Shown here: positions 1-64,000 of the stretch, one piece after another
Numbering within the stretch: the stretch's first letter is position 1
Layout: the number at the start of each line of letters is the position of its first letter
From: Myxococcota bacterium
GTDB lineage: Bacteria; Myxococcota_A; Bradymonadia; UBA7976; UBA1532
Direction: 5' to 3'
NCBI GenBank assembly: GCA_963169045.1
Contig: CAUJDF010000044.1
Location: forward strand, 372,001 to 436,000
Length of the DNA: 64,000 nt
Translations under genes and position numbers: made by a program
Notes under the pieces: generated by a model
What the model saw: only the letters and a program-made list of their open reading frames with translations
Told to the model about the DNA's origin: nothing
The model's database searches: none

Positions 1-459
1 GTCGACGCGCATGTACTTGCGCTTGTACCAGGGGTTCAGCGAGCGGTCCTCGGTGAGGACGTTGCTCTGCTCGCCCGTCTGCAGGTTGACGTCGCGGATG
101 ATGTCGAAGTGGTCGGTGATCGCGAAACTCGCCACCGGGTCACCCTTGAAGGTGGCACCGGGGCGTGACTCGAGCTCATCGACGCCGGGAACCGTCTCAT
201 GGATCCGGAAGGCGATGAGGAAGTCCTCGCGGACCTCCCAACGGATCTTCGCCAGGCCACCCTCGATGCCCGTGAAGGCGAAGGAGGTCTGGGGCGGCAC
301 GTCGACGATGGTCTGCCGGTAGTACCAGTCCCCCTCCAGGAGCGCCTTCTCCACGTAGTGCGGCTGGATACGGTCGACGTCCTGGACCTGCTCGGCGCAG
401 CCCGGGACCATCGCGCCGACGACCAGCAGCAGGCCAACGAGCCTTCTGCTCAAGCGCAT
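1..459 (-). CDS. Lipoprotein of unknown function (3' part beyond the window edge)
   Basis: The first 153 residues of a protein that continues off the left edge. It starts at ATG 459 with a GAGGGG ribosome site about 6 nt upstream. The N-terminus is a lipoprotein signal: basic start, hydrophobic core, and a lipobox ending VPGC with Cys21, so it should be anchored in an envelope membrane. The mature part begins with a segment rich in aromatic residues (EGDWYYRQTIVDVPP) followed by alternating strand-like stretches. I do not recognise a catalytic motif in the visible part. The full protein could be much larger. A possible promoter lies at 532-559. Reading frame and lipobox are clear; function is unknown. 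Confidence 0.75.
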   Translation of the reverse strand, partial: MRLSRRLVGLLLVVGAMVPGCAEQVQDVDRIQPHYVEKALLEGDWYYRQTIVDVPPQTSFAFTGIEGGLAKIRWEVREDFLIAFRIHETVPGVDELESRPGATFKGDPVASFAITDHFDIIRDVNLQTGEQSNVLTEDRSLNPWYKRKYMRVD

Positions 460-531
460 CGTTCACCCCTCACGGCGCCGGTGATGGCGCCGAATCCCGC
501 TCAGACCTGGTGGCGTTCGTGACCTGACGCC

Positions 532-559
532 CCGATACCAGGGGAGCCCCAACTAGCAA
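532..559 (-). promoter_or_regulatory. Candidate promoter of the left-edge lipoprotein
   Basis: On the minus strand TTGCTA (559-554), 16 nt, then TATCGG (537-532). This would give a leader of about 65 nt before ATG 459, which has its own GAGGGG ribosome site. The remaining sequence between 460 and 729 shows no further gene; a GGGGAGCCCC palindrome at 541-550 sits inside the spacer. Confidence 0.35.
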
Positions 560-729
560 GCGACGGGCCATCCAATGCGATCGTCACTCCGGCGTCAAGG
601 CCGCCGTGGCGTCCCCTCTGCCGGTACGTCGCTGGCCGTCTGAATGTCGAATCCGGCGGATATTCCCGAAGAGCCGGGAGCGTGCGTTTTCTGTCGCCCG
701 CCCGCCGACCCAACCCTGGTAGGCACCGC

Positions 730-1206
730 TCACTCGAAGCGGATGTCGGTGATCTCGTAGGACTTGCGGCCGCCGGGCGCCTGCACCGACACGGTGTCGT
801 CGACGGCCTTGCCGATGAGGGCCCGCGCCATGGGCGAGCTGACGGAGATGCGGCCGAGCTTCAGGTCGGCCTCGACGTCTCCGACGATCTGGACCGTGAG
901 CTCCTCGTCCGTCTCGCCGTCGACGAGGTCGACGGTCGCGCCGAAGACGACGCGGTCTCCGCTGAGGTTCGTGACCTCGATGACCTCGGCGCGGGCGACC
1001 TTGTCCTCGAGGTCGCGGATCGTCGCCTCGATCATCCCCTGCTTGTTCTTGGCCGCCTCGTAGTCCGCGTTCTCGCGCAGGTCGCCGTGGCCCCGCGCGA
1101 TCTCGATCTCGTTGGCGACCTGGCGGCGGTCGTTCGTCTTCAGGCGCTTCAGGTCTTCCCGCAGCCGTTCGTAGCCGGCGCGGGTCATCGGCAGGCGATC
1201 GCTCAC
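730..1206 (-). CDS. greA: Transcription elongation factor GreA
   Basis: 158-aa GreA, the usual length. It binds the RNA polymerase secondary channel and stimulates cleavage of backtracked transcripts. The N-terminal coiled coil (about residues 1-75, with the signature LRENADYEAAKNKQ) and the C-terminal FKBP-like domain (about 80-158) are both visible. The GTG start at 1206 is chosen over the internal ATG at 1188 because GAGGAGG lies about 7 nt upstream of the GTG. It follows the carB stop by 14 bp, so it is cotranscribed with carB. Confidence 0.95.
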   Translation of the reverse strand: MSDRLPMTRAGYERLREDLKRLKTNDRRQVANEIEIARGHGDLRENADYEAAKNKQGMIEATIRDLEDKVARAEVIEVTNLSGDRVVFGATVDLVDGETDEELTVQIVGDVEADLKLGRISVSSPMARALIGKAVDDTVSVQAPGGRKSYEITDIRFE

Positions 1207-1220
1207 CGTCTCCCCTCCTC

Positions 1221-4478
<3,258 letters not shown>

Positions 4479-4487
4479 GGCGGGCGC

Positions 4488-4516
4488 ATCCTAGTGGCGG
4501 TGCCCCGGGCGTGCAA
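4488..4516 (-). promoter_or_regulatory. carB-greA promoter, near-leaderless
   Basis: Minus strand TTGCAC (4516-4511), exactly 17 nt, TAGGAT (4493-4488), then 9 nt to the carB ATG. With a start site about 7 nt after the -10, the transcript would have at most a few untranslated bases. No Shine-Dalgarno-like sequence precedes the ATG, which fits. Confidence 0.55.
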
Positions 4517-4534
4517 GCAGCCGCCGGGACCGCA

Positions 4535-5656
4535 TCAGCCGCCGACGCCGAGCTGATCCCAGACGTCCAGGAGGGTGCGATCCGCCTCGTCTCCGGCGAA
4601 CGTCCGGCGCACCTCGTCGCCGCTCGCCGTCAGCTCGCGACGCAGGTCGGGATCGCCCAGGACGGCGCGCAGGGCGGTGGCGAGCGCCCCGGCGCTCCCC
4701 GCTTCGAAATAGCGCGCGGCGGGACCGGCATAGGCGCGCACGACGGGCAGGTCGGCGGCGACGAGCGGCCGGCGACATGCCAGTGCCCAGAGCGCGCTCC
4801 CCGGAACGACCGAGCCGGCCAGGACCGCCCGCGTCGGCAGCACCGGGCACACGACGAGTTGCCCCCCCGCCACCCGGACGGCCACGTCGGGCTCGTCGAC
4901 CACGACGCGCACGCGCCCCTCGAGGCGCAGCGCGCGCGTCCGCGACGTGATGGGCGCGCCACTCGTCTCTGACGGCATCAGGATCGTGAGGCGCCACGGC
5001 AGCTTGATGCGGGCCAATGCCGTCAGCAGGAGATCCCAGCCGCTCCATGGCGCGAGATCGCCCACCATGACGAGCTGCGGCAGATCGGACGGCTCGTCCT
5101 CGACCTCCGGTCGGACGGGCAGACCGTCGCGGACCGTCCAGATCCGATCGGTGGGGACGCCCCGCTTCACGAGCGTCGCCGCCTCGACCGCCGATCGGGC
5201 GATGACGGCATCGGCGCGGGCCAGCGTCTTCTCCTCGAGCTCCACGAGGTCCGCGAGGCGCGCGGCCGGCGTGTCGGGCTGCAGGTCCCGCAGCAGCTGC
5301 GAGGGCGTGACGCCCGGCTCGATCACCGTCCGCACCCCGCTGCGTGCCCGGAGCAGCGCCGGCACGGAGAGCGGGACGCCCAAGGCATGGACGATCGACG
5401 GGCGAAGGTCGTCGAGGACGGGCCCCAGCTGCTCGGCCACGGAGTCGGCGCGCCGCTCCGCCGACAGACCGGGCGCCAGATCGAGGCCGTGGTGGCGGAT
5501 CCCCGGGGTGGTGATCGGTCCGTCGGCGCCGACCGGCGCAACGACGACGCCGCCCCGCCGTCGGGCGAGAAGCGAGACCCGGTGGAGCACGCGCGCCGCG
5601 TCCAGGCCCGGGCCGGGCAACGGGAGGTCGGTGACGATCACGTTCGGGGCCTGCAT
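4535..5656 (-). CDS. Probable glycosyltransferase (GT4-like)
   Basis: 373-aa soluble protein with the outline of a GT-B glycosyltransferase: an N-terminal Rossmann-like half with a variable loop, then a C-terminal half containing a strand of the form LPQLVMVGDLAPWSGWDLLL and a late segment resembling the nucleotide-sugar site (ALWALACRRPLVAADLPVVRAYAGPAARYFEAG). Donor and acceptor cannot be read from the sequence. ATG 5656 is preferred because it lies 7 nt after a candidate -10 box; an in-frame TTG at 5692 would give 12 more residues. It is divergent from rpsU and ends 56 bp before carB. Confidence 0.7.
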   Translation of the reverse strand: MQAPNVIVTDLPLPGPGLDAARVLHRVSLLARRRGGVVVAPVGADGPITTPGIRHHGLDLAPGLSAERRADSVAEQLGPVLDDLRPSIVHALGVPLSVPALLRARSGVRTVIEPGVTPSQLLRDLQPDTPAARLADLVELEEKTLARADAVIARSAVEAATLVKRGVPTDRIWTVRDGLPVRPEVEDEPSDLPQLVMVGDLAPWSGWDLLLTALARIKLPWRLTILMPSETSGAPITSRTRALRLEGRVRVVVDEPDVAVRVAGGQLVVCPVLPTRAVLAGSVVPGSALWALACRRPLVAADLPVVRAYAGPAARYFEAGSAGALATALRAVLGDPDLRRELTASGDEVRRTFAGDEADRTLLDVWDQLGVGG

Positions 5657-5663
5657 CGGGGCA

Positions 5664-5692
5664 AGACTGGCCGCGCCAATGACGCTTGACAA
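5664..5692 (-). promoter_or_regulatory. Candidate leaderless promoter of the glycosyltransferase
   Basis: Minus strand TTGTCA (5692-5687), 17 nt, CAGTCT (5669-5664), then 7 nt to ATG 5656. The -10 match is weak, but spacing and distance to the start codon equal those of better promoters in the window. The -35 overlaps the rpsU -35 on the other strand by five bases. Confidence 0.35.
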
Positions 5693-5714
5693 GGGGAAAC
5701 ATGCCTCTTAGCAT
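5686..5714 (+). promoter_or_regulatory. rpsU promoter (sigma70 type)
   Basis: Consensus TTGACA (5686-5691), 17-nt spacer, TAGCAT (5709-5714). The predicted start near 5721 leaves a leader of about 65 nt before the rpsU TTG at 5787. The -35 hexamer overlaps the opposite-strand -35 of the divergent glycosyltransferase. Confidence 0.65.
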
Positions 5715-5786
5715 CCGCCGCCTTGTCGGTCCGGTCGGCGCTCCTGCTGGCCGCAATGCACCGAAAGACGCCTACGGAGCGATTTC

Positions 5787-6026
5787 TTGAGCACGAACGA
5801 ACTTGTCCTCCGCCCGCTCGAAGTCATCGTCGACGGTGATAACGTCGAGCGCGCCATCAAGGTCCTGAAGCGCAAGGTCGCCCAGGAAGGCATCTACAAG
5901 GAGCTCAAGCGGCGCCGCTTCTACGAGAAGCCGTCGGTCAAGGGCAAGCGCAAGCAGCGCGAGGCCGAGCGTCGGCGGCGCAAGGAGCGGCGCCGTCAGC
6001 TCAAGGCGATGCAGAAGCGTCGCTGA
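5787..6026 (+). CDS. rpsU: 30S ribosomal protein S21
   Basis: 79-aa, strongly basic S21, a late-assembling protein of the small subunit involved in initiation. The conserved N-terminal core (VDGDNVERAIKVLKRKV, then KRRRFYEKPS) is intact, followed by a long Arg/Lys tail. The start is TTG 5787, with CGGAG about 8 nt upstream; no ATG or GTG is available near the conserved N-terminus. It has its own strong promoter and is followed after 6 bp by a 65-aa unknown gene. Confidence 0.93.
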   Translation: MSTNELVLRPLEVIVDGDNVERAIKVLKRKVAQEGIYKELKRRRFYEKPSVKGKRKQREAERRRRKERRRQLKAMQKRR

Positions 6027-6032
6027 GCCCGG

Positions 6033-6230
6033 GTGGCCCGACCGTACAGCGCCGTCAAGGTCTTCACCGCCACGAAGGCGACCGAGCGTGAGCGCCTCGG
6101 CGACGAGGTGACCGCCTGGTTGCAGGCCAACGCCGACATCGAAGTGGTGAAGACGGTCGTTCGTCAGTCGAGCGACCAGCAGTTCCACTGCCTGTCGATC
6201 GTGCTCTTCTATCGGCCCGGCGCGTCCTGA
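6033..6230 (+). CDS. Small conserved-looking protein cotranscribed with rpsU
   Basis: 65-aa protein from GTG 6033, 6 bp after the rpsU stop. It looks like a compact alpha/beta fold: VKVFTATKATERERLGDEVTAWLQ reads as strand plus helix, and FHCLSIVLFYRP as a final strand. I cannot name a family. Its position suggests a link to translation or 30S biology, which is inference. Composition is normal for the window, and the ordered hydrophobic pattern argues for a real gene. A terminator-like hairpin overlaps its stop. Confidence 0.7.
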   Translation: MARPYSAVKVFTATKATERERLGDEVTAWLQANADIEVVKTVVRQSSDQQFHCLSIVLFYRPGAS

Positions 6231-6241
6231 CCGCGCCGGGC
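6215..6241. terminator. Perfect 10-bp hairpin between convergent genes
   Basis: GCCCGGCGCG (6215-6224), 7-nt loop, CGCGCCGGGC (6232-6241). It spans the stop of the 65-aa gene and ends just before the stop of the opposing lipoprotein gene at 6244. There is no U-tract on either side, so termination efficiency is uncertain; position favours a bidirectional terminator. Confidence 0.45.
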
Positions 6242-6243
6242 GT

Positions 6244-6888
6244 CTATCCGGCCACGAAGCATGGCCTCGCCGATCGCGGCGCGTCGTCCGGCTTGCGCGG
6301 GTCGACCGCCGCCTCGGTCGCAGTCCAGCGAAGGTGCATCGTGCAGCACTCCGCCTGCCGGCAAGCGTCGCCGGTGGTGACGAGCGACGCGTAGCCTTCG
6401 CCGCGCAGCGATCCGCACTGGTCCAGCACGAGCTCCAGGCGCGGCGCCTCCGGCGGTGGCGCCGCGCCCTCCTCGCGTCGCTCGCAGGTCGCAGCGCCGA
6501 AGGCCGCCGGCAGCGCGAGCGTCGCCTGGCACTCGGCGTCGCCGTCGGTCAGACCGACGACGCGTTCGCCGCGAAGCAGCACCGAGAAGAGATCGTTCGA
6601 GCGCTCGAGGGTGCCCTCGAGCTCCCACGGCCGACCGGAGCCTTCGCGCGGCGTCTGCGTCCAGACGACGTCGAGCCCGTCCTGGAACACCGCGGCGTTC
6701 GACAGCCGATAGGGCTGCGCCGGCAGCCCGCCCGGCCGGCAGTCGGTCGACAGCACCTCGACCGTCACGACGTAGCGCGTCCCCAGCCAGGCGTAGTCGG
6801 CGGGCGGCGGGCTGCCCCGCTCGTCGCCGTCGCCGCCGCATCCCGCGGTCAGCAGCGCCGCGAGCAGGCTGTGGCGCGCGGCCCTCAC
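6244..6888 (-). CDS. Lipoprotein of unknown function
   Basis: 214-aa lipoprotein. The GTG start at 6888 overlaps the queC stop as GTGA, so the two are translationally coupled. The signal peptide ends in lipobox LTAGC with Cys17, followed by a Gly/Asp-rich linker. The mature domain is beta-rich, contains a conserved-looking [16 protein letters not shown] segment, and has several Cys residues (including CRQAECC near the C-terminus) that could form disulfides. No family recognised. Placement behind queE-queC may be fortuitous. Confidence 0.75.
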
Positions 6889-7574
6889 CGGTAGCGCGCC
6901 GGGTCGTGCACGCCGGCCTCGGCGAAGCCGCGCAGCCGCAGCTGACAGGCGTCGCACGTGCCGCAAGCGGCCCCGGTCTCGTCGGGGTCGTAACAAGAGT
7001 GGGTCGCGCCGTAGTCGACGCCGAGCGCCAGGCCGCGCCGGATGATGTCCGCCTTGCTCAAGTGGATCAGGGGCGCACGCACCCGCAAGACGTGGCCCTC
7101 GACGCCGGCGCGCGTCGCGAAGCGCGCGAGGCGCTCGAAAGCCTCGATGAACTCGGGACGGCAGTCGGGATATCCCGAGTAGTCGATGGCGTTCACGCCG
7201 ATGAAGATGTCGCCGGCGCCACGCACCTCGGCCAGTCCCAACGCGAACGAGAGAAAGACCGTGTTGCGCGCAGGGACGTAGGTCACCGGGATGCCCTCGC
7301 CCATCTCGGACTCGCTGCGCCCGTGCGGCACCGCGAGGGCGGGATCAGTGAGGGCCGACCCGCCGAAGGCCGCCAGATCGATGTCGCAGATCACGTGCTC
7401 GACGACGCCCGCCGCCTCGGCGAGGCGACGCGCCGCGGCCAGCTCGTGCCGGTGGCGCTGTCCGTAGCGGAACGACAGGGCATGCACGAGGTAGCCCTCC
7501 TCGCGCACCATCGCCAGGACCGTCGCCGAGTCGAGGCCGCCGCTCAGCAGCACGACGGCGCGCCGCTCGATCAT
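6885..7574 (-). CDS. queC: 7-cyano-7-deazaguanine synthase
   Basis: 229-aa QueC. It converts 7-carboxy-7-deazaguanine to preQ0 with ATP and ammonia, on the queuosine pathway for tRNA wobble modification. The ATP-pyrophosphatase loop SGGLDS is at residues 11-16, and the C-terminal zinc cysteines appear as C-x9-C-x2-C-x2-C. ATG 7574 has GGGGAG upstream and lies 3 bp after the queE stop. queD and queF are not in the window. Confidence 0.95.
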
Positions 7575-7577
7575 GAT

Positions 7578-8225
7578 TCATACTCCCCGGGCGTCCGCCC
7601 CCCAGAGGTACTTGTGGATCTGCAGCTGCAAGCGCACCGGCAGGCGGTCCTCGAGGATCCACGCGGCGAGCTGCGCCGGCGGCAGCTCACCGTGGACGGG
7701 GCTCATCAGCACCGCGTTCACGCGCTCGTGCAGCCGGTGCTCGCGCAGGACCCCCCGCGCCCACTCGTAGTCGGCGCGATCGGCCAGCACGCACTTCACC
7801 TCGTCGCGCCCGCCGAGCAGCGGCAGGTTCTCCCAGCGGTTGCGCTCGGCCTCGCCGGATCGCGGACACTTGAGGTCGACGATGCGGTGCACGCGCGGAT
7901 CGACCGATGAGACGTCGCGCTGCCCGCCCGTCTCCATCGTGACGGTCAGGCCCCGATCGAGGAGCGCCGCGATCAGATCGTGGACCCGCGGCTGGAGCAG
8001 CGGCTCGCCGCCCGTCACGCACACGAGGTCGGCGCCGAAGTCGTCGACGACCTGGCGCACGATGTCGTCGATCGCGCGCCACTCGCCGCCGGTGAACGTG
8101 TACGTCGAGTCGCACCAGCGGCACCGCAGGTCGCAGCCGGTGAGGCGGACGAACGCCGACGGACGCCCGGCGAACGTGCTCTCGCCCTGGATGCTGAAGA
8201 AGACCTCGGTGATCCGCAGACGCAT
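7578..8225 (-). CDS. queE: 7-carboxy-7-deazaguanine synthase
   Basis: 215-aa radical-SAM enzyme that contracts the ring of carboxytetrahydropterin to 7-carboxy-7-deazaguanine. The cluster motif CDLRCRWC (CxxxCxxC) lies near residues 31-38, preceded by the family's FFSIQGES signature, and VTGGEPLL (SAM-binding) is near residue 90. First gene of queE-queC-lipoprotein, with a good promoter immediately upstream. Confidence 0.94.
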   Translation of the reverse strand: MRLRITEVFFSIQGESTFAGRPSAFVRLTGCDLRCRWCDSTYTFTGGEWRAIDDIVRQVVDDFGADLVCVTGGEPLLQPRVHDLIAALLDRGLTVTMETGGQRDVSSVDPRVHRIVDLKCPRSGEAERNRWENLPLLGGRDEVKCVLADRADYEWARGVLREHRLHERVNAVLMSPVHGELPPAQLAAWILEDRLPVRLQLQIHKYLWGADARGV

Positions 8226-8234
8226 GACGGCGGG

Positions 8235-8263
8235 ACTATAAGCGCGGCGGGGGTGCGTCGCAA
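8235..8263 (-). promoter_or_regulatory. queE-queC promoter, near-leaderless
   Basis: Minus strand TTGCGA (8263-8258), 17 nt, TATAGT (8240-8235), then 9 nt to ATG 8225. No ribosome-binding site lies between the -10 box and the start codon. No preQ1-riboswitch-like leader fits in this space. Confidence 0.6.
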
Positions 8264-8278
8264 CCGCGGGCCCGCGCC

Positions 8279-8307
8279 TTGCACGGGCGTGCGCGCCCGT
8301 CTATCGT
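8279..8307 (+). promoter_or_regulatory. Candidate near-leaderless promoter of the 503-aa protein gene
   Basis: TTGCAC (8279-8284), 17 nt, TATCGT (8302-8307), 9 nt, ATG 8317. Its -35 lies 15 bp from the queE -35 on the other strand, so the promoters are back to back. Confidence 0.5.
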
Positions 8308-8316
8308 CGGCGCACC

Positions 8317-9828
8317 ATGGCGCAGTTCACCGAGTTCCCGATCCTCCCGAAGGGCGAGTACCGCGCGGCGGTCGATACGTTCGTCAGGTTCTGGCAGGGC
8401 ATGCCGGCGACCGGCGAGCCCTTCCGCGACTTCCGCGCCCGCCTCAAGCGCGCCGAGCTCTTCAACCGCGAGCGGCTGCCCGACCTGCTGCGCTTCATGC
8501 AGGTGGCCCACAGCGATCCGCTGCTCCCTTCGGCGCTTGTGCAGTCGCTGGCCGAAGCCGACAGCGACAAGGCGCGCGACCTGCTGGCGGACCGGCTCTG
8601 GGCGACGAATCCGCTGCTCTTCAAGGCGGTCATCGACCTCTGCCAGGAGCGGGTGCACTCGCCGAACGAGATTCTCAAGTACGTGGATTCGTTCGCCTAT
8701 CCGGGCACGCGCCTCTCGGCGCCGCAGGTCCGCAACTGGATCACGTTCGCCCAGGGCCTCGAGCTGCTCAAGCCGGTGGGCATCCGGCTGGCGTTGGACA
8801 CGCGCGGCTTGAAGTACGCGAAGCGCGCCGACGAGCTCGACGTCGATGAGTTCCTCGAGAACGAAGAGGACGAGCCCCCGGCGATGCCCCCCACGACCCC
8901 GAGCGAGGAGACCGAGCCCGCGCCGGTGGCCAGCGCGCCGCCCCCGACCGCCGACGAGGCGGCGCCAACGCCCGCGCCGGCGCCGGTCGCCGTCGCTGCG
9001 CCCGCTCCCCCGCCCGCGCCGGCCCTCCCCTCGCCCTTCGGCCGCGGCGGCCCTGTCGATCCGCGACGGTACGCCGGCCAGGCGGTCTTCCCCGAGGACG
9101 TGCTGCGCGAGACGACGACGCGGCTGAGCGCGTGGTGGAGCGAGCACGCCCCGCCCCGCTCGGCGCCCACGCCCGCCGACTTCGGCCTCGACGCCGAGGC
9201 GTGGATGGAGGACGCCGAGCGTTCGCTCTTCCGGGTCGCCGTGGCCGCCGCGCTGCTCTTCCGGCTGGGGCACGGCGAGGCGGCGGCGCGTCAGGCCTAC
9301 GAGGCGCTCGACGCGGGCGGCCTGCTCGACGCGCTGTACCACGGCACGGCGCCCGACGGACCGCCGACACCGGTCGATCCCCAGGCGCTGATGCTGGCGT
9401 CGCTCGTCGCACGCCGCTGGGCGGAGACGCCGAACCTCGCGCAGGAGCTCGAGCGGCAGCGGACGGCCGCCGAGGCCTTCGCCGTGCTCGACGCTGCCCT
9501 GGGGCGCGGTCTCTTCGGCCTCGAGCTGTTCTGGATCCTCCGCGCGCTCGGCCGCCTCGGCCTCCGGCCCGCCGGCCTGGCGGACTACAGCGGTCTCCCG
9601 GACCGCGCGGTGCGCGACACCCTCTTCCGCCTCGGCTTCCTCCCGTCGCCTTACGCCCACGACGCCGCCGCGCTCGCCGCGGCCTCGGCGGCGGCCCACC
9701 GCGCCACCGGCGATGGCGAGGCGGCCGACCGCGTGCTGACCGCCTTCGCGCGCGCCGCCGGCTGCGCCTACGGTTGCGCCCAGCGTCGGCGCTGCGACCT
9801 GCCCTGCCGCGAGCGTGCGGATTCCTGA
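8317..9828 (+). CDS. Unknown 503-aa two-domain protein with C-terminal Cys4 motif
   Basis: No family recognised. An N-terminal helical domain (about 1-185, containing KGEYRAAVDTFVRFWQGMP) is joined by an acidic and then Pro/Ala-rich linker (about 186-245) to a second, mostly helical Ala-rich domain (about 255-480). The last residues carry Cys483, Cys487, Cys493 and Cys497 (Cx3C-x5-Cx3C) in a basic setting, which could bind zinc or an iron-sulfur cluster. There is no signal peptide, so it is probably cytoplasmic. Monocistronic; it converges on the acyltransferase gene with a 10-bp gap. Confidence 0.75.
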   Translation: MAQFTEFPILPKGEYRAAVDTFVRFWQGMPATGEPFRDFRARLKRAELFNRERLPDLLRFMQVAHSDPLLPSALVQSLAEADSDKARDLLADRLWATNPLLFKAVIDLCQERVHSPNEILKYVDSFAYPGTRLSAPQVRNWITFAQGLELLKPVGIRLALDTRGLKYAKRADELDVDEFLENEEDEPPAMPPTTPSEETEPAPVASAPPPTADEAAPTPAPAPVAVAAPAPPPAPALPSPFGRGGPVDPRRYAGQAVFPEDVLRETTTRLSAWWSEHAPPRSAPTPADFGLDAEAWMEDAERSLFRVAVAAALLFRLGHGEAAARQAYEALDAGGLLDALYHGTAPDGPPTPVDPQALMLASLVARRWAETPNLAQELERQRTAAEAFAVLDAALGRGLFGLELFWILRALGRLGLRPAGLADYSGLPDRAVRDTLFRLGFLPSPYAHDAAALAAASAAAHRATGDGEAADRVLTAFARAAGCAYGCAQRRRCDLPCRERADS

Positions 9829-9838
9829 GTCGTCCCGG

Positions 9839-10573
9839 CTACTTGCGCGCGAGCAGGGACCGCATCGCGTCTTCGGCGACGCGGTGCAGGCGTTCGACCG
9901 CCTGCTCGCCGCTCTCGCGGGGCAGCGGCGTCGGGTGGATGGGCGAGCCCACGTAGTGCACCAGGCGCACGGGCAGCGGCAGCGGACCGAGCCCGACGAA
10001 CAACGGCAGCGGCAGGCGGCTCTTGCCGAAGAACCGCTCGGCGGTCGCGTAGCCGTCGTTCAGCACGATGTAGAGATCGTCGGCCGCCGGACAGGCCACC
10101 GGGACGATCGGCACGCCGGCCTTGAACGCGAGGCGCGCGAAGCCGGTGCGGCCGGTCCAGCGCACGGTGCGCGCCTCGCGGTGCGGCTTCCAGGCCTCGC
10201 GCGCGCCGCCCGGAAACACGCCGACGAGCTCGTTCGCCTGGAAGCGCCGCCGCGCCTGGTAGTGGCTCCCCTCGACGACGCCCCAGCGCCGCGCCCGCGC
10301 GGCGAGCCGCGGCTGCTCGAAGAGCAGCCGGTCGGCCAGGAACCGGATCCAGCGTCCTTGCGAGGCGTGCACCGCGTGGGCGAAGAGCGCCGCGTCGATC
10401 GGGAACGGGCCGTGGTTGAACACCAGCAGCGCCGGCCCGTCGAGCGGGACACGTTCGAGACCCACCACTTCATGGCGGAAGAGCCGCGCCACCCTCGCGA
10501 AGAGACGGGCGCGGCGCGCCGGGCGATCGGGCTCGAACGCGTCGGGGGCGTCCTCAGGGAAGAGCGTCGCCAC
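9839..10573 (-). CDS. PlsC-like acyltransferase of the DGAT2/TMEM68 type
   Basis: 244-aa acyltransferase. Motif I is NHGPFPID (about residues 53-60), with five residues between His and Asp; motif III is FPGGAREA (about 120-127). This spacing and the PGG-x-REA block resemble the DGAT2/TMEM68 branch rather than classical PlsC (HX4D). Such enzymes move a fatty acyl group from acyl-CoA or acyl-ACP to a glycerolipid or similar alcohol at the membrane. The exact acceptor cannot be read. GTG 10573 lies 3 bp after the stop of the upstream kinase gene, so the two are coupled. Confidence 0.8.
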   Translation of the reverse strand: MATLFPEDAPDAFEPDRPARRARLFARVARLFRHEVVGLERVPLDGPALLVFNHGPFPIDAALFAHAVHASQGRWIRFLADRLLFEQPRLAARARRWGVVEGSHYQARRRFQANELVGVFPGGAREAWKPHREARTVRWTGRTGFARLAFKAGVPIVPVACPAADDLYIVLNDGYATAERFFGKSRLPLPLFVGLGPLPLPVRLVHYVGSPIHPTPLPRESGEQAVERLHRVAEDAMRSLLARK

Positions 10574-10576
10574 GGG

Positions 10577-11818
10577 TCAGTCCTCGTCGTCGTCCGTCGA
10601 CCGCCCAGGGGCGGTCGCGCCGTCGTCCTGCTTCGCGGCCGTGTCGGGTACGGGGTCGAGCGCGTCGGTCTCGAGGGTGCGCTCGTTCTCGGCCGTCGCG
10701 TTCGTCTGCGCGCGGCGCTTCGCGAGCCAGGCGTCGAGGGATTCGACCAGACCGCTCGGCTCCCGGGGTCCGGAGCCCTCGAGCCCGCCGAGGTCCACGA
10801 GGCGCGTGTAGTGCGCGCGCTGACCGGTGGGCGTGGCGTCCTCGGGGGGAGCGCCGAGATCGATCTCGCCGTACATCGCCTCGGCCTCCATACGCTCGCG
10901 GGCGAAGATGCGGGCAAGGAAGGCGCCGAGGTGCTTCACGTCGAAGCGCGGGAAGCGGCGCCGCCGGTGGGCCGCCAGGGCGTCGGCGAACTCGGCGGCG
11001 GTGGCGAAGCGCGACTCCCGGTCCTTCGCGAGGGCGCGGCGCAGCAGGCCGTCGAACTCGGCGTCGACGCGCGGGTTCTGCGCGCTGGGCGGATCGGGCT
11101 CCTGCGCGCGGATGCCCTCCATCAGCGCCAGGTCGTCGGGCGCATGGAACGGCGCGTTGCCCGTCACGAGCTCGTAGAGCACGACGCCGGCCGCGAAGAC
11201 GTCGGAGCGACGGTCGAGCCGCTTCCCCCACGTCTGCTCCGGGCTCATGTACTTGACCTTCCCTTTGATGATGCCCGCGCGCGTCTTGGATCGGTTGCGC
11301 CGCGCCTTCGCGATGCCGAAATCGATCAAACGGACCTGCCCGTCGTATCCCACGAGGATGTTCGACGGGCTGAAGTCGCGGTGGATGATCTCCATCGGCC
11401 GGCCCTCGTCGTCCATCTGGTCGTGCGCGCAGTGCAGGCCACGCAGCGCCTGCTCCACGCAGAACAGCGCGTACTCCACCGGCAGCTCGACGTCGCGCTC
11501 GCGGCAGCGGCGCATGATCGAGCGGAGGTCGCAGCCGTCGACGAACTCCATCGCGAGGAAGTAGCTCTCGTCGACGACGCCGAACTCGTACACGCGGGCG
11601 ATGTTCGGGTGATCGAGCTGGCCGGCGATCTTGGCCTCGTCGATCAGCATGTCGATGAACTCGGGGTCGCTCGTGTAGTACGGCAGGATGCGCTTGATGG
11701 CGACGTCGTGCGCGTGCCCGTCGGGCGCCTGGTAGATTCCCCTGAAGATCTCGGCCATTCCACCGGTCGAAACACGATAGAGCAGCCGATACGGGCCGAA
11801 CCACTGCGGTCGACGCAT
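10577..11818 (-). CDS. Cytoplasmic Ser/Thr protein kinase
   Basis: 413-aa Hanks-type kinase. Glycine-rich loop VSTGGMAEIF, catalytic Lys in DVAIKRIL, catalytic loop HRDFSPSNIL, DFGIAKA, and the MSPEQ of the activation segment are all present, so it should be active. The kinase domain fills about residues 8-275; the rest is a charged, low-complexity tail ending in Asp/Glu, with no membrane span. ATG 11818 is chosen because it lies 6 nt after a -10 box; there is no ribosome site. It is coupled to the acyltransferase gene, so lipid acylation is a possible target process (inference). Confidence 0.92.
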   Translation of the reverse strand: MRRPQWFGPYRLLYRVSTGGMAEIFRGIYQAPDGHAHDVAIKRILPYYTSDPEFIDMLIDEAKIAGQLDHPNIARVYEFGVVDESYFLAMEFVDGCDLRSIMRRCRERDVELPVEYALFCVEQALRGLHCAHDQMDDEGRPMEIIHRDFSPSNILVGYDGQVRLIDFGIAKARRNRSKTRAGIIKGKVKYMSPEQTWGKRLDRRSDVFAAGVVLYELVTGNAPFHAPDDLALMEGIRAQEPDPPSAQNPRVDAEFDGLLRRALAKDRESRFATAAEFADALAAHRRRRFPRFDVKHLGAFLARIFARERMEAEAMYGEIDLGAPPEDATPTGQRAHYTRLVDLGGLEGSGPREPSGLVESLDAWLAKRRAQTNATAENERTLETDALDPVPDTAAKQDDGATAPGRSTDDDED

Positions 11819-11824
11819 CGGGCA

Positions 11825-11853
11825 CTTGTACCCCGCGGGCCCATCGGTTGCAA
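11825..11853 (-). promoter_or_regulatory. Leaderless promoter of the kinase-acyltransferase operon
   Basis: Minus strand TTGCAA (11853-11848), 17 nt, TACAAG (11830-11825), then 6 nt to ATG 11818, which places the start site at or next to the A of ATG. TTGCAA is its own reverse complement and also serves as -35 for the divergent gene. Confidence 0.55.
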
Positions 11854-11876
11854 TCACCCGGACCGGGTGCTAAATG
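11848..11876 (+). promoter_or_regulatory. Promoter of the nDsbD-like gene and prkA
   Basis: TTGCAA (11848-11853), 17 nt, TAAATG (11871-11876). The predicted start near 11883 leaves a short leader with GGGGTGG (11899-11905) before ATG 11910. The -35 hexamer is the same six base pairs used by the opposite promoter. Confidence 0.45.
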
Positions 11877-11909
11877 AACGCCCGGACAATCACGCCCTGG
11901 GGTGGCCGC

Positions 11910-12395
11910 ATGCGTCGTCTCTGCATCTCGAGCCTGCTCCTCTTCGTCACCGCGTTCGCCTGTCAGCGCGAACCGGCGGCGCGCGAGGGCGCGGCCGGCC
12001 CCGCCCCGGGACCGGCCGGCACCGAGGCCGTCGCCAGGCCCGCCGCTGCCGGAGCGTCGGCGTACACGGTGCGCATCGTTCCCGGCGAGGCCACCGCCGG
12101 CCAGCCCGCCACGAGCGTCATCGAGGTCAGCCCGGCCCCCGGCTTCAAGATCAATCAGGAGTTCCCGGCGAAGCTGAAGCTGTCGAAGACCGAGGGCGTC
12201 GCCCCGGTCAAGACCGAGCTCGGCCTGGACGACGCCGAGATCAGCGACAAGTCGCTGCGGTTCAGCGTGCGGTTCACCCCGGCGAACGCCGGCAAGGTGG
12301 CGCTCGCCGGCGCCGCCGACTTCAGCGTGTGCAATGACACCACCTGCAAGCTGATCCGCGACGAGCAGCTCTCGTGGGAGGTCCAGGTCAAGTGA
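11910..12395 (+). CDS. Exported protein with an nDsbD-like domain
   Basis: 161 aa. The N-terminal signal (MRRLCISSLLLFVTAFAC) may be a lipoprotein signal, although the lipobox AFAC is not ideal. After an Ala/Pro linker the domain (about 50-161) is Ig-like: GFKINQEFPAKLKL followed by a late FSVCNDTTC, with Cys141 and Cys146. This pattern resembles the periplasmic N-terminal domain of DsbD, which carries a redox cysteine pair, but the transmembrane and thioredoxin parts of DsbD are absent. Its stop overlaps the prkA start as GTGA. Confidence 0.7.
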   Translation: MRRLCISSLLLFVTAFACQREPAAREGAAGPAPGPAGTEAVARPAAAGASAYTVRIVPGEATAGQPATSVIEVSPAPGFKINQEFPAKLKLSKTEGVAPVKTELGLDDAEISDKSLRFSVRFTPANAGKVALAGAADFSVCNDTTCKLIRDEQLSWEVQVK

Positions 12396-14635
12396 CGGCC
12401 TCCGACGGCGGTCCGATCGCCCCGGCGCGGTTCCTCGAGCGCACGACCGCGCAGGTGCGCGAGCGCTTCGTCGGCGAGAAGACGATCCTCAGCTTCCACG
12501 AGTACCTCGACGTCGTCGTCGCGAATCCGGCCAGCCAGGCGCGAGACGCGGCGACGTTCGTCCGCGACTGCTTCCTCCACTACGGCACCGAGACGCTCGA
12601 GCGTCCGTACGGACGGTTCACGCGCTTCAAGCTGTTCGACGCGCCGTTCGACGGCGGCCGCAACCGCCTCTTCGGTCACGAGCCCGTGCAGAACGCGGTG
12701 TTCGGGCTGGTCTCCGACTTCGTGCGCGAGGGTCGCGTCAACAAGCTGATCCTGCTGCATGGACCCAACGGCAGCGCGAAGACGAGCTTCATCTCCTGCC
12801 TGGTGCGCGCGCTCGAACACTACAGCCACCAGCCCGAAGGCGCGCTCTACAGCTTCAACTGGGTGTTCCCGTCGACGAAGGTGAGCCGCGGCGCCATCGG
12901 GTTCGGCGGCGGGCGGAGCTTCGACGACCTGCCGACGTTCGCGCACCTCGCCGACGGCGACGTCGACGCGATCGTGCGCAACGAGGTGCGCGACCACCCG
13001 CTGTTGCTGCTGCCGCCGGCCCAGCGCCTCGAGCTGCTGCGCGGCCTGCTCGGTCCCGACGCCCGGCTGCCGCTGAGCCTGACCGAGGGCGACCTGAGCC
13101 CGAAGTCGCGGGCCATCTTCGACGCGCTCCTGCGCGCCTACAAGGGCGACCTGGCCGAAGTGCTCAAGCACGTCCAGGTCGTGCGCTTCCACGTGTCGCG
13201 GCGCTACCGGCAGGCGGCGGTCACCGTCGACCCGCAGATGCGCGTCGACGCCGGCGTCCGCCAGGTCACCGCCGATCGCAGCCTGGGATCGCTGCCCCCG
13301 AGCCTCCAGAACCTCGCGCTGTTCGAGCCGCTCGGCGAGCTGGTCGACGCCAACCGCGGCGTGCTCGAGTACAACGACCTGCTGAAGCGGCCCCTCGAGG
13401 CCTTCAAGTACCTGCTCTCCACCTGCGAGAAGGGCACCGTCAGCCTCGAGACGATGACCCTGCAGGTCGACACGCTGTTCATCGCCAGCTCCAACGCCAA
13501 CCACCTGCAGGCGTTCCAGGAGCTGCCCGACTTCGCAAGCTTCAAGGCCCGCATCGAGCTGGTCCAGGTGCCCTACCTCATCGACTTCGAGGCCGAGGAG
13601 CGCATCTACCAGGAGCAGATCGACAACAGCGCGCTGCCCCGCCCCGTCGCACCGCACACGGCGGAGGTGGCCGCGCTCTGGGGCGTCCTGACGAGGCTCG
13701 AGCGCCCGGCGGCGAAGCTCTACTCGCCGGCGGTGCAGAAGATCCTCCAGGCGATCACGCCGCTGCAGAAGGCGCTGCTGTACACGAAGGGCGAGCTGCC
13801 GACGGGGCTGCCCCGCGACGTGGCGAACGAAGTGAAGGGGCTGGTGCCGCGGCTCTATTCGGAGCGTGCGGCGCTGTCCCACTACGAGGGGCGCTTCGGC
13901 GCCAGCCCGCGCGAGCTCAAGGCGTCCGTGCTCGGCGCGGCGCGCCGCGAGGGCTATCGCTGCCTGTCGCCGCTGGCGCTGCTCGACGAGCTGGAGGAGC
14001 TGGTCAAGCAGAAGTCGGTGTACGAGTTCCTGCGTCTCGATCCCGACGGCGAGTACCACCGCCCGGAGCAGGCGATCGAGACCGTGCGCGAGTGGTACCT
14101 GCGGCAGGTCGAGGACGAGCTGCACGCCGCGATGGGCCTGGTCGACGTCGGTCGCACCCGCGACCTGTTCCGGCGCTACATCGACCATGTGATGCACTCG
14201 ATCCGCAAAGAGAAGCGGCTCAACGCGACCACCGGACGCTACGAGGACCCCGACGAGACCCTGATGCGCGATATCGAGGGGCGACTCGGCGTCCGTCCGG
14301 AGCAGGCCGAGGATGCCCGCGCCGGCGCGATGCACCGCATTGCCGCGTGGCGCATGGACCACCCGAAGCTGCCGCTCGACTACGACGAGATCTTCTCCGA
14401 GCAGCTGGCGCGGCTGCGCGACTCCTACTACGAGGAGAAGCGCCAGGTCGCCGACCGCATGAAGCGGCACCTGCTCGCATACCTGGTCGAAGAGAACCCC
14501 AAGCTGGACGCCGAGGACCACGCCGCCGTCGAGGCGACGTTCCAGCGCCTCGAGAGCGACTTCGGTTACTGCCGCGAGTGCGCCATCGACGTCATCGGAT
14601 CGCTGCTCAAGCAGCAGCGGCGCCGCGCGGGGTGA
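12392..14635 (+). CDS. prkA: PrkA-family serine kinase / AAA+ ATPase
   Basis: 747-aa PrkA/YeaG-type protein. The AAA part carries Walker A GPNGSAKT (residues 124-131), followed by the long PrkA-specific region and the C-terminal kinase-like segment. Homologues are regulatory ATPase/kinases linked to stationary phase, sporulation or nitrogen stress; substrates are poorly known. GTG 12392 overlaps the upstream stop (GTGA). The yeaH and spoVR (ycgB) genes that often accompany prkA are absent; its partner here is an nDsbD-like exported protein. Confidence 0.9.
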   Translation: MTASDGGPIAPARFLERTTAQVRERFVGEKTILSFHEYLDVVVANPASQARDAATFVRDCFLHYGTETLERPYGRFTRFKLFDAPFDGGRNRLFGHEPVQNAVFGLVSDFVREGRVNKLILLHGPNGSAKTSFISCLVRALEHYSHQPEGALYSFNWVFPSTKVSRGAIGFGGGRSFDDLPTFAHLADGDVDAIVRNEVRDHPLLLLPPAQRLELLRGLLGPDARLPLSLTEGDLSPKSRAIFDALLRAYKGDLAEVLKHVQVVRFHVSRRYRQAAVTVDPQMRVDAGVRQVTADRSLGSLPPSLQNLALFEPLGELVDANRGVLEYNDLLKRPLEAFKYLLSTCEKGTVSLETMTLQVDTLFIASSNANHLQAFQELPDFASFKARIELVQVPYLIDFEAEERIYQEQIDNSALPRPVAPHTAEVAALWGVLTRLERPAAKLYSPAVQKILQAITPLQKALLYTKGELPTGLPRDVANEVKGLVPRLYSERAALSHYEGRFGASPRELKASVLGAARREGYRCLSPLALLDELEELVKQKSVYEFLRLDPDGEYHRPEQAIETVREWYLRQVEDELHAAMGLVDVGRTRDLFRRYIDHVMHSIRKEKRLNATTGRYEDPDETLMRDIEGRLGVRPEQAEDARAGAMHRIAAWRMDHPKLPLDYDEIFSEQLARLRDSYYEEKRQVADRMKRHLLAYLVEENPKLDAEDHAAVEATFQRLESDFGYCRECAIDVIGSLLKQQRRRAG

Positions 14636-14655
14636 AATCCCGATTGGAGGGGATC

Positions 14656-15057
14656 ATGAAGGCGATCGTCGCGAGCCTGCTGCTGCTCGCAGGAGCGGCG
14701 CAGGCGGCCCAGCCCGCCGCGCAGGAGAAGCTGCGCCAGTACACGGTGCTCGCGCAGAAGCTCGAGGCCGCGGACGAGGGCAAGCGCTTCGTCGAGGACG
14801 TCGGCACGCTGCGCGCGTGGCTGAGCGAGGCGCAGGCCTTCCTCGCGCAGGAAGAGGACGAGGCGGCCTCCCGGGCGCTGTCGCGTATCGCCGTGCAATC
14901 GCGGCTGATCGAGGCGCTGCTCGAGCGCGCGAAGGCCGAGGACGCCGCCCGCCAGGCGCACGAGCGCGCCGACGTCGTCGAGAAGGACCTGGCCGACGCC
15001 CGCGCGAAGGCCGCGGATCTCGAGCGCCGCAACGCCGACCACGGAGGAGCGCGATGA
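14656..15057 (+). CDS. Periplasmic coiled-coil protein, partner of the OmpA-like lipoprotein
   Basis: 133 aa with a signal peptide ending AQA, then an almost wholly helical, charged sequence with heptad-like spacing (RADVVEKDLADARAKAADLERR). ATG 14656 has TTGGAGGGG just upstream. The stop overlaps the next start as ATGA, implying that the two products are made together and may interact at the outer membrane. No named family recognised. Confidence 0.75.
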   Translation: MKAIVASLLLLAGAAQAAQPAAQEKLRQYTVLAQKLEAADEGKRFVEDVGTLRAWLSEAQAFLAQEEDEAASRALSRIAVQSRLIEALLERAKAEDAARQAHERADVVEKDLADARAKAADLERRNADHGGAR

Positions 15058-16199
15058 AGGCGACACGCCTGCGCGGCGCGATCGTCGCCGCTTTTCTGTT
15101 CGCCGGGTGCGGCACCGCCCCCAAGCCCGCCGAGCTCGTCTCGTTCGAGCAGCTGCGGAGCGAGGGCTACGCCGAGACGGTGCGCGAGCGCCATCCCGAC
15201 CTCTACAAGGAGGCCGAGAAGCACTACCGCGACGCCATCGAGGCCCACGAGGACGGCGAGTCCGACCTGACGCTGCACCACACGCGGCTCGCCAGCATCA
15301 CCTGGCGCACCGCGGTGGCGCTGAGCCAGAAGAAGGACGCCGAGGACTCGCTGCGCGCGGCCGACAACCGGCGCAAGCTCGCCGAGGACGATCTGGCCCG
15401 CACGCGCCTGATGATCGAGAAGGCCGAGGCGATGGCGCGCATGCAGGCGATGCAGCGGCAGCTCGCCGACGCCCAGGCCAAGGCGACGCAGGAGAAGCGC
15501 GCCGCCGAGGCCAAGAGCAAGCTCGACAACATCGCCAAGAAGCTCGGCGACGCCGAGGGCATGGACGCGGCGCGCCACGCCCCGGGGCCGTTGAACAAGG
15601 CGCAGGCGAGCTTCAAGCTGGCGCTCGAGGCCTTCCAGAAGGGCGACTTCGCCGCCGCCGACCAGCAGGCCGCGGTCGCGCTCGCCGATGCCGACGCGGT
15701 CGTCGCCGCCACCAAGCCGGCGTTCGACGCCGAGGAGCAGGCCCGCCAGGTCGACGCCCGCTATCGCACGCTGCTGCAGGCGAGCAGCGGCCTGCCCGAC
15801 ACCGACGGCCGCATCACGCAGCGCGGCTTCGTCCTGTCGGTGCGCGAGCTCTTCGACGGCGGCAAGACGTCGATCCGGCCCGACAAGGCGTTCGCGCTGG
15901 ACCAGGTGGCCCAGCTGGTGTCGACCTACGGCGAGTTCAAGATCCTCGTCGAGGGGCACACCGACAACCGCGGCCGCGCCGACTCCAACCTGGTGCTGAG
16001 CCAGGCGCGCGCGCAGGCGGTGCTCGCCTACCTCACCGGCAAGGGTGTCCAGGCCGACCGCGTCAACGCGGTGGGCAAGGGCGACAGCGAACCGATCGCC
16101 GACAACTCGACCCGCGACGGTCGTGCGCAGAACCGCCGTGTGGATGTCATCTTCGTCCGCCCGCAGGCTGCGGCGCCGGCCGCCTCCGCCGCGAACTGA
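15054..16199 (+). CDS. OmpA-family peptidoglycan-binding lipoprotein
   Basis: 381 aa. Lipobox LFAGC gives Cys19. A long helical, coiled-coil stalk (about 40-250, rich in KAEAMARMQAMQ-type segments) is followed by an OmpA C-terminal domain (about 255-370) with the peptidoglycan-binding signature EGHTDNRGRADSN and the final NRRVDV. It likely tethers the outer membrane to the cell wall. Strong GGAGGAG ribosome site; coupled to the preceding coiled-coil gene. Confidence 0.92.
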   Translation: MKATRLRGAIVAAFLFAGCGTAPKPAELVSFEQLRSEGYAETVRERHPDLYKEAEKHYRDAIEAHEDGESDLTLHHTRLASITWRTAVALSQKKDAEDSLRAADNRRKLAEDDLARTRLMIEKAEAMARMQAMQRQLADAQAKATQEKRAAEAKSKLDNIAKKLGDAEGMDAARHAPGPLNKAQASFKLALEAFQKGDFAAADQQAAVALADADAVVAATKPAFDAEEQARQVDARYRTLLQASSGLPDTDGRITQRGFVLSVRELFDGGKTSIRPDKAFALDQVAQLVSTYGEFKILVEGHTDNRGRADSNLVLSQARAQAVLAYLTGKGVQADRVNAVGKGDSEPIADNSTRDGRAQNRRVDVIFVRPQAAAPAASAAN

Positions 16200-16208
16200 T
16201 CCCCCGGG

Positions 16209-16622
16209 CTACCGCTTCTTCGTGTCCATGCGGTGGCCCTTCTCGCCGAGGACCTTGCGCACCTTCGCCAGCACGTCCTCAATCTGGAACGGCTTGGTGA
16301 TGTAGAACTTCGCGCCGACGTTGATGCCCTCGATCATCGACAGCGGGTCGCTCTTGGCCGTGACGAAGATCACCGGGATCACACGGGTTTCGCGACGGTT
16401 CTTCAGTGCCTTGGTGAAGGTGAGCCCGTCGAGGTTGGGCATCATCACGTCGGCGAGGATGAGGTCCGGCCGGAACACCTCGAGCGTGCGCAGGCCGTCG
16501 AGGCCGTCCTTGGCGACGCGCACCTCGTAACCGTCCTTCTCGAGGATGCGGCTGAGCAGCGTGCGCACGTGCTCTTCGTCCTCGATGACCAGGATCTTCT
16601 TCTTCTCGGCGTCGGCCGACAT
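16209..16622 (-). CDS. Single-domain response regulator
   Basis: 137-aa CheY-like receiver with no output domain. The acidic pair is E14/D15, the phosphorylation site is Asp58 in LADVMMP, Thr88 is the switch threonine and Lys110 is the conserved lysine (ITKPF). ATG 16622 is preceded by GGAGAG. It lies downstream of, and in the same direction as, two glycosyltransferase genes, but a -10-like TACAAT at 16678-16673 suggests a separate promoter. The cognate kinase is not in the window. Confidence 0.93.
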   Translation of the reverse strand: MSADAEKKKILVIEDEEHVRTLLSRILEKDGYEVRVAKDGLDGLRTLEVFRPDLILADVMMPNLDGLTFTKALKNRRETRVIPVIFVTAKSDPLSMIEGINVGAKFYITKPFQIEDVLAKVRKVLGEKGHRMDTKKR

Positions 16623-16652
16623 GGGCTCTCCGGTGCGCGCGTTCGGCCGGGA

Positions 16653-17588
16653 TCATGGCGAGCGCGCCTGGGATTGTAAACTTCCGAACACGGTGTCCGG
16701 CGACAGGTCGGCGAGGCAGCGGTGGTGTCCCAGCGGGCACCGTCGCGGGCCGCGATCGGAGCACGGGCGGCACGGCAATCCGGGCACGGCGAGGTCGAGC
16801 CGGCCGGGGTCCGGCGGCAGGCGGGACGCCGCGGTGGGGCCGAACAGCATCACGACCGGAGTGCCCACGGCGCGCGCGAGGTGCAACAGGCCGCTGTCGC
16901 CGCCGACCGCGACGTCGCACGCTGCCAGCGCCGCGGCGGCCCGACACAGCGGCCACCCGAGCGTGTCGAGGTCGCGGTGCACACCGTCGGCGAGGTCGCG
17001 CTCGCCTTCGCTGCCGAGCAGCACGATGGGGCGTCCCGCCGCGCGCAGCCGGGACGCGAGCGATGCCCAGTGGGGCCAGCGCTTGGTGGCCCGCCGCGAG
17101 CCGGGCACGAGCGCGACGGCGTCCGCGGGCACCGCCGGGTCGGGCGTCGTGGGGTGGTGCGGCGTGCGCACGTCGATTGGGATGCCGACGGCCTCCGCCA
17201 ACGAGAGCGCGTCTTCGATGAACCGGGGTCCGCGCCGCACGCGCCGTGCGTAGCCCACGGGACCCCAGCCGACGCTCCGCCGCCCCCGGGCCAGCGCCGC
17301 CAGCAGCCCGCTGCGGACGGACGGATGCGCGCCGAGGACGAGGTCGTAGCGTCGAGCGCGCAGCTCGCCGCCGAGGCGCACCAGGGCAGCGGTGCCGGCG
17401 TCGCGCCCGCGCTTGTCGAACGCGAACGCGGTGTCGAAGCCGGGCAGGCCCGCGGCCAGCGCCCCGTGACCTGGCCGGGCCACGAGGTCGACCGCGTAGC
17501 CGGCGCGGCCCAGGTTCTCGATCAGCGGCAGCGTGAAGACGACGTCACCGATGAACGCGGTGTTGATGACGAGCGCACGCGGGCTCAA
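16653..17588 (-). CDS. Family 9 glycosyltransferase (heptosyltransferase-like)
   Basis: 311-aa GT-B enzyme of the ADP-heptose:LPS heptosyltransferase type. Visible marks are the N-terminal VINTAFIGDVVFTLPLIENL and the C-terminal donor-site block GGDSGLLHLARAVGTPVVMLFGPT. Likely role: adding heptose or a related sugar to LPS core or another envelope glycan. The start is TTG 17588, whose last two bases overlap the upstream TGA (TTGA), matching other coupled pairs in the window. The C-terminus has a Cys pair (CRPC). Confidence 0.88.
   Translation of the reverse strand: MSPRALVINTAFIGDVVFTLPLIENLGRAGYAVDLVARPGHGALAAGLPGFDTAFAFDKRGRDAGTAALVRLGGELRARRYDLVLGAHPSVRSGLLAALARGRRSVGWGPVGYARRVRRGPRFIEDALSLAEAVGIPIDVRTPHHPTTPDPAVPADAVALVPGSRRATKRWPHWASLASRLRAAGRPIVLLGSEGERDLADGVHRDLDTLGWPLCRAAAALAACDVAVGGDSGLLHLARAVGTPVVMLFGPTAASRLPPDPGRLDLAVPGLPCRPCSDRGPRRCPLGHHRCLADLSPDTVFGSLQSQARSP
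16673..16678 (-). promoter_or_regulatory. Candidate -10 box for the response regulator
   Basis: TACAAT on the minus strand (16678-16673), inside the 3' end of the heptosyltransferase gene. No clear -35 is seen 16-18 nt upstream. Leader of about 45 nt with a GGAGAG ribosome site before ATG 16622. Confidence 0.3.
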
Positions 17589-18463
17589 GCGAACACCGCC
17601 TCGAGGAGCGCCTCGAGGTGCGCCTCCGGGGTCGGCGGCGCGGCGCGGGGCGGCGAAGGACGCACCAGGGCGCCGCGCGCGACGGCGGCGAGGCCCGACG
17701 GGCCGCTGGACCGCGCCCAGACGTGCGTCGGATCCAGGAGGCAGGCGGCGCCGCACGCGTCGCTGACGACGGCCGGCACGCCGGCGGCGACGGCTTCCGC
17801 CACGACGTTGCCGTAGGGCTCGTAGCGCGCCGGATGCACGAGCAGCGCCGCACCGGCGATCCACGGTGCGGCCTCGATGGCGCCGTGAAAGACGACGCGG
17901 TCTCCGACGCCCAGCCGGACGGCGAGGCGGCGCCAACGGCGCGGGGCCGCGTCGGCGCCGATCACGTGCGTCACGAGGCCGGGCAGCCCTGGCAGCGCGC
18001 GCAGCCAGTGGTCGAGCCCCTTGCGGCGCAGACCGTGGCCGACGAGCACGGCAGCGCCGCCTGCTTCGCGGGCGGGCGGGGCTTCCGCGGAGAACACGGG
18101 GTTGAGAACGACGCGGGCGTCGTCGCGGCCGTACCAGGCGGCGAGCTCGGCGGCGACCATGGGCGAGATGGCGACGACACGCCTGGCGGCGCGGACCGCC
18201 GCGCGCTCGGCGGCCACGCGGCGCGCCCAGCGGAGACGCCATCCACCACAGGCCGCCACCCAGGCGGCGGACACGCCGTCACCGGTCCGCACGACGTCGC
18301 CGCCGTCGACGGCCCGGAGCGCGAACCGCACGCCGTCCGGCGCGAGCAGCCCCCGCGCCGCGAGCGCCCCCGCGAGCCAACGTCCATACCGTTCCAGGCC
18401 ACCGTCCCGGACGGTGGCTGCGCCGGGGGCGGCGAGCGTCAGCGCCCGAGAACCTTCGTGCAC
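17585..18463 (-). CDS. GT4-like glycosyltransferase
   Basis: 292-aa GT-B glycosyltransferase. An N-terminal acceptor half is followed by the donor half containing VGHGLRRKGLDHWLRAL and the E-x7-E type segment (YEPYGNVVAEAVAAGVPAVVSD). Probably adds a sugar to an envelope glycan together with the heptosyltransferase-like enzyme, whose start overlaps its stop. GTG 18463 is chosen; TTG 18469, two codons upstream, is an alternative. The next gene is divergent, with only 39 bp between the starts. Confidence 0.85.
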   Translation of the reverse strand: MHEGSRALTLAAPGAATVRDGGLERYGRWLAGALAARGLLAPDGVRFALRAVDGGDVVRTGDGVSAAWVAACGGWRLRWARRVAAERAAVRAARRVVAISPMVAAELAAWYGRDDARVVLNPVFSAEAPPAREAGGAAVLVGHGLRRKGLDHWLRALPGLPGLVTHVIGADAAPRRWRRLAVRLGVGDRVVFHGAIEAAPWIAGAALLVHPARYEPYGNVVAEAVAAGVPAVVSDACGAACLLDPTHVWARSSGPSGLAAVARGALVRPSPPRAAPPTPEAHLEALLEAVFA

Positions 18464-18464
18464 A

Positions 18465-18493
18465 TTCAAGTTCGAACCATCGCAGCGTATAAG
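18465..18493 (+). promoter_or_regulatory. Candidate promoter of the kinase-TPR-activator operon
   Basis: TTCAAG (18465-18470), 17 nt, TATAAG (18488-18493), 9 nt, ATG 18503. On the opposite strand TATACG (18491-18486) overlaps this -10 and could drive the glycosyltransferase gene, so the two promoters may exclude one another. Confidence 0.4.
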
Positions 18494-18502
18494 GAAGCCA
18501 TC

Positions 18503-20323
18503 ATGATCGGGACCAATCTGGGCCGCTACCGCATCGAGGCGGAGCTCGGTCGCGGCGGCATGTCCGTCGTCTACCGCGCGCACGACCCGGTGCTCGGTCG
18601 CGCGGTGGCCCTGAAGGTCCTGCACCCGCACCTGGCCGACCGTCGCGAGGCCCGCGAGCGCTTCACGCGCGAGGCGCGCGCCGTCGCCCGACTGGCCCAC
18701 CCCCACATCGTGGAGGTCTACGACTACGCGCCGCCGGACGCCGAGCGCGCCTACATCGTCACCGAGTTCATCGACGGGCCCACGCTCCGCGCCTTCGTCG
18801 ACGAGCACCCCGTCGCGCGCGCTGAGGTCGCCGCGCTGCTGATGATCCCGGTCTTCGACGCGCTGCAGCACGCCCACCAGACGGGCATCGTCCACCGCGA
18901 CGTGAAGCCCGAGAACATCATGCTCGGCCCGGAGGGCACGCCGGTCCTGATGGACTTCGGCATCGCCCAGATGGTCGACACCGAGACGCTCACCGCGACG
19001 GGCATGATCCTGGGCTCGCCGGCGCACATGGCGCCCGAGGTGGTCGAGGGCGAGGAGGCGGGGCCGCCCGCCGACGTCTTCAGCGCGGGCACCGTGCTGT
19101 ACTGGCTCGTCTGCGGCGCGCTGCCCTTCACGGGTCCGAGCCCGGCGGCGCTCTTCCGGCGCATCCTCGAGAGCCGCTTCGACCCCGTGCTCCAACGGCG
19201 GCCGCATGCCGGGCGCGCGCTCGCGCGCATCATCGAGCACTGCCTGCAGCGGTCGCCCGACGCGCGCCCCGGCAGCGCCCGGGAGGTCGCCGAGGCGCTG
19301 CGCGCGCTGCTCGCGGAGGCGGGCCTCACCGACCTCGCTGCCGAGCGCGCCGCGTTCTGGCGCGAGCCGGCCGTCTACCAGGAGGCACTCGGGCGCCGCG
19401 TGCTCCCGGCATACCTGGCCTCGGCCCGACGCGCGCTCGACGGCGGGCTGACCGCGCGGGCGCTCGATTTCCTCGACCGCGTTCTCGCCCTCGACGAACG
19501 GCACCCCGAGGCCCTGGCGCTGCTGGACCGCATCGAGCGGGGCCAGCGCCGGTGGCGCACGGTCCGCCGGGCGGCGCTGGCGGTGGCCGGCGCCGCGCTC
19601 GTCGGCGGGATCGCCGGCACGATCCGGCTGTTCACCGAGCCACCCGCGCCGGTCCCCGACGCCGCCGTGGCGGCGGCCACCGACGCCGCCCCGCCGGATG
19701 CCGCCCTCGCCCTGGCCGTGCCCGACGCCGCGACGCCCGACGCCGCCGTGGTCGCCCGCGCGCCCGACGCCGCCCCGCGTCCCCTCGAGCGCCCGCGCCC
19801 GGCCGTCGCCAGCGCGCCGCCCGTCGAGCCCTCGCGACCGGAGGTCCCGTCGACGGCGAGCGTCCCGCCGCCCGCGCCGGTCCGCCTCGACGTCCGCGCC
19901 GACCAGAAGAACGGCCGCATCTTCGTCGACGGCGTCCTGCACGCCGAGGTCTGGGAGATCGACAGCCGGGCCAAGCCGGTCGTCGTGCCCCCCGGCCGGC
20001 ACGTCGTCCGCTTCGAGCACCCGGCCTGCGAGCCCGACGAGGAGCGCGTGGAGGTCGTCGCCGGCGACGACCGGCGCCGGCCGGTGCTCTTCCGCTGCCG
20101 CTGGCTGCCGGCGTACTTCGAGGTGCGCTCCAACAAGCCGGCGGAGGTGCGCGACGCCGCGACAGGGCAGATCCTGGGGCGCACCAACCAGGAGATCCCG
20201 TTCCCGATGCGCCACCAGCGGGCCTCGCTCACCTTGACCATCCAGGGGTCGGAAGGTAGCGTCATGCAACGCGTGCTGGCCCTCGTCGCGGGCCAGAAGC
20301 ACGCGGCTTCGGTCGAGTTCTGA
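18503..20323 (+). CDS. Transmembrane Ser/Thr protein kinase with PEGA-like sensor region
   Basis: 606-aa receptor-like kinase. Kinase domain at about 8-270 with GRGGMSVVY, VALKVL, HRDVKPENIM and DFGIAQ all intact. One membrane span follows at about 355-375, then an Asp-Ala-Ala/Pro linker, then two short beta-rich modules of PEGA type (NGRIFVDGVLHAEVW; YFEVRSNKPAEVRD) outside the membrane. First gene of an operon with a TPR protein (8-bp gap) and an FHA-GAF-sigma54 activator, which is a plausible phospho-dependent partner. Near-leaderless start. Confidence 0.92.
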   Translation: MIGTNLGRYRIEAELGRGGMSVVYRAHDPVLGRAVALKVLHPHLADRREARERFTREARAVARLAHPHIVEVYDYAPPDAERAYIVTEFIDGPTLRAFVDEHPVARAEVAALLMIPVFDALQHAHQTGIVHRDVKPENIMLGPEGTPVLMDFGIAQMVDTETLTATGMILGSPAHMAPEVVEGEEAGPPADVFSAGTVLYWLVCGALPFTGPSPAALFRRILESRFDPVLQRRPHAGRALARIIEHCLQRSPDARPGSAREVAEALRALLAEAGLTDLAAERAAFWREPAVYQEALGRRVLPAYLASARRALDGGLTARALDFLDRVLALDERHPEALALLDRIERGQRRWRTVRRAALAVAGAALVGGIAGTIRLFTEPPAPVPDAAVAAATDAAPPDAALALAVPDAATPDAAVVARAPDAAPRPLERPRPAVASAPPVEPSRPEVPSTASVPPPAPVRLDVRADQKNGRIFVDGVLHAEVWEIDSRAKPVVVPPGRHVVRFEHPACEPDEERVEVVAGDDRRRPVLFRCRWLPAYFEVRSNKPAEVRDAATGQILGRTNQEIPFPMRHQRASLTLTIQGSEGSVMQRVLALVAGQKHAASVEF

Positions 20324-20331
20324 GCGAACCG

Positions 20332-21174
20332 GTGCAGCTCCGTCGCCTCCTCCCCGCAGCGCTGCTGTGTCTGCTCGCCGGGTGGTGCGAGGCCGCTTCC
20401 GCCGCGCCCGATCCCGAGGCGCAGATGGACTTCGCGCAGAACGCCTACGTCTATGGCGACTACGAGGCGGTCATCCGCACGATCACGCCGCTCGTCGACC
20501 CCGACATCCAGCTGGTGGGCATCGACGCCCAGGCGCGCGCCTGGGAGCTGCTCGGCCTCGCCCACCTTTTCCTGAAGCACGAAGAGCAGGCGCGCGCGGC
20601 GTTCACGCGCCTGATCAAGCTCGACCCGGAGCGCCGCCTCGATCCGCTCGTGGTCCCGCCCGCGGCCATCGCCTTCTTCGAGGGCATCCGCGCCAGCCTC
20701 GCCGAAGAGCTGCAGCGCGAGCGCGAGGAGTTCGTGCGCCGCCAGAAGGAAGAGGAGGAGCGCCGCCGCCTCGCCAACACCGTCGAGGTGCAGAAGGAGA
20801 TCCGGCGCAACTCGCGGCTCGTGGCCGCCATGCCGTTCGGCATCGGGCAGTTCCAGAACGGCGACGCCGCCCTCGGCGCCGCCTTCCTCGCCGGCGAGCT
20901 GGCGGCCATCGGCCTCTCGGTGGGCTTCTTCCTCGCCGTCGAAGACCTGCGTCAGCCGAGCGGGCGCATCGCCCGCGACGACATCGGCCGCGCCGAGTCG
21001 CTTCAGACGGCGCAGGTGGTCAGCGGCGGCGCGGCCGTCGGCCTCATGGTGCTCGGCGCCGCGCAGGCGCTGTGGTCGTTCCGCGAAGAGACCCTCGTGC
21101 GCGAGCGCACGATCAAGCCCGGACCCGGCCCCGCCGCCGCGCCGGCCGGCGCCTCGTTCTCGATTGCCTGGTAG
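20332..21174 (+). CDS. Exported TPR-like protein with C-terminal hydrophobic segments
   Basis: 280 aa from GTG 20332. Signal peptide to about residue 24 (ending ASA), then TPR-like helical repeats (YGDYEAVIRTITPLV; AWELLGLAHLFLKHEEQARAAFTRLI), a Glu/Arg-rich helix (about 120-150), then two hydrophobic stretches (about 175-205 and 225-250). Similar proteins accompany kinases in Myxococcota genomes; the role here may be envelope sensing (inference). Cotranscribed with the kinase before it and the activator after it. Confidence 0.78.
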   Translation: MQLRRLLPAALLCLLAGWCEAASAAPDPEAQMDFAQNAYVYGDYEAVIRTITPLVDPDIQLVGIDAQARAWELLGLAHLFLKHEEQARAAFTRLIKLDPERRLDPLVVPPAAIAFFEGIRASLAEELQREREEFVRRQKEEEERRRLANTVEVQKEIRRNSRLVAAMPFGIGQFQNGDAALGAAFLAGELAAIGLSVGFFLAVEDLRQPSGRIARDDIGRAESLQTAQVVSGGAAVGLMVLGAAQALWSFREETLVRERTIKPGPGPAAAPAGASFSIAW

Positions 21175-21183
21175 GAACCGAAG

Positions 21184-22977
<1,794 letters not shown>

Positions 22978-23036
22978 CATCCCTACCGATCGGTCGGAAT
23001 CGCGTATCACCAAGACAACGCGTCGCTTTTTCGACT

Positions 23037-23065
23037 TTGCACCGCTGCGAGCGTCTCTGATACAA
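23037..23065 (+). promoter_or_regulatory. Candidate promoter of the glycine-repeat lipoprotein
   Basis: TTGCAC (23037-23042), 17 nt, then ATACAA (23060-23065), or GATACA one base earlier. Gives a leader of about 70 nt ending in GGAGG 7 nt before ATG 23146. Confidence 0.4.
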
Positions 23066-23145
23066 CGATGCCCGCTGCCTGCGCCCCGGGCGACGCCCGC
23101 GGGACGGTCAGCCGGGGATGCGCGGAGACATTCGGAGGATTAGGG

Positions 23146-24354
23146 ATGCGGAAGCTCCAGGAAGTGCTCGTGGTCGCGCTCGCTGCGTCGTCGCTCGTCC
23201 TCATGGCGGGCTGCGGCGACGACGGCGGCGGTGACGACGACGGCGGCGGCGGCGCCGGTGGCCAGGGTGGCGCCGGCGGCCAGGGTGGCGCCGGTGGTCA
23301 GGGCGGCGCCGGTGGCGAAGGCGGCGCCGGTGGTCAGGGCGGCGCCGGTGGCGAAGGCGGTGCCGGAGGCCAGGGCGGCGCCGGTGGTCAGGGCGGCGCC
23401 GGTGGCCAGGGCGGTGCCGGTGGCCAGGGCGGCGCCGGTGGTCAGGGCGGCGCCGGTGGCGGCACGCCCGGCGAGGACAACCACCCGAACGACGAGCCGC
23501 TCCCCGCGGGCGCCAACGAGTGGGGTCCCTCCGGCCGTGTGAACTTCCTCGACATCCCCGCCGACGCGGCGACGGCCCAGATGAAGGGCTGCGCGGTCGT
23601 CGGCGCCAACGGCGGCTCGGGCCTCGGCTCGCTCGTCGGCCTCGCCGGCGGCACGGGCCTGGCCGAGTTCGTCACGCCCGACGAGAACGGCGACATCCAG
23701 ATCCTCATCCTCAGCCAGTTCGAGGGCTGGGCCGAGGGCGAGACGGCCGGCAACGTCGGCTCCATCGACCTCAACCTGTTCAACGGCGACGTCGGCGACG
23801 GCGGCGAGTTCCTCATCGACCCGCGGTCGTTCGCCGAGGGCACGATGAACCCGCTCATCAGCTTCCCCGGCGCCCAGATCGACGCGACGGGCAACATCTC
23901 GTCGCCGCCGGCGGCCTTTGCGCTGACGCTGCCGATCCTCGAGGGCCTGTCGATCAACATCGCCCTCGCCTCGACGCAGGTCCTCGGCGAGGTCTACGTC
24001 GACGGCCCCGGCATCGGCCTGAGCAACGGCCAGCTGTCGGGCTACCTGACCCGCCAGGCGATCCTCGACCTCATCACCGGCATCCAGGCGGTCTGCGCGG
24101 GCGACATGCCGCCCGAATTCTGCAGCTTCGTCGCCGGCGTCATCGGCGACGGCCCGCCCGAGGCTGCGCTGCCCCTCCTGCTCGGCCTCGTCGGCGGCTT
24201 CGACGCGTCGGTCGCGGCCAACGGCGCGGCGTCGGGCGACTGCACGCCCACGAGCGAGCCCACCGGCGCGCCGGACGAGTGCAACTCGGTCAGCGTGTGC
24301 CTGCTCGTCGAGATGTCGGGCGAGACGATCGCCGGCGTCGGCGCGGGCGAGTGA
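23146..24354 (+). CDS. Lipoprotein with a glycine-rich hexapeptide repeat linker
   Basis: 402 aa. Lipobox LMAGC gives Cys23. An Asp/Gly stretch is followed by eleven GAGGQG-type hexapeptides (about residues 36-101), then a globular, beta-rich domain (about 110-402) with few charged clusters and a Cys pair near the end (C-x5-CNSVSVC). Likely surface or periplasm exposed. Domain not recognised; the repeat is probably a flexible spacer. Good GGAGG ribosome site, single-gene unit with its own promoter and a terminator-like hairpin after it. Confidence 0.85.
   Translation: MRKLQEVLVVALAASSLVLMAGCGDDGGGDDDGGGGAGGQGGAGGQGGAGGQGGAGGEGGAGGQGGAGGEGGAGGQGGAGGQGGAGGQGGAGGQGGAGGQGGAGGGTPGEDNHPNDEPLPAGANEWGPSGRVNFLDIPADAATAQMKGCAVVGANGGSGLGSLVGLAGGTGLAEFVTPDENGDIQILILSQFEGWAEGETAGNVGSIDLNLFNGDVGDGGEFLIDPRSFAEGTMNPLISFPGAQIDATGNISSPPAAFALTLPILEGLSINIALASTQVLGEVYVDGPGIGLSNGQLSGYLTRQAILDLITGIQAVCAGDMPPEFCSFVAGVIGDGPPEAALPLLLGLVGGFDASVAANGAASGDCTPTSEPTGAPDECNSVSVCLLVEMSGETIAGVGAGE
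23251..23448 (+). repeat. Eleven tandem 18-bp units coding GAGGQG/GAGGEG
   Basis: Units begin every 18 bp from 23251 to 23431. Units four and six encode Glu in place of Gln; third positions vary (ggt/ggc, gcc). Copy-number change by slippage would keep the reading frame. Confidence 0.95.
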
Positions 24355-24380
24355 TCCCACCCCTCGCCGGGTGACCCGAG

Positions 24381-24409
24381 GGGGGTCGGCGCCGCGAGGC
24401 CCGGCCCCC
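24381..24409 (+). terminator. Terminator-like hairpin after the repeat lipoprotein
   Basis: GGGGGTCGG (24381-24389) pairs with CCGGCCCCC (24401-24409) with one G-U pair and an 11-nt loop, followed by TTCGCATTTC. T-poor but the best-formed hairpin in this gap. The gap 24355-24492 shows no gene. Confidence 0.45.
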
Positions 24410-24492
24410 TTCGCATTTCAGGGGTCACCCGATCGACCGTGGCCGCCGATCATCGCGGACCCCCCTCGACCACGGTCGACCGCTCGTCGGGT

Positions 24493-26535
24493 TCAGTCGA
24501 CGAGGCGCAGGTCGTCCACGCGCAGCTGGCCGCGCGGGTCGTCGTCGACGAGCTGGACGACGGCGTCGCGGCCGCGCCACTTCGACACTTCGAGCTCGTG
24601 CCGGTCGAGCGCGTCGGCGCGGCCGCCGCCGGCGCGGCGCGCGACCTCGCGGCCGTCGACGAGCACGCGCACCGACGTGGCCCGCGTCCCCGCGAACAGG
24701 AACGTCAGGCGGTCGCCGTCGAGGCGCAGCGGCGCGCTCGTCAGGCGCCCCTTCCCCGCCACCGCGCTCTCGGCGACGCGCCGGCCCTGTCGGCCGCGCG
24801 CCCGCGAGACGGCCGGCGCCTCGCCGAACGCCTCGCCGTCGCGCGTCCAGCCGCTGTAAGTCCCGCCCTCGAAGTTGGCGCTCACCGCGCCGAGCGCGCG
24901 CTCCGTGGGGTCGTGCCGGTACCAGAGGGACGCCGGCCGCACGAGGAAGCCGGTCTTCGTGCGCAGCGCGTCGCGTCCCGGGTAGCGCAGCTTCTCCGCC
25001 AGGTAGTACGCCGTCTCGAGGCCGGGCACGTGGTTCTCTTCGTCAACGACCACCGCCGCCCACTCGCCGCCGGCGAGCCGCTTCGGCAGATCGCGCACGC
25101 CGCCCAGGAACGCCACGTCCTGGATGCCCATCTGGTGCAGGTGCACCACGCCGTCCCGCAGGTAGCTCACGAGCGGGTGCGCCGGAAAGAACACCTTGCC
25201 CGGCACCGCGTCGAGGCGCCGCGAGAGGTCGGCGACGGCGGCGCGATCGGCCGCCCCGGGCACCTGCGCCCGCGGGTCGTAGCCCCAGGCGACGAGCTGC
25301 AGCGCCAGCGCGGCCGGCACGAGCGCGCTCCACCGCGGCGCGAACTCCGGCGTGCGCTCGACGAGGTCCCGCGTCGCCAGCGCGATGAGGATCGCCGCGA
25401 ACAGCGACAGCGGCATGAAGCAGTTGGCGTAGGCCCACTGGGTGCTGTGGTTCAGCCCGCTCGATCCGGCCCCGGCCACGAACATCCACAGCCAGAAGCC
25501 GGAAGCGCGCGGCCGCAGGCCCGGGTTGCGCGCCCGAAAGGCCGCGAGCAACGCCGCCAGCAGGGCCGGCGGGAGGAGGATCAGCCACCGCGGCTCCTCG
25601 TAGAAGAGCTCGCGGTAGTACATGTGCGGCACGTAGTCGAGCGTGCTCGCCCGGAAACCGTACGCGTACGTCCAGTGCGCGACGAGCAGCAGGGTCAGGG
25701 CCGTAACGGGGATCTTGTAGCCGAACCAGAGCAGCGGCAGCAGCAACAGGAGCGGCGCGAGGAACAACACGTCGCGCCAGTACTCCATCAGGATGTTCTT
25801 CCAGTAGAACAGGTGCCCCTGGTGGCCCTCGAAGATGTACGTCCAGAACCACCCGCCGGTGGAGCGGTCGTAGAGCCACACCGCCAGGGCGCCGAGACCG
25901 GCGATGAGGACGCCGAACAGGACGCCGTGCCGCCAGTTCCGCCACAGCAGGTACAGGCCGACGGCGGGGACGAAGACGCTCGACGTCTGCTTGGTGAAGA
26001 AGGCGACGACGAAGAGCACGGCCGAGCCGGCGGCCCCCTGCCACCCGCGGATGGTCCAGGCGACGTAGACGGCGGCGAGCAGCACCAGCATGAACAGCGC
26101 GTCGGGGCGCGCGAGGTCGTAGAAGGCGCCGTTCGTGCGGAAGAGCGCCGCGTACACCCCCACCGCCAGCAGGCCGTAACGCGCGCTCGACTCGCGCCGC
26201 ACGAGGTGGAACAGCAGCGCGAACGTGCCCAGCGTCGCGACGAGCGAGACGGCGCGGCCCAGCGCGAACGTGACGTCCCCGGTCAGCCAGGAGAGGCCCG
26301 CCACGACGGCTGGATACAGCGGCGTGTAGAAGAACGAGACGAAGTCGGCGGAGGGCGCGGCATAGATGGGCAGCCCCGCGCGCAGGCGCGCCGCGTGGGT
26401 GAGCATGCCGCCCTCCATCCACTCGACGTCGAAGGGATACGCGAGGCGGACGGCGGCGATCCCCAGGAAGACGAGGGCGTGCAGCAGGCCCAGCGCGATC
26501 GCCAGGTGCAGCAGGCGTCGGGTGGCGGCGTTCAA
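24493..26535 (-). CDS. Polytopic membrane glycosyltransferase, ArnT/PMT (GT39-like) type
   Basis: 680 aa. About ten or more membrane spans in the first 430 residues; the first loop carries acidic residues in the arrangement YPFDVEWMEGGML, as in the C-type glycosyltransferase superfamily that uses polyprenyl-phosphate sugars. The C-terminal 250 residues are soluble and probably periplasmic. Likely role: adding a sugar to lipid A, a glycan or a protein at the outer face of the inner membrane. The TTG start at 26535 has GGGAGAG close upstream. Divergent from the sulfatase-fold gene, with an inverted repeat between them. Confidence 0.85.
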   Translation of the reverse strand: MNAATRRLLHLAIALGLLHALVFLGIAAVRLAYPFDVEWMEGGMLTHAARLRAGLPIYAAPSADFVSFFYTPLYPAVVAGLSWLTGDVTFALGRAVSLVATLGTFALLFHLVRRESSARYGLLAVGVYAALFRTNGAFYDLARPDALFMLVLLAAVYVAWTIRGWQGAAGSAVLFVVAFFTKQTSSVFVPAVGLYLLWRNWRHGVLFGVLIAGLGALAVWLYDRSTGGWFWTYIFEGHQGHLFYWKNILMEYWRDVLFLAPLLLLLPLLWFGYKIPVTALTLLLVAHWTYAYGFRASTLDYVPHMYYRELFYEEPRWLILLPPALLAALLAAFRARNPGLRPRASGFWLWMFVAGAGSSGLNHSTQWAYANCFMPLSLFAAILIALATRDLVERTPEFAPRWSALVPAALALQLVAWGYDPRAQVPGAADRAAVADLSRRLDAVPGKVFFPAHPLVSYLRDGVVHLHQMGIQDVAFLGGVRDLPKRLAGGEWAAVVVDEENHVPGLETAYYLAEKLRYPGRDALRTKTGFLVRPASLWYRHDPTERALGAVSANFEGGTYSGWTRDGEAFGEAPAVSRARGRQGRRVAESAVAGKGRLTSAPLRLDGDRLTFLFAGTRATSVRVLVDGREVARRAGGGRADALDRHELEVSKWRGRDAVVQLVDDDPRGQLRVDDLRLVD

Positions 26536-26557
26536 CGACTCTCCCGCGCGGGGGTCG

Positions 26558-26598
26558 CGGAGTATAGCGGATGGAGGCAGAGTCGCGGCTATACTCCG
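26558..26598. promoter_or_regulatory. Perfect 11-bp inverted repeat in a divergent promoter region
   Basis: CGGAGTATAGC (26558-26568) and GCTATACTCCG (26588-26598), 19 bp apart. Each arm contains a -10-like TATACT pointing outward: minus strand 26566-26561 for the membrane glycosyltransferase, plus strand 26590-26595 with GTG 26604 only 8 nt further. Conventional -35 boxes are not evident for either. It could be a dimer operator, twin -10 boxes of one sigma factor, or both. Confidence 0.5.
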
Positions 26599-26603
26599 AC
26601 GCC

Positions 26604-28754
26604 GTGGAGACGCGGCTCCCCGCCTACCTCTTCCTGGGCCTGCTGACGGCGGGCCTGGCGCTCGGCGCCGCCGAGGCCGTATCGCTGTGGCTCGCGTCGG
26701 CGCTGGGCGGCAGCGAGCGCGTGCTGGCGTCGCTCTACGTGGCTGCGCCGTTCGTGGCCGGCGGCCTGGTGGTCGGCGCGACCGCCGCCATCCTCGCCGC
26801 GCTCTGGACGCGGGCCCGGCCCCTCGAGGCGTCGGCGGCGAAGGGTCCGGTGGCGGCCGCCGCCCTGCTCGCGCTCGCGCTGTTCGCGGTGCTGATGTTC
26901 GCCGCCACGCACCTCGCCGTCGTCTGGTCGGCGGACCGCGCGGCCAGCGCCGTCGGACTGGCGCTGGCGACGCTCGTGGCCGCCGCCGTCGCGCTCGGCG
27001 CCTTCGGGCTGCTCCGCGTCGCCCTCGGCCGCCTGGACGCGCGCCTGGGCGTCCTGCGCGGCATCCGGCCGAGCCGCCTGCTCGCGGCGACCGTCGCCGC
27101 GTTCGGGCTGTCGATGGCGCTCACGACGCTCGTCCGCAACCGCACGCTCATGGACGCGCTCGGCACCTGGCCACCGGTCTTCGCCGCCGCCTTCCCGCTC
27201 CTGGCCGCCGGCGTGACGTGGGGCCTGGGACGCGCGCGGGCGGTGCCCGGCCCGCGAACGTGGCGCGCGTGCGCGCTCGTCGGCCTGCTCGGGGTCGTCG
27301 GCACGGCCGACCTCGTGATCGAGATGGACGCCCGCCCCGCCGTGAAGCGGGTCCTGCTGGGCCGCACGCTGGCCTTCCGGCCGCTGGCGAGCCTGGCGCG
27401 GCCACTGTTCGATGGCGACGGCGACGGCCACGCGGGGCTGCTCGGCGGCGGCGACTGCGACGACGACGATCCGGCGGTGCACCCCGGCGCGGAGGACGCC
27501 CCCGGCAACGGCGTCGACGAGGACTGCTTCGAGGGCGACGCCCCCGCGGTCGAGGCCCCGCCCGCGCCGCGGCCGGCGCCGGAGCCGGGCGCGTGGCGCC
27601 GCGCGCTCGTCCCCCGCCCCAACCTCGTGCTGATCACGATCGACACGCTGCGCGCCGACCGCCTCGGCGCCTGGGGCTACCGCCGGCCCACCTCGCCGGC
27701 CCTCGATGCGCTGGCGGCCCGCGGCGCGCGCTTCGCCTGGGCCTTCGCCCAGGGCGCCCAGACGCGTGTCTCGATGCCCTCGCTGTTCTCCGGGCGGTAC
27801 TACTCCGAGGTCGACCGGACGCCCGATCCGTGGGCCGGCGTCCACGGCGAGAACGTGCTCCTGGCCGAGCGCCTGCGGGACGCCGGCTACGAGACGGCAG
27901 GCGTCGCGGCGCACATCTTCTTCCTGCCGAACTATGGGATGAACCAGGGCTTCCAGCATTGGGACCTTTCGATCGTGCGCAAGTTCGGGACGCGCATCGT
28001 CAACGTGACGAGCGGCGCGCTGAGCACCGACCGCGCGCTGACCTGGCTGCAGGCGCGCGGCGACCGCGAGGCCCCGTTCTTCCTCTGGGTGCACTACTTC
28101 GACCCGCACCACACCTACCAGGACCACGACGCGCCCGAAGACTGGGGCGACGACGACACCGACCGCTACGACGAGGAGATCCGGCACACGGACGAGCAGG
28201 TCGGACGCCTGCTCGCGTGGCTCGAGGAGTCGGGCGTGGGGGCGCGCACCTACGTGATGGTGCACGCGGACCACGGCGAGGGCTTCGGCGAGCACGGGTA
28301 CAAGTTCCACGGCCAGCACCTGTTCAACGACCAGATCCGCGTGCCGCTCCTGCTCGCCGGCCCCGGCATCGGCGCGCGAGTGGTCGAGACGCCCGTCGGC
28401 CTGATCGACGTCGTGCCGACGTTCCTCGACCTGGCCGGCGCCCCGGCGACGGACGACCTCGCGGGCGTGTCGCTGCTGCCGTATGCGCTCGAGCGGACGC
28501 CGCCGTCACACCCGCCCGTCTTCGTCGAGATGGTGCAGGACCACAACCACTCGGACCGCCGCGCAATCGTCGACTGGCCCTGGAAGCTGCAGTGGGGCAT
28601 CACGTTCGGCGAGATCACCCTGTACGACCTCGCCGCCGATCCCGACGAGACGCAGGACCTCGCCCTGGCCCAGCCCGAGGTCCGCGACCGCCTGCTGGCG
28701 CGCCTGAAGCGATGGATGGCGGACGAGGTCCGCCCCGTCGCGCCGCGCCGATAG
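26604..28754 (+). CDS. Membrane-anchored alkaline-phosphatase/sulfatase-fold enzyme with MopE-type motif
   Basis: 716 aa. Six to eight membrane spans (about 1-260), a MopE-like metal-binding motif (about 270-308, DGDGDGH then GGGDCDDDDP), a Pro/Ala linker, and a sulfatase-family domain from about 338 (PNLVLITIDTLRADRLG; later HADHGEGFGEHG). The expected formylglycine motif C-x-P-S-R is replaced by T387-R-V-S-M-P-S-L-F-S-G, so the nucleophile position is Thr. That fits phosphotransferases of this fold (LtaS, EptA) rather than sulfatases. Possible role: transfer or removal of phospho-groups on envelope lipids. GTG 26604 is chosen because it lies just after the -10 box. Confidence 0.85.
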   Translation: METRLPAYLFLGLLTAGLALGAAEAVSLWLASALGGSERVLASLYVAAPFVAGGLVVGATAAILAALWTRARPLEASAAKGPVAAAALLALALFAVLMFAATHLAVVWSADRAASAVGLALATLVAAAVALGAFGLLRVALGRLDARLGVLRGIRPSRLLAATVAAFGLSMALTTLVRNRTLMDALGTWPPVFAAAFPLLAAGVTWGLGRARAVPGPRTWRACALVGLLGVVGTADLVIEMDARPAVKRVLLGRTLAFRPLASLARPLFDGDGDGHAGLLGGGDCDDDDPAVHPGAEDAPGNGVDEDCFEGDAPAVEAPPAPRPAPEPGAWRRALVPRPNLVLITIDTLRADRLGAWGYRRPTSPALDALAARGARFAWAFAQGAQTRVSMPSLFSGRYYSEVDRTPDPWAGVHGENVLLAERLRDAGYETAGVAAHIFFLPNYGMNQGFQHWDLSIVRKFGTRIVNVTSGALSTDRALTWLQARGDREAPFFLWVHYFDPHHTYQDHDAPEDWGDDDTDRYDEEIRHTDEQVGRLLAWLEESGVGARTYVMVHADHGEGFGEHGYKFHGQHLFNDQIRVPLLLAGPGIGARVVETPVGLIDVVPTFLDLAGAPATDDLAGVSLLPYALERTPPSHPPVFVEMVQDHNHSDRRAIVDWPWKLQWGITFGEITLYDLAADPDETQDLALAQPEVRDRLLARLKRWMADEVRPVAPRR

Positions 28755-28771
28755 GGTGAACGCGCACGGGG

Positions 28772-28800
28772 TTGTGGGGCGGTCGCCCTTCCTCTATCCT
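28772..28800 (+). promoter_or_regulatory. Candidate near-leaderless promoter of the salvage operon
   Basis: TTGTGG (28772-28777), 17 nt, TATCCT (28795-28800), 9 nt, ATG 28810 of tdk. No ribosome site precedes the ATG. Confidence 0.5.
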
Positions 28801-28809
28801 CCGCCGCCG

Positions 28810-29469
28810 ATGCACCACCTCCCCGAGGGCACCGGCTGGATCGAGGTCATCTGCGGGAGCATGTTCTCCGGCAAGACCGAGGAGCTGATCCGCCGGCTGC
28901 GCCGCGCCGTCTACGCCCGGCAGCAGGTGCAGGTCTTCAAGCCGCGCGTCGACGACCGCTACGACGCCGAGATGGTCGTCAGCCACGACGCCGGCCGCAT
29001 GCCGGGCGTCGCCGTCGAGCACGCGCGAGACATCCTCCGTCACCTCGATCCCGCGACTTCGGTCGTCGGCATCGACGAGGCCCAGTTCTTCGATGACGAT
29101 CTCGTGGCCGTCGCCAGCGAGCTGGCCGACGCCGGCAAGCGCGTCGTCGTCGCCGGCCTCGACCAGGACTACCGCGGCAAGCCGTTCGAGCCGATGCCGC
29201 AGCTGCTGGCCATCGCCGAGTTCGTCACCAAGACGCACGCGATCTGCATGGTGTGCGGCAACCCGGCCAACCGGTCCCAGCGCCTGACGGCGAGCGAGTC
29301 GCGCGTGGTGATCGGCGCCGGCGACACCTACGAGGCGCGCTGCCGCCGCTGCCACGTCGACACCCCGGTGTCGGCCCCCACGCAGCCGGATCTGCCGATC
29401 GGCGAAGGCGGCGGGACGCGGCCCGTGGTACCCGAACAGGCCGTCCTGCCGCTCCGGGGAGAGTCATGA
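28810..29469 (+). CDS. tdk: Thymidine kinase (type II)
   Basis: 219 aa. Phosphorylates thymidine with ATP for salvage. Walker A GSMFSGKTEEL near residues 17-27, Walker B DEAQFF, and two zinc CxxC pairs (CMVC and CRRC) are all in place. The tail beyond about residue 190 is low-complexity and longer than usual. First gene of tdk-upp-hpt; its stop overlaps the next start as ATGA. Confidence 0.95.
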   Translation: MHHLPEGTGWIEVICGSMFSGKTEELIRRLRRAVYARQQVQVFKPRVDDRYDAEMVVSHDAGRMPGVAVEHARDILRHLDPATSVVGIDEAQFFDDDLVAVASELADAGKRVVVAGLDQDYRGKPFEPMPQLLAIAEFVTKTHAICMVCGNPANRSQRLTASESRVVIGAGDTYEARCRRCHVDTPVSAPTQPDLPIGEGGGTRPVVPEQAVLPLRGES

Positions 29470-30257
29470 CCTATCGCCTCAACCAGATCAAGCACCACTA
29501 CGGCGAGCACGTGCACGTGCTCGATGACCCGTTCCTGACGACGCAGCTCGCCAAGCTGTGCTCGCCCGACACGCGCCAACCGCAGTTCAACGAGATCGTG
29601 TCGATGCTCTACACGAGCCTCATCCGCATCGTGATCAACGCCGAGTTTCCTCGGCGCCGGGTCGCGGTCTCGACGCGGATGGCGGCCTCGACCGAGCGCG
29701 GCGTGTGGGAGGGCGAGGTCGTCGACACCTCGACGCCGACCGTGGTGGTCGACATCGCGCGCGCCGGCATCCTGCCGAGCCAGATCTGCTACGACACGCT
29801 GAACCACAGCCTCGACCCGGCGCGCGTGCGCCAGGACCACCTGATCGTCGCGCGTACCACCGACGCGCAGCACCAGGTGACGGGCGCGGCGCTGTCCGGC
29901 AGCAAGATCGGCGGCTCGATCGACGGCGCGATGGTGCTCTTCCCCGATCCGATGGGGGCGACGGGCAGCAGCCTGGCGACGGCCATCGACGCGTACCTCG
30001 AGGCGGGCCTCGGCCGGCCGGCGCGGCTGCTGACGCTGAACCTGATCGTCACGCCGCAGTTCGTCCGCCGCCTGACGAAGACGTGGCCCGACGTGCGCAT
30101 CTACGCGCTGCGCCTCGACCGCGGCATGTCGCCGCCCGACGTCCTCGGGACGGTGCCGGGCGCGCGCTGGGACGAAGAGTCCGGCCTCGACGAGCGGGGA
30201 TACATCGTCCCCGGCGGCGGCGGCTTCGGCGAGCTCATGAACAACAGCTGGGTGTGA
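29466..30257 (+). CDS. upp: Uracil phosphoribosyltransferase
   Basis: 263 aa. Converts uracil plus PRPP to UMP. The PRPP loop reads LFPDPMGATGSS, and the uracil-binding end reads ERGYIVPGGGGFGELM, both typical for the family. It is longer than the common ~208-aa bacterial enzymes, mainly in the N-terminal half. ATG 29466 overlaps the tdk stop. Confidence 0.9.
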   Translation: MTYRLNQIKHHYGEHVHVLDDPFLTTQLAKLCSPDTRQPQFNEIVSMLYTSLIRIVINAEFPRRRVAVSTRMAASTERGVWEGEVVDTSTPTVVVDIARAGILPSQICYDTLNHSLDPARVRQDHLIVARTTDAQHQVTGAALSGSKIGGSIDGAMVLFPDPMGATGSSLATAIDAYLEAGLGRPARLLTLNLIVTPQFVRRLTKTWPDVRIYALRLDRGMSPPDVLGTVPGARWDEESGLDERGYIVPGGGGFGELMNNSWV

Positions 30258-30261
30258 GACG

Positions 30262-30813
30262 GTGCCGTTCTACGACCCCAAGAAGATCGAGGTGATGATC
30301 GAGGCCGAGGCCCTCCGCGAGCGCATCGCGGCGCTCGGCCGGGAGATCGGCGACGTCTACCGCGGCCAGGGCGAGCTGGTCCTCGTAGGCGTGCTCAAGG
30401 GCAGCTTCATGTTCCTCGCCGACCTGTGCCGCGCGATCGACCTGCCGGCGGAGATCGACTTCCTCGGCGTGTCGAGCTACGGGGACGCCGAGGAGTCGAG
30501 CGGCATCGTGCAGGTCACGCAGGACTTGACGAAGCCCGTCGAGGGCAAGCACGTGCTGATCGTCGAGGACATCGTCGACACCGGGCTGACGCTGCAGTAC
30601 CTCGTGGCGAACCTGTCGACGCGGCGGCCGGCCTCGTTGCGGGTCTGCACGCTGTTGCACAAGCCGGCCAACTGCAAGAACGAGGTGAAGCTCGACTTCG
30701 TGGGCTTCGAGATCCCCGACCGGTTCGTGATCGGCTACGGGCTCGACTACAAGAGCAAGCTGCGCAACCTGCCGTTCATCGGGGTCAACGTCGGCGAAGG
30801 CCCGCCGTTCTGA
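30262..30813 (+). CDS. hpt: Hypoxanthine(-guanine) phosphoribosyltransferase
   Basis: 183 aa. Salvages hypoxanthine/guanine with PRPP. The PRPP motif VEDIVDTGLTL and the flexible-loop SSYG are present, as is the late FVIGYGLDY. GTG 30262, 4 bp after the upp stop. Its TGA overlaps the CTG start of the next gene (CTGA). Places purine and pyrimidine salvage in one transcript. Confidence 0.94.
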   Translation: MPFYDPKKIEVMIEAEALRERIAALGREIGDVYRGQGELVLVGVLKGSFMFLADLCRAIDLPAEIDFLGVSSYGDAEESSGIVQVTQDLTKPVEGKHVLIVEDIVDTGLTLQYLVANLSTRRPASLRVCTLLHKPANCKNEVKLDFVGFEIPDRFVIGYGLDYKSKLRNLPFIGVNVGEGPPF

Positions 30814-33011
30814 AGGCGGCGATCCTGCTGGCGCTGCTCGCCCTGGCGGGGTGCCGGGCGCAGGAGGCGGCCCCCCCGCCCTCCGCCGCCCCACCGCCCT
30901 CCGCGGCCCCCCCGCCCTCCGCCGCCCCGCCGCCCTCCGCGCCGGACTGGGCCGCCATCCGCACCAGCGAAGAGACCTGCGTCGACTGCCACGCCGACGA
31001 GGTCGAGGCGTGGCGCGCGTCGCCGATGGGCCGCAGCATCACCGCGCTCCCTTCGACGGTGGCGGACGTGGCGGGCGCCGCCGTGCGCCACCCGCGCACC
31101 GGCGTGCGCTACACCGTCGCGCCGGCCGCATCGGGCCGCCTGCGGTTCACCGACGAGGCAGCGACGATGTCGCGCGAGGCGGCCTGGGCGGTCGGCAGCG
31201 GCGCGCACACGCAGTCGTACTTCTTCGCCGAGGCGGACGGCCTCTTTCAGCTGCCGCTCACGTGGTACGCCCGCCCGAAGAAGTGGGATCTGAGCCCCGG
31301 TTACCAGGGCGCGGACCACCCCGGCTTCTTCCGCGAGGCGCGCGCGGACTGCATCGCCTGCCACGGGGAGCCGCTCGTGCCTCAGGCGGGCACGCGGGCG
31401 CGCTTCCTCGACGCCACGCCACGCGCCATCGGCTGCGGCCGCTGCCACGGCGACGCGCGCGCCCACGTGGCGGCGGCCTCGGGACAGGGCCCGGCGGCGC
31501 CGTCGCCCGTCGTCCCCACCAAGCTCGATCCGGCACGGGCCCGCGACGTCTGCGACCAGTGCCACCTGCAGGGTGCCGTGCGCCTGCTGCGCGAGGGGCG
31601 CGCCTTCGGCGACTTTCTGCCCGGCCAGCGACTCTCCGACAGCGTCGCGGTCTTCGTGCACGCGCGCCCCGGCGAGGGCTTCGGTATCGCCAGCCATGGC
31701 GAGCGCCTGCGGCGCAGCGCGTGCGCACAGGCCTCCGGCGATCGGCTCGGTTGCACGACCTGCCACTCGCCGCACCGGACGGGGCCGGCCCGCGATCGCG
31801 CCGCCCCCTGCCGCGACTGCCACGGCGGCGCCGCCGGCGCGCACGCCTGCAGCGGACCGGGTGGCGACGACTGCGTGCGGTGCCACATGACGAAGGGCGA
31901 GACGAGCGACATCCCGCACACCGCGATGACCGACCACTTCATCCGGCGCCGCCCCGACGCGCCGCCCGCCACCGGCGATCCGGGGCCGCTCGTGTGGGTG
32001 GCGCGGCCCGATCCCGATCCACGCGATCCCGCCGAACGGCTGCTGCTCGGGCGGGCCTGGGCGGAGCGCACGCGCCTCGGCGGACCGCCGCCCGCGGTGG
32101 AGGCCGCCCGCCTTCGCGCCCTGCAGCTGCTGACCGATGGGCTCGCCGTCCTGCCGGACAGCGTCGAGGGCTGGCTCGACCGAGCGGCGATGGCGCACCT
32201 CGGGGGCGACGCGGCCGGCGCGCGCGCGGCGGCAGAGCATGCCTTCCGGCGCCGCCCGGCGCACGCGAAGGTCGCGGCGGTGGCGGCGTCGGCGCGCCTC
32301 GCGGCCGGGGACGCCGACGCGGCGCTCACGGCGGTGGACGCGGCGCTCGCCGCCGAGCCCGGCGCGCCGGACCTGCGCGTCCAGCGGGCCCAAGTGCTCA
32401 TGAGCCTCGCGCGCTTCGACGAGGCCGGCGCCGAGCTGGCGCTCGTGCTCCGCGAGCGCCCGAGCGACGGCGACGCGCGCCTGGCCGCCGGCCTCGTCGC
32501 GCAGTTCCGCGCCGGCGCCGCCGAAGCGCTGCCCCACTTCCAGTCGGCCGCGCGGTTCGCCCCGGCGCGCGTCGGGGCCTGGCTCGCGCTGCTGCGCGCC
32601 GAGGTGCTGCTCGGTCGCTGGGACGCCGCGCTCGCCACCGCCGAGCGGGCGCGGCCGTTCCTGACCGAGGCGATGGGCGGCACGTTACCGGCCAGTGCCG
32701 CGGGGATCCTCGACGGTGCGCGCGCGCGGGCGCTGCTCGGGCTGGGACGCGGCGCCGAAGCGCTGGCGCTCGCCCGCGCGGCGCTCGCGGCGAGCCCGGC
32801 GGCGGCGGAGGCGGCGGTGGTGCTCGCCTTGGACGAGCTGGCGGCGGGCCGTCCGGCAGCTGCGGCGGCGTCCCTCGAGGCGGCACTCGAACGCGCCCCC
32901 GACGCGGCGATCGCGTGGGCGGCGCTGGCGCTTGCCCGTCGGGCCGAGGGCCGCGAGGCCGACGCTGAGCAGGCGGCGCGCCGGGCGCGGCTGTTCGGGG
33001 CGCGCCCCTGA
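30810..33011 (+). CDS. Seven-haem cytochrome c / TPR lipoprotein
   Basis: 733 aa. Begins at CTG 30810: no ATG, GTG or TTG occurs in frame nearby, and starting here gives an ideal lipoprotein signal (LKAAILLALLALAGC, Cys15). A PPPSA repeat linker follows. Seven CxxCH haem sites lie at about residues 57-360 (CVDCH, CIACH, CGRCH, CDQCH, CTTCH, CRDCH, CVRCH), followed by about 350 residues of TPR-like helical repeats. Related multihaem-TPR proteins occur in several phyla; the electron partner is unknown. Probably periplasmic or outer-membrane electron transfer. Confidence 0.85.
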   Translation: MKAAILLALLALAGCRAQEAAPPPSAAPPPSAAPPPSAAPPPSAPDWAAIRTSEETCVDCHADEVEAWRASPMGRSITALPSTVADVAGAAVRHPRTGVRYTVAPAASGRLRFTDEAATMSREAAWAVGSGAHTQSYFFAEADGLFQLPLTWYARPKKWDLSPGYQGADHPGFFREARADCIACHGEPLVPQAGTRARFLDATPRAIGCGRCHGDARAHVAAASGQGPAAPSPVVPTKLDPARARDVCDQCHLQGAVRLLREGRAFGDFLPGQRLSDSVAVFVHARPGEGFGIASHGERLRRSACAQASGDRLGCTTCHSPHRTGPARDRAAPCRDCHGGAAGAHACSGPGGDDCVRCHMTKGETSDIPHTAMTDHFIRRRPDAPPATGDPGPLVWVARPDPDPRDPAERLLLGRAWAERTRLGGPPPAVEAARLRALQLLTDGLAVLPDSVEGWLDRAAMAHLGGDAAGARAAAEHAFRRRPAHAKVAAVAASARLAAGDADAALTAVDAALAAEPGAPDLRVQRAQVLMSLARFDEAGAELALVLRERPSDGDARLAAGLVAQFRAGAAEALPHFQSAARFAPARVGAWLALLRAEVLLGRWDAALATAERARPFLTEAMGGTLPASAAGILDGARARALLGLGRGAEALALARAALAASPAAAEAAVVLALDELAAGRPAAAAASLEAALERAPDAAIAWAALALARRAEGREADAEQAARRARLFGARP
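30867..30938 (+). repeat. Four tandem 18-bp units coding the PPPSA linker
   Basis: Units start at 30867, 30885, 30903 and 30921 and encode AAPPPS-type hexapeptides directly after the lipid-anchor cysteine of the multihaem protein. Confidence 0.9.
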
Positions 33012-33289
33012 CCCTGACGCGCGCGTGCCAAGCAGCGACGACAGCCCGCCCGACGCTCGACACGCTTCGTCACACTCCGGCACACCGCCAGGCACGCTGG
33101 CGGGCCGCGCGCGTTCGTGCCGCCGTCCGACGCCGTCTCCGCCCGCGGCCACGCCGTCCCGGGCTGCGGCCCGTCACCAGGCGCACGGCGTCGACCGTTC
33201 CGTCAGCTTCGTGACCGTGGGCGGCGTCGGTGGCACGCCCCTCGCAACGCCCGGCCGGCAGTGTCGGGCGAACACGGAACGGGAGCCGA
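33012..33289. other. 278-bp intergenic region, no gene seen
   Basis: Between the multihaem gene and the deiminase-like gene. GC-rich with no convincing reading frame, hairpin with T-run, or strong promoter. The last bases carry GGGAG as ribosome site for ATG 33290. Confidence 0.5.
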
Positions 33290-34504
33290 ATGGGTCGTCG
33301 AATCCTCCTGGCCTGGCTGACGGTCGCAGCGCTCGCGGGGACGGCGCTCGCCGACGCGAACGTCCGCCGCACGGCGCCGATCGCCGTGCCGCCCGCGCCG
33401 GCTCAGACGCACCTCCGCCCCGCCGGGCCCGTTGCCGACTTCGAGCCCATCGCTGCGCTCGTCGCGCACGCGCTCGTCGTCGAGCTCGATCCGGCCTTCG
33501 ACCGCCTCCTGCGCGAGCTGCTCGGCAGCCGCTACTACGTCGAGACCGTCGACCCGTGCGGGACCGACGCCGGGCGGGACTGCGAGCACTGGCCGGCCGA
33601 CCGCATGACCCTCTGGGCGCGCGACTACGTGCCGGCCTTCGTCCGCCGGGCTGACGGCCGCCTGAAGGTCGTGCGCTACCTCTCGCAGAACCCGAACCGC
33701 ACCTTCTATCTGCAGACGGTCGCACCGCGGCAGCGCCACCCGCTGCAGCACTCGCTGACGCCAAACGCGACGCGCCCCGCGGCGCTGCTCGAGACGCTCC
33801 CGCTCATCCACGAGAACGGCAACCTCGTCACCAACGGGACCAGCCTCTTCCTGACCGCGCGCGTGCTGCAGGAGAACACCATCCCGCCGCCCGACCCGCA
33901 CCTGCCGTCCCTGGGGTTCAAGAGGCGGAGCCCCGACGAGATCGTCGCCACGCTGGCCCGCGTGTTCGAGCGGCCGGCGAGCGACGTGATCATCCTCCCG
34001 ACACTGCCGGGCGAGCGCACGGGCCACATCGACCTGTTCCTGATGGCGGTGGACCGGCGCACGCTGTTGGTGCCGGCGGTGCCGCCCGAGGCGCTCGGCC
34101 ACGCGGTCGGCCCCCGCGAACAGCAGCTCGGCATCACGACCGCGCTCTTCCTCGACCGCACGGCCGAGAGCCTGAAGGCGCTGGGCTTCGAGGTCGCGCG
34201 CCTGCCGATGGTGGCGCCCGTGTTGACCGCCTCGATCGACGGCGTGGAGAGCCACATCGACCCGCTCCACATCTCGCCGACCAACACGCTGCTCCTGCGG
34301 ACGGACCAGCGCGCCGTGGCGGTGCTGCCGTCCTTCGCGGTGGCCGGCCGCACGGCGGCGTTCGTGGCGATGCAGAAGCGCTTCGAGAAGCAGTGGGCCG
34401 AGTTCTTCCGCGCGCGCGGCTGGGAGACGCGGCTGCTCGACGCCACCCCCCTCGCGCGCCGCGGCGGGCTCTTCCGCTGCGTCACGGCGCCGATCCCGAA
34501 GTGA
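33290..34504 (+). CDS. Secreted agmatine / peptidyl-arginine deiminase-like enzyme
   Basis: 404 aa. Signal peptide (cleavage near ALA at residue 21). The rest matches the PAD_porph/agmatine deiminase pentein fold: WARDYVPAFV, HENGNLVTNG, GHIDLF and a C-terminal GGLFRC with catalytic-type Cys397. The family hydrolyses the guanidino group of agmatine or of peptidyl-arginine. Export suggests a peptide or protein substrate, as in Porphyromonas PPAD, but this is inference. It abuts the next gene tail to tail with no spacer (TGATCA). Confidence 0.82.
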   Translation: MGRRILLAWLTVAALAGTALADANVRRTAPIAVPPAPAQTHLRPAGPVADFEPIAALVAHALVVELDPAFDRLLRELLGSRYYVETVDPCGTDAGRDCEHWPADRMTLWARDYVPAFVRRADGRLKVVRYLSQNPNRTFYLQTVAPRQRHPLQHSLTPNATRPAALLETLPLIHENGNLVTNGTSLFLTARVLQENTIPPPDPHLPSLGFKRRSPDEIVATLARVFERPASDVIILPTLPGERTGHIDLFLMAVDRRTLLVPAVPPEALGHAVGPREQQLGITTALFLDRTAESLKALGFEVARLPMVAPVLTASIDGVESHIDPLHISPTNTLLLRTDQRAVAVLPSFAVAGRTAAFVAMQKRFEKQWAEFFRARGWETRLLDATPLARRGGLFRCVTAPIPK

Positions 34505-36487
34505 TCAGCCGCGGTTGCCGAGGTATCGGCGCGCGACCTGCAGCGCCTCGGCGGCGGCCTGGGTCTGCCCGAGGGCGATGAGGACCCGCGAGAGGCCAGC
34601 CCAGAACTGCGGATCGTCGCAGCCGGCCTCCACGACGCGCTCGTACCAGCGGAGCGCCTCCGCCGGCTCGCCCGCCTGCTCGGCGATGCGGCCGACGGCG
34701 CGGGCGAGGTCGGGCACCGCGCGCAGCTCGGGGCGCTCCTCGAAGAGGGTCGTCAGCAGGTCGTAGGCCGCCTGCAGGTCCACGCGCGCCTCGAGCCAGG
34801 CCGCCACCTGCAGCGCCACGCCGTGCTCGCCCGGACGCAGCGCGAGATAGCGCCGCGTGTGCGCGGGGACGTGCGCCGCGTCGCCCTCCGCGCAGCCCAT
34901 CTCGACGAGCCGCGCGGCCACGGCGATGGTGTCCGGCAGGCCCGCCGGCATGCGATCGACCACGCGCGCGTACCGCGCATAGGCGGCGGCGTGGTCCGCC
35001 TGCTCGTACTCGATGTCGGCGAGGATCTTCTCGGCCTTCCACTCGCGGATCGCCGCGTCGTGCATGCCGATGAGGGCGTACCCGGTGATCTCCGCGGCCA
35101 TCGCGCGCTCGAGCGCCCGCTTCGCCGCCTCGAGATCGCCAGCGGCGATGCTCGCGAGCGCCGTCTGGAACCACAGGTCCGGGTTGTCCGGCCAGCGTGA
35201 GAGCCCCCGGTGCCCCGCCTCGACCGCCTCGGCGGGCCGTCCGAGGTCGTGCAGGCAGCGCACGAGGCCCACGTAGCTATAGGGCACCGGCACGTGGCGG
35301 ATGGCCATCCCGTAGCGGGCCGGGTTGCGCTCGAACAGCTCGACGACGCGCTCGAACGCCGTCGCCGCCTCGCGTCGCCGCCCGGCCACCCAGTGCTGGG
35401 AGCCGAGGTAGAAGTACGTGAGCAGGTCGTCGGGCTTCTCGGCGAGGCGCGCCTCGAGGAGCGCGATGTTGCGCTCGTCCTTGGCCTTCTCCCGCATCAC
35501 CTCGGGATCGGCGCCGAAGTGGTCGAGGACGAGATCGAGCCGGTAGTCGAGCGCCACGTCGGGCAGGCCGACGCCCACCTCCTCGTGGACGCGCCCCGTG
35601 AAGCGCATCTCCGGCACGTTGCGGAAGAGGCGCCCGCTGAAGCCGTCGTTCAGGAACCGTCCGTCGCGCGTGTAATTGCGGATCTTCGGGCACACGATGC
35701 GGTGCCGCTCGTCGGCCTCCTCGAGCACCGCGCGCAACGCGCTGCGCGACGCCGGCGCGAGGCGCTCGTCGGCGTCGAGGCATAGCACCCAGTCGGCCCG
35801 GGCGTGATCGATGGAGGCATTGCGTGCCGCGGCGAAGTCCCCGATCCACGGGAAGAATTCGACGCGCGCCCCCGCGGCGCGCGCCAGCGCCACCGTGTCG
35901 TCGGTGGAGCCGGTGTCGACCACGACCACCTCGTCGGCGACGCCGCGGACGGACTCGAGGGCGCCGGCGAGGAATTCGGCCTCGTTCTTGACGATCATGC
36001 AGACGGCGAGCGTCGGGCGGGGCCGCCGGCTGGCCTCGGCGAGCGCGCGGTCGATCGCCTCGCGCACCGCGCGCGGCGCTGGCTTCGACTGCCCGCGTCG
36101 CTCCGCCTGGCGGGCGTTCTCGGCGCTCTGCCGCGCCGGCGGGTACTCGGCGTCGAGGGCGAGGCAGTGCTCGAACAGGCGGCGCGCCTCGGCGGCGTGC
36201 CCCAGCTCGAAGAGCGCGACGCCGAGCAGGTTCGCCAGGTGCACGTGCCGCGGGCGCCGCGGGAGGACCTCGGCGATCAGCTCGACCACCTCGCGGCGCC
36301 GGCCGAGATCGAGCAGCACGAGCGCCTCGTGCCCGACGAGCGACGGGTTGTCGGGATCCAGGCCGCGCGCGCGCGACCAGAGCGTCAGCGCGCGCGCCGC
36401 GTCCTTCTCGCGCATGGCGAGGGACTTCAGGTACTCCGCCGACTGGGCGTCGCGGACGGTGGCCGGCGCGATGGGCATGGCCGGCAT
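34505..36487 (-). CDS. GT2 glycosyltransferase flanked by TPR repeats
   Basis: 660 aa. N-terminal TPR helices (about 10-150), a family-2 glycosyltransferase domain (about 155-330: LAVCMIVKNEAEFLAGALES, VVVDTGSTDDTV and the D-x-D-type LCLDADERL), then a long C-terminal TPR array (about 340-655). Similar TPR-GT2 proteins glycosylate proteins or peptides in some systems; the substrate here is unknown. No signal or membrane span. It follows the HD-GYP gene by 25 bp. ATG 36478 is an alternative start. Confidence 0.87.
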   Translation of the reverse strand: MPAMPIAPATVRDAQSAEYLKSLAMREKDAARALTLWSRARGLDPDNPSLVGHEALVLLDLGRRREVVELIAEVLPRRPRHVHLANLLGVALFELGHAAEARRLFEHCLALDAEYPPARQSAENARQAERRGQSKPAPRAVREAIDRALAEASRRPRPTLAVCMIVKNEAEFLAGALESVRGVADEVVVVDTGSTDDTVALARAAGARVEFFPWIGDFAAARNASIDHARADWVLCLDADERLAPASRSALRAVLEEADERHRIVCPKIRNYTRDGRFLNDGFSGRLFRNVPEMRFTGRVHEEVGVGLPDVALDYRLDLVLDHFGADPEVMREKAKDERNIALLEARLAEKPDDLLTYFYLGSQHWVAGRRREAATAFERVVELFERNPARYGMAIRHVPVPYSYVGLVRCLHDLGRPAEAVEAGHRGLSRWPDNPDLWFQTALASIAAGDLEAAKRALERAMAAEITGYALIGMHDAAIREWKAEKILADIEYEQADHAAAYARYARVVDRMPAGLPDTIAVAARLVEMGCAEGDAAHVPAHTRRYLALRPGEHGVALQVAAWLEARVDLQAAYDLLTTLFEERPELRAVPDLARAVGRIAEQAGEPAEALRWYERVVEAGCDDPQFWAGLSRVLIALGQTQAAAEALQVARRYLGNRG

Positions 36488-36512
36488 CGTGCCACGCGGG
36501 CGACGCCGGCGG

Positions 36513-37643
36513 CTAACTCGCGATGGCGCGCAGGGCCGCCTCGAGGTCGGCCACCTTGATGGGCTCGGCTTCGGGGGGCGCGGCGCGCTCGGCGGCCCAC
36601 AGGCGGGCCTGCTCGCGGATCTCGCCCCAGCGCTGGTCGTCGATGCCGAGGAACGCCTCGACGCAGCGCGGGTCGAGCTGCGTGCCGGCGACGCGCTGGA
36701 TCTCCGACCGGGCGGCCTCGTCCGACTGCTTCTTGCGGTACGGCCGGTCGCTGGTGATGGCGTCGAACGTATCGGCGACGGCGAAGATGCGCGCGCCGAT
36801 GTAGATGTCGTCGCCGCGCTTGCGGTGGGGATAGCCGCTGCCGTCGAAGCGCTCGTGGTGGTCGCCCACGACCCTCGCCGCGCGCTGGAGGAAGTCGACC
36901 TGACTGACCATGTGGAAGCCGATGCTGGCGTGGCGCCGCATGATCTTCCACTCGTCCTCGGTGAGCTTGCCCGGCTTGAGAAGGATGGCGTCGGGCACGC
37001 CGATCTTGCCGACGTCGTGCAACATCGCCCCCCACTCGATGTCGGTCAGCTCAGGACCGTCGATGCCGAGCGCGCAGGCGATCTCCCGCGAGAAGAGGCT
37101 GACGCGCTTGCTGTGAGCCATCGTCTCCTCGTCGCGGTAGTCGAGGCAGGTGATCAGGCTGCCGATCACCTGGTCGGTGCGCTGCCGCAACTTCTCGTCG
37201 AGGCTCGCGTTGAGCGTCGTCAGGTCACGGTTCCGCTCGGCCACCAGCGCCGAGAGCCGCTCGTTCTCGCGGCGCAGCAGCACCGAGGCCACCGCGTCCC
37301 CCAGCGTGCCGAGCAGGATCTCCCGCTTCCAGGGCTTGGGGACGAGCCGGTAGACGCCCACCGCGAAGGCGTCGACGGCGACGTCGAAGTCCTGGTGGGC
37401 GGTGATGAGGATGCGCAGCGCACCCGGCGCCTTCTCGGCGGCCGCGCTGAGGAACTGGAGCCCGTCCATCGCCGGCATTCGGAAGTCGCTGCAGATCACC
37501 TCCACCTCGTGTTGCTCGAGCCACGCCAGCGCCTCGTCGGGCGAGTCGGTGGCGTACACCTCGTAACCCGCCATCTTCGCCATGCGCTTGAAGGCGTTCA
37601 GGACGAAGAACTCGTCGTCGACGTATAGGATCCGGGCGGTCAT
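36513..37643 (-). CDS. Response regulator with HD-GYP c-di-GMP phosphodiesterase domain
   Basis: 376 aa. Receiver domain (1-120) with acidic D9/D10 and phospho-acceptor Asp53 in CSDFRMP; a coiled linker (about 125-165); HD-GYP domain (about 165-350) with HDVGKIG and HHERFDGSGYP intact, so hydrolysis of cyclic-di-GMP is expected. ATG 37643 is chosen over GTG 37661 because GGAGGGG lies just upstream of the ATG. Divergent from a PEGA kinase; cotranscribed with the TPR-GT2 gene. Confidence 0.94.
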   Translation of the reverse strand: MTARILYVDDEFFVLNAFKRMAKMAGYEVYATDSPDEALAWLEQHEVEVICSDFRMPAMDGLQFLSAAAEKAPGALRILITAHQDFDVAVDAFAVGVYRLVPKPWKREILLGTLGDAVASVLLRRENERLSALVAERNRDLTTLNASLDEKLRQRTDQVIGSLITCLDYRDEETMAHSKRVSLFSREIACALGIDGPELTDIEWGAMLHDVGKIGVPDAILLKPGKLTEDEWKIMRRHASIGFHMVSQVDFLQRAARVVGDHHERFDGSGYPHRKRGDDIYIGARIFAVADTFDAITSDRPYRKKQSDEAARSEIQRVAGTQLDPRCVEAFLGIDDQRWGEIREQARLWAAERAAPPEAEPIKVADLEAALRAIAS

Positions 37644-37755
37644 CGGCCCCTCCGCGAGCACGCTGCGGTCAAGTCTCCCCGAGCAACGGCGCGCGAAGGC
37701 GAATCGTGGAGGGGGTGGGTCGGGCCGACGCGTTCCCCCCGGGCGCGTTCGGCTG

Positions 37756-37761
37756 TATGCT
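37756..37761 (+). promoter_or_regulatory. Candidate -10 box of the PEGA kinase gene
   Basis: TATGCT 7 nt before GTG 37769. The -35 position holds TTCCCC. If correct, the start codon is the GTG and not the ATG at 37757, which lies inside this box. Confidence 0.3.
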
Positions 37762-37768
37762 GCCCGCC

Positions 37769-39757
<1,989 letters not shown>

Positions 39758-39761
39758 CGGC

Positions 39762-40832
39762 CTACGCGTCGCGGCCGCGCAGGCGCTCGAGCGCGCGCTG
39801 GTGCTGGCGGGCCTTGTAGAGCGAGTGCCGGTTCTCGCCGGCGTTGTTGGCGAGATCGGTGGCGCGGTCGACGAGCTGGAACTCGACGAGCTCGAAGACG
39901 ACGACGCCGTCCTCGACGCGGTAGTCGGGCACCGACTCGACGAGGTCGTCGACCCGGACGGCCATGTCGACGACGAAGTTGATCATCTTGAAGCCCTTGG
40001 CGCTGAAGACGTTCTCGGGGCCGTGCCCCAGCTCTTCGGCGTCGGCGGGCATCTGTAGCATCGGCACGAGCTTCGACAGGTGCGCGTCGCCCTCGAGGGT
40101 CGCGTGGAAGTCGATCAGGTCGTTCCGCGACTCGCCGGGGATGACGTAGTTGAACGGGAAGAGCTCGGTCGTCATGTAGACGAGCGCGCCGAAGAGGTCG
40201 CCGAGGTCCTCGGTGACGACGCGGAAGCGCAGCTTGTCGTGCACCTCGGCGGCGAGGCTGTCACGCCGGCAGAGCAGCTTCGTGAGGATCGAGTCCCACG
40301 ACTTCCGGCTGGCCGTGAATTCGGCGATCTTCACGCCGCGGGCCTTCATGCCGTCGACGGCGTCGAAGACCCGCGTCTCGATGCGGTGGAAGATCTCGAC
40401 GGCGGCCACCGGCAGGCGCGACAGCAGCTCGCGGCCGGCCACGTGGTGGATGACGTGCATCGCCTTGAGCGCCGTGCACGCCTCGCGCTGCGCCGGCCCG
40501 GCCTGGCTCGCGAGCAGGAAGAGGTGCCGCACGTCGTCGGGCTCGGACACGCCCGGCGAGAGCTTCAGGTCGAAGTTGCGCTCGAGGTACTCCACGGCCT
40601 GTCCGTGGATGTGCCACAGGCGCTCCTCGTCGTCGGGATCGTCGGGGCGGAAGCCGAGGCGCAAGAGCAGCCGGTCGACGTGGTCGAGGTCGCGCATGTT
40701 GAGGCGCCGCCAGTCGATGACCGAGCAGCCGCGGAGCAGCAGGCGCACCTGCTCGACCTCCTGGAGGCCGTAGGGCAGCAGGTGGGCGTCGGCGATGCTC
40801 GCCTGGAAGGAGAGCGTCTGGTCTTCGGCCAT
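39762..40832 (-). CDS. Unknown protein with a region resembling a RelA/SpoT synthetase fold
   Basis: 356 aa, soluble. ATG 40832 has GGAGGGG 8 nt upstream. The segment at about 174-225 (SRKSWDSILTKL ... VHDKLRFRVVTEDLGDLFGAL) follows the order of the Rel synthetase block seen in this window's own Rel protein (RPKHLYSIYQK ... LFDILAFRILV then YEALGLIH). A nucleotidyltransferase-like fold is therefore possible, but the substrate tyrosine loop of Rel is not evident. An N-terminal helical region precedes it. Function not established. Confidence 0.7.
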   Translation of the reverse strand: MAEDQTLSFQASIADAHLLPYGLQEVEQVRLLLRGCSVIDWRRLNMRDLDHVDRLLLRLGFRPDDPDDEERLWHIHGQAVEYLERNFDLKLSPGVSEPDDVRHLFLLASQAGPAQREACTALKAMHVIHHVAGRELLSRLPVAAVEIFHRIETRVFDAVDGMKARGVKIAEFTASRKSWDSILTKLLCRRDSLAAEVHDKLRFRVVTEDLGDLFGALVYMTTELFPFNYVIPGESRNDLIDFHATLEGDAHLSKLVPMLQMPADAEELGHGPENVFSAKGFKMINFVVDMAVRVDDLVESVPDYRVEDGVVVFELVEFQLVDRATDLANNAGENRHSLYKARQHQRALERLRGRDA

Positions 40833-40939
40833 GCGCGGGACCCCTCCGGCGCCGGCGCCGGTCCTTCGGGGGCGGCGCACCTTACGGCATGGCGCGCAGC
40901 AGGGCAAGGCCGGGGTCGCCGGGCGGAGACGCCCGCGTC

Positions 40940-41092
40940 TCAGCGGCGGGCCTTCTCGAGATTGCAGGTGCTGATGAAGAGGGCGGCCGCCGCGGCCAGC
41001 ATCGCCAGGTTCCCGACGACGAGCCCCGCGGTCCCCCCCGCGATGGCCGCCGTCGCCGCGCCTGCCCCGCCGAACAATGCCAGCGCCTTCAT
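40940..41092 (-). CDS. 50-aa hydrophobic membrane protein
   Basis: MKALALFGG start, an Ala/Gly-rich hydrophobic stretch covering most of residues 5-42, one Cys, and a basic tail ending EKARR. ATG 41092 has GGAGGGG 6 nt upstream, the best evidence that it is expressed. Probably one or two inner-membrane helices. A perfect GAGACGC-CC-GCGTCTC palindrome overlaps its stop. No family recognised. Confidence 0.6.
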   Translation of the reverse strand: MKALALFGGAGAATAAIAGGTAGLVVGNLAMLAAAAALFISTCNLEKARR

Positions 41093-41152
41093 CGTCGCCC
41101 CTCCGGCCACATGTAGGTACAAGTAATATTCAGATGACACGACCCCGCCCCC

Positions 41153-41181
41153 TTGTCAATTCTCCGGGGCCACGCCATTTT
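41153..41181 (+). promoter_or_regulatory. Candidate leaderless promoter of the M16 peptidase
   Basis: TTGTCA (41153-41158), 17 nt, CATTTT (41176-41181), 6 nt, ATG 41188. The same bases read TTGACA on the minus strand (41159-41154), a consensus -35 directed toward the 50-aa gene, though the minus -10 at 17 nt (CATCTG) is poor. Confidence 0.45.
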
Positions 41182-41187
41182 CCGGCC

Positions 41188-42477
41188 ATGCACCTGAGGC
41201 CTGCCTTGCGCCGACTCTCCAACGGGCTCACCGCGGTCGCCGTCGAGCGGCCCGGCGCGCTCACCGCCGTCGTGACCGCCGACGTCCGCGTCGGCGCCCG
41301 CTTCGAGTCCCGCGTCGACTCGGGCCTGTCGCACTTCCTCGAACACATGGTGTTCCAGGGCTGCGACGGCTTTCCGACGCCGGAGTCGCTCAACGACGCC
41401 GCCGAGCGCATGGGCACCGCCCTCGACGCCAGCACCGGTCGCGACTCCACGCACTTCGAGCACTGGGTCGATCCGGCGCGGCAGAGCGACGCGGTGCGGC
41501 TGCTCGGCGCGCTGCTGCGGGCGCCCCACTTCCGGTCGATCGAGTCCGAGCGGGCCATCATCCTCGAGGAGGCCCTCGACGAGGTCGACGAGCGCGGCGA
41601 GATCATCGACGCGGAGACGCTCTCGCGGCAGGACCTGTGGGCCGACAACCCGCTCGGGCAGACGGTGATCGGCCTGCGGGACAACCTGCGGCGCTTCTCG
41701 GTCGACGACCTGCGGCGGCACCACGCGCGGCATTACGTGGCCGCCGACATCGTGGTGACGATCGTCGGCCCGCGGCCGGTGGAGGCCTCGCTCGACGACG
41801 TGGAGGCCGCCTTCGCGCAGCAGGCCGAGGGCCCGCGCTGCGAGCCGGTGACGCCGGCGCCGCTGTCCGGCGGGCCGCGCGTGCGCTTCGTGAAGGACAG
41901 CCGCAGCCAGGCCGACGTGCGCCTCGTCTTCCGCACGCCCGGCCACAAACACGCCGACGCCGCCGCGCTGCGCATGGTGAAGACCGCGCTCGACGACGGC
42001 CTCGCCAGCCGGCTGCACCGCCGGCTCGGCGCCGAGCTCGGCCTCGCCTACGACCAGTGGGCGATGTGGGAGCGCTACCCCGACACCGGCGCGTTCGAGA
42101 TCGGGGCGCACGTGAGCCCCGCCAAGGTGCCCACGTTCGTCGAGGCGGCGCAGAAGCTGCTGACCGAGCTGGTGGTCAACCCGCCCGACGACGACGAGAT
42201 GGAGCGCGTCCGCTTCCGCGCACGCTGGGCGCTCACGAGCTGCCTCGAGTCGCCGGACGCCATCGCCTCGCTCGTGGGCACGCCGCGCCTCTACGACGCC
42301 GACCCGCCCGATCTCGAGGAGCACCTGCGCCGCATCGACGCCGTCACCCGCGACGACATGGTGCGGGTCGCCCGCGACTTCCTCGTGCGCGACAAGTACG
42401 TGGCCTGCGTCGTCGGGCCGCTCGGCCGCTCCGAGCGCAACGCCGTCCGCCGCCTCGTGATGGGGTTCGGCCTGTAG
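41188..42477 (+). CDS. M16-family zinc metallopeptidase
   Basis: 429 aa. Inverzincin motif HFLEH (H49, E52, H53) with the downstream glutamate in the IILEEALDEVDE helix; the C-terminal half is the second M16 fold with a substrate-binding arginine/tyrosine region (around LGLAYDQWAMWERY). No signal peptide, so cytoplasmic, or processed otherwise. It is a single active-type subunit of mitochondrial-processing-peptidase/PqqL size; no inactive partner gene lies beside it. Converges on the ATPase gene. Confidence 0.92.
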   Translation: MHLRPALRRLSNGLTAVAVERPGALTAVVTADVRVGARFESRVDSGLSHFLEHMVFQGCDGFPTPESLNDAAERMGTALDASTGRDSTHFEHWVDPARQSDAVRLLGALLRAPHFRSIESERAIILEEALDEVDERGEIIDAETLSRQDLWADNPLGQTVIGLRDNLRRFSVDDLRRHHARHYVAADIVVTIVGPRPVEASLDDVEAAFAQQAEGPRCEPVTPAPLSGGPRVRFVKDSRSQADVRLVFRTPGHKHADAAALRMVKTALDDGLASRLHRRLGAELGLAYDQWAMWERYPDTGAFEIGAHVSPAKVPTFVEAAQKLLTELVVNPPDDDEMERVRFRARWALTSCLESPDAIASLVGTPRLYDADPPDLEEHLRRIDAVTRDDMVRVARDFLVRDKYVACVVGPLGRSERNAVRRLVMGFGL

Positions 42478-42484
42478 CCCGGGC

Positions 42485-43981
42485 TCATTGGGCCCCGCGC
42501 GGGGCGGGGCTGGCCTTCACGGCGCGCATGTCCGCCCAGCGCTTGATGTCCTTGATCTGCTCGGACATCGTCGTGGACAGCGGCACGATGCGGCTCAACG
42601 TCGCGTAGAGATCCGTCGGCGTCAGCGCGCGGCCTTCGTCGAACGCCCGGAAGAGCCCATTGGCGATCACCTGCTCGATCTCGGCCCCGTTGAAGCCCTT
42701 CGTGGCCTTGGCGAGCTGCACCAGGTCGAAGGCGTCCACGTCCTGCCCGCGCCGGCGCAGATGCACGGCGAAGATCTCCGCCCGCTCCGCCTCGACCGGC
42801 AGGTCCACGAAGAAGATTTCGTCGAAGCGGCCCTTGCGCAGCAGCTCCGGCGGCAGGCGGTCGATGGCGTTGGCCGTCGCCGCCACGAACACCTCCTTCG
42901 CCTTCTCCTGCATCCACGTCAGGAAGTTGCTGAAGAGGCGTTGTGCCAGGTTGTTGGCCTCCTCCGCGCCGACCACCGCGGTCTCGATCTCGTCGATCCA
43001 CAGGATGCAGGGGCTGATCTCCTCGGCGGTGTGGATGGCGGCCTCGAGCGTCTCCTCCGGCGTGCCGAGGACGCCCGCGTACACGCGGTTCATGTCCATG
43101 CGCACCATCGGCAGCTGCCAGGCGGCGGCGATCGCCTGCACGCAGATCGACTTGCCGCACCCGCTGATGCCGGTGAGCAGGAGGCCCTTGGGTGCGGCGA
43201 TCCCGAAGCGGGCGGCCTCCGGGGAGAAGAAGCGCTCGCGCTGCTTCAGCCAGTCCTTCAGGTTCGACAGGCCGCCGACGTCCTCGAGCCGGACGCGCGG
43301 CGGGACGTACTCGAGCACCCCCGACTTGCGAATGAGCTGCCGCTTCTCCTCGTGAATCGCCTCGATCGAGACCCGATCGACCGCCTTTCGGCCCAGGAAC
43401 AGCCGCGTAAAGGCCGTGCGCGCCTGGTCCAGGGTCAGACCGAGCGCCGATCGGAAGAGCTCGACCCGGTCTCCGGGCGTCAGGTTGTCCGAGGCGCGCG
43501 GAAAGCTGCTGCGGACCTGCTCGAAGGCGCGCGCGAGCTCCGCCTCATCGGGCAGGGGCGCGTGCTCGACCAGCATCTCCTTGAGCAGATCCGGGGGGAC
43601 GAGCAGACGCGGCTGCACGAGGACGACCGTGCGGTACGTGGACCGGAGCGCCTGATGGACTTCGCGCAGCTTGCGGACGACACGCGGATCGTCCAGGAAC
43701 GGGTGCAGGTCGCAGAAGAGGTAGATCGCCGGCGCGGTGGAGGCGGCGGCGTGGCGCAGCGCCGCCAGCGGCGTCGTCGTGTCGGGCACGGCCACCCCGT
43801 CGAGCGTCAGGCCCGCGGTCGACGACCAGAGGTAGAGCGGCACCGGCTGCGCGAACGTGCGCTTCGCGACGTCGCGGAGGATCGCCTCGACGCGCTCCTC
43901 CTCCCACGACACGACCTGCACGAGCGACACGCGGGCGGCGACGTGCCGGCGCAGGACGTCACCGAACCCCGGCGCGCTCAC
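42485..43981 (-). CDS. AAA+ ATPase of the Ycf46 type
   Basis: 498 aa. The N-terminal half (about 1-215) is a family-specific region without known motifs. The AAA+ module follows (LLLTGISGCGKS Walker A near residue 275, Walker B ILWIDEIE, sensor and arginine-finger region RFDEIFFVDLP). The GCGKS P-loop and N-terminal layout fit Ycf46-like ATPases, known from cyanobacteria and plastids and of poorly defined function. GTG 43981 overlaps the moaDE stop as GTGA. Confidence 0.88.
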   Translation of the reverse strand: MSAPGFGDVLRRHVAARVSLVQVVSWEEERVEAILRDVAKRTFAQPVPLYLWSSTAGLTLDGVAVPDTTTPLAALRHAAASTAPAIYLFCDLHPFLDDPRVVRKLREVHQALRSTYRTVVLVQPRLLVPPDLLKEMLVEHAPLPDEAELARAFEQVRSSFPRASDNLTPGDRVELFRSALGLTLDQARTAFTRLFLGRKAVDRVSIEAIHEEKRQLIRKSGVLEYVPPRVRLEDVGGLSNLKDWLKQRERFFSPEAARFGIAAPKGLLLTGISGCGKSICVQAIAAAWQLPMVRMDMNRVYAGVLGTPEETLEAAIHTAEEISPCILWIDEIETAVVGAEEANNLAQRLFSNFLTWMQEKAKEVFVAATANAIDRLPPELLRKGRFDEIFFVDLPVEAERAEIFAVHLRRRGQDVDAFDLVQLAKATKGFNGAEIEQVIANGLFRAFDEGRALTPTDLYATLSRIVPLSTTMSEQIKDIKRWADMRAVKASPAPRGAQ

Positions 43982-44637
43982 GGCCCGAGCCCAACCCAGA
44001 CCGAGCCGTCGGCGCGGACCTCCTTCTTGAAGATCGGCACGTCCTGCTTCAGACGCTCGATGACGTGACGGCACGCCTCGAAGGCGTCGGCGCGATGCGC
44101 GGCGGCCACGGCGATGATCACCGCCGCCTCCCCGACCGCCAGCACGCCGAGGCGGTGGTGGACGGCGACGCGGGCCGCGGGCCAGCGCGCGATCGTCTCT
44201 TCCCGAATGGATTCGAGGACTTTCAGCGCCATCGACTCGTAGGCCTCGTACTCGAGGCGCACGACGGCGTGCGGGCCGGTGTGGTCGCGGACGGCGCCCG
44301 TGAAGGTGACGAGGCCGCCGCGATCGGGGCCGGCGACGAGCGCCTCGACCGCCCGCGGATCGAGCGGCGCCGTCCAGAGCGCGACCAGCGGCGCGCCGCC
44401 GGCCACCGGCGGAATGAGGGCGAGCACGTCGCCGTCGCCGAGCGGCGCCGCGGCGTCGACGAAGCGCTCGTTCACCGCGAAGCGCACGTGGGGCAGCACG
44501 GCGGCCAGCGCGGGGAAGCGCTCGCCGAGCGCGGCGCGCGCCTCGGCCACGGTCGCGCCGTCGCCGAGGACGAGCGCATCGCGGGAGAGGCCCGCGCGTT
44601 CGCGGGCGGCGCCGAAGAAGAGGACGTCAATGCGCAC
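43978..44637 (-). CDS. MoaD-MoaE fusion (molybdopterin synthase, MoaX-like)
   Basis: 219 aa. Residues 1-81 are a complete MoaD ubiquitin-like domain ending PPVAGG (G80-G81); residues about 85-219 are MoaE, with GLVTFTGAVRDHT, LEYEAYESMA and VHHRLGVLAVGEAAV. Together they convert precursor Z to molybdopterin. In the standard system the MoaD C-terminal glycine must be free to carry sulfur; here it is internal, as in Mycobacterium MoaX, which is cleaved after Gly-Gly. GTG 44637 has GGAGG 4 nt upstream. Confidence 0.92.
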   Translation of the reverse strand: MRIDVLFFGAARERAGLSRDALVLGDGATVAEARAALGERFPALAAVLPHVRFAVNERFVDAAAPLGDGDVLALIPPVAGGAPLVALWTAPLDPRAVEALVAGPDRGGLVTFTGAVRDHTGPHAVVRLEYEAYESMALKVLESIREETIARWPAARVAVHHRLGVLAVGEAAVIIAVAAAHRADAFEACRHVIERLKQDVPIFKKEVRADGSVWVGLGP

Positions 44638-44654
44638 GCAACCTCCGTCGGGGC

Positions 44655-44683
44655 AGCGTATCCTCCGTGCCGCCGCCGGCCAA
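44655..44683 (-). promoter_or_regulatory. Promoter of the moaDE-ATPase operon
   Basis: Minus strand TTGGCC (44683-44678), 17 nt, TACGCT (44660-44655), then about 17 nt to GTG 44637 including GGAGG. The divergent lipoprotein gene may use TTGTCT (44702-44707) with TACACC (44726-44731, 18-nt spacing) on the plus strand. Confidence 0.5.
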
Positions 44684-44760
44684 GCGCGCCCGACGTCGCG
44701 ATTGTCTCGGACCCGGCATCGGACGTACACCGATAGACTCCTCACTTCAGGCGGGCGGAC

Positions 44761-47553
44761 ATGCGAATCGTTGCGGCGGCGATCCTGTGGCTCATCGTGG
44801 TGGGCTGCGCACCCGACGAGGCCACCGATCCGCCGGGCAGCACGCGCCTGCGCCCGGTCGCCGCCGACGCGGCGCCGGACGGGGCCGTGGCGCCACCCGC
44901 CGACGCGGCGAGCGCCGCCGACGCCGCCGCCGACGCCGCCGCGCCGCCCGAAGCCGGCCCCCCCGCGGTGGTGCGTCCGCGAGACTGCGGCGACGCGATC
45001 GTCGGCGTCGTCGGCCCCGCGGGCGGGACCCTGCGCGTCGAGGGCGGCGCCCTCGTCGACGCCGCGATCACCGTGGCGCCCGACACCTTCGATCAGGACG
45101 TCACGCTGCGCATGGCCTGCGCCGAGCCCATCGTGGGCGCGGACCACGTCGCGCTCGGCGCGGCCCTCGCCGTCCTGCCCGACGGCGGCGCCGTCGTCCC
45201 GCGGCGGCCCCTGCGCGTCACCCTCGTGTTCAGCGGCCCCGACCGCCCGGCCGCCGTCGGGGCCAACGAGCTGCGTCTGTTCTGGAAGCCGGCGCGCCAC
45301 GACGGCGTCAGCGAGCCGCCGGTGATCGACGCCGCCATCGACCTGCGCGCGGGCACCTTCGCGTTCACGACGCCCGACCTCGGCACGTTCCAGCTGGGGC
45401 ACCGCCCGGACGCCGGGCAGCCGGTGGACCGGCGGTTCACGTTCCGCGCCATCGGCGGCGTCAGCATGGGGGCGGGCGCGGCGGCCTACCTCGGCGCCCG
45501 GTATTCAGATCACTTCGACTTCGTGCTCCCGCTCGGCGGCGCCAGCGACTGGACGTACTTACTGAACTACATCCGCAATCGGCTCCTCGGCGGCTTCTGC
45601 GCGGGCGAGGCCGTGGGCACGTGGTGCGGCCTGCCGGCCCCCGACCAGCAGTTCGAGCTCGAGGCCGACGCGCGACACTGGCCGTTCTCCGACAGCGGCG
45701 GGCGCTTCGATCGCAGCGAGTACGTGAAGCTGCTGCAGGACCTCTCGTACGCCTACGGCAATCCCCTGCTCTACAACACCGAGAGCGCCTACCGGCCGCC
45801 CGGCTACCCCGTGTCGGAGCTGCGCCGCCCGCCGGCGGAGCGCTGCCTGGCCGAGTGCCGCGGCGACGCCTGCCCGCCCGAGGCCGGGGCCGCGACGTTC
45901 CGGATCTCCGAGGGGTTCTTCGACGGCGAGTACAACCCGCAGGGCCGCCTGCCGGTGATCGCGTTCTGCGACGGCGAGGACGGCGATCCCCCCGGCGTCT
46001 TCGACGAGAGCGTCCCCCACGGCGAGCCGGTCGAGGTGCTGTACGCCGTCGACGTGAACGACAACGGGCGCCGCGACCGGGACGAGCCCATCCTCCGGCA
46101 GACCTCGGAGCCCTTCGACGACGTGGGCTGCGACGGCGTGGCGAGCCGCGACGAGCCCGGCTACGACCCGGTGGCGCGCCCGGACCCGGCCAACGACGAC
46201 TACGACTGGTATCGCAACCCCCTCGGCACGGAGGGCAGCTGGCGCCACGACGACTGCGGCGCGGCGGGCGCCGAGCCGTTCCGCGACGTGGGCCTCGACG
46301 GCGTCCCCGGGACGCCCCAGGCCAGCGACGGCGGCTATGACTTCGGCGAGGGCAACGGGCGCTTCGATCTCAACCCGAACTACGCGCGCTTCCTCGAGCG
46401 CAACCCGGGCACGCTCCTGCGCGCCCTGCCCGCCGCCGGGCGCGAGCGGCTGCGGTTCTGGGTCGACGCCGGCATCCGCGACGTCTTCAACTTCGCGACC
46501 GCCGGCGACCACTTCGTCGGCCAGCTGCAGGCCGCCGGCGAGAACGTCCGCATCTACGACGACCACGCGAAGCTGCTGCCGCCGGACCGCGACCGCGCGG
46601 TGTACTTCCCCGGCGCCGCGCAGCCCGATCCGTTCGGCGAGCGGGGCCGTCACGTCTTCGTGCGCTACGGCGATCCCGAGGCCGACGCCCTCGCGCTCGC
46701 CGAGGGCGACGGCGCCCACGTCGGCACCCCGACCCAGGCGCTCAACCGCTTCATGACCATGCTGGACTGGGTGCTCCGACGCTGGCCCGGCGGCGACTAC
46801 TCGCCCGTGCCCCCGCCGTTCGCGCGCGAGGACCGCGTGGTGTTCTTCGACTCGCCGCGCTTCGGCAAGCGCTATCGCTACGGCATCAGCCTGCCACCCG
46901 GTTACGGACGCCCCGAGAACGCGGCGCGGCGCTACCCGCTGCTGCTCATCCTGCACGGCTATGGCCAGGGTCCCGAGGACCTGCCCATCACCGGCACGCT
47001 GCTCGCCGGGCAGATGGCCGCCGGCGCCTGGCAGAAGGCGATCATCGCGTTTCCAGAAGGATTCTGCGGAGATGCGCGCGTCACACAGTGCAACGACGGC
47101 ATCGACAACGACGGCGACGGCACTGTGGACGCCGGCCGCGACGCGGCGATGCGCACCGCCTGCGACCGGGACGCACAGTGTCGCGGCGACTACCGCTGCC
47201 GGGACGGCTGGTGCTGCCCCGAGGACCTGGCCGAGTGCGGTCCGCCCGACCCGGAGTGCGGCCGGTCGCCCGGCGCGCGCAGCGAGGACGGCGGCTGGTT
47301 GCCGCTGTGCGCCGACGGCGTCGACAACGATCGCGACGGGCAGACCGATCTCGCCGACGAGGGCTGCCTCGACGACGCTGCGCAGGATACGGAGGAGGAC
47401 TGCAAACAGGGCAGCTTCTTCACCACCCACCCTGCCCGCAAGGACGGCGAAGCCGGCGGCCCCGACTTCGAGGGCGCCCTGCTCGACATGCTCGACCACA
47501 TCGACGCGAACTTCCGGACGAAGCGGCCGGAGGTCCTCAGCGTGCCGCGTTGA
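44761..47553 (+). CDS. Lipoprotein esterase with circularly permuted alpha/beta-hydrolase order
   Basis: 930 aa. Signal with lipobox VVGC (Cys16), Asp/Ala linker, then a ZU5-like beta domain (about 78-220: VGPAGGTLRVEGGALVDAAITV). The nucleophile elbow GGVSMGAG (Ser235) comes next, then D574 (GIRDVF) and H602 (YDDH) in the order seen after the nucleophile in the putative esterase family. Only then come the segments that normally precede the nucleophile: RYRYGISLPPGYG, LILHGYGQG (H732), AIIAFPEG, and at the very C-terminus HIDANFRTKRPE. Calcium-type inserts (CNDGIDNDGDG; DNDRDGQTD) lie between. Overlaps the convergent gene by 17 bp. Confidence 0.85.
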   Translation: MRIVAAAILWLIVVGCAPDEATDPPGSTRLRPVAADAAPDGAVAPPADAASAADAAADAAAPPEAGPPAVVRPRDCGDAIVGVVGPAGGTLRVEGGALVDAAITVAPDTFDQDVTLRMACAEPIVGADHVALGAALAVLPDGGAVVPRRPLRVTLVFSGPDRPAAVGANELRLFWKPARHDGVSEPPVIDAAIDLRAGTFAFTTPDLGTFQLGHRPDAGQPVDRRFTFRAIGGVSMGAGAAAYLGARYSDHFDFVLPLGGASDWTYLLNYIRNRLLGGFCAGEAVGTWCGLPAPDQQFELEADARHWPFSDSGGRFDRSEYVKLLQDLSYAYGNPLLYNTESAYRPPGYPVSELRRPPAERCLAECRGDACPPEAGAATFRISEGFFDGEYNPQGRLPVIAFCDGEDGDPPGVFDESVPHGEPVEVLYAVDVNDNGRRDRDEPILRQTSEPFDDVGCDGVASRDEPGYDPVARPDPANDDYDWYRNPLGTEGSWRHDDCGAAGAEPFRDVGLDGVPGTPQASDGGYDFGEGNGRFDLNPNYARFLERNPGTLLRALPAAGRERLRFWVDAGIRDVFNFATAGDHFVGQLQAAGENVRIYDDHAKLLPPDRDRAVYFPGAAQPDPFGERGRHVFVRYGDPEADALALAEGDGAHVGTPTQALNRFMTMLDWVLRRWPGGDYSPVPPPFAREDRVVFFDSPRFGKRYRYGISLPPGYGRPENAARRYPLLLILHGYGQGPEDLPITGTLLAGQMAAGAWQKAIIAFPEGFCGDARVTQCNDGIDNDGDGTVDAGRDAAMRTACDRDAQCRGDYRCRDGWCCPEDLAECGPPDPECGRSPGARSEDGGWLPLCADGVDNDRDGQTDLADEGCLDDAAQDTEEDCKQGSFFTTHPARKDGEAGGPDFEGALLDMLDHIDANFRTKRPEVLSVPR

Positions 47554-47905
47554 CGCGCGCCCAGGCGACGACGACGCGCGCGTCGTCCATCGGGGTCAGG
47601 CGCGCTGCGGGCAGCGGCGCCGCGAAGCCACCCTCCGGCGCCGGCCGCGCGCAGAGGCGCGCCGCCGCCTCGCGGACTTCGACGGGGATCGAGTCGTCGT
47701 CGGCGAGCGCGTTCAGGTGGTGCATGAACGAGGTGCCATAGCCGAGTCTCGGCGAGGCCACGAGCCAGCCCTTGAGCGCCATGCCCGCCGCGCGCCGCGA
47801 GCACACGCGGCCGCGCCCGGCGTTGCCGCCCCTCCACGCCTCTTCGGCGCTTGCCAGCTCCGGGTCGACCTGCGCGAACCAGGCCTCCGGGGTCTCGTCG
47901 GTCAT
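47537..47905 (-). CDS. Small unknown protein, last gene of the lepA-pyr operon
   Basis: 122-aa, soluble, mainly helical, with a conserved-looking core GNAGRGRVCSRRAAGMALKGWL. The helix pairs and RRAAG core recall HEPN-type helical bundles, but I cannot establish this. ATG 47905 overlaps the trmL stop as ATGA. Its last 17 bp overlap the 3' end of the convergent esterase gene. Confidence 0.65.
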   Translation of the reverse strand: MTDETPEAWFAQVDPELASAEEAWRGGNAGRGRVCSRRAAGMALKGWLVASPRLGYGTSFMHHLNALADDDSIPVEVREAAARLCARPAPEGGFAAPLPAARLTPMDDARVVVAWARVNAAR

Positions 47906-48351
47906 GCGGTGGCTCCGAGCTGGCGGCGCGCCTCGAAGAGCGCCACCGCCGCGCACTGCGCCAGATTGAGGCTGCGCACGTGCGGGTTGACGATGGGGAT
48001 GCGCAGCCACGACGCGCGGTGCGCCTCGAGGATCGCCGGCGGCAGGCCCGTCGTCTCGCTGCCGAAGACGAGCAGGTCGTCGGGCGCGTACTCCACGCTC
48101 GTGTAGGACGTCGTCGCCTTCGTCGTGAAGAGCCAGGGGCGCCCGCCGAGCGCCAGGACGGCGTCCCAGTCGGGCACGACGCGCAGCTTGATCCACGGCC
48201 AGTAGTCGAGACCGGCGCGCTTGAGCATGCGGTCCTCGATCTTGAAGCCCAGCGGCTCCACCAGCACCAGCTCCGTGTCGGTGCCCGCGCAGAGCCGGCC
48301 GATGCTGCCGGTATTCTGCGGGATGAGCGGCGAGACGAGGACGACGCGCAC
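47902..48351 (-). CDS. trmL: tRNA (cytidine/uridine-34-2'-O)-methyltransferase
   Basis: 149-aa minimal SPOUT methyltransferase, full length for TrmL. Conserved pieces: SPLIPQNTGSIGRLCAG near the N-terminus, FGSETTGLP, and the knot-forming IPIVNPHVRSLNLAQCAAVALFEA. Methylates the wobble ribose of tRNA-Leu isoacceptors in E. coli. Start is GTG 48351, 6 bp after the upstream lipoprotein stop. Confidence 0.93.
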   Translation of the reverse strand: MRVVLVSPLIPQNTGSIGRLCAGTDTELVLVEPLGFKIEDRMLKRAGLDYWPWIKLRVVPDWDAVLALGGRPWLFTTKATTSYTSVEYAPDDLLVFGSETTGLPPAILEAHRASWLRIPIVNPHVRSLNLAQCAAVALFEARRQLGATA

Positions 48352-48357
48352 GGCGGG

Positions 48358-49551
48358 TCAGCGCACGGGGACGACGCGCGTGGCCGGCCGGGCGGGCACG
48401 AGCAGCACCCAGCCGCCTGCCGCGTCGCGGCCGATGGCGGTGTTGAGGACCGGCTCGAGGGCGGCGATCGGACGCGACGTCCACCGGCCGTCGGCGGCGG
48501 GCCAGAACAGCGACACGCGCTTGTCGCCCTGGGCGGCGATCTCCCGCCGGCCGTCGCCGTCGACGTCGACCGGCGTGAGGGCGAAGAACGTGAACTCGTC
48601 GGCCGACTCGCCGAGCGTCTCGACGGCGAACTTGCCGCCGGCCCAGCGGGCGCGCTTGAGCCGGGCCTTCGCCTCCTTGCCGTAGTTGGCCACCCAGCCG
48701 TCGGCGAAGTAGAGGCTCGGCCGCTCCTCGCCGCCGACCGCCGCGACGACGAGCGAGCGCACGCCGTTGTCCGTGGCCACCTGCACGGCGCCCTGGCCGA
48801 CGTCGACGCGCAGGTCGCCGGGCTTGCCCTTGTCGTCGCCGTAGACGCGCCCGACCACCTCGTCGGCCTTGCCGTCGGCGTTCAGGTCGCCGAAGGCGCG
48901 GCTCGTGGCCATCCGGATCTCCGGCCCCTCGACCACCTCGCCGTTTCCCTTGAGGTGACGCGTCTTTACGAAGTACTTGCTCGCGTAGTGGGCGAAGGCG
49001 AGCTCCGCCGCGCCGTCGCGATCCACGTCGGCCACCGACAGGTGGGCGCACTCGTTGCGCTCGCCCTGCTGACGCCACAGCTCGGTCGCCTGGCCCGTGG
49101 CGGGGTCGATGGCCTCGAGCACGAGCGGGGCCTCGAGGTGGCCGCGGCCGACGCCCCAGGCCACGAACAGGCGCGGCCCCTGACCGATGTCGCCGAACGC
49201 GACGTCCTGGGCCACGCCGGGGCCCTGACGGCGCCACAGGGGCTCGGCCTTGCCGTCGCGGAGCGGCGGCGCCAACCAGACCGCGTCACCGTCGGTGCCG
49301 AGGACGTGATCGCCGCCGGCGGCCGCGATCCTCAGGGTGAAGACGCGGTCGCTCGCCGGGAGGCCACCGGCGGGCGCCGCCGCCATCGACGCGGGCGTCA
49401 CCGTCGTCGCCTTCGGGGCCGGCGCGGCCTGCGTCGCGGGCGCGGCCTGCGTCGCGGGCGCGGCCTGCGTCGCGGGCGCGGCCTTCTCGGACGGCGGGTC
49501 GACCTTGCACCCGACCGTGACGAGCGCCACAGCCACCGCCAGCCTCTTCAT
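48358..49551 (-). CDS. FG-GAP/VCBS-like lipoprotein
   Basis: 397 aa. Short signal ([15 protein letters not shown], Cys15), ATQAAP repeat linker, then a beta-propeller-like domain with repeated calcium loops: [26 protein letters not shown] and [13 protein letters not shown]. Such proteins are exported and often bind partners or surfaces. ATG 49551 overlaps the carA stop as ATGA, so it is coupled to pyrimidine genes without an obvious functional reason. Confidence 0.82.
49422..49475 (-). repeat. Three tandem 18-bp units in a lipoprotein linker
   Basis: Identical 18-bp copies at 49422-49439, 49440-49457 and 49458-49475, coding ATQAAP-type hexapeptides after the lipid-anchor Cys. Confidence 0.95.
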
Positions 49552-50696
49552 CGGTGCGCGTCCATCATCGCCGTGAAGCGGCCGAACAGATAGTCGGCGT
49601 CATGGGGGCCGGGCGCCGCCTCGGGGTGGTACTGCACGCTGAAGAGCGGCCACTTCGCGTGGCCGAGCCCCTCGCAGGTACGGTCGTTCAGGTTGACGTG
49701 CGTCACGCGCGCGTCGCCGCCCACGCTGTCCACATCGACGGCGAACCCGTGATTCTGACTGGTGATCTCGACCTTGCCGGTCTCGACGTCCAGCACCGGC
49801 TGGTTGGCGCCGCGGTGCCCGAAGGGCAGCTTGAACGTGCGCCCGCCGAGCGCCCGCGCGAGCAGCTGGTGGCCGAGGCAGATGCCGAAGATCGGCACCT
49901 GGCCGACGAGCCCGCGGATGGTGTCGACGGCGTAGTCGAGCGCCGCCGGATCGCCCGGACCGTTGCTCAGGAACACACCGTCCGGCTGCATGGCGAGCAC
50001 GTCGCTCGCCGGCGTTCGCGCCGGCACGACCGTCACGTCGCAGCCGGCGTCGACGAGCAGGCGCAGCATGTTGCGCTTCACGCCAAAGTCGTAGGCGACG
50101 ACGCGGTAGCGGCGATCCGGCGCCGGGCGCCGCGGCCGCGTGCGCGACTCGCCCTCGAGGCGCAGCAGGCCCTCCGTCCACTCGTAGATCGCCGGACAGG
50201 TGACCTCGTCGATGAGGTCACGGCCGAGCATCGGCGGCTCCGCGTCGAGGCGGGCCTCAAGACGCGCCCGATCCGCGTCGCCGGCGATGATGGCGCCGCG
50301 CATCGCGCCGGACGTCCGGATGTGGCGCACGAGCGCGCGGGTGTCGATGCCCCACAGGCCGACGACGCCGCTCTCCCGCATCCACCCGTCGAGCGACTGC
50401 GCGCTGCGCCAGTTGGACGGCGCGGGGCACGGCGCCTTGACGATGAGGCCCGCCGCCTGAATTCGCCCGCTCTCCATGTCCTCGGGGCTGACCCCGTAGT
50501 TCCCGATGTGCGGGTAGGTCAGCGTGACGATCTGCGCCCGGTAGGACGGATCGGTGAGGATCTCCTGGTAGCCGGTGATCGCCGTGTTGAACACCACCTC
50601 GCCGGCGGTCTCCCCGGGGTGCCCGAAGGAGAAGCCCTCGAAGGTGCGGCCGTCCTCGAGGAGGAGGGCCGCCGGGACCGGCTGCTTCACGCTCAA
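49548..50696 (-). CDS. carA: Carbamoyl-phosphate synthase small subunit
   Basis: 382 aa. Glutaminase subunit: N-terminal CPSase domain ([19 protein letters not shown]) and a class-I amidotransferase domain with [10 protein letters not shown] (nucleophile Cys) and the His-Glu pair in QYHPEA. Feeds ammonia to CarB, encoded about 45 kb away. The start is taken as TTG 50696: GGAGG lies 7 nt upstream and TTGA overlaps the upstream stop. TTG 50702 or GTG 50690 fit the ribosome site less well. Confidence 0.95.
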
Positions 50697-51993
50697 CGCC
50701 AAACCTCCGTCGCCGACTCCGCCGAGTACACCACCCGGCCGCCGACCAGCGTCACGTCCACCTTGCCCGGCAGCGCCTGCCCCAGGAACGGGGTGTTGCG
50801 CGAGCGGCTCGCCAGCGCGGCCGCCTCGATGCGGACGCGCGCGTCCGGATCGAACACCACCACGTCGGCCGGCGCACCGGCCGCGAGTCGGCCCGCGTCG
50901 AGCCCCAGCACGCGCGCCGGCCCCGCCGACAGTCGTTCGATCGCCGTCGCGAGCGTCAGCACGCCCGCCTGCACGAGCCGGAGCACCAGACCCAGCGCCA
51001 ACTCGAGCCCGATCATGCCCGGCTCGGCCAGATCGAACTCGACCTGCTTCTCGACGGGGCTCTGCGGGTGGTGACCGCTGGCGACCGCGTCGATCGTCCC
51101 GTCGGCCAACGCGGCCCGGAGCGCGTCGACATGCTCCGCCGGTCGCAGCGGCGGGCGTACCCGCAGGTTCGTGTCGTAGGCCTCGGCCACCGCCTCGTCG
51201 GTCAGGTGCAGGTGCGCGGCGCTCACCGCGCAGGTCACGCGGACACCGGCCTCCCTGGCGGCGCGAAGGGCGCGCACCGCGCCCCGTGTGCTCACGGGCC
51301 CGAGGTGTAGCCGCGCGCCCGTGTGCTCGGCGATGGCGAGGTCGCGCATCACGACCACGTCCTCGGCGGCGGCGGGCACGCCCGCCAGACCGAGCCGCGT
51401 CGACACCGTGCCCTCGTGCATCACGCCGGCGCCGGCGAGCCGCGCGTCCTCGGGGTGCTCGAAGACCGGCAGGCCGACCGCCCGCGCGTACTCCATCGCC
51501 CGCCGCAGGACGCCGGCGTCAGCCACGCTGCGGGCGCCGTCGCCGAGCGCCACCGCGCCGCCGTCGCGCAGGTCGAACATCTCGGTGAGCCGCTCGCCCC
51601 GCCCGCCGCGCGTGATCGCCGCCACCGGCAGGATGCGCGCCTTGCCCACGGCGCGGCCGCGCGTCGCGAGCAGCTCGGTGACGGCGCGCGCGTCGTTCAC
51701 GGGCTCGGTGGCCGAAGCCACGGCGACGGACGTGAAGCCGCCCTTCACCGCCGCGAGGGCGCCGGAGGCGATGTCCTCTTTGTGCTCCTCGCCCGGCTCG
51801 CCGAGGTGCGCGTGCAGGTCGACGAAGCCCGGGGCGACGACGCGACCGCGGGCGTCGATCACGCGATCCTCGGGGCCCGGCTCCACGTTGTCGGCGTGGA
51901 CGCCGGCAATGCGGTCGCCCTCGACGACGACGGTGCCCGTGCCGTCGAATCCGGTGGCCGGACACAGCACTCGCCCCCCGCGGATGAACGTCC

Positions 51994-51997
<4 letters not shown>
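50693..51997 (-). CDS. pyrC': Dihydroorotase-like protein, probably catalytically inactive (PyrC')
   Basis: 434 aa, type-I dihydroorotase length and fold. The metal pair H62-x-H64 is kept (DLHAHL), but the substrate arginine of the DxHxHxR motif is G66, the N-T of the MPNT block is replaced (SATEP), the second zinc histidine (usually AHVST) is P234 in GPVST, and the catalytic aspartate (usually TDHAPH) is G308 in SGHHPQ. This is the pattern of the non-catalytic PyrC' subunit that assembles with PyrB in Pseudomonas. Overlaps pyrB stop as ATGA. A working dihydroorotase must lie elsewhere. Confidence 0.88.
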
Positions 51998-54542
<2,545 letters not shown>

Positions 54543-54546
54543 GGAC

Positions 54547-56343
54547 TCAGTCCGTGCGCAGGACGGCCAGGAAGGCCTCCTGCGGCAGCTCGACGTTGCC
54601 CACCTGCTTCATGCGCTTCTTGCCCGCCTTCTGCTTCTCGAGCAGCTTGCGCTTGCGGCTGATGTCGCCGCCGTAACACTTGGCGGTCACGTCTTTGCGG
54701 AGCGCGCGCACCGTCTCCCGGGCGATGATCTTGTTGCCGACCGCCGCCTGGATGGCGACCTCGAACTGCTGCCGATCGATGACCTCGCGCAGCTTGCCGC
54801 AGAGCACCTTGCCGCGGTCGTAGGCGCGGTCGCGGTGGCAGATGACCGAGAGCGCGTCGACCGGCTCGCCGTTCAGCTTGATATCGAGCTTGACCAGGTT
54901 GCCGGCCTTGTATCCCGACATCTGCCACTCGAGGCTGCCGTACCCGCGCGTCGCCGACTTGAGCTTGTCGAAGAAGTCGAACACCACCTCGGCGAGCGGC
55001 AGCTCGTAGTGGATCATCATGCGCTGCGGCCCGGCGTAGGCCATGTCGAGCTGGATGCCGCGGCGCTCCTCGCAGAGCTTCAGCACCTGCCCGCAGTACT
55101 CGGCCGGGACGTGGATGGTCGCCTTGATGAACGGCTCGCGCACCTCGGCGATCTCGCTCGCCTCGGGCAGGTGCGCGGGGTTCTCGATGCGCAGCTCGCC
55201 GCCGTCGGTGGTCGTGACCTCGTAGACCACCGTGGGCGCGGTGGTGATGAGGTCCATGTTGAACTCGCGCTCGAGCCGCTCCTGCACGATCTCGAGGTGC
55301 AGGAGGCCCAGGAAGCCGCACCGGAAACCGAAGCCCAGCGCTGCCGAGTTCTCGGGCTCGAAGCTGAACGCCGCGTCGTTGAGGCGCAGCTTCTCGAGCG
55401 CGTCGCGCAAGGCGTCGTAGTCGGAGCTGATGACCGGGAACAGACCCGAGAAGACGACCGGCGTGATGTCCTTGAAGCCGGGCAGCGGCGCGATTGCCTC
55501 GTTGTTCGCCGCCTCGACGATCGTGTCGCCCACCCGCGCGTGGCGGACCTCCTTGATGTTGGCGATCACGAAGCCGACGTCGCCGGCCAACAGCTCGGGG
55601 ACCTCCATCGCGTGCGGCGTGAACACACCGACCGAGAGGATCTCGTAGCCCTGGCCCGTCGCCTTCATGTGGATCTTCGTGCCCTTGCGCATCGACCCGT
55701 CCACGACGCGCACGAGCATCACGACGCCCCGGTAGTTGTCGTACCAGGAGTCGAAGAGCAGCGCGCGAAGCGGCTTGTCGCGGTTGTCGGGCGGCGGCGG
55801 AACGAAGTCGACGATCGCCTGCAGGACGTCGGTGACGCCCTGCCCCGTCTTCGCCGAGATCTCGAGCGCGTGCGAGGCGTCGAGGCCGATGACGGTCTCG
55901 ATCTCTTCGCGGACGCGCGGCACGTCGGCGGCGGGCAGGTCGATCTTGTTGAGGACCGGGACGATCTCGAGGTTGTTGTCGAGCGCGAGGTAGACGTTCG
56001 CCAGCGTCTGCGCCTCGACCCCCTGGGAGGCGTCGACGACGAGGAGCGCGCCCTCACACGCGGCGAGGCTCCGCGAGACCTCGTAGGTGAAGTCGACGTG
56101 CCCCGGCGTGTCGATCAGATTGAACTGGTACTCCTGGCCGTCGTTCGCCTGCCAGCGGAGGCGGACGGCCTGGGCCTTGATGGTGATGCCGCGCTCGCGC
56201 TCGAGGTCCATCTTGTCGAGGAACTGCTCGCGCATTTCTCGATCGGAAAGGGCCCCGGTGAGCGACAGGATGCGATCCGCCAGCGTCGACTTGCCATGGT
56301 CGATGTGCGCGATGATCGCGAAATTACGGACGTTTCTTGACAT
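54547..56343 (-). CDS. lepA: Elongation factor 4 (LepA) GTPase
   Basis: 598 aa, normal length. Ribosomal back-translocase/biogenesis GTPase. GTPase motifs AHIDHGKST (G1), RGITIK (G2), DTPGHVDF (G3) and NKIDLP (G4) are intact, and the LepA-specific C-terminal domain is present ([24 protein letters not shown]). First gene of a nine-gene leftward operon; a consensus promoter with a 30-nt leader and GAGAGGGG ribosome site precedes ATG 56343. Confidence 0.98.
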
Positions 56344-56375
56344 TGAAGGCGGGGGCCCCTCTCAGGCTCCGGCGC

Positions 56376-56403
56376 ATTATAGGAATCGACCGGCAGTTTT
56401 CAA
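56376..56403 (-). promoter_or_regulatory. Strong sigma70 promoter of the lepA-lepB-pyr operon
   Basis: Minus strand TTGAAA (56403-56398), 16 nt, perfect TATAAT (56381-56376). Best promoter match in the window. It appears to be the main promoter for all nine genes down to 47537, since the internal gaps are 13 bp or less or overlaps. Confidence 0.75.
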
Positions 56404-56504
56404 CCGCCGTCCCGGGGGCGGTGTTCCGCGGCACAGGCCCGTCCGCGCGAGTTGACTGGCGACCCCCTTCTCGCCGATGAATGGGGGCGATCGGAGGACC
56501 ATCG

Positions 56505-57044
56505 ATGCGCAAGACCACCCTGCTGACGATGGCGATGGCCCTGGTGGGCTGCGGCGGCGCGACCTCGAGCCAGAAGGCCGACGCCGGCGGCAAGGGCGCC
56601 GGCGCGACCATCGACCTCAACGGCGACAACGTGCCCGACGTCTGGAAGTACACGAAGTCCGTCGACGGCAAGGACGTGGTCGTCCGCAAGGAGTTCGACC
56701 TCAACTTCGACGGCAAGGTCGACGTCTGGCGCTTCTACGACGACCAGGGGCGGCAGGAGCGCGACCAGATGGACCTCGACTTCGACGGCAAGGTCGACGT
56801 CACGTCCTTTTACGAAGACGGCAAGATCGCGCGCAAAGAGGTCGACCTCGAGTTCGACGAGAAGCCCGACGCCTTCAAGTACTACGACCCCCAGGGCGCC
56901 CTGACGCGCATCGAGCGCGACACGGACCACGACGGCAAGGTCGACGCCTGGGAATACTACGTCGACGGCAAGCTGCAGAAGACCGGCGTCGACCAGGACC
57001 GGGACGGCCAGCCCGACGCCGACAAGTGGCGCGAGGCGGGCTGA
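56505..57044 (+). CDS. Lipoprotein with DxDxDG calcium-type repeats
   Basis: 179 aa. Lipobox LVGC (Cys16), Ser/Gly linker, then about six copies of a ~25-residue unit built on D-x-D-x-DG-K-x-D-x-W/F-x-Y-Y (DLNFDGKVDVWRFYDDQG, DTDHDGKVDAWEYYVDG). The aspartate ladders resemble thrombospondin-type-3 or EF-hand-like calcium loops. Likely exported and calcium-stabilised; partner unknown. ATG 56505 has GGAGG upstream; TTGACT at 56452-56457 may be the -35. Confidence 0.85.
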   Translation: MRKTTLLTMAMALVGCGGATSSQKADAGGKGAGATIDLNGDNVPDVWKYTKSVDGKDVVVRKEFDLNFDGKVDVWRFYDDQGRQERDQMDLDFDGKVDVTSFYEDGKIARKEVDLEFDEKPDAFKYYDPQGALTRIERDTDHDGKVDAWEYYVDGKLQKTGVDQDRDGQPDADKWREAG

Positions 57045-57099
57045 GAGCGTCCGGGACGCCCGCGGAGCGAACACACGCGGGCGGCAGACCGAGTGTCGA

Positions 57100-58002
57100 C
57101 TACAGATCGGTGACGAAGCCGGCGTCGGGCTGACCCGACTTCAGCTTGTATTTCCGCTGGAACTCGCGGGCCACGTCCATGTCGGCGAAGCGGCCGACGC
57201 GGATGCGATACCAGCGGCCCTTGCCGGGCAGGTCGGCGAGGATCATCTGCGGCTCGAAGCCGACCTTGCGCAGCTCGGCCATGAAGGCGTCGGCCTCGGC
57301 CTTGTCCTGCACCGCCTTGACCTGGAGCGTGTACTGGGGCGCCGACGGCTTCGGCGGCTCTGCGCGAGGCGAGGCCGCAGGCTCGGCGGCGAGCGTCGGC
57401 GCCGGGGCGTCCTCCTCGCGGGCGGCGGCGGCGGACGCCTTCTCGACTTCGTCGGGCGGCGGCGGCGGCGCCTTCTCCACCTCGTCGGGCGTCGCTGCCT
57501 TCGCCGGCTCGGCCGGCGCCGCTGCCACCGACTCCGGGGCGGCGGCCGCCACCGGCTCCGGCAGCGACTTGATCTCGACCCGCGGCGGCGCGGCTTCGCT
57601 CGCGGGCGCCTCCACCGCGAGCGCCGGCAGCCGCACCGGCACGGCGGCGACGGACGGCGGCGGCGCGGGCGCCGCGGAGGGCGGCGACGCCGCCGGGGCC
57701 GGCGCGGCGCTTCGCTGACCCCGGCCTGCGGCGTCGAGCACCGACGGGAACAGGAACTCCACGTCGCCGAGCGCCACCGGCGTGCCCGCCGCTCTCGGCT
57801 CGGCGCGGGACGCCCGCGACGCCGCGTCGATGGCGGCGAGATCGGGGACCTCGCGCGACGGCGACGAGAAGCGCGTCCCGACGACGTACCCTGCGGCGAA
57901 GAGCCCGCCCGAGAACGCCGTCGTCAGGATGCCGAGCAGGACGACCTGCCGCGGCTCCAGACGAATCTCGATCTTGTCTCTCACGCGATCCAGGTCACGC
58001 AC
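57100..58002 (-). CDS. SPOR-domain membrane protein
   Basis: 300 aa from GTG 58002 (another GTG at 58032 would add ten residues but lies too close to a likely -10, TAGTGT). Short cytoplasmic tail, one span at about 20-41 (VVLLGILTTAFSGGLFAAGYVVG), a long Pro/Ala/Glu linker (about 75-220) with a repeated PDEVEKA, then a C-terminal SPOR domain (about 222-300: YTLQVKAVQDKAEADAFMAELRKVG, WYRIRVGRF). SPOR domains bind denuded peptidoglycan at septa, so a role in division or cell-wall remodelling is likely. Confidence 0.9.
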   Translation of the reverse strand: MRDLDRVRDKIEIRLEPRQVVLLGILTTAFSGGLFAAGYVVGTRFSSPSREVPDLAAIDAASRASRAEPRAAGTPVALGDVEFLFPSVLDAAGRGQRSAAPAPAASPPSAAPAPPPSVAAVPVRLPALAVEAPASEAAPPRVEIKSLPEPVAAAAPESVAAAPAEPAKAATPDEVEKAPPPPPDEVEKASAAAAREEDAPAPTLAAEPAASPRAEPPKPSAPQYTLQVKAVQDKAEADAFMAELRKVGFEPQMILADLPGKGRWYRIRVGRFADMDVAREFQRKYKLKSGQPDAGFVTDL

Positions 58003-58083
58003 CGGTCCACCCGTGGCGAGTAGTTGCCACACCTACACTAGCGCACCCTACGAAGGCCGTAAAGTTCGCCGGCAGCGACGGAA

Positions 58084-58941
58084 TCAACCGATGAGGACGC
58101 TCTCGCCTTCCCGGGCCATCTCGAAGGCGAGCGGCTCGTCGGCCTCGAGCCAGCGGCGCGCCAGCGCGAGCCGCTCGTCGAGGAAGGCGTCGGTGTGGTT
58201 GGGCTCGTGGTGGAAGAAGTAGAGCTGGCGCACGCCAGCCGCGCGCGCGACGCGCACGCCCTCGGCGTACGTCGAGTGGCCCCAGCCGACCTTGCCGGCC
58301 CGGTACTCGTCTTCGGTGTACATCGCGTCGTAGCAGAGCACGTCGGCGCCGCGGGACAGCTCGACGAGATTGTCGTCGAGCGTGCCGGCGACGGGATCGT
58401 GCTCGGTGTCGGTGGCGTACACGAACGAGCGGCCGCGGTGCTCGATGCGGATGCCCAGGCAGCCGCCTGGGTGGCGCATCGGCGCAGTGCGCACGCGCAC
58501 GTCGCCGAGCTCGATGACGTCGCCGGGCGCCACCTCATGGAACGTGAGGTTGCTCATCATCACCGAGAGCGGCACCGGGAAGTTCGGGTCGGTCATCTGC
58601 CCGCCGAGCACCTCGCGGATGCTCTGGTTCCCCTTGCGCTCGCCGTAGACGCGGAACGAGTTGCCCGGGATGAAGGCCGGCGTGAAGAACGGGAAGCCCT
58701 GGATGTGGTCCCAGTGCATGTGGCTGAAGAAGACGTCGGCGTCGACCTTCTTCCCCGCCCGCAACAGGGATTGACCGAGGCAGCGCAGCCCCGTCCCCCC
58801 ATCGAGGATGATGAGGCGGCCGCCGGCGCGTACCTCGACACAGGGCGTGTTGCCCCCGTAGCGCACGGTGGTGGGCCCCGGGGTCGCGATGCTGCCGCGC
58901 ACGCCCCAGAAGCGTACTTCGATCGCCGCCTCTTCGGACAT
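58084..58941 (-). CDS. Metallo-beta-lactamase-fold hydrolase
   Basis: 285 aa. Metal-binding motif SHMHWDHIQG (HxHxDH), further His/Asp ligands in MRHPGGCLG and YATDTEHD, and the late HHEPNHTD. The opening VRFWGVRGSIATPGP is typical of the MBL subgroup related to cyclic-nucleotide phosphodiesterases and tRNase Z-like enzymes in two-component contexts. Substrate not determined. No signal peptide. Leaderless-type promoter directly upstream. Confidence 0.9.
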   Translation of the reverse strand: MSEEAAIEVRFWGVRGSIATPGPTTVRYGGNTPCVEVRAGGRLIILDGGTGLRCLGQSLLRAGKKVDADVFFSHMHWDHIQGFPFFTPAFIPGNSFRVYGERKGNQSIREVLGGQMTDPNFPVPLSVMMSNLTFHEVAPGDVIELGDVRVRTAPMRHPGGCLGIRIEHRGRSFVYATDTEHDPVAGTLDDNLVELSRGADVLCYDAMYTEDEYRAGKVGWGHSTYAEGVRVARAAGVRQLYFFHHEPNHTDAFLDERLALARRWLEADEPLAFEMAREGESVLIG

Positions 58942-58948
58942 GCGCCGC

Positions 58949-58977
58949 AGTATAACCCGAGGGTAACGGCCCGCAAA
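58949..58977 (-). promoter_or_regulatory. Leaderless promoter of the MBL hydrolase gene
   Basis: Minus strand TTTGCG (58977-58972), 17 nt, TATACT (58954-58949), 7 nt, ATG 58941; TTGCGG with a 16-nt spacer is an equal reading of the -35. The divergent amidohydrolase gene has TACCCT at 59012-59017, also 7 nt before its ATG. Confidence 0.45.
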
Positions 58978-59024
58978 TGTTCCATGAAGCGCTCTGTGCG
59001 CGCAGTTGCGGTACCCTGCCGGCC

Positions 59025-60134
59025 ATGACGCCTCTGCTCGCGACGCTCCTGCTCGGACTGGGCGCGCCCCGCCCCGCCGTCGTCGACGTCCACGTCCACA
59101 CGGAGCCGGCGCGCTACGCGCTGGCGCTCGATGTGCTCGCCTCCAACGGCGTGAGCCGCTTCGTGAACCTGTCCGGCGGCGCGCCCGGTCATGGCCTCGA
59201 GGAGACCGTGCAGGCGGCGGCCAATCACGACGGCCGCATCGTCGTCTGCGCCAACCCGGAGTGGCGCAAGGTGCGCCTCGGCGACTTCGGCGACGACCAG
59301 GCGCGCATGCTGGCGGTCGCGAAGGACGCGGGCGCGCGGTGCGTGAAGATCTCGAAGGCGCTCGGCCTGGGCGTGCCCGATCCGGACGCCGGTCCGGACG
59401 CGCTGCTGAGGGTCGACGATCCGCGCCTCGACCCGCTGTTCGCCGCCGCCGGGCGCCTCGGGATGCCCGTGTTCTGGCACGTGGCCGATCCCAAGGCGTT
59501 CTTCGAGCCGGCGACGCCTTCGAACGAGCGCTGGGCCGAGCTGCAGGTCCACCCCGACTGGTCCTTCGCCGATCCGCGCTATCCACGTTTCGACGACCTG
59601 CTCGCCGCCTGGGAGCGCGTGCTGTCGCGCCACCCGGCGACAACCTTCATCGGCGTGCACTTCGGCAACTGCGCCGAGGACGTGGACCGCGTCGACCGCA
59701 TGCTCCGCGAGCACCCGAACCTGTACGTCGACGTCGCGGCGCGCCTGCCGGAGATCGGGCGCCACGACCCGGAGAAGGTGCGGGCGATGTTCATCCGGCA
59801 CCAGGACCGCATCCTGTTCGGCACCGACTTCGGCCTGCACGACGGCCTGATGCTCGGCTCGGTGGGCAACGAGCAGCCGCGCCTGCCGGACGTGGACCTC
59901 TTCTACGCGAACCACTGGCGCTGGTTCGAGGCGCGCGACCGCCGCATCCCCCACCCCACGCCCATCCAGGGTGACTGGCGCATCGACGCCATCGGCCTGC
60001 CCCCCGAGGTGCTGGCGAAGATCTACGCCGGCAACGCCTTGAAATTACTGTGGAATGAGAACGGGCCGGGCGCGCTCGATCGGGCGGCGCTGGAGCAGGC
60101 GCCGGGTCCGGCCGAGCTGCATTCGCCGTACTAA
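59025..60134 (+). CDS. Amidohydrolase-family (TIM-barrel) protein
   Basis: 369 aa from ATG 59025. A hydrophobic N-terminus (MTPLLATLLLGLGAP) may be a signal peptide. The metal-dependent hydrolase fold is shown by VVDVHVH (H-x-H), a lysine-containing strand (ARCVKISKAL), the VFWHVAD and IGVHFGN histidines, and the terminal FGTDFG. This matches the amidohydrolase-2 group (decarboxylases and hydrolases of small acids); substrate unknown. Its TAA overlaps the convergent rel TAG by three bases. Confidence 0.85.
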   Translation: MTPLLATLLLGLGAPRPAVVDVHVHTEPARYALALDVLASNGVSRFVNLSGGAPGHGLEETVQAAANHDGRIVVCANPEWRKVRLGDFGDDQARMLAVAKDAGARCVKISKALGLGVPDPDAGPDALLRVDDPRLDPLFAAAGRLGMPVFWHVADPKAFFEPATPSNERWAELQVHPDWSFADPRYPRFDDLLAAWERVLSRHPATTFIGVHFGNCAEDVDRVDRMLREHPNLYVDVAARLPEIGRHDPEKVRAMFIRHQDRILFGTDFGLHDGLMLGSVGNEQPRLPDVDLFYANHWRWFEARDRRIPHPTPIQGDWRIDAIGLPPEVLAKIYAGNALKLLWNENGPGALDRAALEQAPGPAELHSPY

Positions 60135-62284
60135 CTGGCGAGGCGCTCCACGGCGGTGACGCCCTCGATGCGTTCGATGGCGGCCATCACCTTGCGGAGC
60201 TGCTCGAGGTCGCTGACGAGCACCGTGAAGTTGTTCACCGCCGTCTTCTCGGGCGTGGTTCGGCAGTTCACGGTGGTGATGTTCACGCCGGCGCTGTGGA
60301 ACGACTGGCTGATGTTGGCGAGCAGGCCCGGGGCGTCGACGCTGTACACGCGGATGTCGACGGGGCGGACCTGCCGGCTGCGGGCGTCCCACATGACGTC
60401 GACGCGGCGGGCCGGGTCGTAGTCGAGCGAGCGTGCGCAGTCCTTCCGGTGGATGGTGACGCGCCCGCGGCCGACGAAGCCGACGATGTCATCGCCGTGC
60501 AACGCCGCGCAACACTTGGGGAAATGGGTCGCGATGTCGTCGAGGCCGTCGACGATGATCCCGTTCTTCGAGCGCGGCAGGACCTTCTTGATGAGCTTCT
60601 TGAACGTCCCTTCGTCCTCGGCCTCCTTGGCCGGGCCGGCCTGCAACCGGTCGGCGGGCACGAGGTCGGGGATCAACGTCTCGGCCTTGACCTTCCCGTA
60701 GCCGACGGCGATCAGCAGGTCCTTCTCGTTGCGATTGCGCGTGCGCGCCACCTCTTCGAGCTTGCCGGACTTGCGCAGCTTCTGAAGGCTGACCTGGTAG
60801 CGCTTCAGCTCCTTCTCGAGGAGCTCGCGGCCGAGCTCCTCGCTCCGGGTGCGCGCCTCCTGTCGGATGAACGTGCGGATCTTCGTGCGCGCGCGGCCCG
60901 TCTTGACGAACTTGAGCCAGTCCTTCGACGGCTTGTGGCCGGGCGTGCGGATGATCTCGATGACGTCGCCGTTGTGGAGCTCGGTGCGCAGCGGGACGAG
61001 CGTGCCGTTGACCTTGGCCCCGGTGCACTCGTGGCCGAGGTCGGTGTGGATGGCGTAGGCGAAGTCGAGCGGCGTCGCCCCGCGCGGGAACGCCATCACG
61101 TCGCCGTTCGGCGTGAAGACGTAGACCTCGTCCGCGAACAGGTCGACCTTCACCGTCTCCATGAAGTCGGTGGGGTCCTTCAAGTCACGTTGCCACTCCA
61201 GAAGCTGCCGGAGCCACGCGAAGCGCTCGTCGGCACCGGAGAGGCGGTACTGGCCCTCTTTGTACGTCCAGTGGGCCGCCACGCCGAGCTCTGCGATGCG
61301 GTGCATCTCCTCGGTGCGGATCTGGACCTCGATGCGCTCGCTTTCAGGTCCCATCACCGACGTGTGGAGCGACTGGTAGTTGTTCTGCTTCGGGAGGGCG
61401 ATGTAGTCCTTGAAGCGGCCCGGGACGGGTTTCCAGAGGCTGTGGATCAGACCGAGCGCCTCGTAGCACTCGGGCATGCGCTGCACGAGGATGCGGAAGG
61501 CGAGGATGTCGAACAGCTTCTCGAAGGGACGACCCGAGGTCGTGATCTTCTGATAGATGGAATAGAGGTGCTTCGGCCTGCCGCTGACCTCGGCCTGGAT
61601 ACCCTGCGCGTCGAGCTCCTTCTTGAGGATGTCGATGACGCGCTGGATGTATGCCTCGCGCTCCTTGCGGGTGCGTTTGATGCGATCGGCGAGGTCCCGA
61701 TACTCGTCGGGGTGCAGGTACTTGAAGCTGAGGTCTTCGAGCTCGGTGCGAAGCCAGTTGATACCGAGGCGGTTCGCGAGCGGCGCGTAGATGTCGAGCG
61801 TCTCCTGGGCGATCTTCTGCTGCTTGCTCTCCGGCATGTGGGCCAGCGTCCGCATGTTGTGCAGACGATCCGAGAGCTTGACCAGGATGACCCGCAGATC
61901 GCGGCTCATCGCGATCAGCATCTTGCGGAAGTTCTCGGCCTGGGCCTCCTCCGCGCTCGTGAAGTTGATCTTCTCGAGCTTGGTGAGCCCGTCGACGAGG
62001 AAGGCGATGTCGTCGCCGAACTGCTCGCGCAGCGTCTCGACGGTCGCCACCGTGTCCTCGACGGTGTCGTGGAGCAGGCCGGCGCAGACGCTGGCCGTGT
62101 CCAGCCGCAGCTGGGCCACGATGTAGCTGACCTCGAGCGGGTGGATGAGATAGGGCTCGCCGTTGCGACGGGTCTGGCCGCGGTGGGCCGCCGCGCTGAA
62201 CACGTAGGCGCGGCGCACGAGGTCGACGTCGGCCTCCGGGTGGTGCTGCCGCAGCTCGTCGATGACGTCGTCGAGTCGGACCAT
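60131..62284 (-). CDS. rel: Bifunctional (p)ppGpp synthetase/hydrolase
   Basis: 717 aa. Domain order: HD hydrolase (about 20-180, with the intact LLHDTVEDT), synthetase (about 235-350, RPKHLYSIYQK, the KDYIALPKQNNYQSLHTSV substrate loop and EVQIRT), TGS (about 400-460), helical and zinc-finger-like region (HFPKCCAALHGDD), and ACT (about 635-715). Both activities should be present. ATG 62284; gmk lies 32 bp upstream and rpoZ, often between them, is missing. Confidence 0.96.
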   Translation of the reverse strand: MVRLDDVIDELRQHHPEADVDLVRRAYVFSAAAHRGQTRRNGEPYLIHPLEVSYIVAQLRLDTASVCAGLLHDTVEDTVATVETLREQFGDDIAFLVDGLTKLEKINFTSAEEAQAENFRKMLIAMSRDLRVILVKLSDRLHNMRTLAHMPESKQQKIAQETLDIYAPLANRLGINWLRTELEDLSFKYLHPDEYRDLADRIKRTRKEREAYIQRVIDILKKELDAQGIQAEVSGRPKHLYSIYQKITTSGRPFEKLFDILAFRILVQRMPECYEALGLIHSLWKPVPGRFKDYIALPKQNNYQSLHTSVMGPESERIEVQIRTEEMHRIAELGVAAHWTYKEGQYRLSGADERFAWLRQLLEWQRDLKDPTDFMETVKVDLFADEVYVFTPNGDVMAFPRGATPLDFAYAIHTDLGHECTGAKVNGTLVPLRTELHNGDVIEIIRTPGHKPSKDWLKFVKTGRARTKIRTFIRQEARTRSEELGRELLEKELKRYQVSLQKLRKSGKLEEVARTRNRNEKDLLIAVGYGKVKAETLIPDLVPADRLQAGPAKEAEDEGTFKKLIKKVLPRSKNGIIVDGLDDIATHFPKCCAALHGDDIVGFVGRGRVTIHRKDCARSLDYDPARRVDVMWDARSRQVRPVDIRVYSVDAPGLLANISQSFHSAGVNITTVNCRTTPEKTAVNNFTVLVSDLEQLRKVMAAIERIEGVTAVERLAS

Positions 62285-62316
62285 CAGTCCCCACGATAAG
62301 GCACGCGGTCGGGTCT

Positions 62317-62925
62317 TCAACCCCCCTGCGCGGCCAGTCGTTCCAGGGTGGCGCGGCGCTCTGCCGTGCGCAGGTGCGCCGCCCGGTAGATGCAGTCGAG
62401 CTCCGCCACCGCGGCGTCGAGCTGCTCGTTGAGCACCAGGTAGTCGAACGTGCGGGCTGCCTCGAGCTCGCGGCGGCCGGCGGCGAGGCGGCGCGCGATC
62501 GAGGCCTCCGTCTCGGTGCCGCGGGCGCGCAGGCGGCGCTCGACTTCGGCCCACGAGGGCGGCAGGACGAAGCACGTCAGCGCGTCGGGGTAGGCGCGCT
62601 TCAGGTTGGCGGCCCCCACCACGTCGATGTCGTACAGCAGGTCGACGCCGTCGCGGGCGGCGCCGTCGATCATCGAGCGCGCGGTGCCGTACAGGTTGCC
62701 CGCGTACTCGGCCCACTCGGCGAACGCGTCGTCGGCGGACAGGCGCTCGAACTCGACGCGCGACGTGAAGTGGTAGTGCACGCCGTCGACCTCGTGCGCG
62801 CGCGGCGCCCGCGTCGTGTGGCTCACCGACAGGCGCAGGCGCGGATATCGGTCGAGGAGGTGGCGCGCGATCGTCGACTTCCCGGTCCCGCTGACGGCGC
62901 AGATGATCAGGTGGACCACGATCAC
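62317..62925 (-). CDS. gmk: Guanylate kinase
   Basis: 202 aa. Phosphorylates GMP to GDP. P-loop AVSGTGKST, the GMP-binding SVSHTTRAPRAHEVDGVHYHF and the DIDVVGAANLK Walker-B region are present. The usual GPSG opening is CAVSG here, still a valid P-loop. GTG 62925 overlaps the yicC stop as GTGA. Confidence 0.94.
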   Translation of the reverse strand: MIVVHLIICAVSGTGKSTIARHLLDRYPRLRLSVSHTTRAPRAHEVDGVHYHFTSRVEFERLSADDAFAEWAEYAGNLYGTARSMIDGAARDGVDLLYDIDVVGAANLKRAYPDALTCFVLPPSWAEVERRLRARGTETEASIARRLAAGRRELEAARTFDYLVLNEQLDAAVAELDCIYRAAHLRTAERRATLERLAAQGG

Positions 62926-63827
62926 TCCACGTTCTGGACCTGCTCGCGCAGCCGCTCCAACTCGGCCTTGAGGTCGAGCACGACGCGCGACATCTCCAGA
63001 TCCTGCACCTTGCTGCCGACCGTGTTCGCCTCGCGCGCCATCTCCTGACAGAGGAAGTCGAGCTGGCGGCCGACGGCCTCACGCTCGTCCTTCGACGACT
63101 CGGTCAGCAGCGACCGCGCCTGCCCCACGTGCGCCGAGAGCCGCGCCAGCTCCTCGGCGACATCGGACTTCTCGGCGAAGAGGGCGACCTCGTGCAGGAT
63201 GCGGCCGCTCTCGAGCTCGAGCCCGGCGTCGGCAGCGAGATCACGGATGCGGCGCTCGAGCCGCGCCTGGTAGGCCGCCGACAGCTCGGGCGCGCGGGCA
63301 GCCAGGCGTCCCTGCAGCTCGAGGATGCGGTCGAGCAGGCGGACGAGCTCGGAGGCGAGCGCCGCCCCCTCGTGAAGGCGCATGTCGACCGCCGCCTGCA
63401 GCGCGCGGTCCATCGCCTCGCCGAGCTCGCGTTCGATCTGGTCGTCGCCGACCGCCGGCACCGCCGGCACGAGCACACCGGGGTGCGCCGCGATGGTGGC
63501 CGAGTCGGAGATGTCGAGGATCTCGAGGGATTCGGCGATGGCTCGGTGCGCCTCGCGCACGGCGCGAGCGAGACCGAGATCGACGGCGACGCGAGATGGC
63601 CCGGTGGCCTCGCCGGTCTGCTCGTAGACGCCGACCTCGATCCGCCCGCGGCGGAGACGCGCGCCGACGCGGGCGCGCAAGGCGGCCTCCGCGGACGCGA
63701 GCTCGCGTGGGAGGCGAATGCGCAGGTCGAGGTAGCGGTGGTTGACGGCGCGGATCTCGACCGCGTAGGCGAAGCCCCCCACGGTCGCGGCGGCGCGCCC
63801 GAATCCGGTCATGCTGTGGATCGACAT
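62922..63827 (-). CDS. yicC: YicC/YloC family endoribonuclease
   Basis: 301 aa. MTGFGRA N-terminal signature, VEIRAVNHRYLDLRIRLPREL, and the conserved C-terminal block KSDVAEELARLSAHV ... GRQLDFLCQEMAREANTVGSK are all present. Homologues are RNases that affect small-RNA turnover. ATG 63827 lies 7 nt after TATTGG on the minus strand (63840-63835), the same near-leaderless layout seen elsewhere. First gene of yicC-gmk-rel. Confidence 0.94.
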   Translation of the reverse strand: MSIHSMTGFGRAAATVGGFAYAVEIRAVNHRYLDLRIRLPRELASAEAALRARVGARLRRGRIEVGVYEQTGEATGPSRVAVDLGLARAVREAHRAIAESLEILDISDSATIAAHPGVLVPAVPAVGDDQIERELGEAMDRALQAAVDMRLHEGAALASELVRLLDRILELQGRLAARAPELSAAYQARLERRIRDLAADAGLELESGRILHEVALFAEKSDVAEELARLSAHVGQARSLLTESSKDEREAVGRQLDFLCQEMAREANTVGSKVQDLEMSRVVLDLKAELERLREQVQNVE

Positions 63828-63891
63828 ACGCCGCCCAATACCACGACCGCGCGGGGGCGGAAACCCCGTCCTCCGACGGCGGCGCCGGCGC

Positions 63892-64000
63892 TCAGCGGCG
63901 GCTCGCGAGCAGCGTACCGCCTTCGGTCGTCCGGTCGAGCCCCAGGCCGCGCGCGAAGCGGTCGACGAGCTCCACCGCCGCCGTCTCCGCCGCGAAGCGG
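63892..64000 (-). CDS. C-terminal end of an unidentified protein (5' part beyond the window)
   Basis: The last 35 or so codons of a minus-strand frame ending at TGA 63894-63892: RFAAETAAVELVDRFARGLG followed by LDRTTEGGTLLASRR. Helix-like with a basic end; too short to assign. It is the only open minus frame here, and its direction matches yicC, 64 bp downstream. Confidence 0.45.
   Translation of the reverse strand, partial: RFAAETAAVELVDRFARGLGLDRTTEGGTLLASRR

Follow-up and report, generated by a model that had tools for sequence, protein, structure and literature searches.

A putative CTG start codon at a CTGA stop/start overlap ahead of a multihaem lipoprotein gene in a Myxococcota bacterium

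Overlaps of the NTGA type, and the coupling of neighboring genes across them by reinitiation, are well described (PMC6728339, PMC10666635, PMC12548453). How the first base is written varies with the source: a 2025 review names the motif NTGA (PMC12548453), a 2013 study gives it as (A|G|T)TGA (PMC3887535), and two surveys name ATGA or ATGA/GTGA (PMC6728339, PMC10666635). Neither CTG nor CTGA has a match in the main text of PMC10666635, PMC3887535, or PMC2174442, nor does CTG in that of PMC6728339. Judged by titles and abstract openings, no bacterial case of CTGA coupling was recognized in our searches of open papers.

CTG is given as a possible start codon in NCBI translation table 11. In mycobacterial start selection with a Shine-Dalgarno (SD) sequence it accounts for 0.03% and is not enriched (PMC4633059), and structural work on the wild-type and M1 initiator tRNAs of E. 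coli reports inefficient initiation on CUG (PMC11497404). Other rare starts, such as ATT, work at a low level (PMC10666635, citing Hecht 2017).

The locus considered here lies near the middle of a 64,000-nt stretch of a Myxococcota metagenome assembly (hereafter the window). A phosphoribosyltransferase gene, hpt (30262–30813, plus strand; Pfam PF00156), ends in GGC CCG CCG TTC TGA, and the junction reads ...CCGCCGTTCTGAAGGCG... The first two bases of its stop (TGA, 30811–30813) are also the last two of a CTG (30810–30812) that opens the frame of the next gene on the same strand, a −4 nt geometry; the C is supplied by the last hpt codon, TTC (Phe). Read from this CTG, the translation begins LKAAILLALLALAGCRAQ... 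and stays open for 733 codons, through a TGA at 33009–33011 (gene 30810–33011, plus strand). The original prediction, made from the sequence alone, had proposed that the gene starts at a CTG overlapping the hpt stop, and the overlap is placed exactly as it said. In the sharing of two bases between TGA and start, the same-strand arrangement, and the beginning of coding at that point, the junction has the geometry of known NTGA-coupled pairs; in the published sets, however, N is A, G, or T, and we therefore class this one, with N = C, as a variant. It resembles the rare near-cognate starts of bacteria (CUG, AUU, AUC) in offering the initiator tRNA a codon other than ATG, GTG, or TTG, but differs from them in its putative termination-reinitiation context, in having a GTG counterpart in relatives, and in occurring at two loci of one genome.

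The predicted product has the features of a bacterial lipoprotein, as read from the sequence by eye: a putative signal, LKAAILLALLALAGC (30810–30854, plus strand), with Lys at position 2, a hydrophobic core, and the lipobox LAGC with its cysteine. Seven CXXCH motifs follow (at residues 57, 181, 209, 248, 315, 334, and 355), with TPR repeats at the C-terminal end, and the Pfam matches exceed their cut-offs (Cytochrome_C7, PF14522, 33.7 bits against 24.8; TPR_19, PF14559, 51 bits against 25), making this a multihaem cytochrome c of the Cytochrome_C7 type with TPR repeats. A homologue was found in 26 of the 142 genomes searched, and a protein scan of genome contigs gave four distant relatives. 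Directly upstream of hpt, genes for thymidine kinase and uracil phosphoribosyltransferase (28756–30257, plus strand; PF00265 and PF14681) are joined by an ATGA at 29466–29469, so that from 28756 to 33011 a set of nucleotide salvage genes runs directly into a multihaem lipoprotein gene. The gene after that, of about 401 codons (33299–34504), has no Pfam match at an E-value of 0.001.

The claim that no ATG, GTG, or TTG lies near the lipoprotein signal is borne out. In frame with the CTG there is none from 127 codons upstream to 71 codons downstream: the next canonical start is an ATG at 31026–31028 (plus strand), 72 codons on and past both the signal and the first CXXCH, too deep in the gene to be the true start, and the nearest upstream is a GTG at 30426–30428 (plus strand), 128 codons back and within hpt. 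A gene caller that uses codon statistics only, trained on long frames of the same genome and blind to start codons, places the onset of coding at exactly 30810, an agreement in which the last codon or two carry little weight because CTG is itself a favored codon in this genome. A weak SD-like AAGG (30797–30800, plus strand) lies 9 nt before the CTG, the longest exact match to TAAGGAGGTGAT being 4 nt; matches of 4 nt are also the commonest class among the ATGA and GTGA pairs. An SD motif ahead of the start is usual in NTGA pairs, though they do not require one.

Since the cytochrome frame meets no stop in the 3′ part of hpt, the protein might in principle be made by frameshifting out of hpt, or as an N-terminally extended form from the GTG at 30426. 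A simple pattern scan finds no slippery heptamer in the last 33 bases, however, and the extension would be Arg-rich and would bury the signal; in one orthologue (G007), moreover, the corresponding frame has a stop shortly before its own GTG start. The GTG at 30426 was rejected as a start on these grounds, and we regard this whole explanation as exceedingly improbable.

The hpt junction could be compared in relatives, as the original prediction had suggested. Twelve of the 13 genomes of the family have hpt, and in five of these, our own included, the cytochrome gene follows in the stretch fetched. Two of the five (G006 and G007) have GTGA at the same junction point, with the GTG as start of the cytochrome frame; one is the CTG case described here; and in the other two the start lies 19–25 nt further on (in G009 an ATG 19 nt past the hpt stop, in G002 a GTG and an ATG 19 and 25 nt past it). 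Gene order and overlap point in G006 and G007 are thus the same as here, while the first base of the start codon is G rather than C and the flanking sequence has diverged too. None of the four other hpt-adjacent orthologues has a conserved longer N-terminus, which the prediction had named as evidence that would count against it, and all four have lipobox-like cysteines after their starts. In a tree of 16 homologues the hpt-adjacent genes are clustered beyond what shuffled labels give (6 of 500 shuffles were as low), but the five do not form one clade, and two changes are needed. CTGA alone proves nothing at this place, because the hpt genes of five relatives (G002, G004, G005, G009, and G011) also end in CTGA and the cytochrome frame does not begin there.

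These comparisons bear on a further possibility, that another non-canonical codon within the signal is the start. An ATC at 30822 and CTGs at 30825 and 30828 are in frame, and rare starts such as ATT can work at a low level (PMC10666635). Each of the three would lose Lys2 and cut the signal to 9–11 residues, and the GTG of G006 and G007 sits exactly at the stop overlap; we consider any of them a very unlikely start.

A survey of the same genome suggests how often such a start might occur. It covered 2,058,693 of 9,004,260 bases (23%), window included, chosen by contig and not at random; 1531 segments were called in it, with 975 same-strand neighbors, and some onsets are misplaced. C precedes 662 of 1270 TGA stops, so that CTGA itself is common; what is unusual at 30810 is the absence of an alternative start, rather than CTGA as such. 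In-frame NTGA pairs number 427 (G 168, A 117, C 106, T 36). When the onset is required to fall within 10 codons of the junction, with no other canonical start within 30 codons, 24 pairs with A are left, 20 with G, two with T, and two with C; at 15 codons the counts are A 63, G 52, T 6, and C 3. Expressed per TGA preceded by the base in question, the 15-codon rates are A 0.42, G 0.15, T 0.05, and C 0.005, the last falling to 0.003 (2/662) if locus L064 11539 is left out. Per opportunity, CTG (if used) would be rarer than TTG by a factor of about 17 and rarer than ATG by a factor of about 140.

As a class, CTGA pairs do not start at CTG. Seventy-one have their onset at the junction; in 64 of these a canonical start follows within 20 codons, just one codon on (CTGATG-like) in 33, and in five of the remaining seven a canonical start precedes the junction by no more than 10 codons. 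On this evidence we rejected the idea that CTG serves this genome as a general start codon. The last two, which are also the two C cases without a canonical alternative in the survey as a whole, are the cytochrome gene of the window and a truD gene (L172). The five with an upstream start (L051 17688, L056 13129, L067 8995, L105 11610, and L178 16744; the start is 1–8 codons upstream, with none within 20 downstream) may include some that start at CTG. L064 11539 and L182 7173 were set aside as CTGA cases, having an ATG 17 and 15 codons on, respectively. In 400 kb of a relative (G012) there are 16 in-frame CTGA pairs; among those with an onset at the junction, none is without a canonical start within 30 codons.

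Few genes lack a canonical start within 60 codons of their called onset: 10 of 1337 scored in the 2.06 Mb. Five of the ten came from a smaller survey, namely the window gene and four for which the caller had set the onset much too far upstream, the Pfam domain of each beginning hundreds of residues into the segment. The other five are L163, L170, L180, L189, and L191. Elsewhere in the assembly, a gene that is release factor 2-like by eye (L071, 7676–8899; G000:C44, stretch 536001–556000) has its onset 42 codons from any in-frame canonical start, presumably reflecting the programmed frameshift of prfB.

The window itself holds 14 in-frame NTGA pairs (ATGA 5, GTGA 4, TTGA 3, CTGA 2). Stops do overlap starts there as ATGA, GTGA, and TTGA, as had been reported, but each of the three TTGA junctions (50693–50696, 62317–62320, and, on the minus strand, 1221–1224) has a further canonical start no more than 12 codons away, which leaves the use of TTG at them uncertain. 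The second CTGA (20320–20323), where the downstream gene reads LSEPVQLRRLLPAALL..., has a GTG four codons on; either start is possible there. It was set aside for that reason, and within the window only 30810 is then free of ambiguity as a CTG case. The proposal that CTG makes up a fourth member of an NTGA series stands in part: the GTG counterpart in relatives and the truD case support a CTG variant, but with two clear cases in 427 pairs, most CTGA pairs having a canonical start shortly downstream, and the TTGA pairs of the window ambiguous, it amounts at most to a rare, weak form of the NTGA overlap rather than a regular member of the series.

The truD case (L172 17553–18596, minus strand; PF01142, E-value 1.1e-65) resembles the first. 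The upstream neighbor, a cysteine-rich protein like an Fe-S reductase subunit (named by eye), ends ...AAC AGC TGA, and the TruD frame begins with the CTG of this CTGA, LIPFDLVRPGGPSCPW... Canonical starts come no nearer than 36 codons upstream and 66 downstream, and in an alignment of seven N-termini the conserved block starts about 10 residues after the CTG. It is conceivable that ATC, the codon after this CTG and also a rare start, is used instead. The gene adjoins the same upstream neighbor in 13 of 13 genomes of the family, and in nine of them the junction is an in-frame NTGA, with G in G002, G004 (where it reads GTGATG), G006, G007, and G009, T in G005, and C in our own genome (G000), G008, and G011. 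Only the G000 CTGA is unambiguous, because the other two have canonical starts downstream (TTG 23 or ATG 4 codons on). In two genomes of one genus the upstream gene closes with different Asp codons, GAT in G005 and GAC in G011, which gives TTGA and CTGA respectively.

This last difference points to a possible origin for such starts. In an NTGA overlap the N doubles as the wobble base of the upstream gene's final codon; a T-to-C step there is synonymous, turning a TTG start into CTG and leaving the upstream protein unaltered. The genome has a GC content of 72.5%, and at third positions C makes up 51%, G 40%, T 5%, and A 4%. In hpt, G or A at the corresponding position would change the last codon to Leu, while T would keep Phe and make the start TTG. 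A TTG-to-CTG change, silent in hpt, seems the most economical history of the start codon at 30810.

It could also be that the C is a base error, or a minority-strain base, in a metagenome assembly, and that the real codon is GTG, ATG, or TTG. There is one assembly only, relatives carry GTG at the junction, and the same assembly holds at least one gene, FMN_red (L101), with an ATG one base out of frame, so that local errors are possible. On the other hand, a first-base C is found at NTGA junctions of two independent genes within the sampled 23%; at an assumed consensus error rate of 1e-4 per base, about 0.05 first-base-to-C start errors are expected in 1531 genes. The hpt frame, too, speaks for C (or T) being the true base, since it then reads Phe where three relatives (G004, G005, and G011) have Tyr, and G or A would give Leu. 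From the two independent cases and the hpt frame, an assembly error appears to be the less likely account of the C, and as an explanation of the whole locus we think it unlikely. The FMN_red gene itself (17997–18608; G000:C37, stretch 40001–60000; PF03358) lacks any canonical start within 48 codons of where its coding begins, and an ATG mini-frame (ATG CGG CGT CGC GCC TGA), one base out of phase, ends at its start; an indel error would fit, as would a +1 shift.

If the C is real, it might still mark a gene on its way out, the CTG being a down-mutation toward loss and the cytochrome barely translated, with related copies elsewhere in the genome. There are three further homologous places in the same genome, and CTG is a weak start in other bacteria (PMC11497404, PMC4633059). 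Yet the frame is intact over all 733 codons, with its seven CXXCH motifs, and, taken in 12 blocks of 60 codons, it shows a positive coding bias in 11; truD, furthermore, would need the same account, although it is found in 55 of the 57 genomes searched and is single copy in this one. We consider decay quite improbable.

The putative CTG start of the cytochrome gene is thus probably real and unusual, so far as sequence can tell. The reading we prefer, to which we give a probability of roughly 0.7, is that translation of the multihaem lipoprotein gene begins at CTG 30810, by termination-reinitiation at a −4 nt NTGA overlap in which C is a rare, weak form of N. Behind it stand the overlap, the lack of alternatives, the GTG of relatives, and the truD junction. 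Ribosomes finishing hpt at the UGA (30811–30813) would step back one base, which brings the CUG into the P site, and begin anew with ordinary fMet-tRNA to give fMet-KAAILLALLALAGC. A post-termination ribosome would already be on the message, one base from the CUG, a context that may permit use of so weak a codon, presumably at low efficiency. The codon itself would probably have arisen by the synonymous change at the wobble base.

No special machinery is indicated, because the genome has IF3 (only its presence was checked) and an initiator tRNA of normal appearance. The initiator tRNA (L135) has a CAT anticodon, a GGG/CCC anticodon stem with its three G-C pairs, and, by eye, an unpaired 1-72 position. 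We accordingly rejected both a change in the initiator tRNA and the loss of IF3 as the cause.

More tentatively, and as a conjecture that we would sooner doubt than defend, post-termination ribosomes at NTGA overlaps may be able to restart at a CUG that would be rejected in de novo initiation, and wobble drift may keep generating a small class of CTGA-coupled genes in GC-rich genomes, systematically unannotated and mis-started or truncated by gene finders that allow only ATG, GTG, and TTG. If this is true, discrimination among start codons would be looser after termination than in fresh initiation, and the reinitiation model of coupling would be testable by a single base change. In GC-rich bacteria, callers limited to ATG, GTG, and TTG would then overlook or cut short a small number of coupled genes, among them signal-bearing ones, for which the first 15 residues set the location of the protein.

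Follow-up and report, generated by a model that had tools for sequence, protein, structure and literature searches.

A family of predicted lipoprotein esterases with a circularly permuted alpha/beta-hydrolase core in Myxococcota

Results

The gene and its surroundings

The window, that is, the whole stretch of 64,000 nucleotides of Myxococcota DNA analysed here, carries a reading frame on the forward strand (44761-47553) that reads through uninterrupted for 930 aa, begins with MRIVAAAILWLIVVGC and has 94% GC at its third codon positions. Behind a lipobox ending at C16, the protein presents G233-V-S235-M-G237, D574, LPPGY (711-715), HGYG (732-735), FPEG (764-767) and a YRT-like FRT (918-920) before it stops. 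Translation and motif positions confirmed the frame, the coordinates and the motif order of the original prediction. Seven relatives from the same family of genomes share 54-63% identity with the window protein over nearly the full length; frame, motif order and this identity far exceed what chance would produce. The GxSMG motif is present as a single copy, and no second one was found in the protein or downstream of it in three frames up to position 49000. A lipobox-like site occurs in 61 of the 79 relatives examined. The features are collected in Table 1.

The divergent neighbour on the reverse strand (43978-44700) looks by eye like a fusion of MoaD and MoaE, the small and large subunits of molybdopterin synthase, in one ORF, and a TrmL/SpoU-like tRNA methyltransferase lies downstream (47902-48351, reverse strand). 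A TrmL/SpoU-type ORF also adjoins the esterase gene in the five closest relatives (L042-L046), a synteny that is local only. Within a Labilithrix-like group, a same-strand ORF with a lipoprotein-like start is kept upstream of the esterase in 11 loci (L080:1273-5166 and relatives). No neighbours conserved across the phylum were found, in a neighbourhood listing consisting mostly of shadow ORFs in GC-rich DNA, and the surroundings therefore give no hint of the substrate.

Table 1. Features of the permuted hydrolase gene in the window
Feature	Residues	Coordinates	Strand	Basis
Whole gene, permuted alpha/beta-hydrolase lipoprotein	930 aa	44761..47553	+	ORF translation, full-length relatives
Lipoprotein signal peptide MRIVAAAILWLIVVGC, lipobox Cys16		44761..44808	+	Sequence
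ZU5-like beta domain	77-218	44989..45414	+	Model against ankyrin-B ZU5 (4d8o): Z 12.6, 127 aligned, rmsd 3.0
Strand beta5, nucleophile elbow GVSMG (S235), next helix and strand	221-260	45421..45540	+	S235 80/81; model; 7xrt profile match
Large Asp/Gly-rich insertion, probable cap	about 280-560	45598..46440	+	Conservation, Ser-Asp spacing
Strand carrying D569 (invariant) and D574 (candidate catalytic Asp)	565-574	46453..46482	+	81/81 each; model
GDGAHVG with catalytic His candidate H653	649-655	46705..46725	+	H653 81/81
Linker from natural C-terminal helix to natural N-terminal strand	about 673-689	46777..46827	+	Model secondary structure
Natural N-terminal half: strands 1-3, LPPGY, HGYG (oxyanion region, H732)	690-735	46828..46965	+	PF00756 matches; conservation; 7xrt
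Strand 4, IIAFPEG	761-767	47041..47061	+	Model; 7xrt profile match
Loop between conserved Cys769 and Cys881, MopE-like/acid_disulf repeats (CNDGIDNDGDG, CADGVDNDRDG)		47065..47403	+	NCBIfam NF033662
C-terminal helix and FRTKRPEVLSVPR end, permutation cut	903-930	47467..47550	+	7xrt block ends

Conservation of the catalytic residues

In an alignment of 81 sequences, S235 is conserved in 80, with one gap, H732 likewise in 80, and D574 and D569 are both invariant. The histidine is a different matter. H602 had been named as the catalytic residue together with S235 and D574, but this position is Phe in 64 of the 81 sequences and His in only 10 (Trp in 5, Tyr in 2), whereas H653 within GDGxHVG is His in every one. 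H602 was accordingly rejected; the serine and the aspartate stand. At the sequence level, the Ser-Asp-His triad and the HGxG element of PF00756 are thus represented by S235, D574, H653 and H732, each kept in 80 or 81 sequences.

Distribution of the rotated form

With one genome scanned per species, 101 relatives were obtained, and the best 80 of them were kept. The named taxa among these 80 are all Myxococcota (Polyangiaceae, Kofleriaceae, Sandaracinaceae, Labilithrix, Myxococcaceae and Archangiaceae), and the rest carry the generic labels Deltaproteobacteria, Proteobacteria or bacterium. Two loci (L049 and L117) are cut by contig ends; the 78 members spanning both halves, among the best 80 of 101, all have the permuted layout, and wherever YRT can be recognized the protein ends about 12-20 residues past it. 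Of 237 Myxococcota genomes searched with the profile, 63 contain the family, usually in one copy and almost always at full length; one of the 63 consists of one contig of 10.3 Mb (G200). The conservation of the permutation, which the original prediction had left to a homologue search, is therefore borne out, and proteins with the rotated order make up a genuine family across Myxococcota. In a plasmid collection, the sole match was a short one to a Rubrobacter native-order hydrolase.

Evidence for a circular permutation

In the existing order of the window protein, PF00756 covers only residues 698-764, with 22.4 bits against a cut-off of 22, and no esterase domain in native order was found in this protein. 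The same model matched all 32 members scanned (best E 1.8e-12). Once the large inserts are removed, the existing order yields two separate PF00756 stretches in reverse order; placing 695-930 before 220-694 merges them into a single stretch over profile positions 1-148 (31.0 bits), as had been anticipated from swapping the halves. Two relatives reordered in this way (L013 and L023) scored 43.8 and 44.9 bits. Total bits are barely or not raised by the reordering because the same residues match, and it is the collinearity that changes.

A family profile built from 78 relatives gave 48 matches to E 10 in the PDB, the best of which are native-order ferulic acid esterases (7xrt, E 1.1e-17). On 7xrt, profile positions 472-611 fall on chain residues 27-142 and positions 6-49 on residues 140-183. 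The boundaries of the two blocks coincide to within three residues, the hallmark of a circular permutation, and the places where they end (142) and start (140) agree with the proposal that the protein stops where the nucleophile strand should begin. As a control, a native-order paralogue from the same genome (L037) matches the family profile reversed, with positions 489-556 followed by 11-53, and two further native-order hydrolases (L040 and L142, the latter from Rubrobacter) also match it in the opposite order.

The model of the window protein is of moderate quality (pLDDT 70.9, pTM 0.73); that of a compact relative, L115, computed with 78 sequences, is a single domain with pLDDT 91.3 and pTM 0.91. 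For both models the poly(3-hydroxybutyrate) (PHB) depolymerase of Penicillium funiculosum (2d80) ranks first in VIA-align, with Z 13.6 for the window protein and 16.0 for L115, each time in one collinear alignment that runs across both halves; for L115 it comprises 234 residues (model 37-701, chain 30-338). Native-order CE1 enzymes align to L115 only half by half, model residues 545-705 with the N-terminal halves of 8bf3, 6rzn and 7xrt and residues 35-543 with the C-terminal halves of 1gkl and 3ls2. Over the aligned parts, 13% of residues are identical in 2d80, whereas the figure for the matching half of 7xrt is 32%. The permuted cpHaloTag7 (8b6p) was also among the structural matches. In the L115 model the two halves thus form one fold, the whole catalytic core of which aligns with 2d80. 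Swapped blocks, a single junction, one predicted fold and conservation in evolution were all found, as expected of a natural circular permutation, and the central claim of the original prediction is supported by motif order, cut point, conservation and the predicted single fold.

Accessory regions

The ZU5-like domain suspected in front of the enzyme adopts the ZU5 fold in the model, with ankyrin-B ZU5 as a match (Table 1); by sequence, Pfam ZU5 gave no match in the window protein. Only some members have this domain, and in compact members lacking it the enzyme begins 23-60 residues past the lipobox.

The Ser-to-Asp spacing amounts to 324-416 aa in the relatives measured, and the insertion in between is roughly 300 residues long. 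It contains an EF-hand-like loop, D431xN433xN435GxRD439xxE442, in which D431, N433, N435, G436, D439 and E442 are 90-100% conserved over the 81 sequences, and a motif EP(Y/F)xDxGxDG that occurs twice. D431, G436, R438, E450, D454, D458, E505, D509, D513 and D527 are present in 81 of 81. No solved relative of the insertion was found by sequence, among the PDB matches of the family profile or in the PF00756 scan. In a survey of alpha/beta-hydrolases, caps are commonly placed after strand 6 (PMC11878206). The insertion falls at this usual site, and a calcium-stabilized cap, as judged from these sequence features, is therefore likely.

C769 and C881, each conserved in 80 of the 81 sequences, close the MopE-like loop, which is 5-122 aa long in relatives. 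NF033662 matches 6 of 32 members (best E 1.1e-21); its match to the window protein (E 7.5e-9) has 35.2 bits, below the cut-off of 41. Among the relatives, only the closer kin of the window protein carry the MopE-like repeats. Repeats of the form CxDGxDNDxDG, again of MopE/acid_disulf type, are also found in several large ORFs of the same genome (G000:C69, C94 and C14; L002-L005) and in many relatives.

Discussion

We consider it very probable that the product of the gene is a serine esterase, exported as a lipoprotein, that belongs to the PF00756 (CE1/esterase D) superfamily and is naturally circularly permuted. Following the lipid anchor, and in many members the ZU5-like domain, the chain would open at strand beta5 with S235, cross the Asp-rich insertion to D574, H653 and a short linker, and finish with the original N-terminal half, which would supply the HGYG loop on the oxyanion side. 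S235 would attack the ester with H653 acting as the base, supported by D574, and the oxyanion hole would be formed by backbone groups near M236 and by the HGYG loop. By analogy, the reaction should be a Ser-His-Asp ester hydrolysis or, on the model of the mycolyltransferases that also belong to PF00756, an acyl transfer. The lipid anchor of the predicted lipoprotein would place the enzyme on the outer membrane, and the substrate might most plausibly be an ester, either of a polymer from the environment or of a small molecule, on the cell surface or close to it. Circular permutations usually arise when a gene is duplicated in tandem and then trimmed, and this route may have been taken here as well; no tandem-duplicated intermediate was found.

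The permutation could instead have been inherited if the family diverged from within the type-2 extracellular polyhydroxyalkanoate (PHA) depolymerases, a reading that we regard as rather unlikely. One account of these enzymes, in which P. funiculosum is listed, places the oxyanion hole C-terminal to the triad (PMC2666664). Judged by motif order, the oxyanion region of our family is C-terminal to the triad too, nucleophile, Asp, His and oxyanion region follow each other in the identical order, and 2d80 is the top structural match. The profile test for type-2 membership was nevertheless negative: NF050059, the type-2 model of NCBIfam (cut-off 280 bits), matches none of 32 members at E 0.1, as against 25 of 32 for the model of feruloyl esterases (xylanase/feruloyl esterase) and 19 of 32 for the type-1 model. 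In addition, among the 48 PDB matches of the family profile to E 10, native-order ferulic acid esterases reach E 1e-17 and 2d80 does not occur, and identity is lower to 2d80 than to the matching half of 7xrt. The top Z of 2d80 may just reflect the common chain order, since a sequential aligner can then cross both halves. Since NF050059 matches no member, the feruloyl esterase model most of them and PF00756 all 32, the best reading of these profile matches is a permutation that arose independently within the CE1 lineage, apart from type 2.

Rotation of the alpha/beta-hydrolase fold as such is not new. Hisano 2006, the paper on 2d80, reportedly described that fold as circularly permuted. The swapped-block matches of NF050059 to native-order Myxococcota enzymes, exemplified by G222:C25, where profile positions 208-304 precede 2-126, independently indicate that the type-2 enzymes are themselves permuted. 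Such matches were seen in three native-order, PHA-depolymerase-like sequences (G262:C117, G222:C25 and G200:C1:9685497-9686087). The original prediction knew of no described permutant with this layout. This can be upheld at most within the PF00756/CE1 lineage, for which we found no description of a permuted esterase in the open-access literature, but not for the order itself, already known in type-2 PHA depolymerases. The passages of a 2024 survey of alpha/beta-hydrolases that mention permutation do so only for the peripheral strands 1 and 2 (PMC11878206).

Large Asp-rich insertions, a ZU5-like domain and MopE-like repeats would also fit a catalytically dead, non-enzymatic descendant serving in surface binding or adhesion. 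We find this very improbable, given that the triad residues and the HGxG loop hardly vary among 81 divergent sequences, which is the pattern expected of a working active site. An artefact, be it a frameshift, a fusion by misassembly or the joining of neighbouring genes, can be dismissed with near certainty, since a single frame with the identical cut recurs in all 78 spanning loci and in 63 genomes, one of them a 10.3-Mb contig, and no nucleophile motif follows downstream.

It is uncommon for a whole enzyme core to be circularly permuted in nature, and the alpha/beta-hydrolases make up one of the largest enzyme folds. If the esterases do represent a second lineage cut before the nucleophile strand, the idea of this loop as a hot spot of permutation becomes testable, as does the question of whether rotation eases the insertion of a big cap or substrate cleft. 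Because profile searches in native order catch only fragments, a widespread enzyme family of Myxococcota is likely to be poorly annotated or entered as a partial domain.

Compared with known systems, the family stands closest in sequence motifs to the ferulic acid and acetyl xylan esterases and to esterase D/S-formylglutathione hydrolase of PF00756/CE1 (7xrt, 1jjf, 3i6y). These share LPPGY, HGxG, FPDG, YRT and GxSMGG, and each half aligns with its counterpart; the family differs in its rotated chain, the Ser-Asp spacing of 324-416, the lipid anchor and, in some members, the additional ZU5-like domain and MopE-like repeats. The type-2 depolymerases of short-chain-length PHA (scl-PHA), including 2d80, have the same rotated order with the cut before the nucleophile strand, and the structural alignment with 2d80 extends across the entire core (Z 16.0). 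However, identity over this aligned core is 13%, 2d80 has only 318 residues and no insertion of comparable size, and the 32 members have no match to NF050059. The engineered permutants of CalB, RhEst1 and HaloTag (cpHaloTag) demonstrate that the fold tolerates rotation, but they are laboratory-made, and cpHaloTag7 is cut at a site different from that of the family described here.
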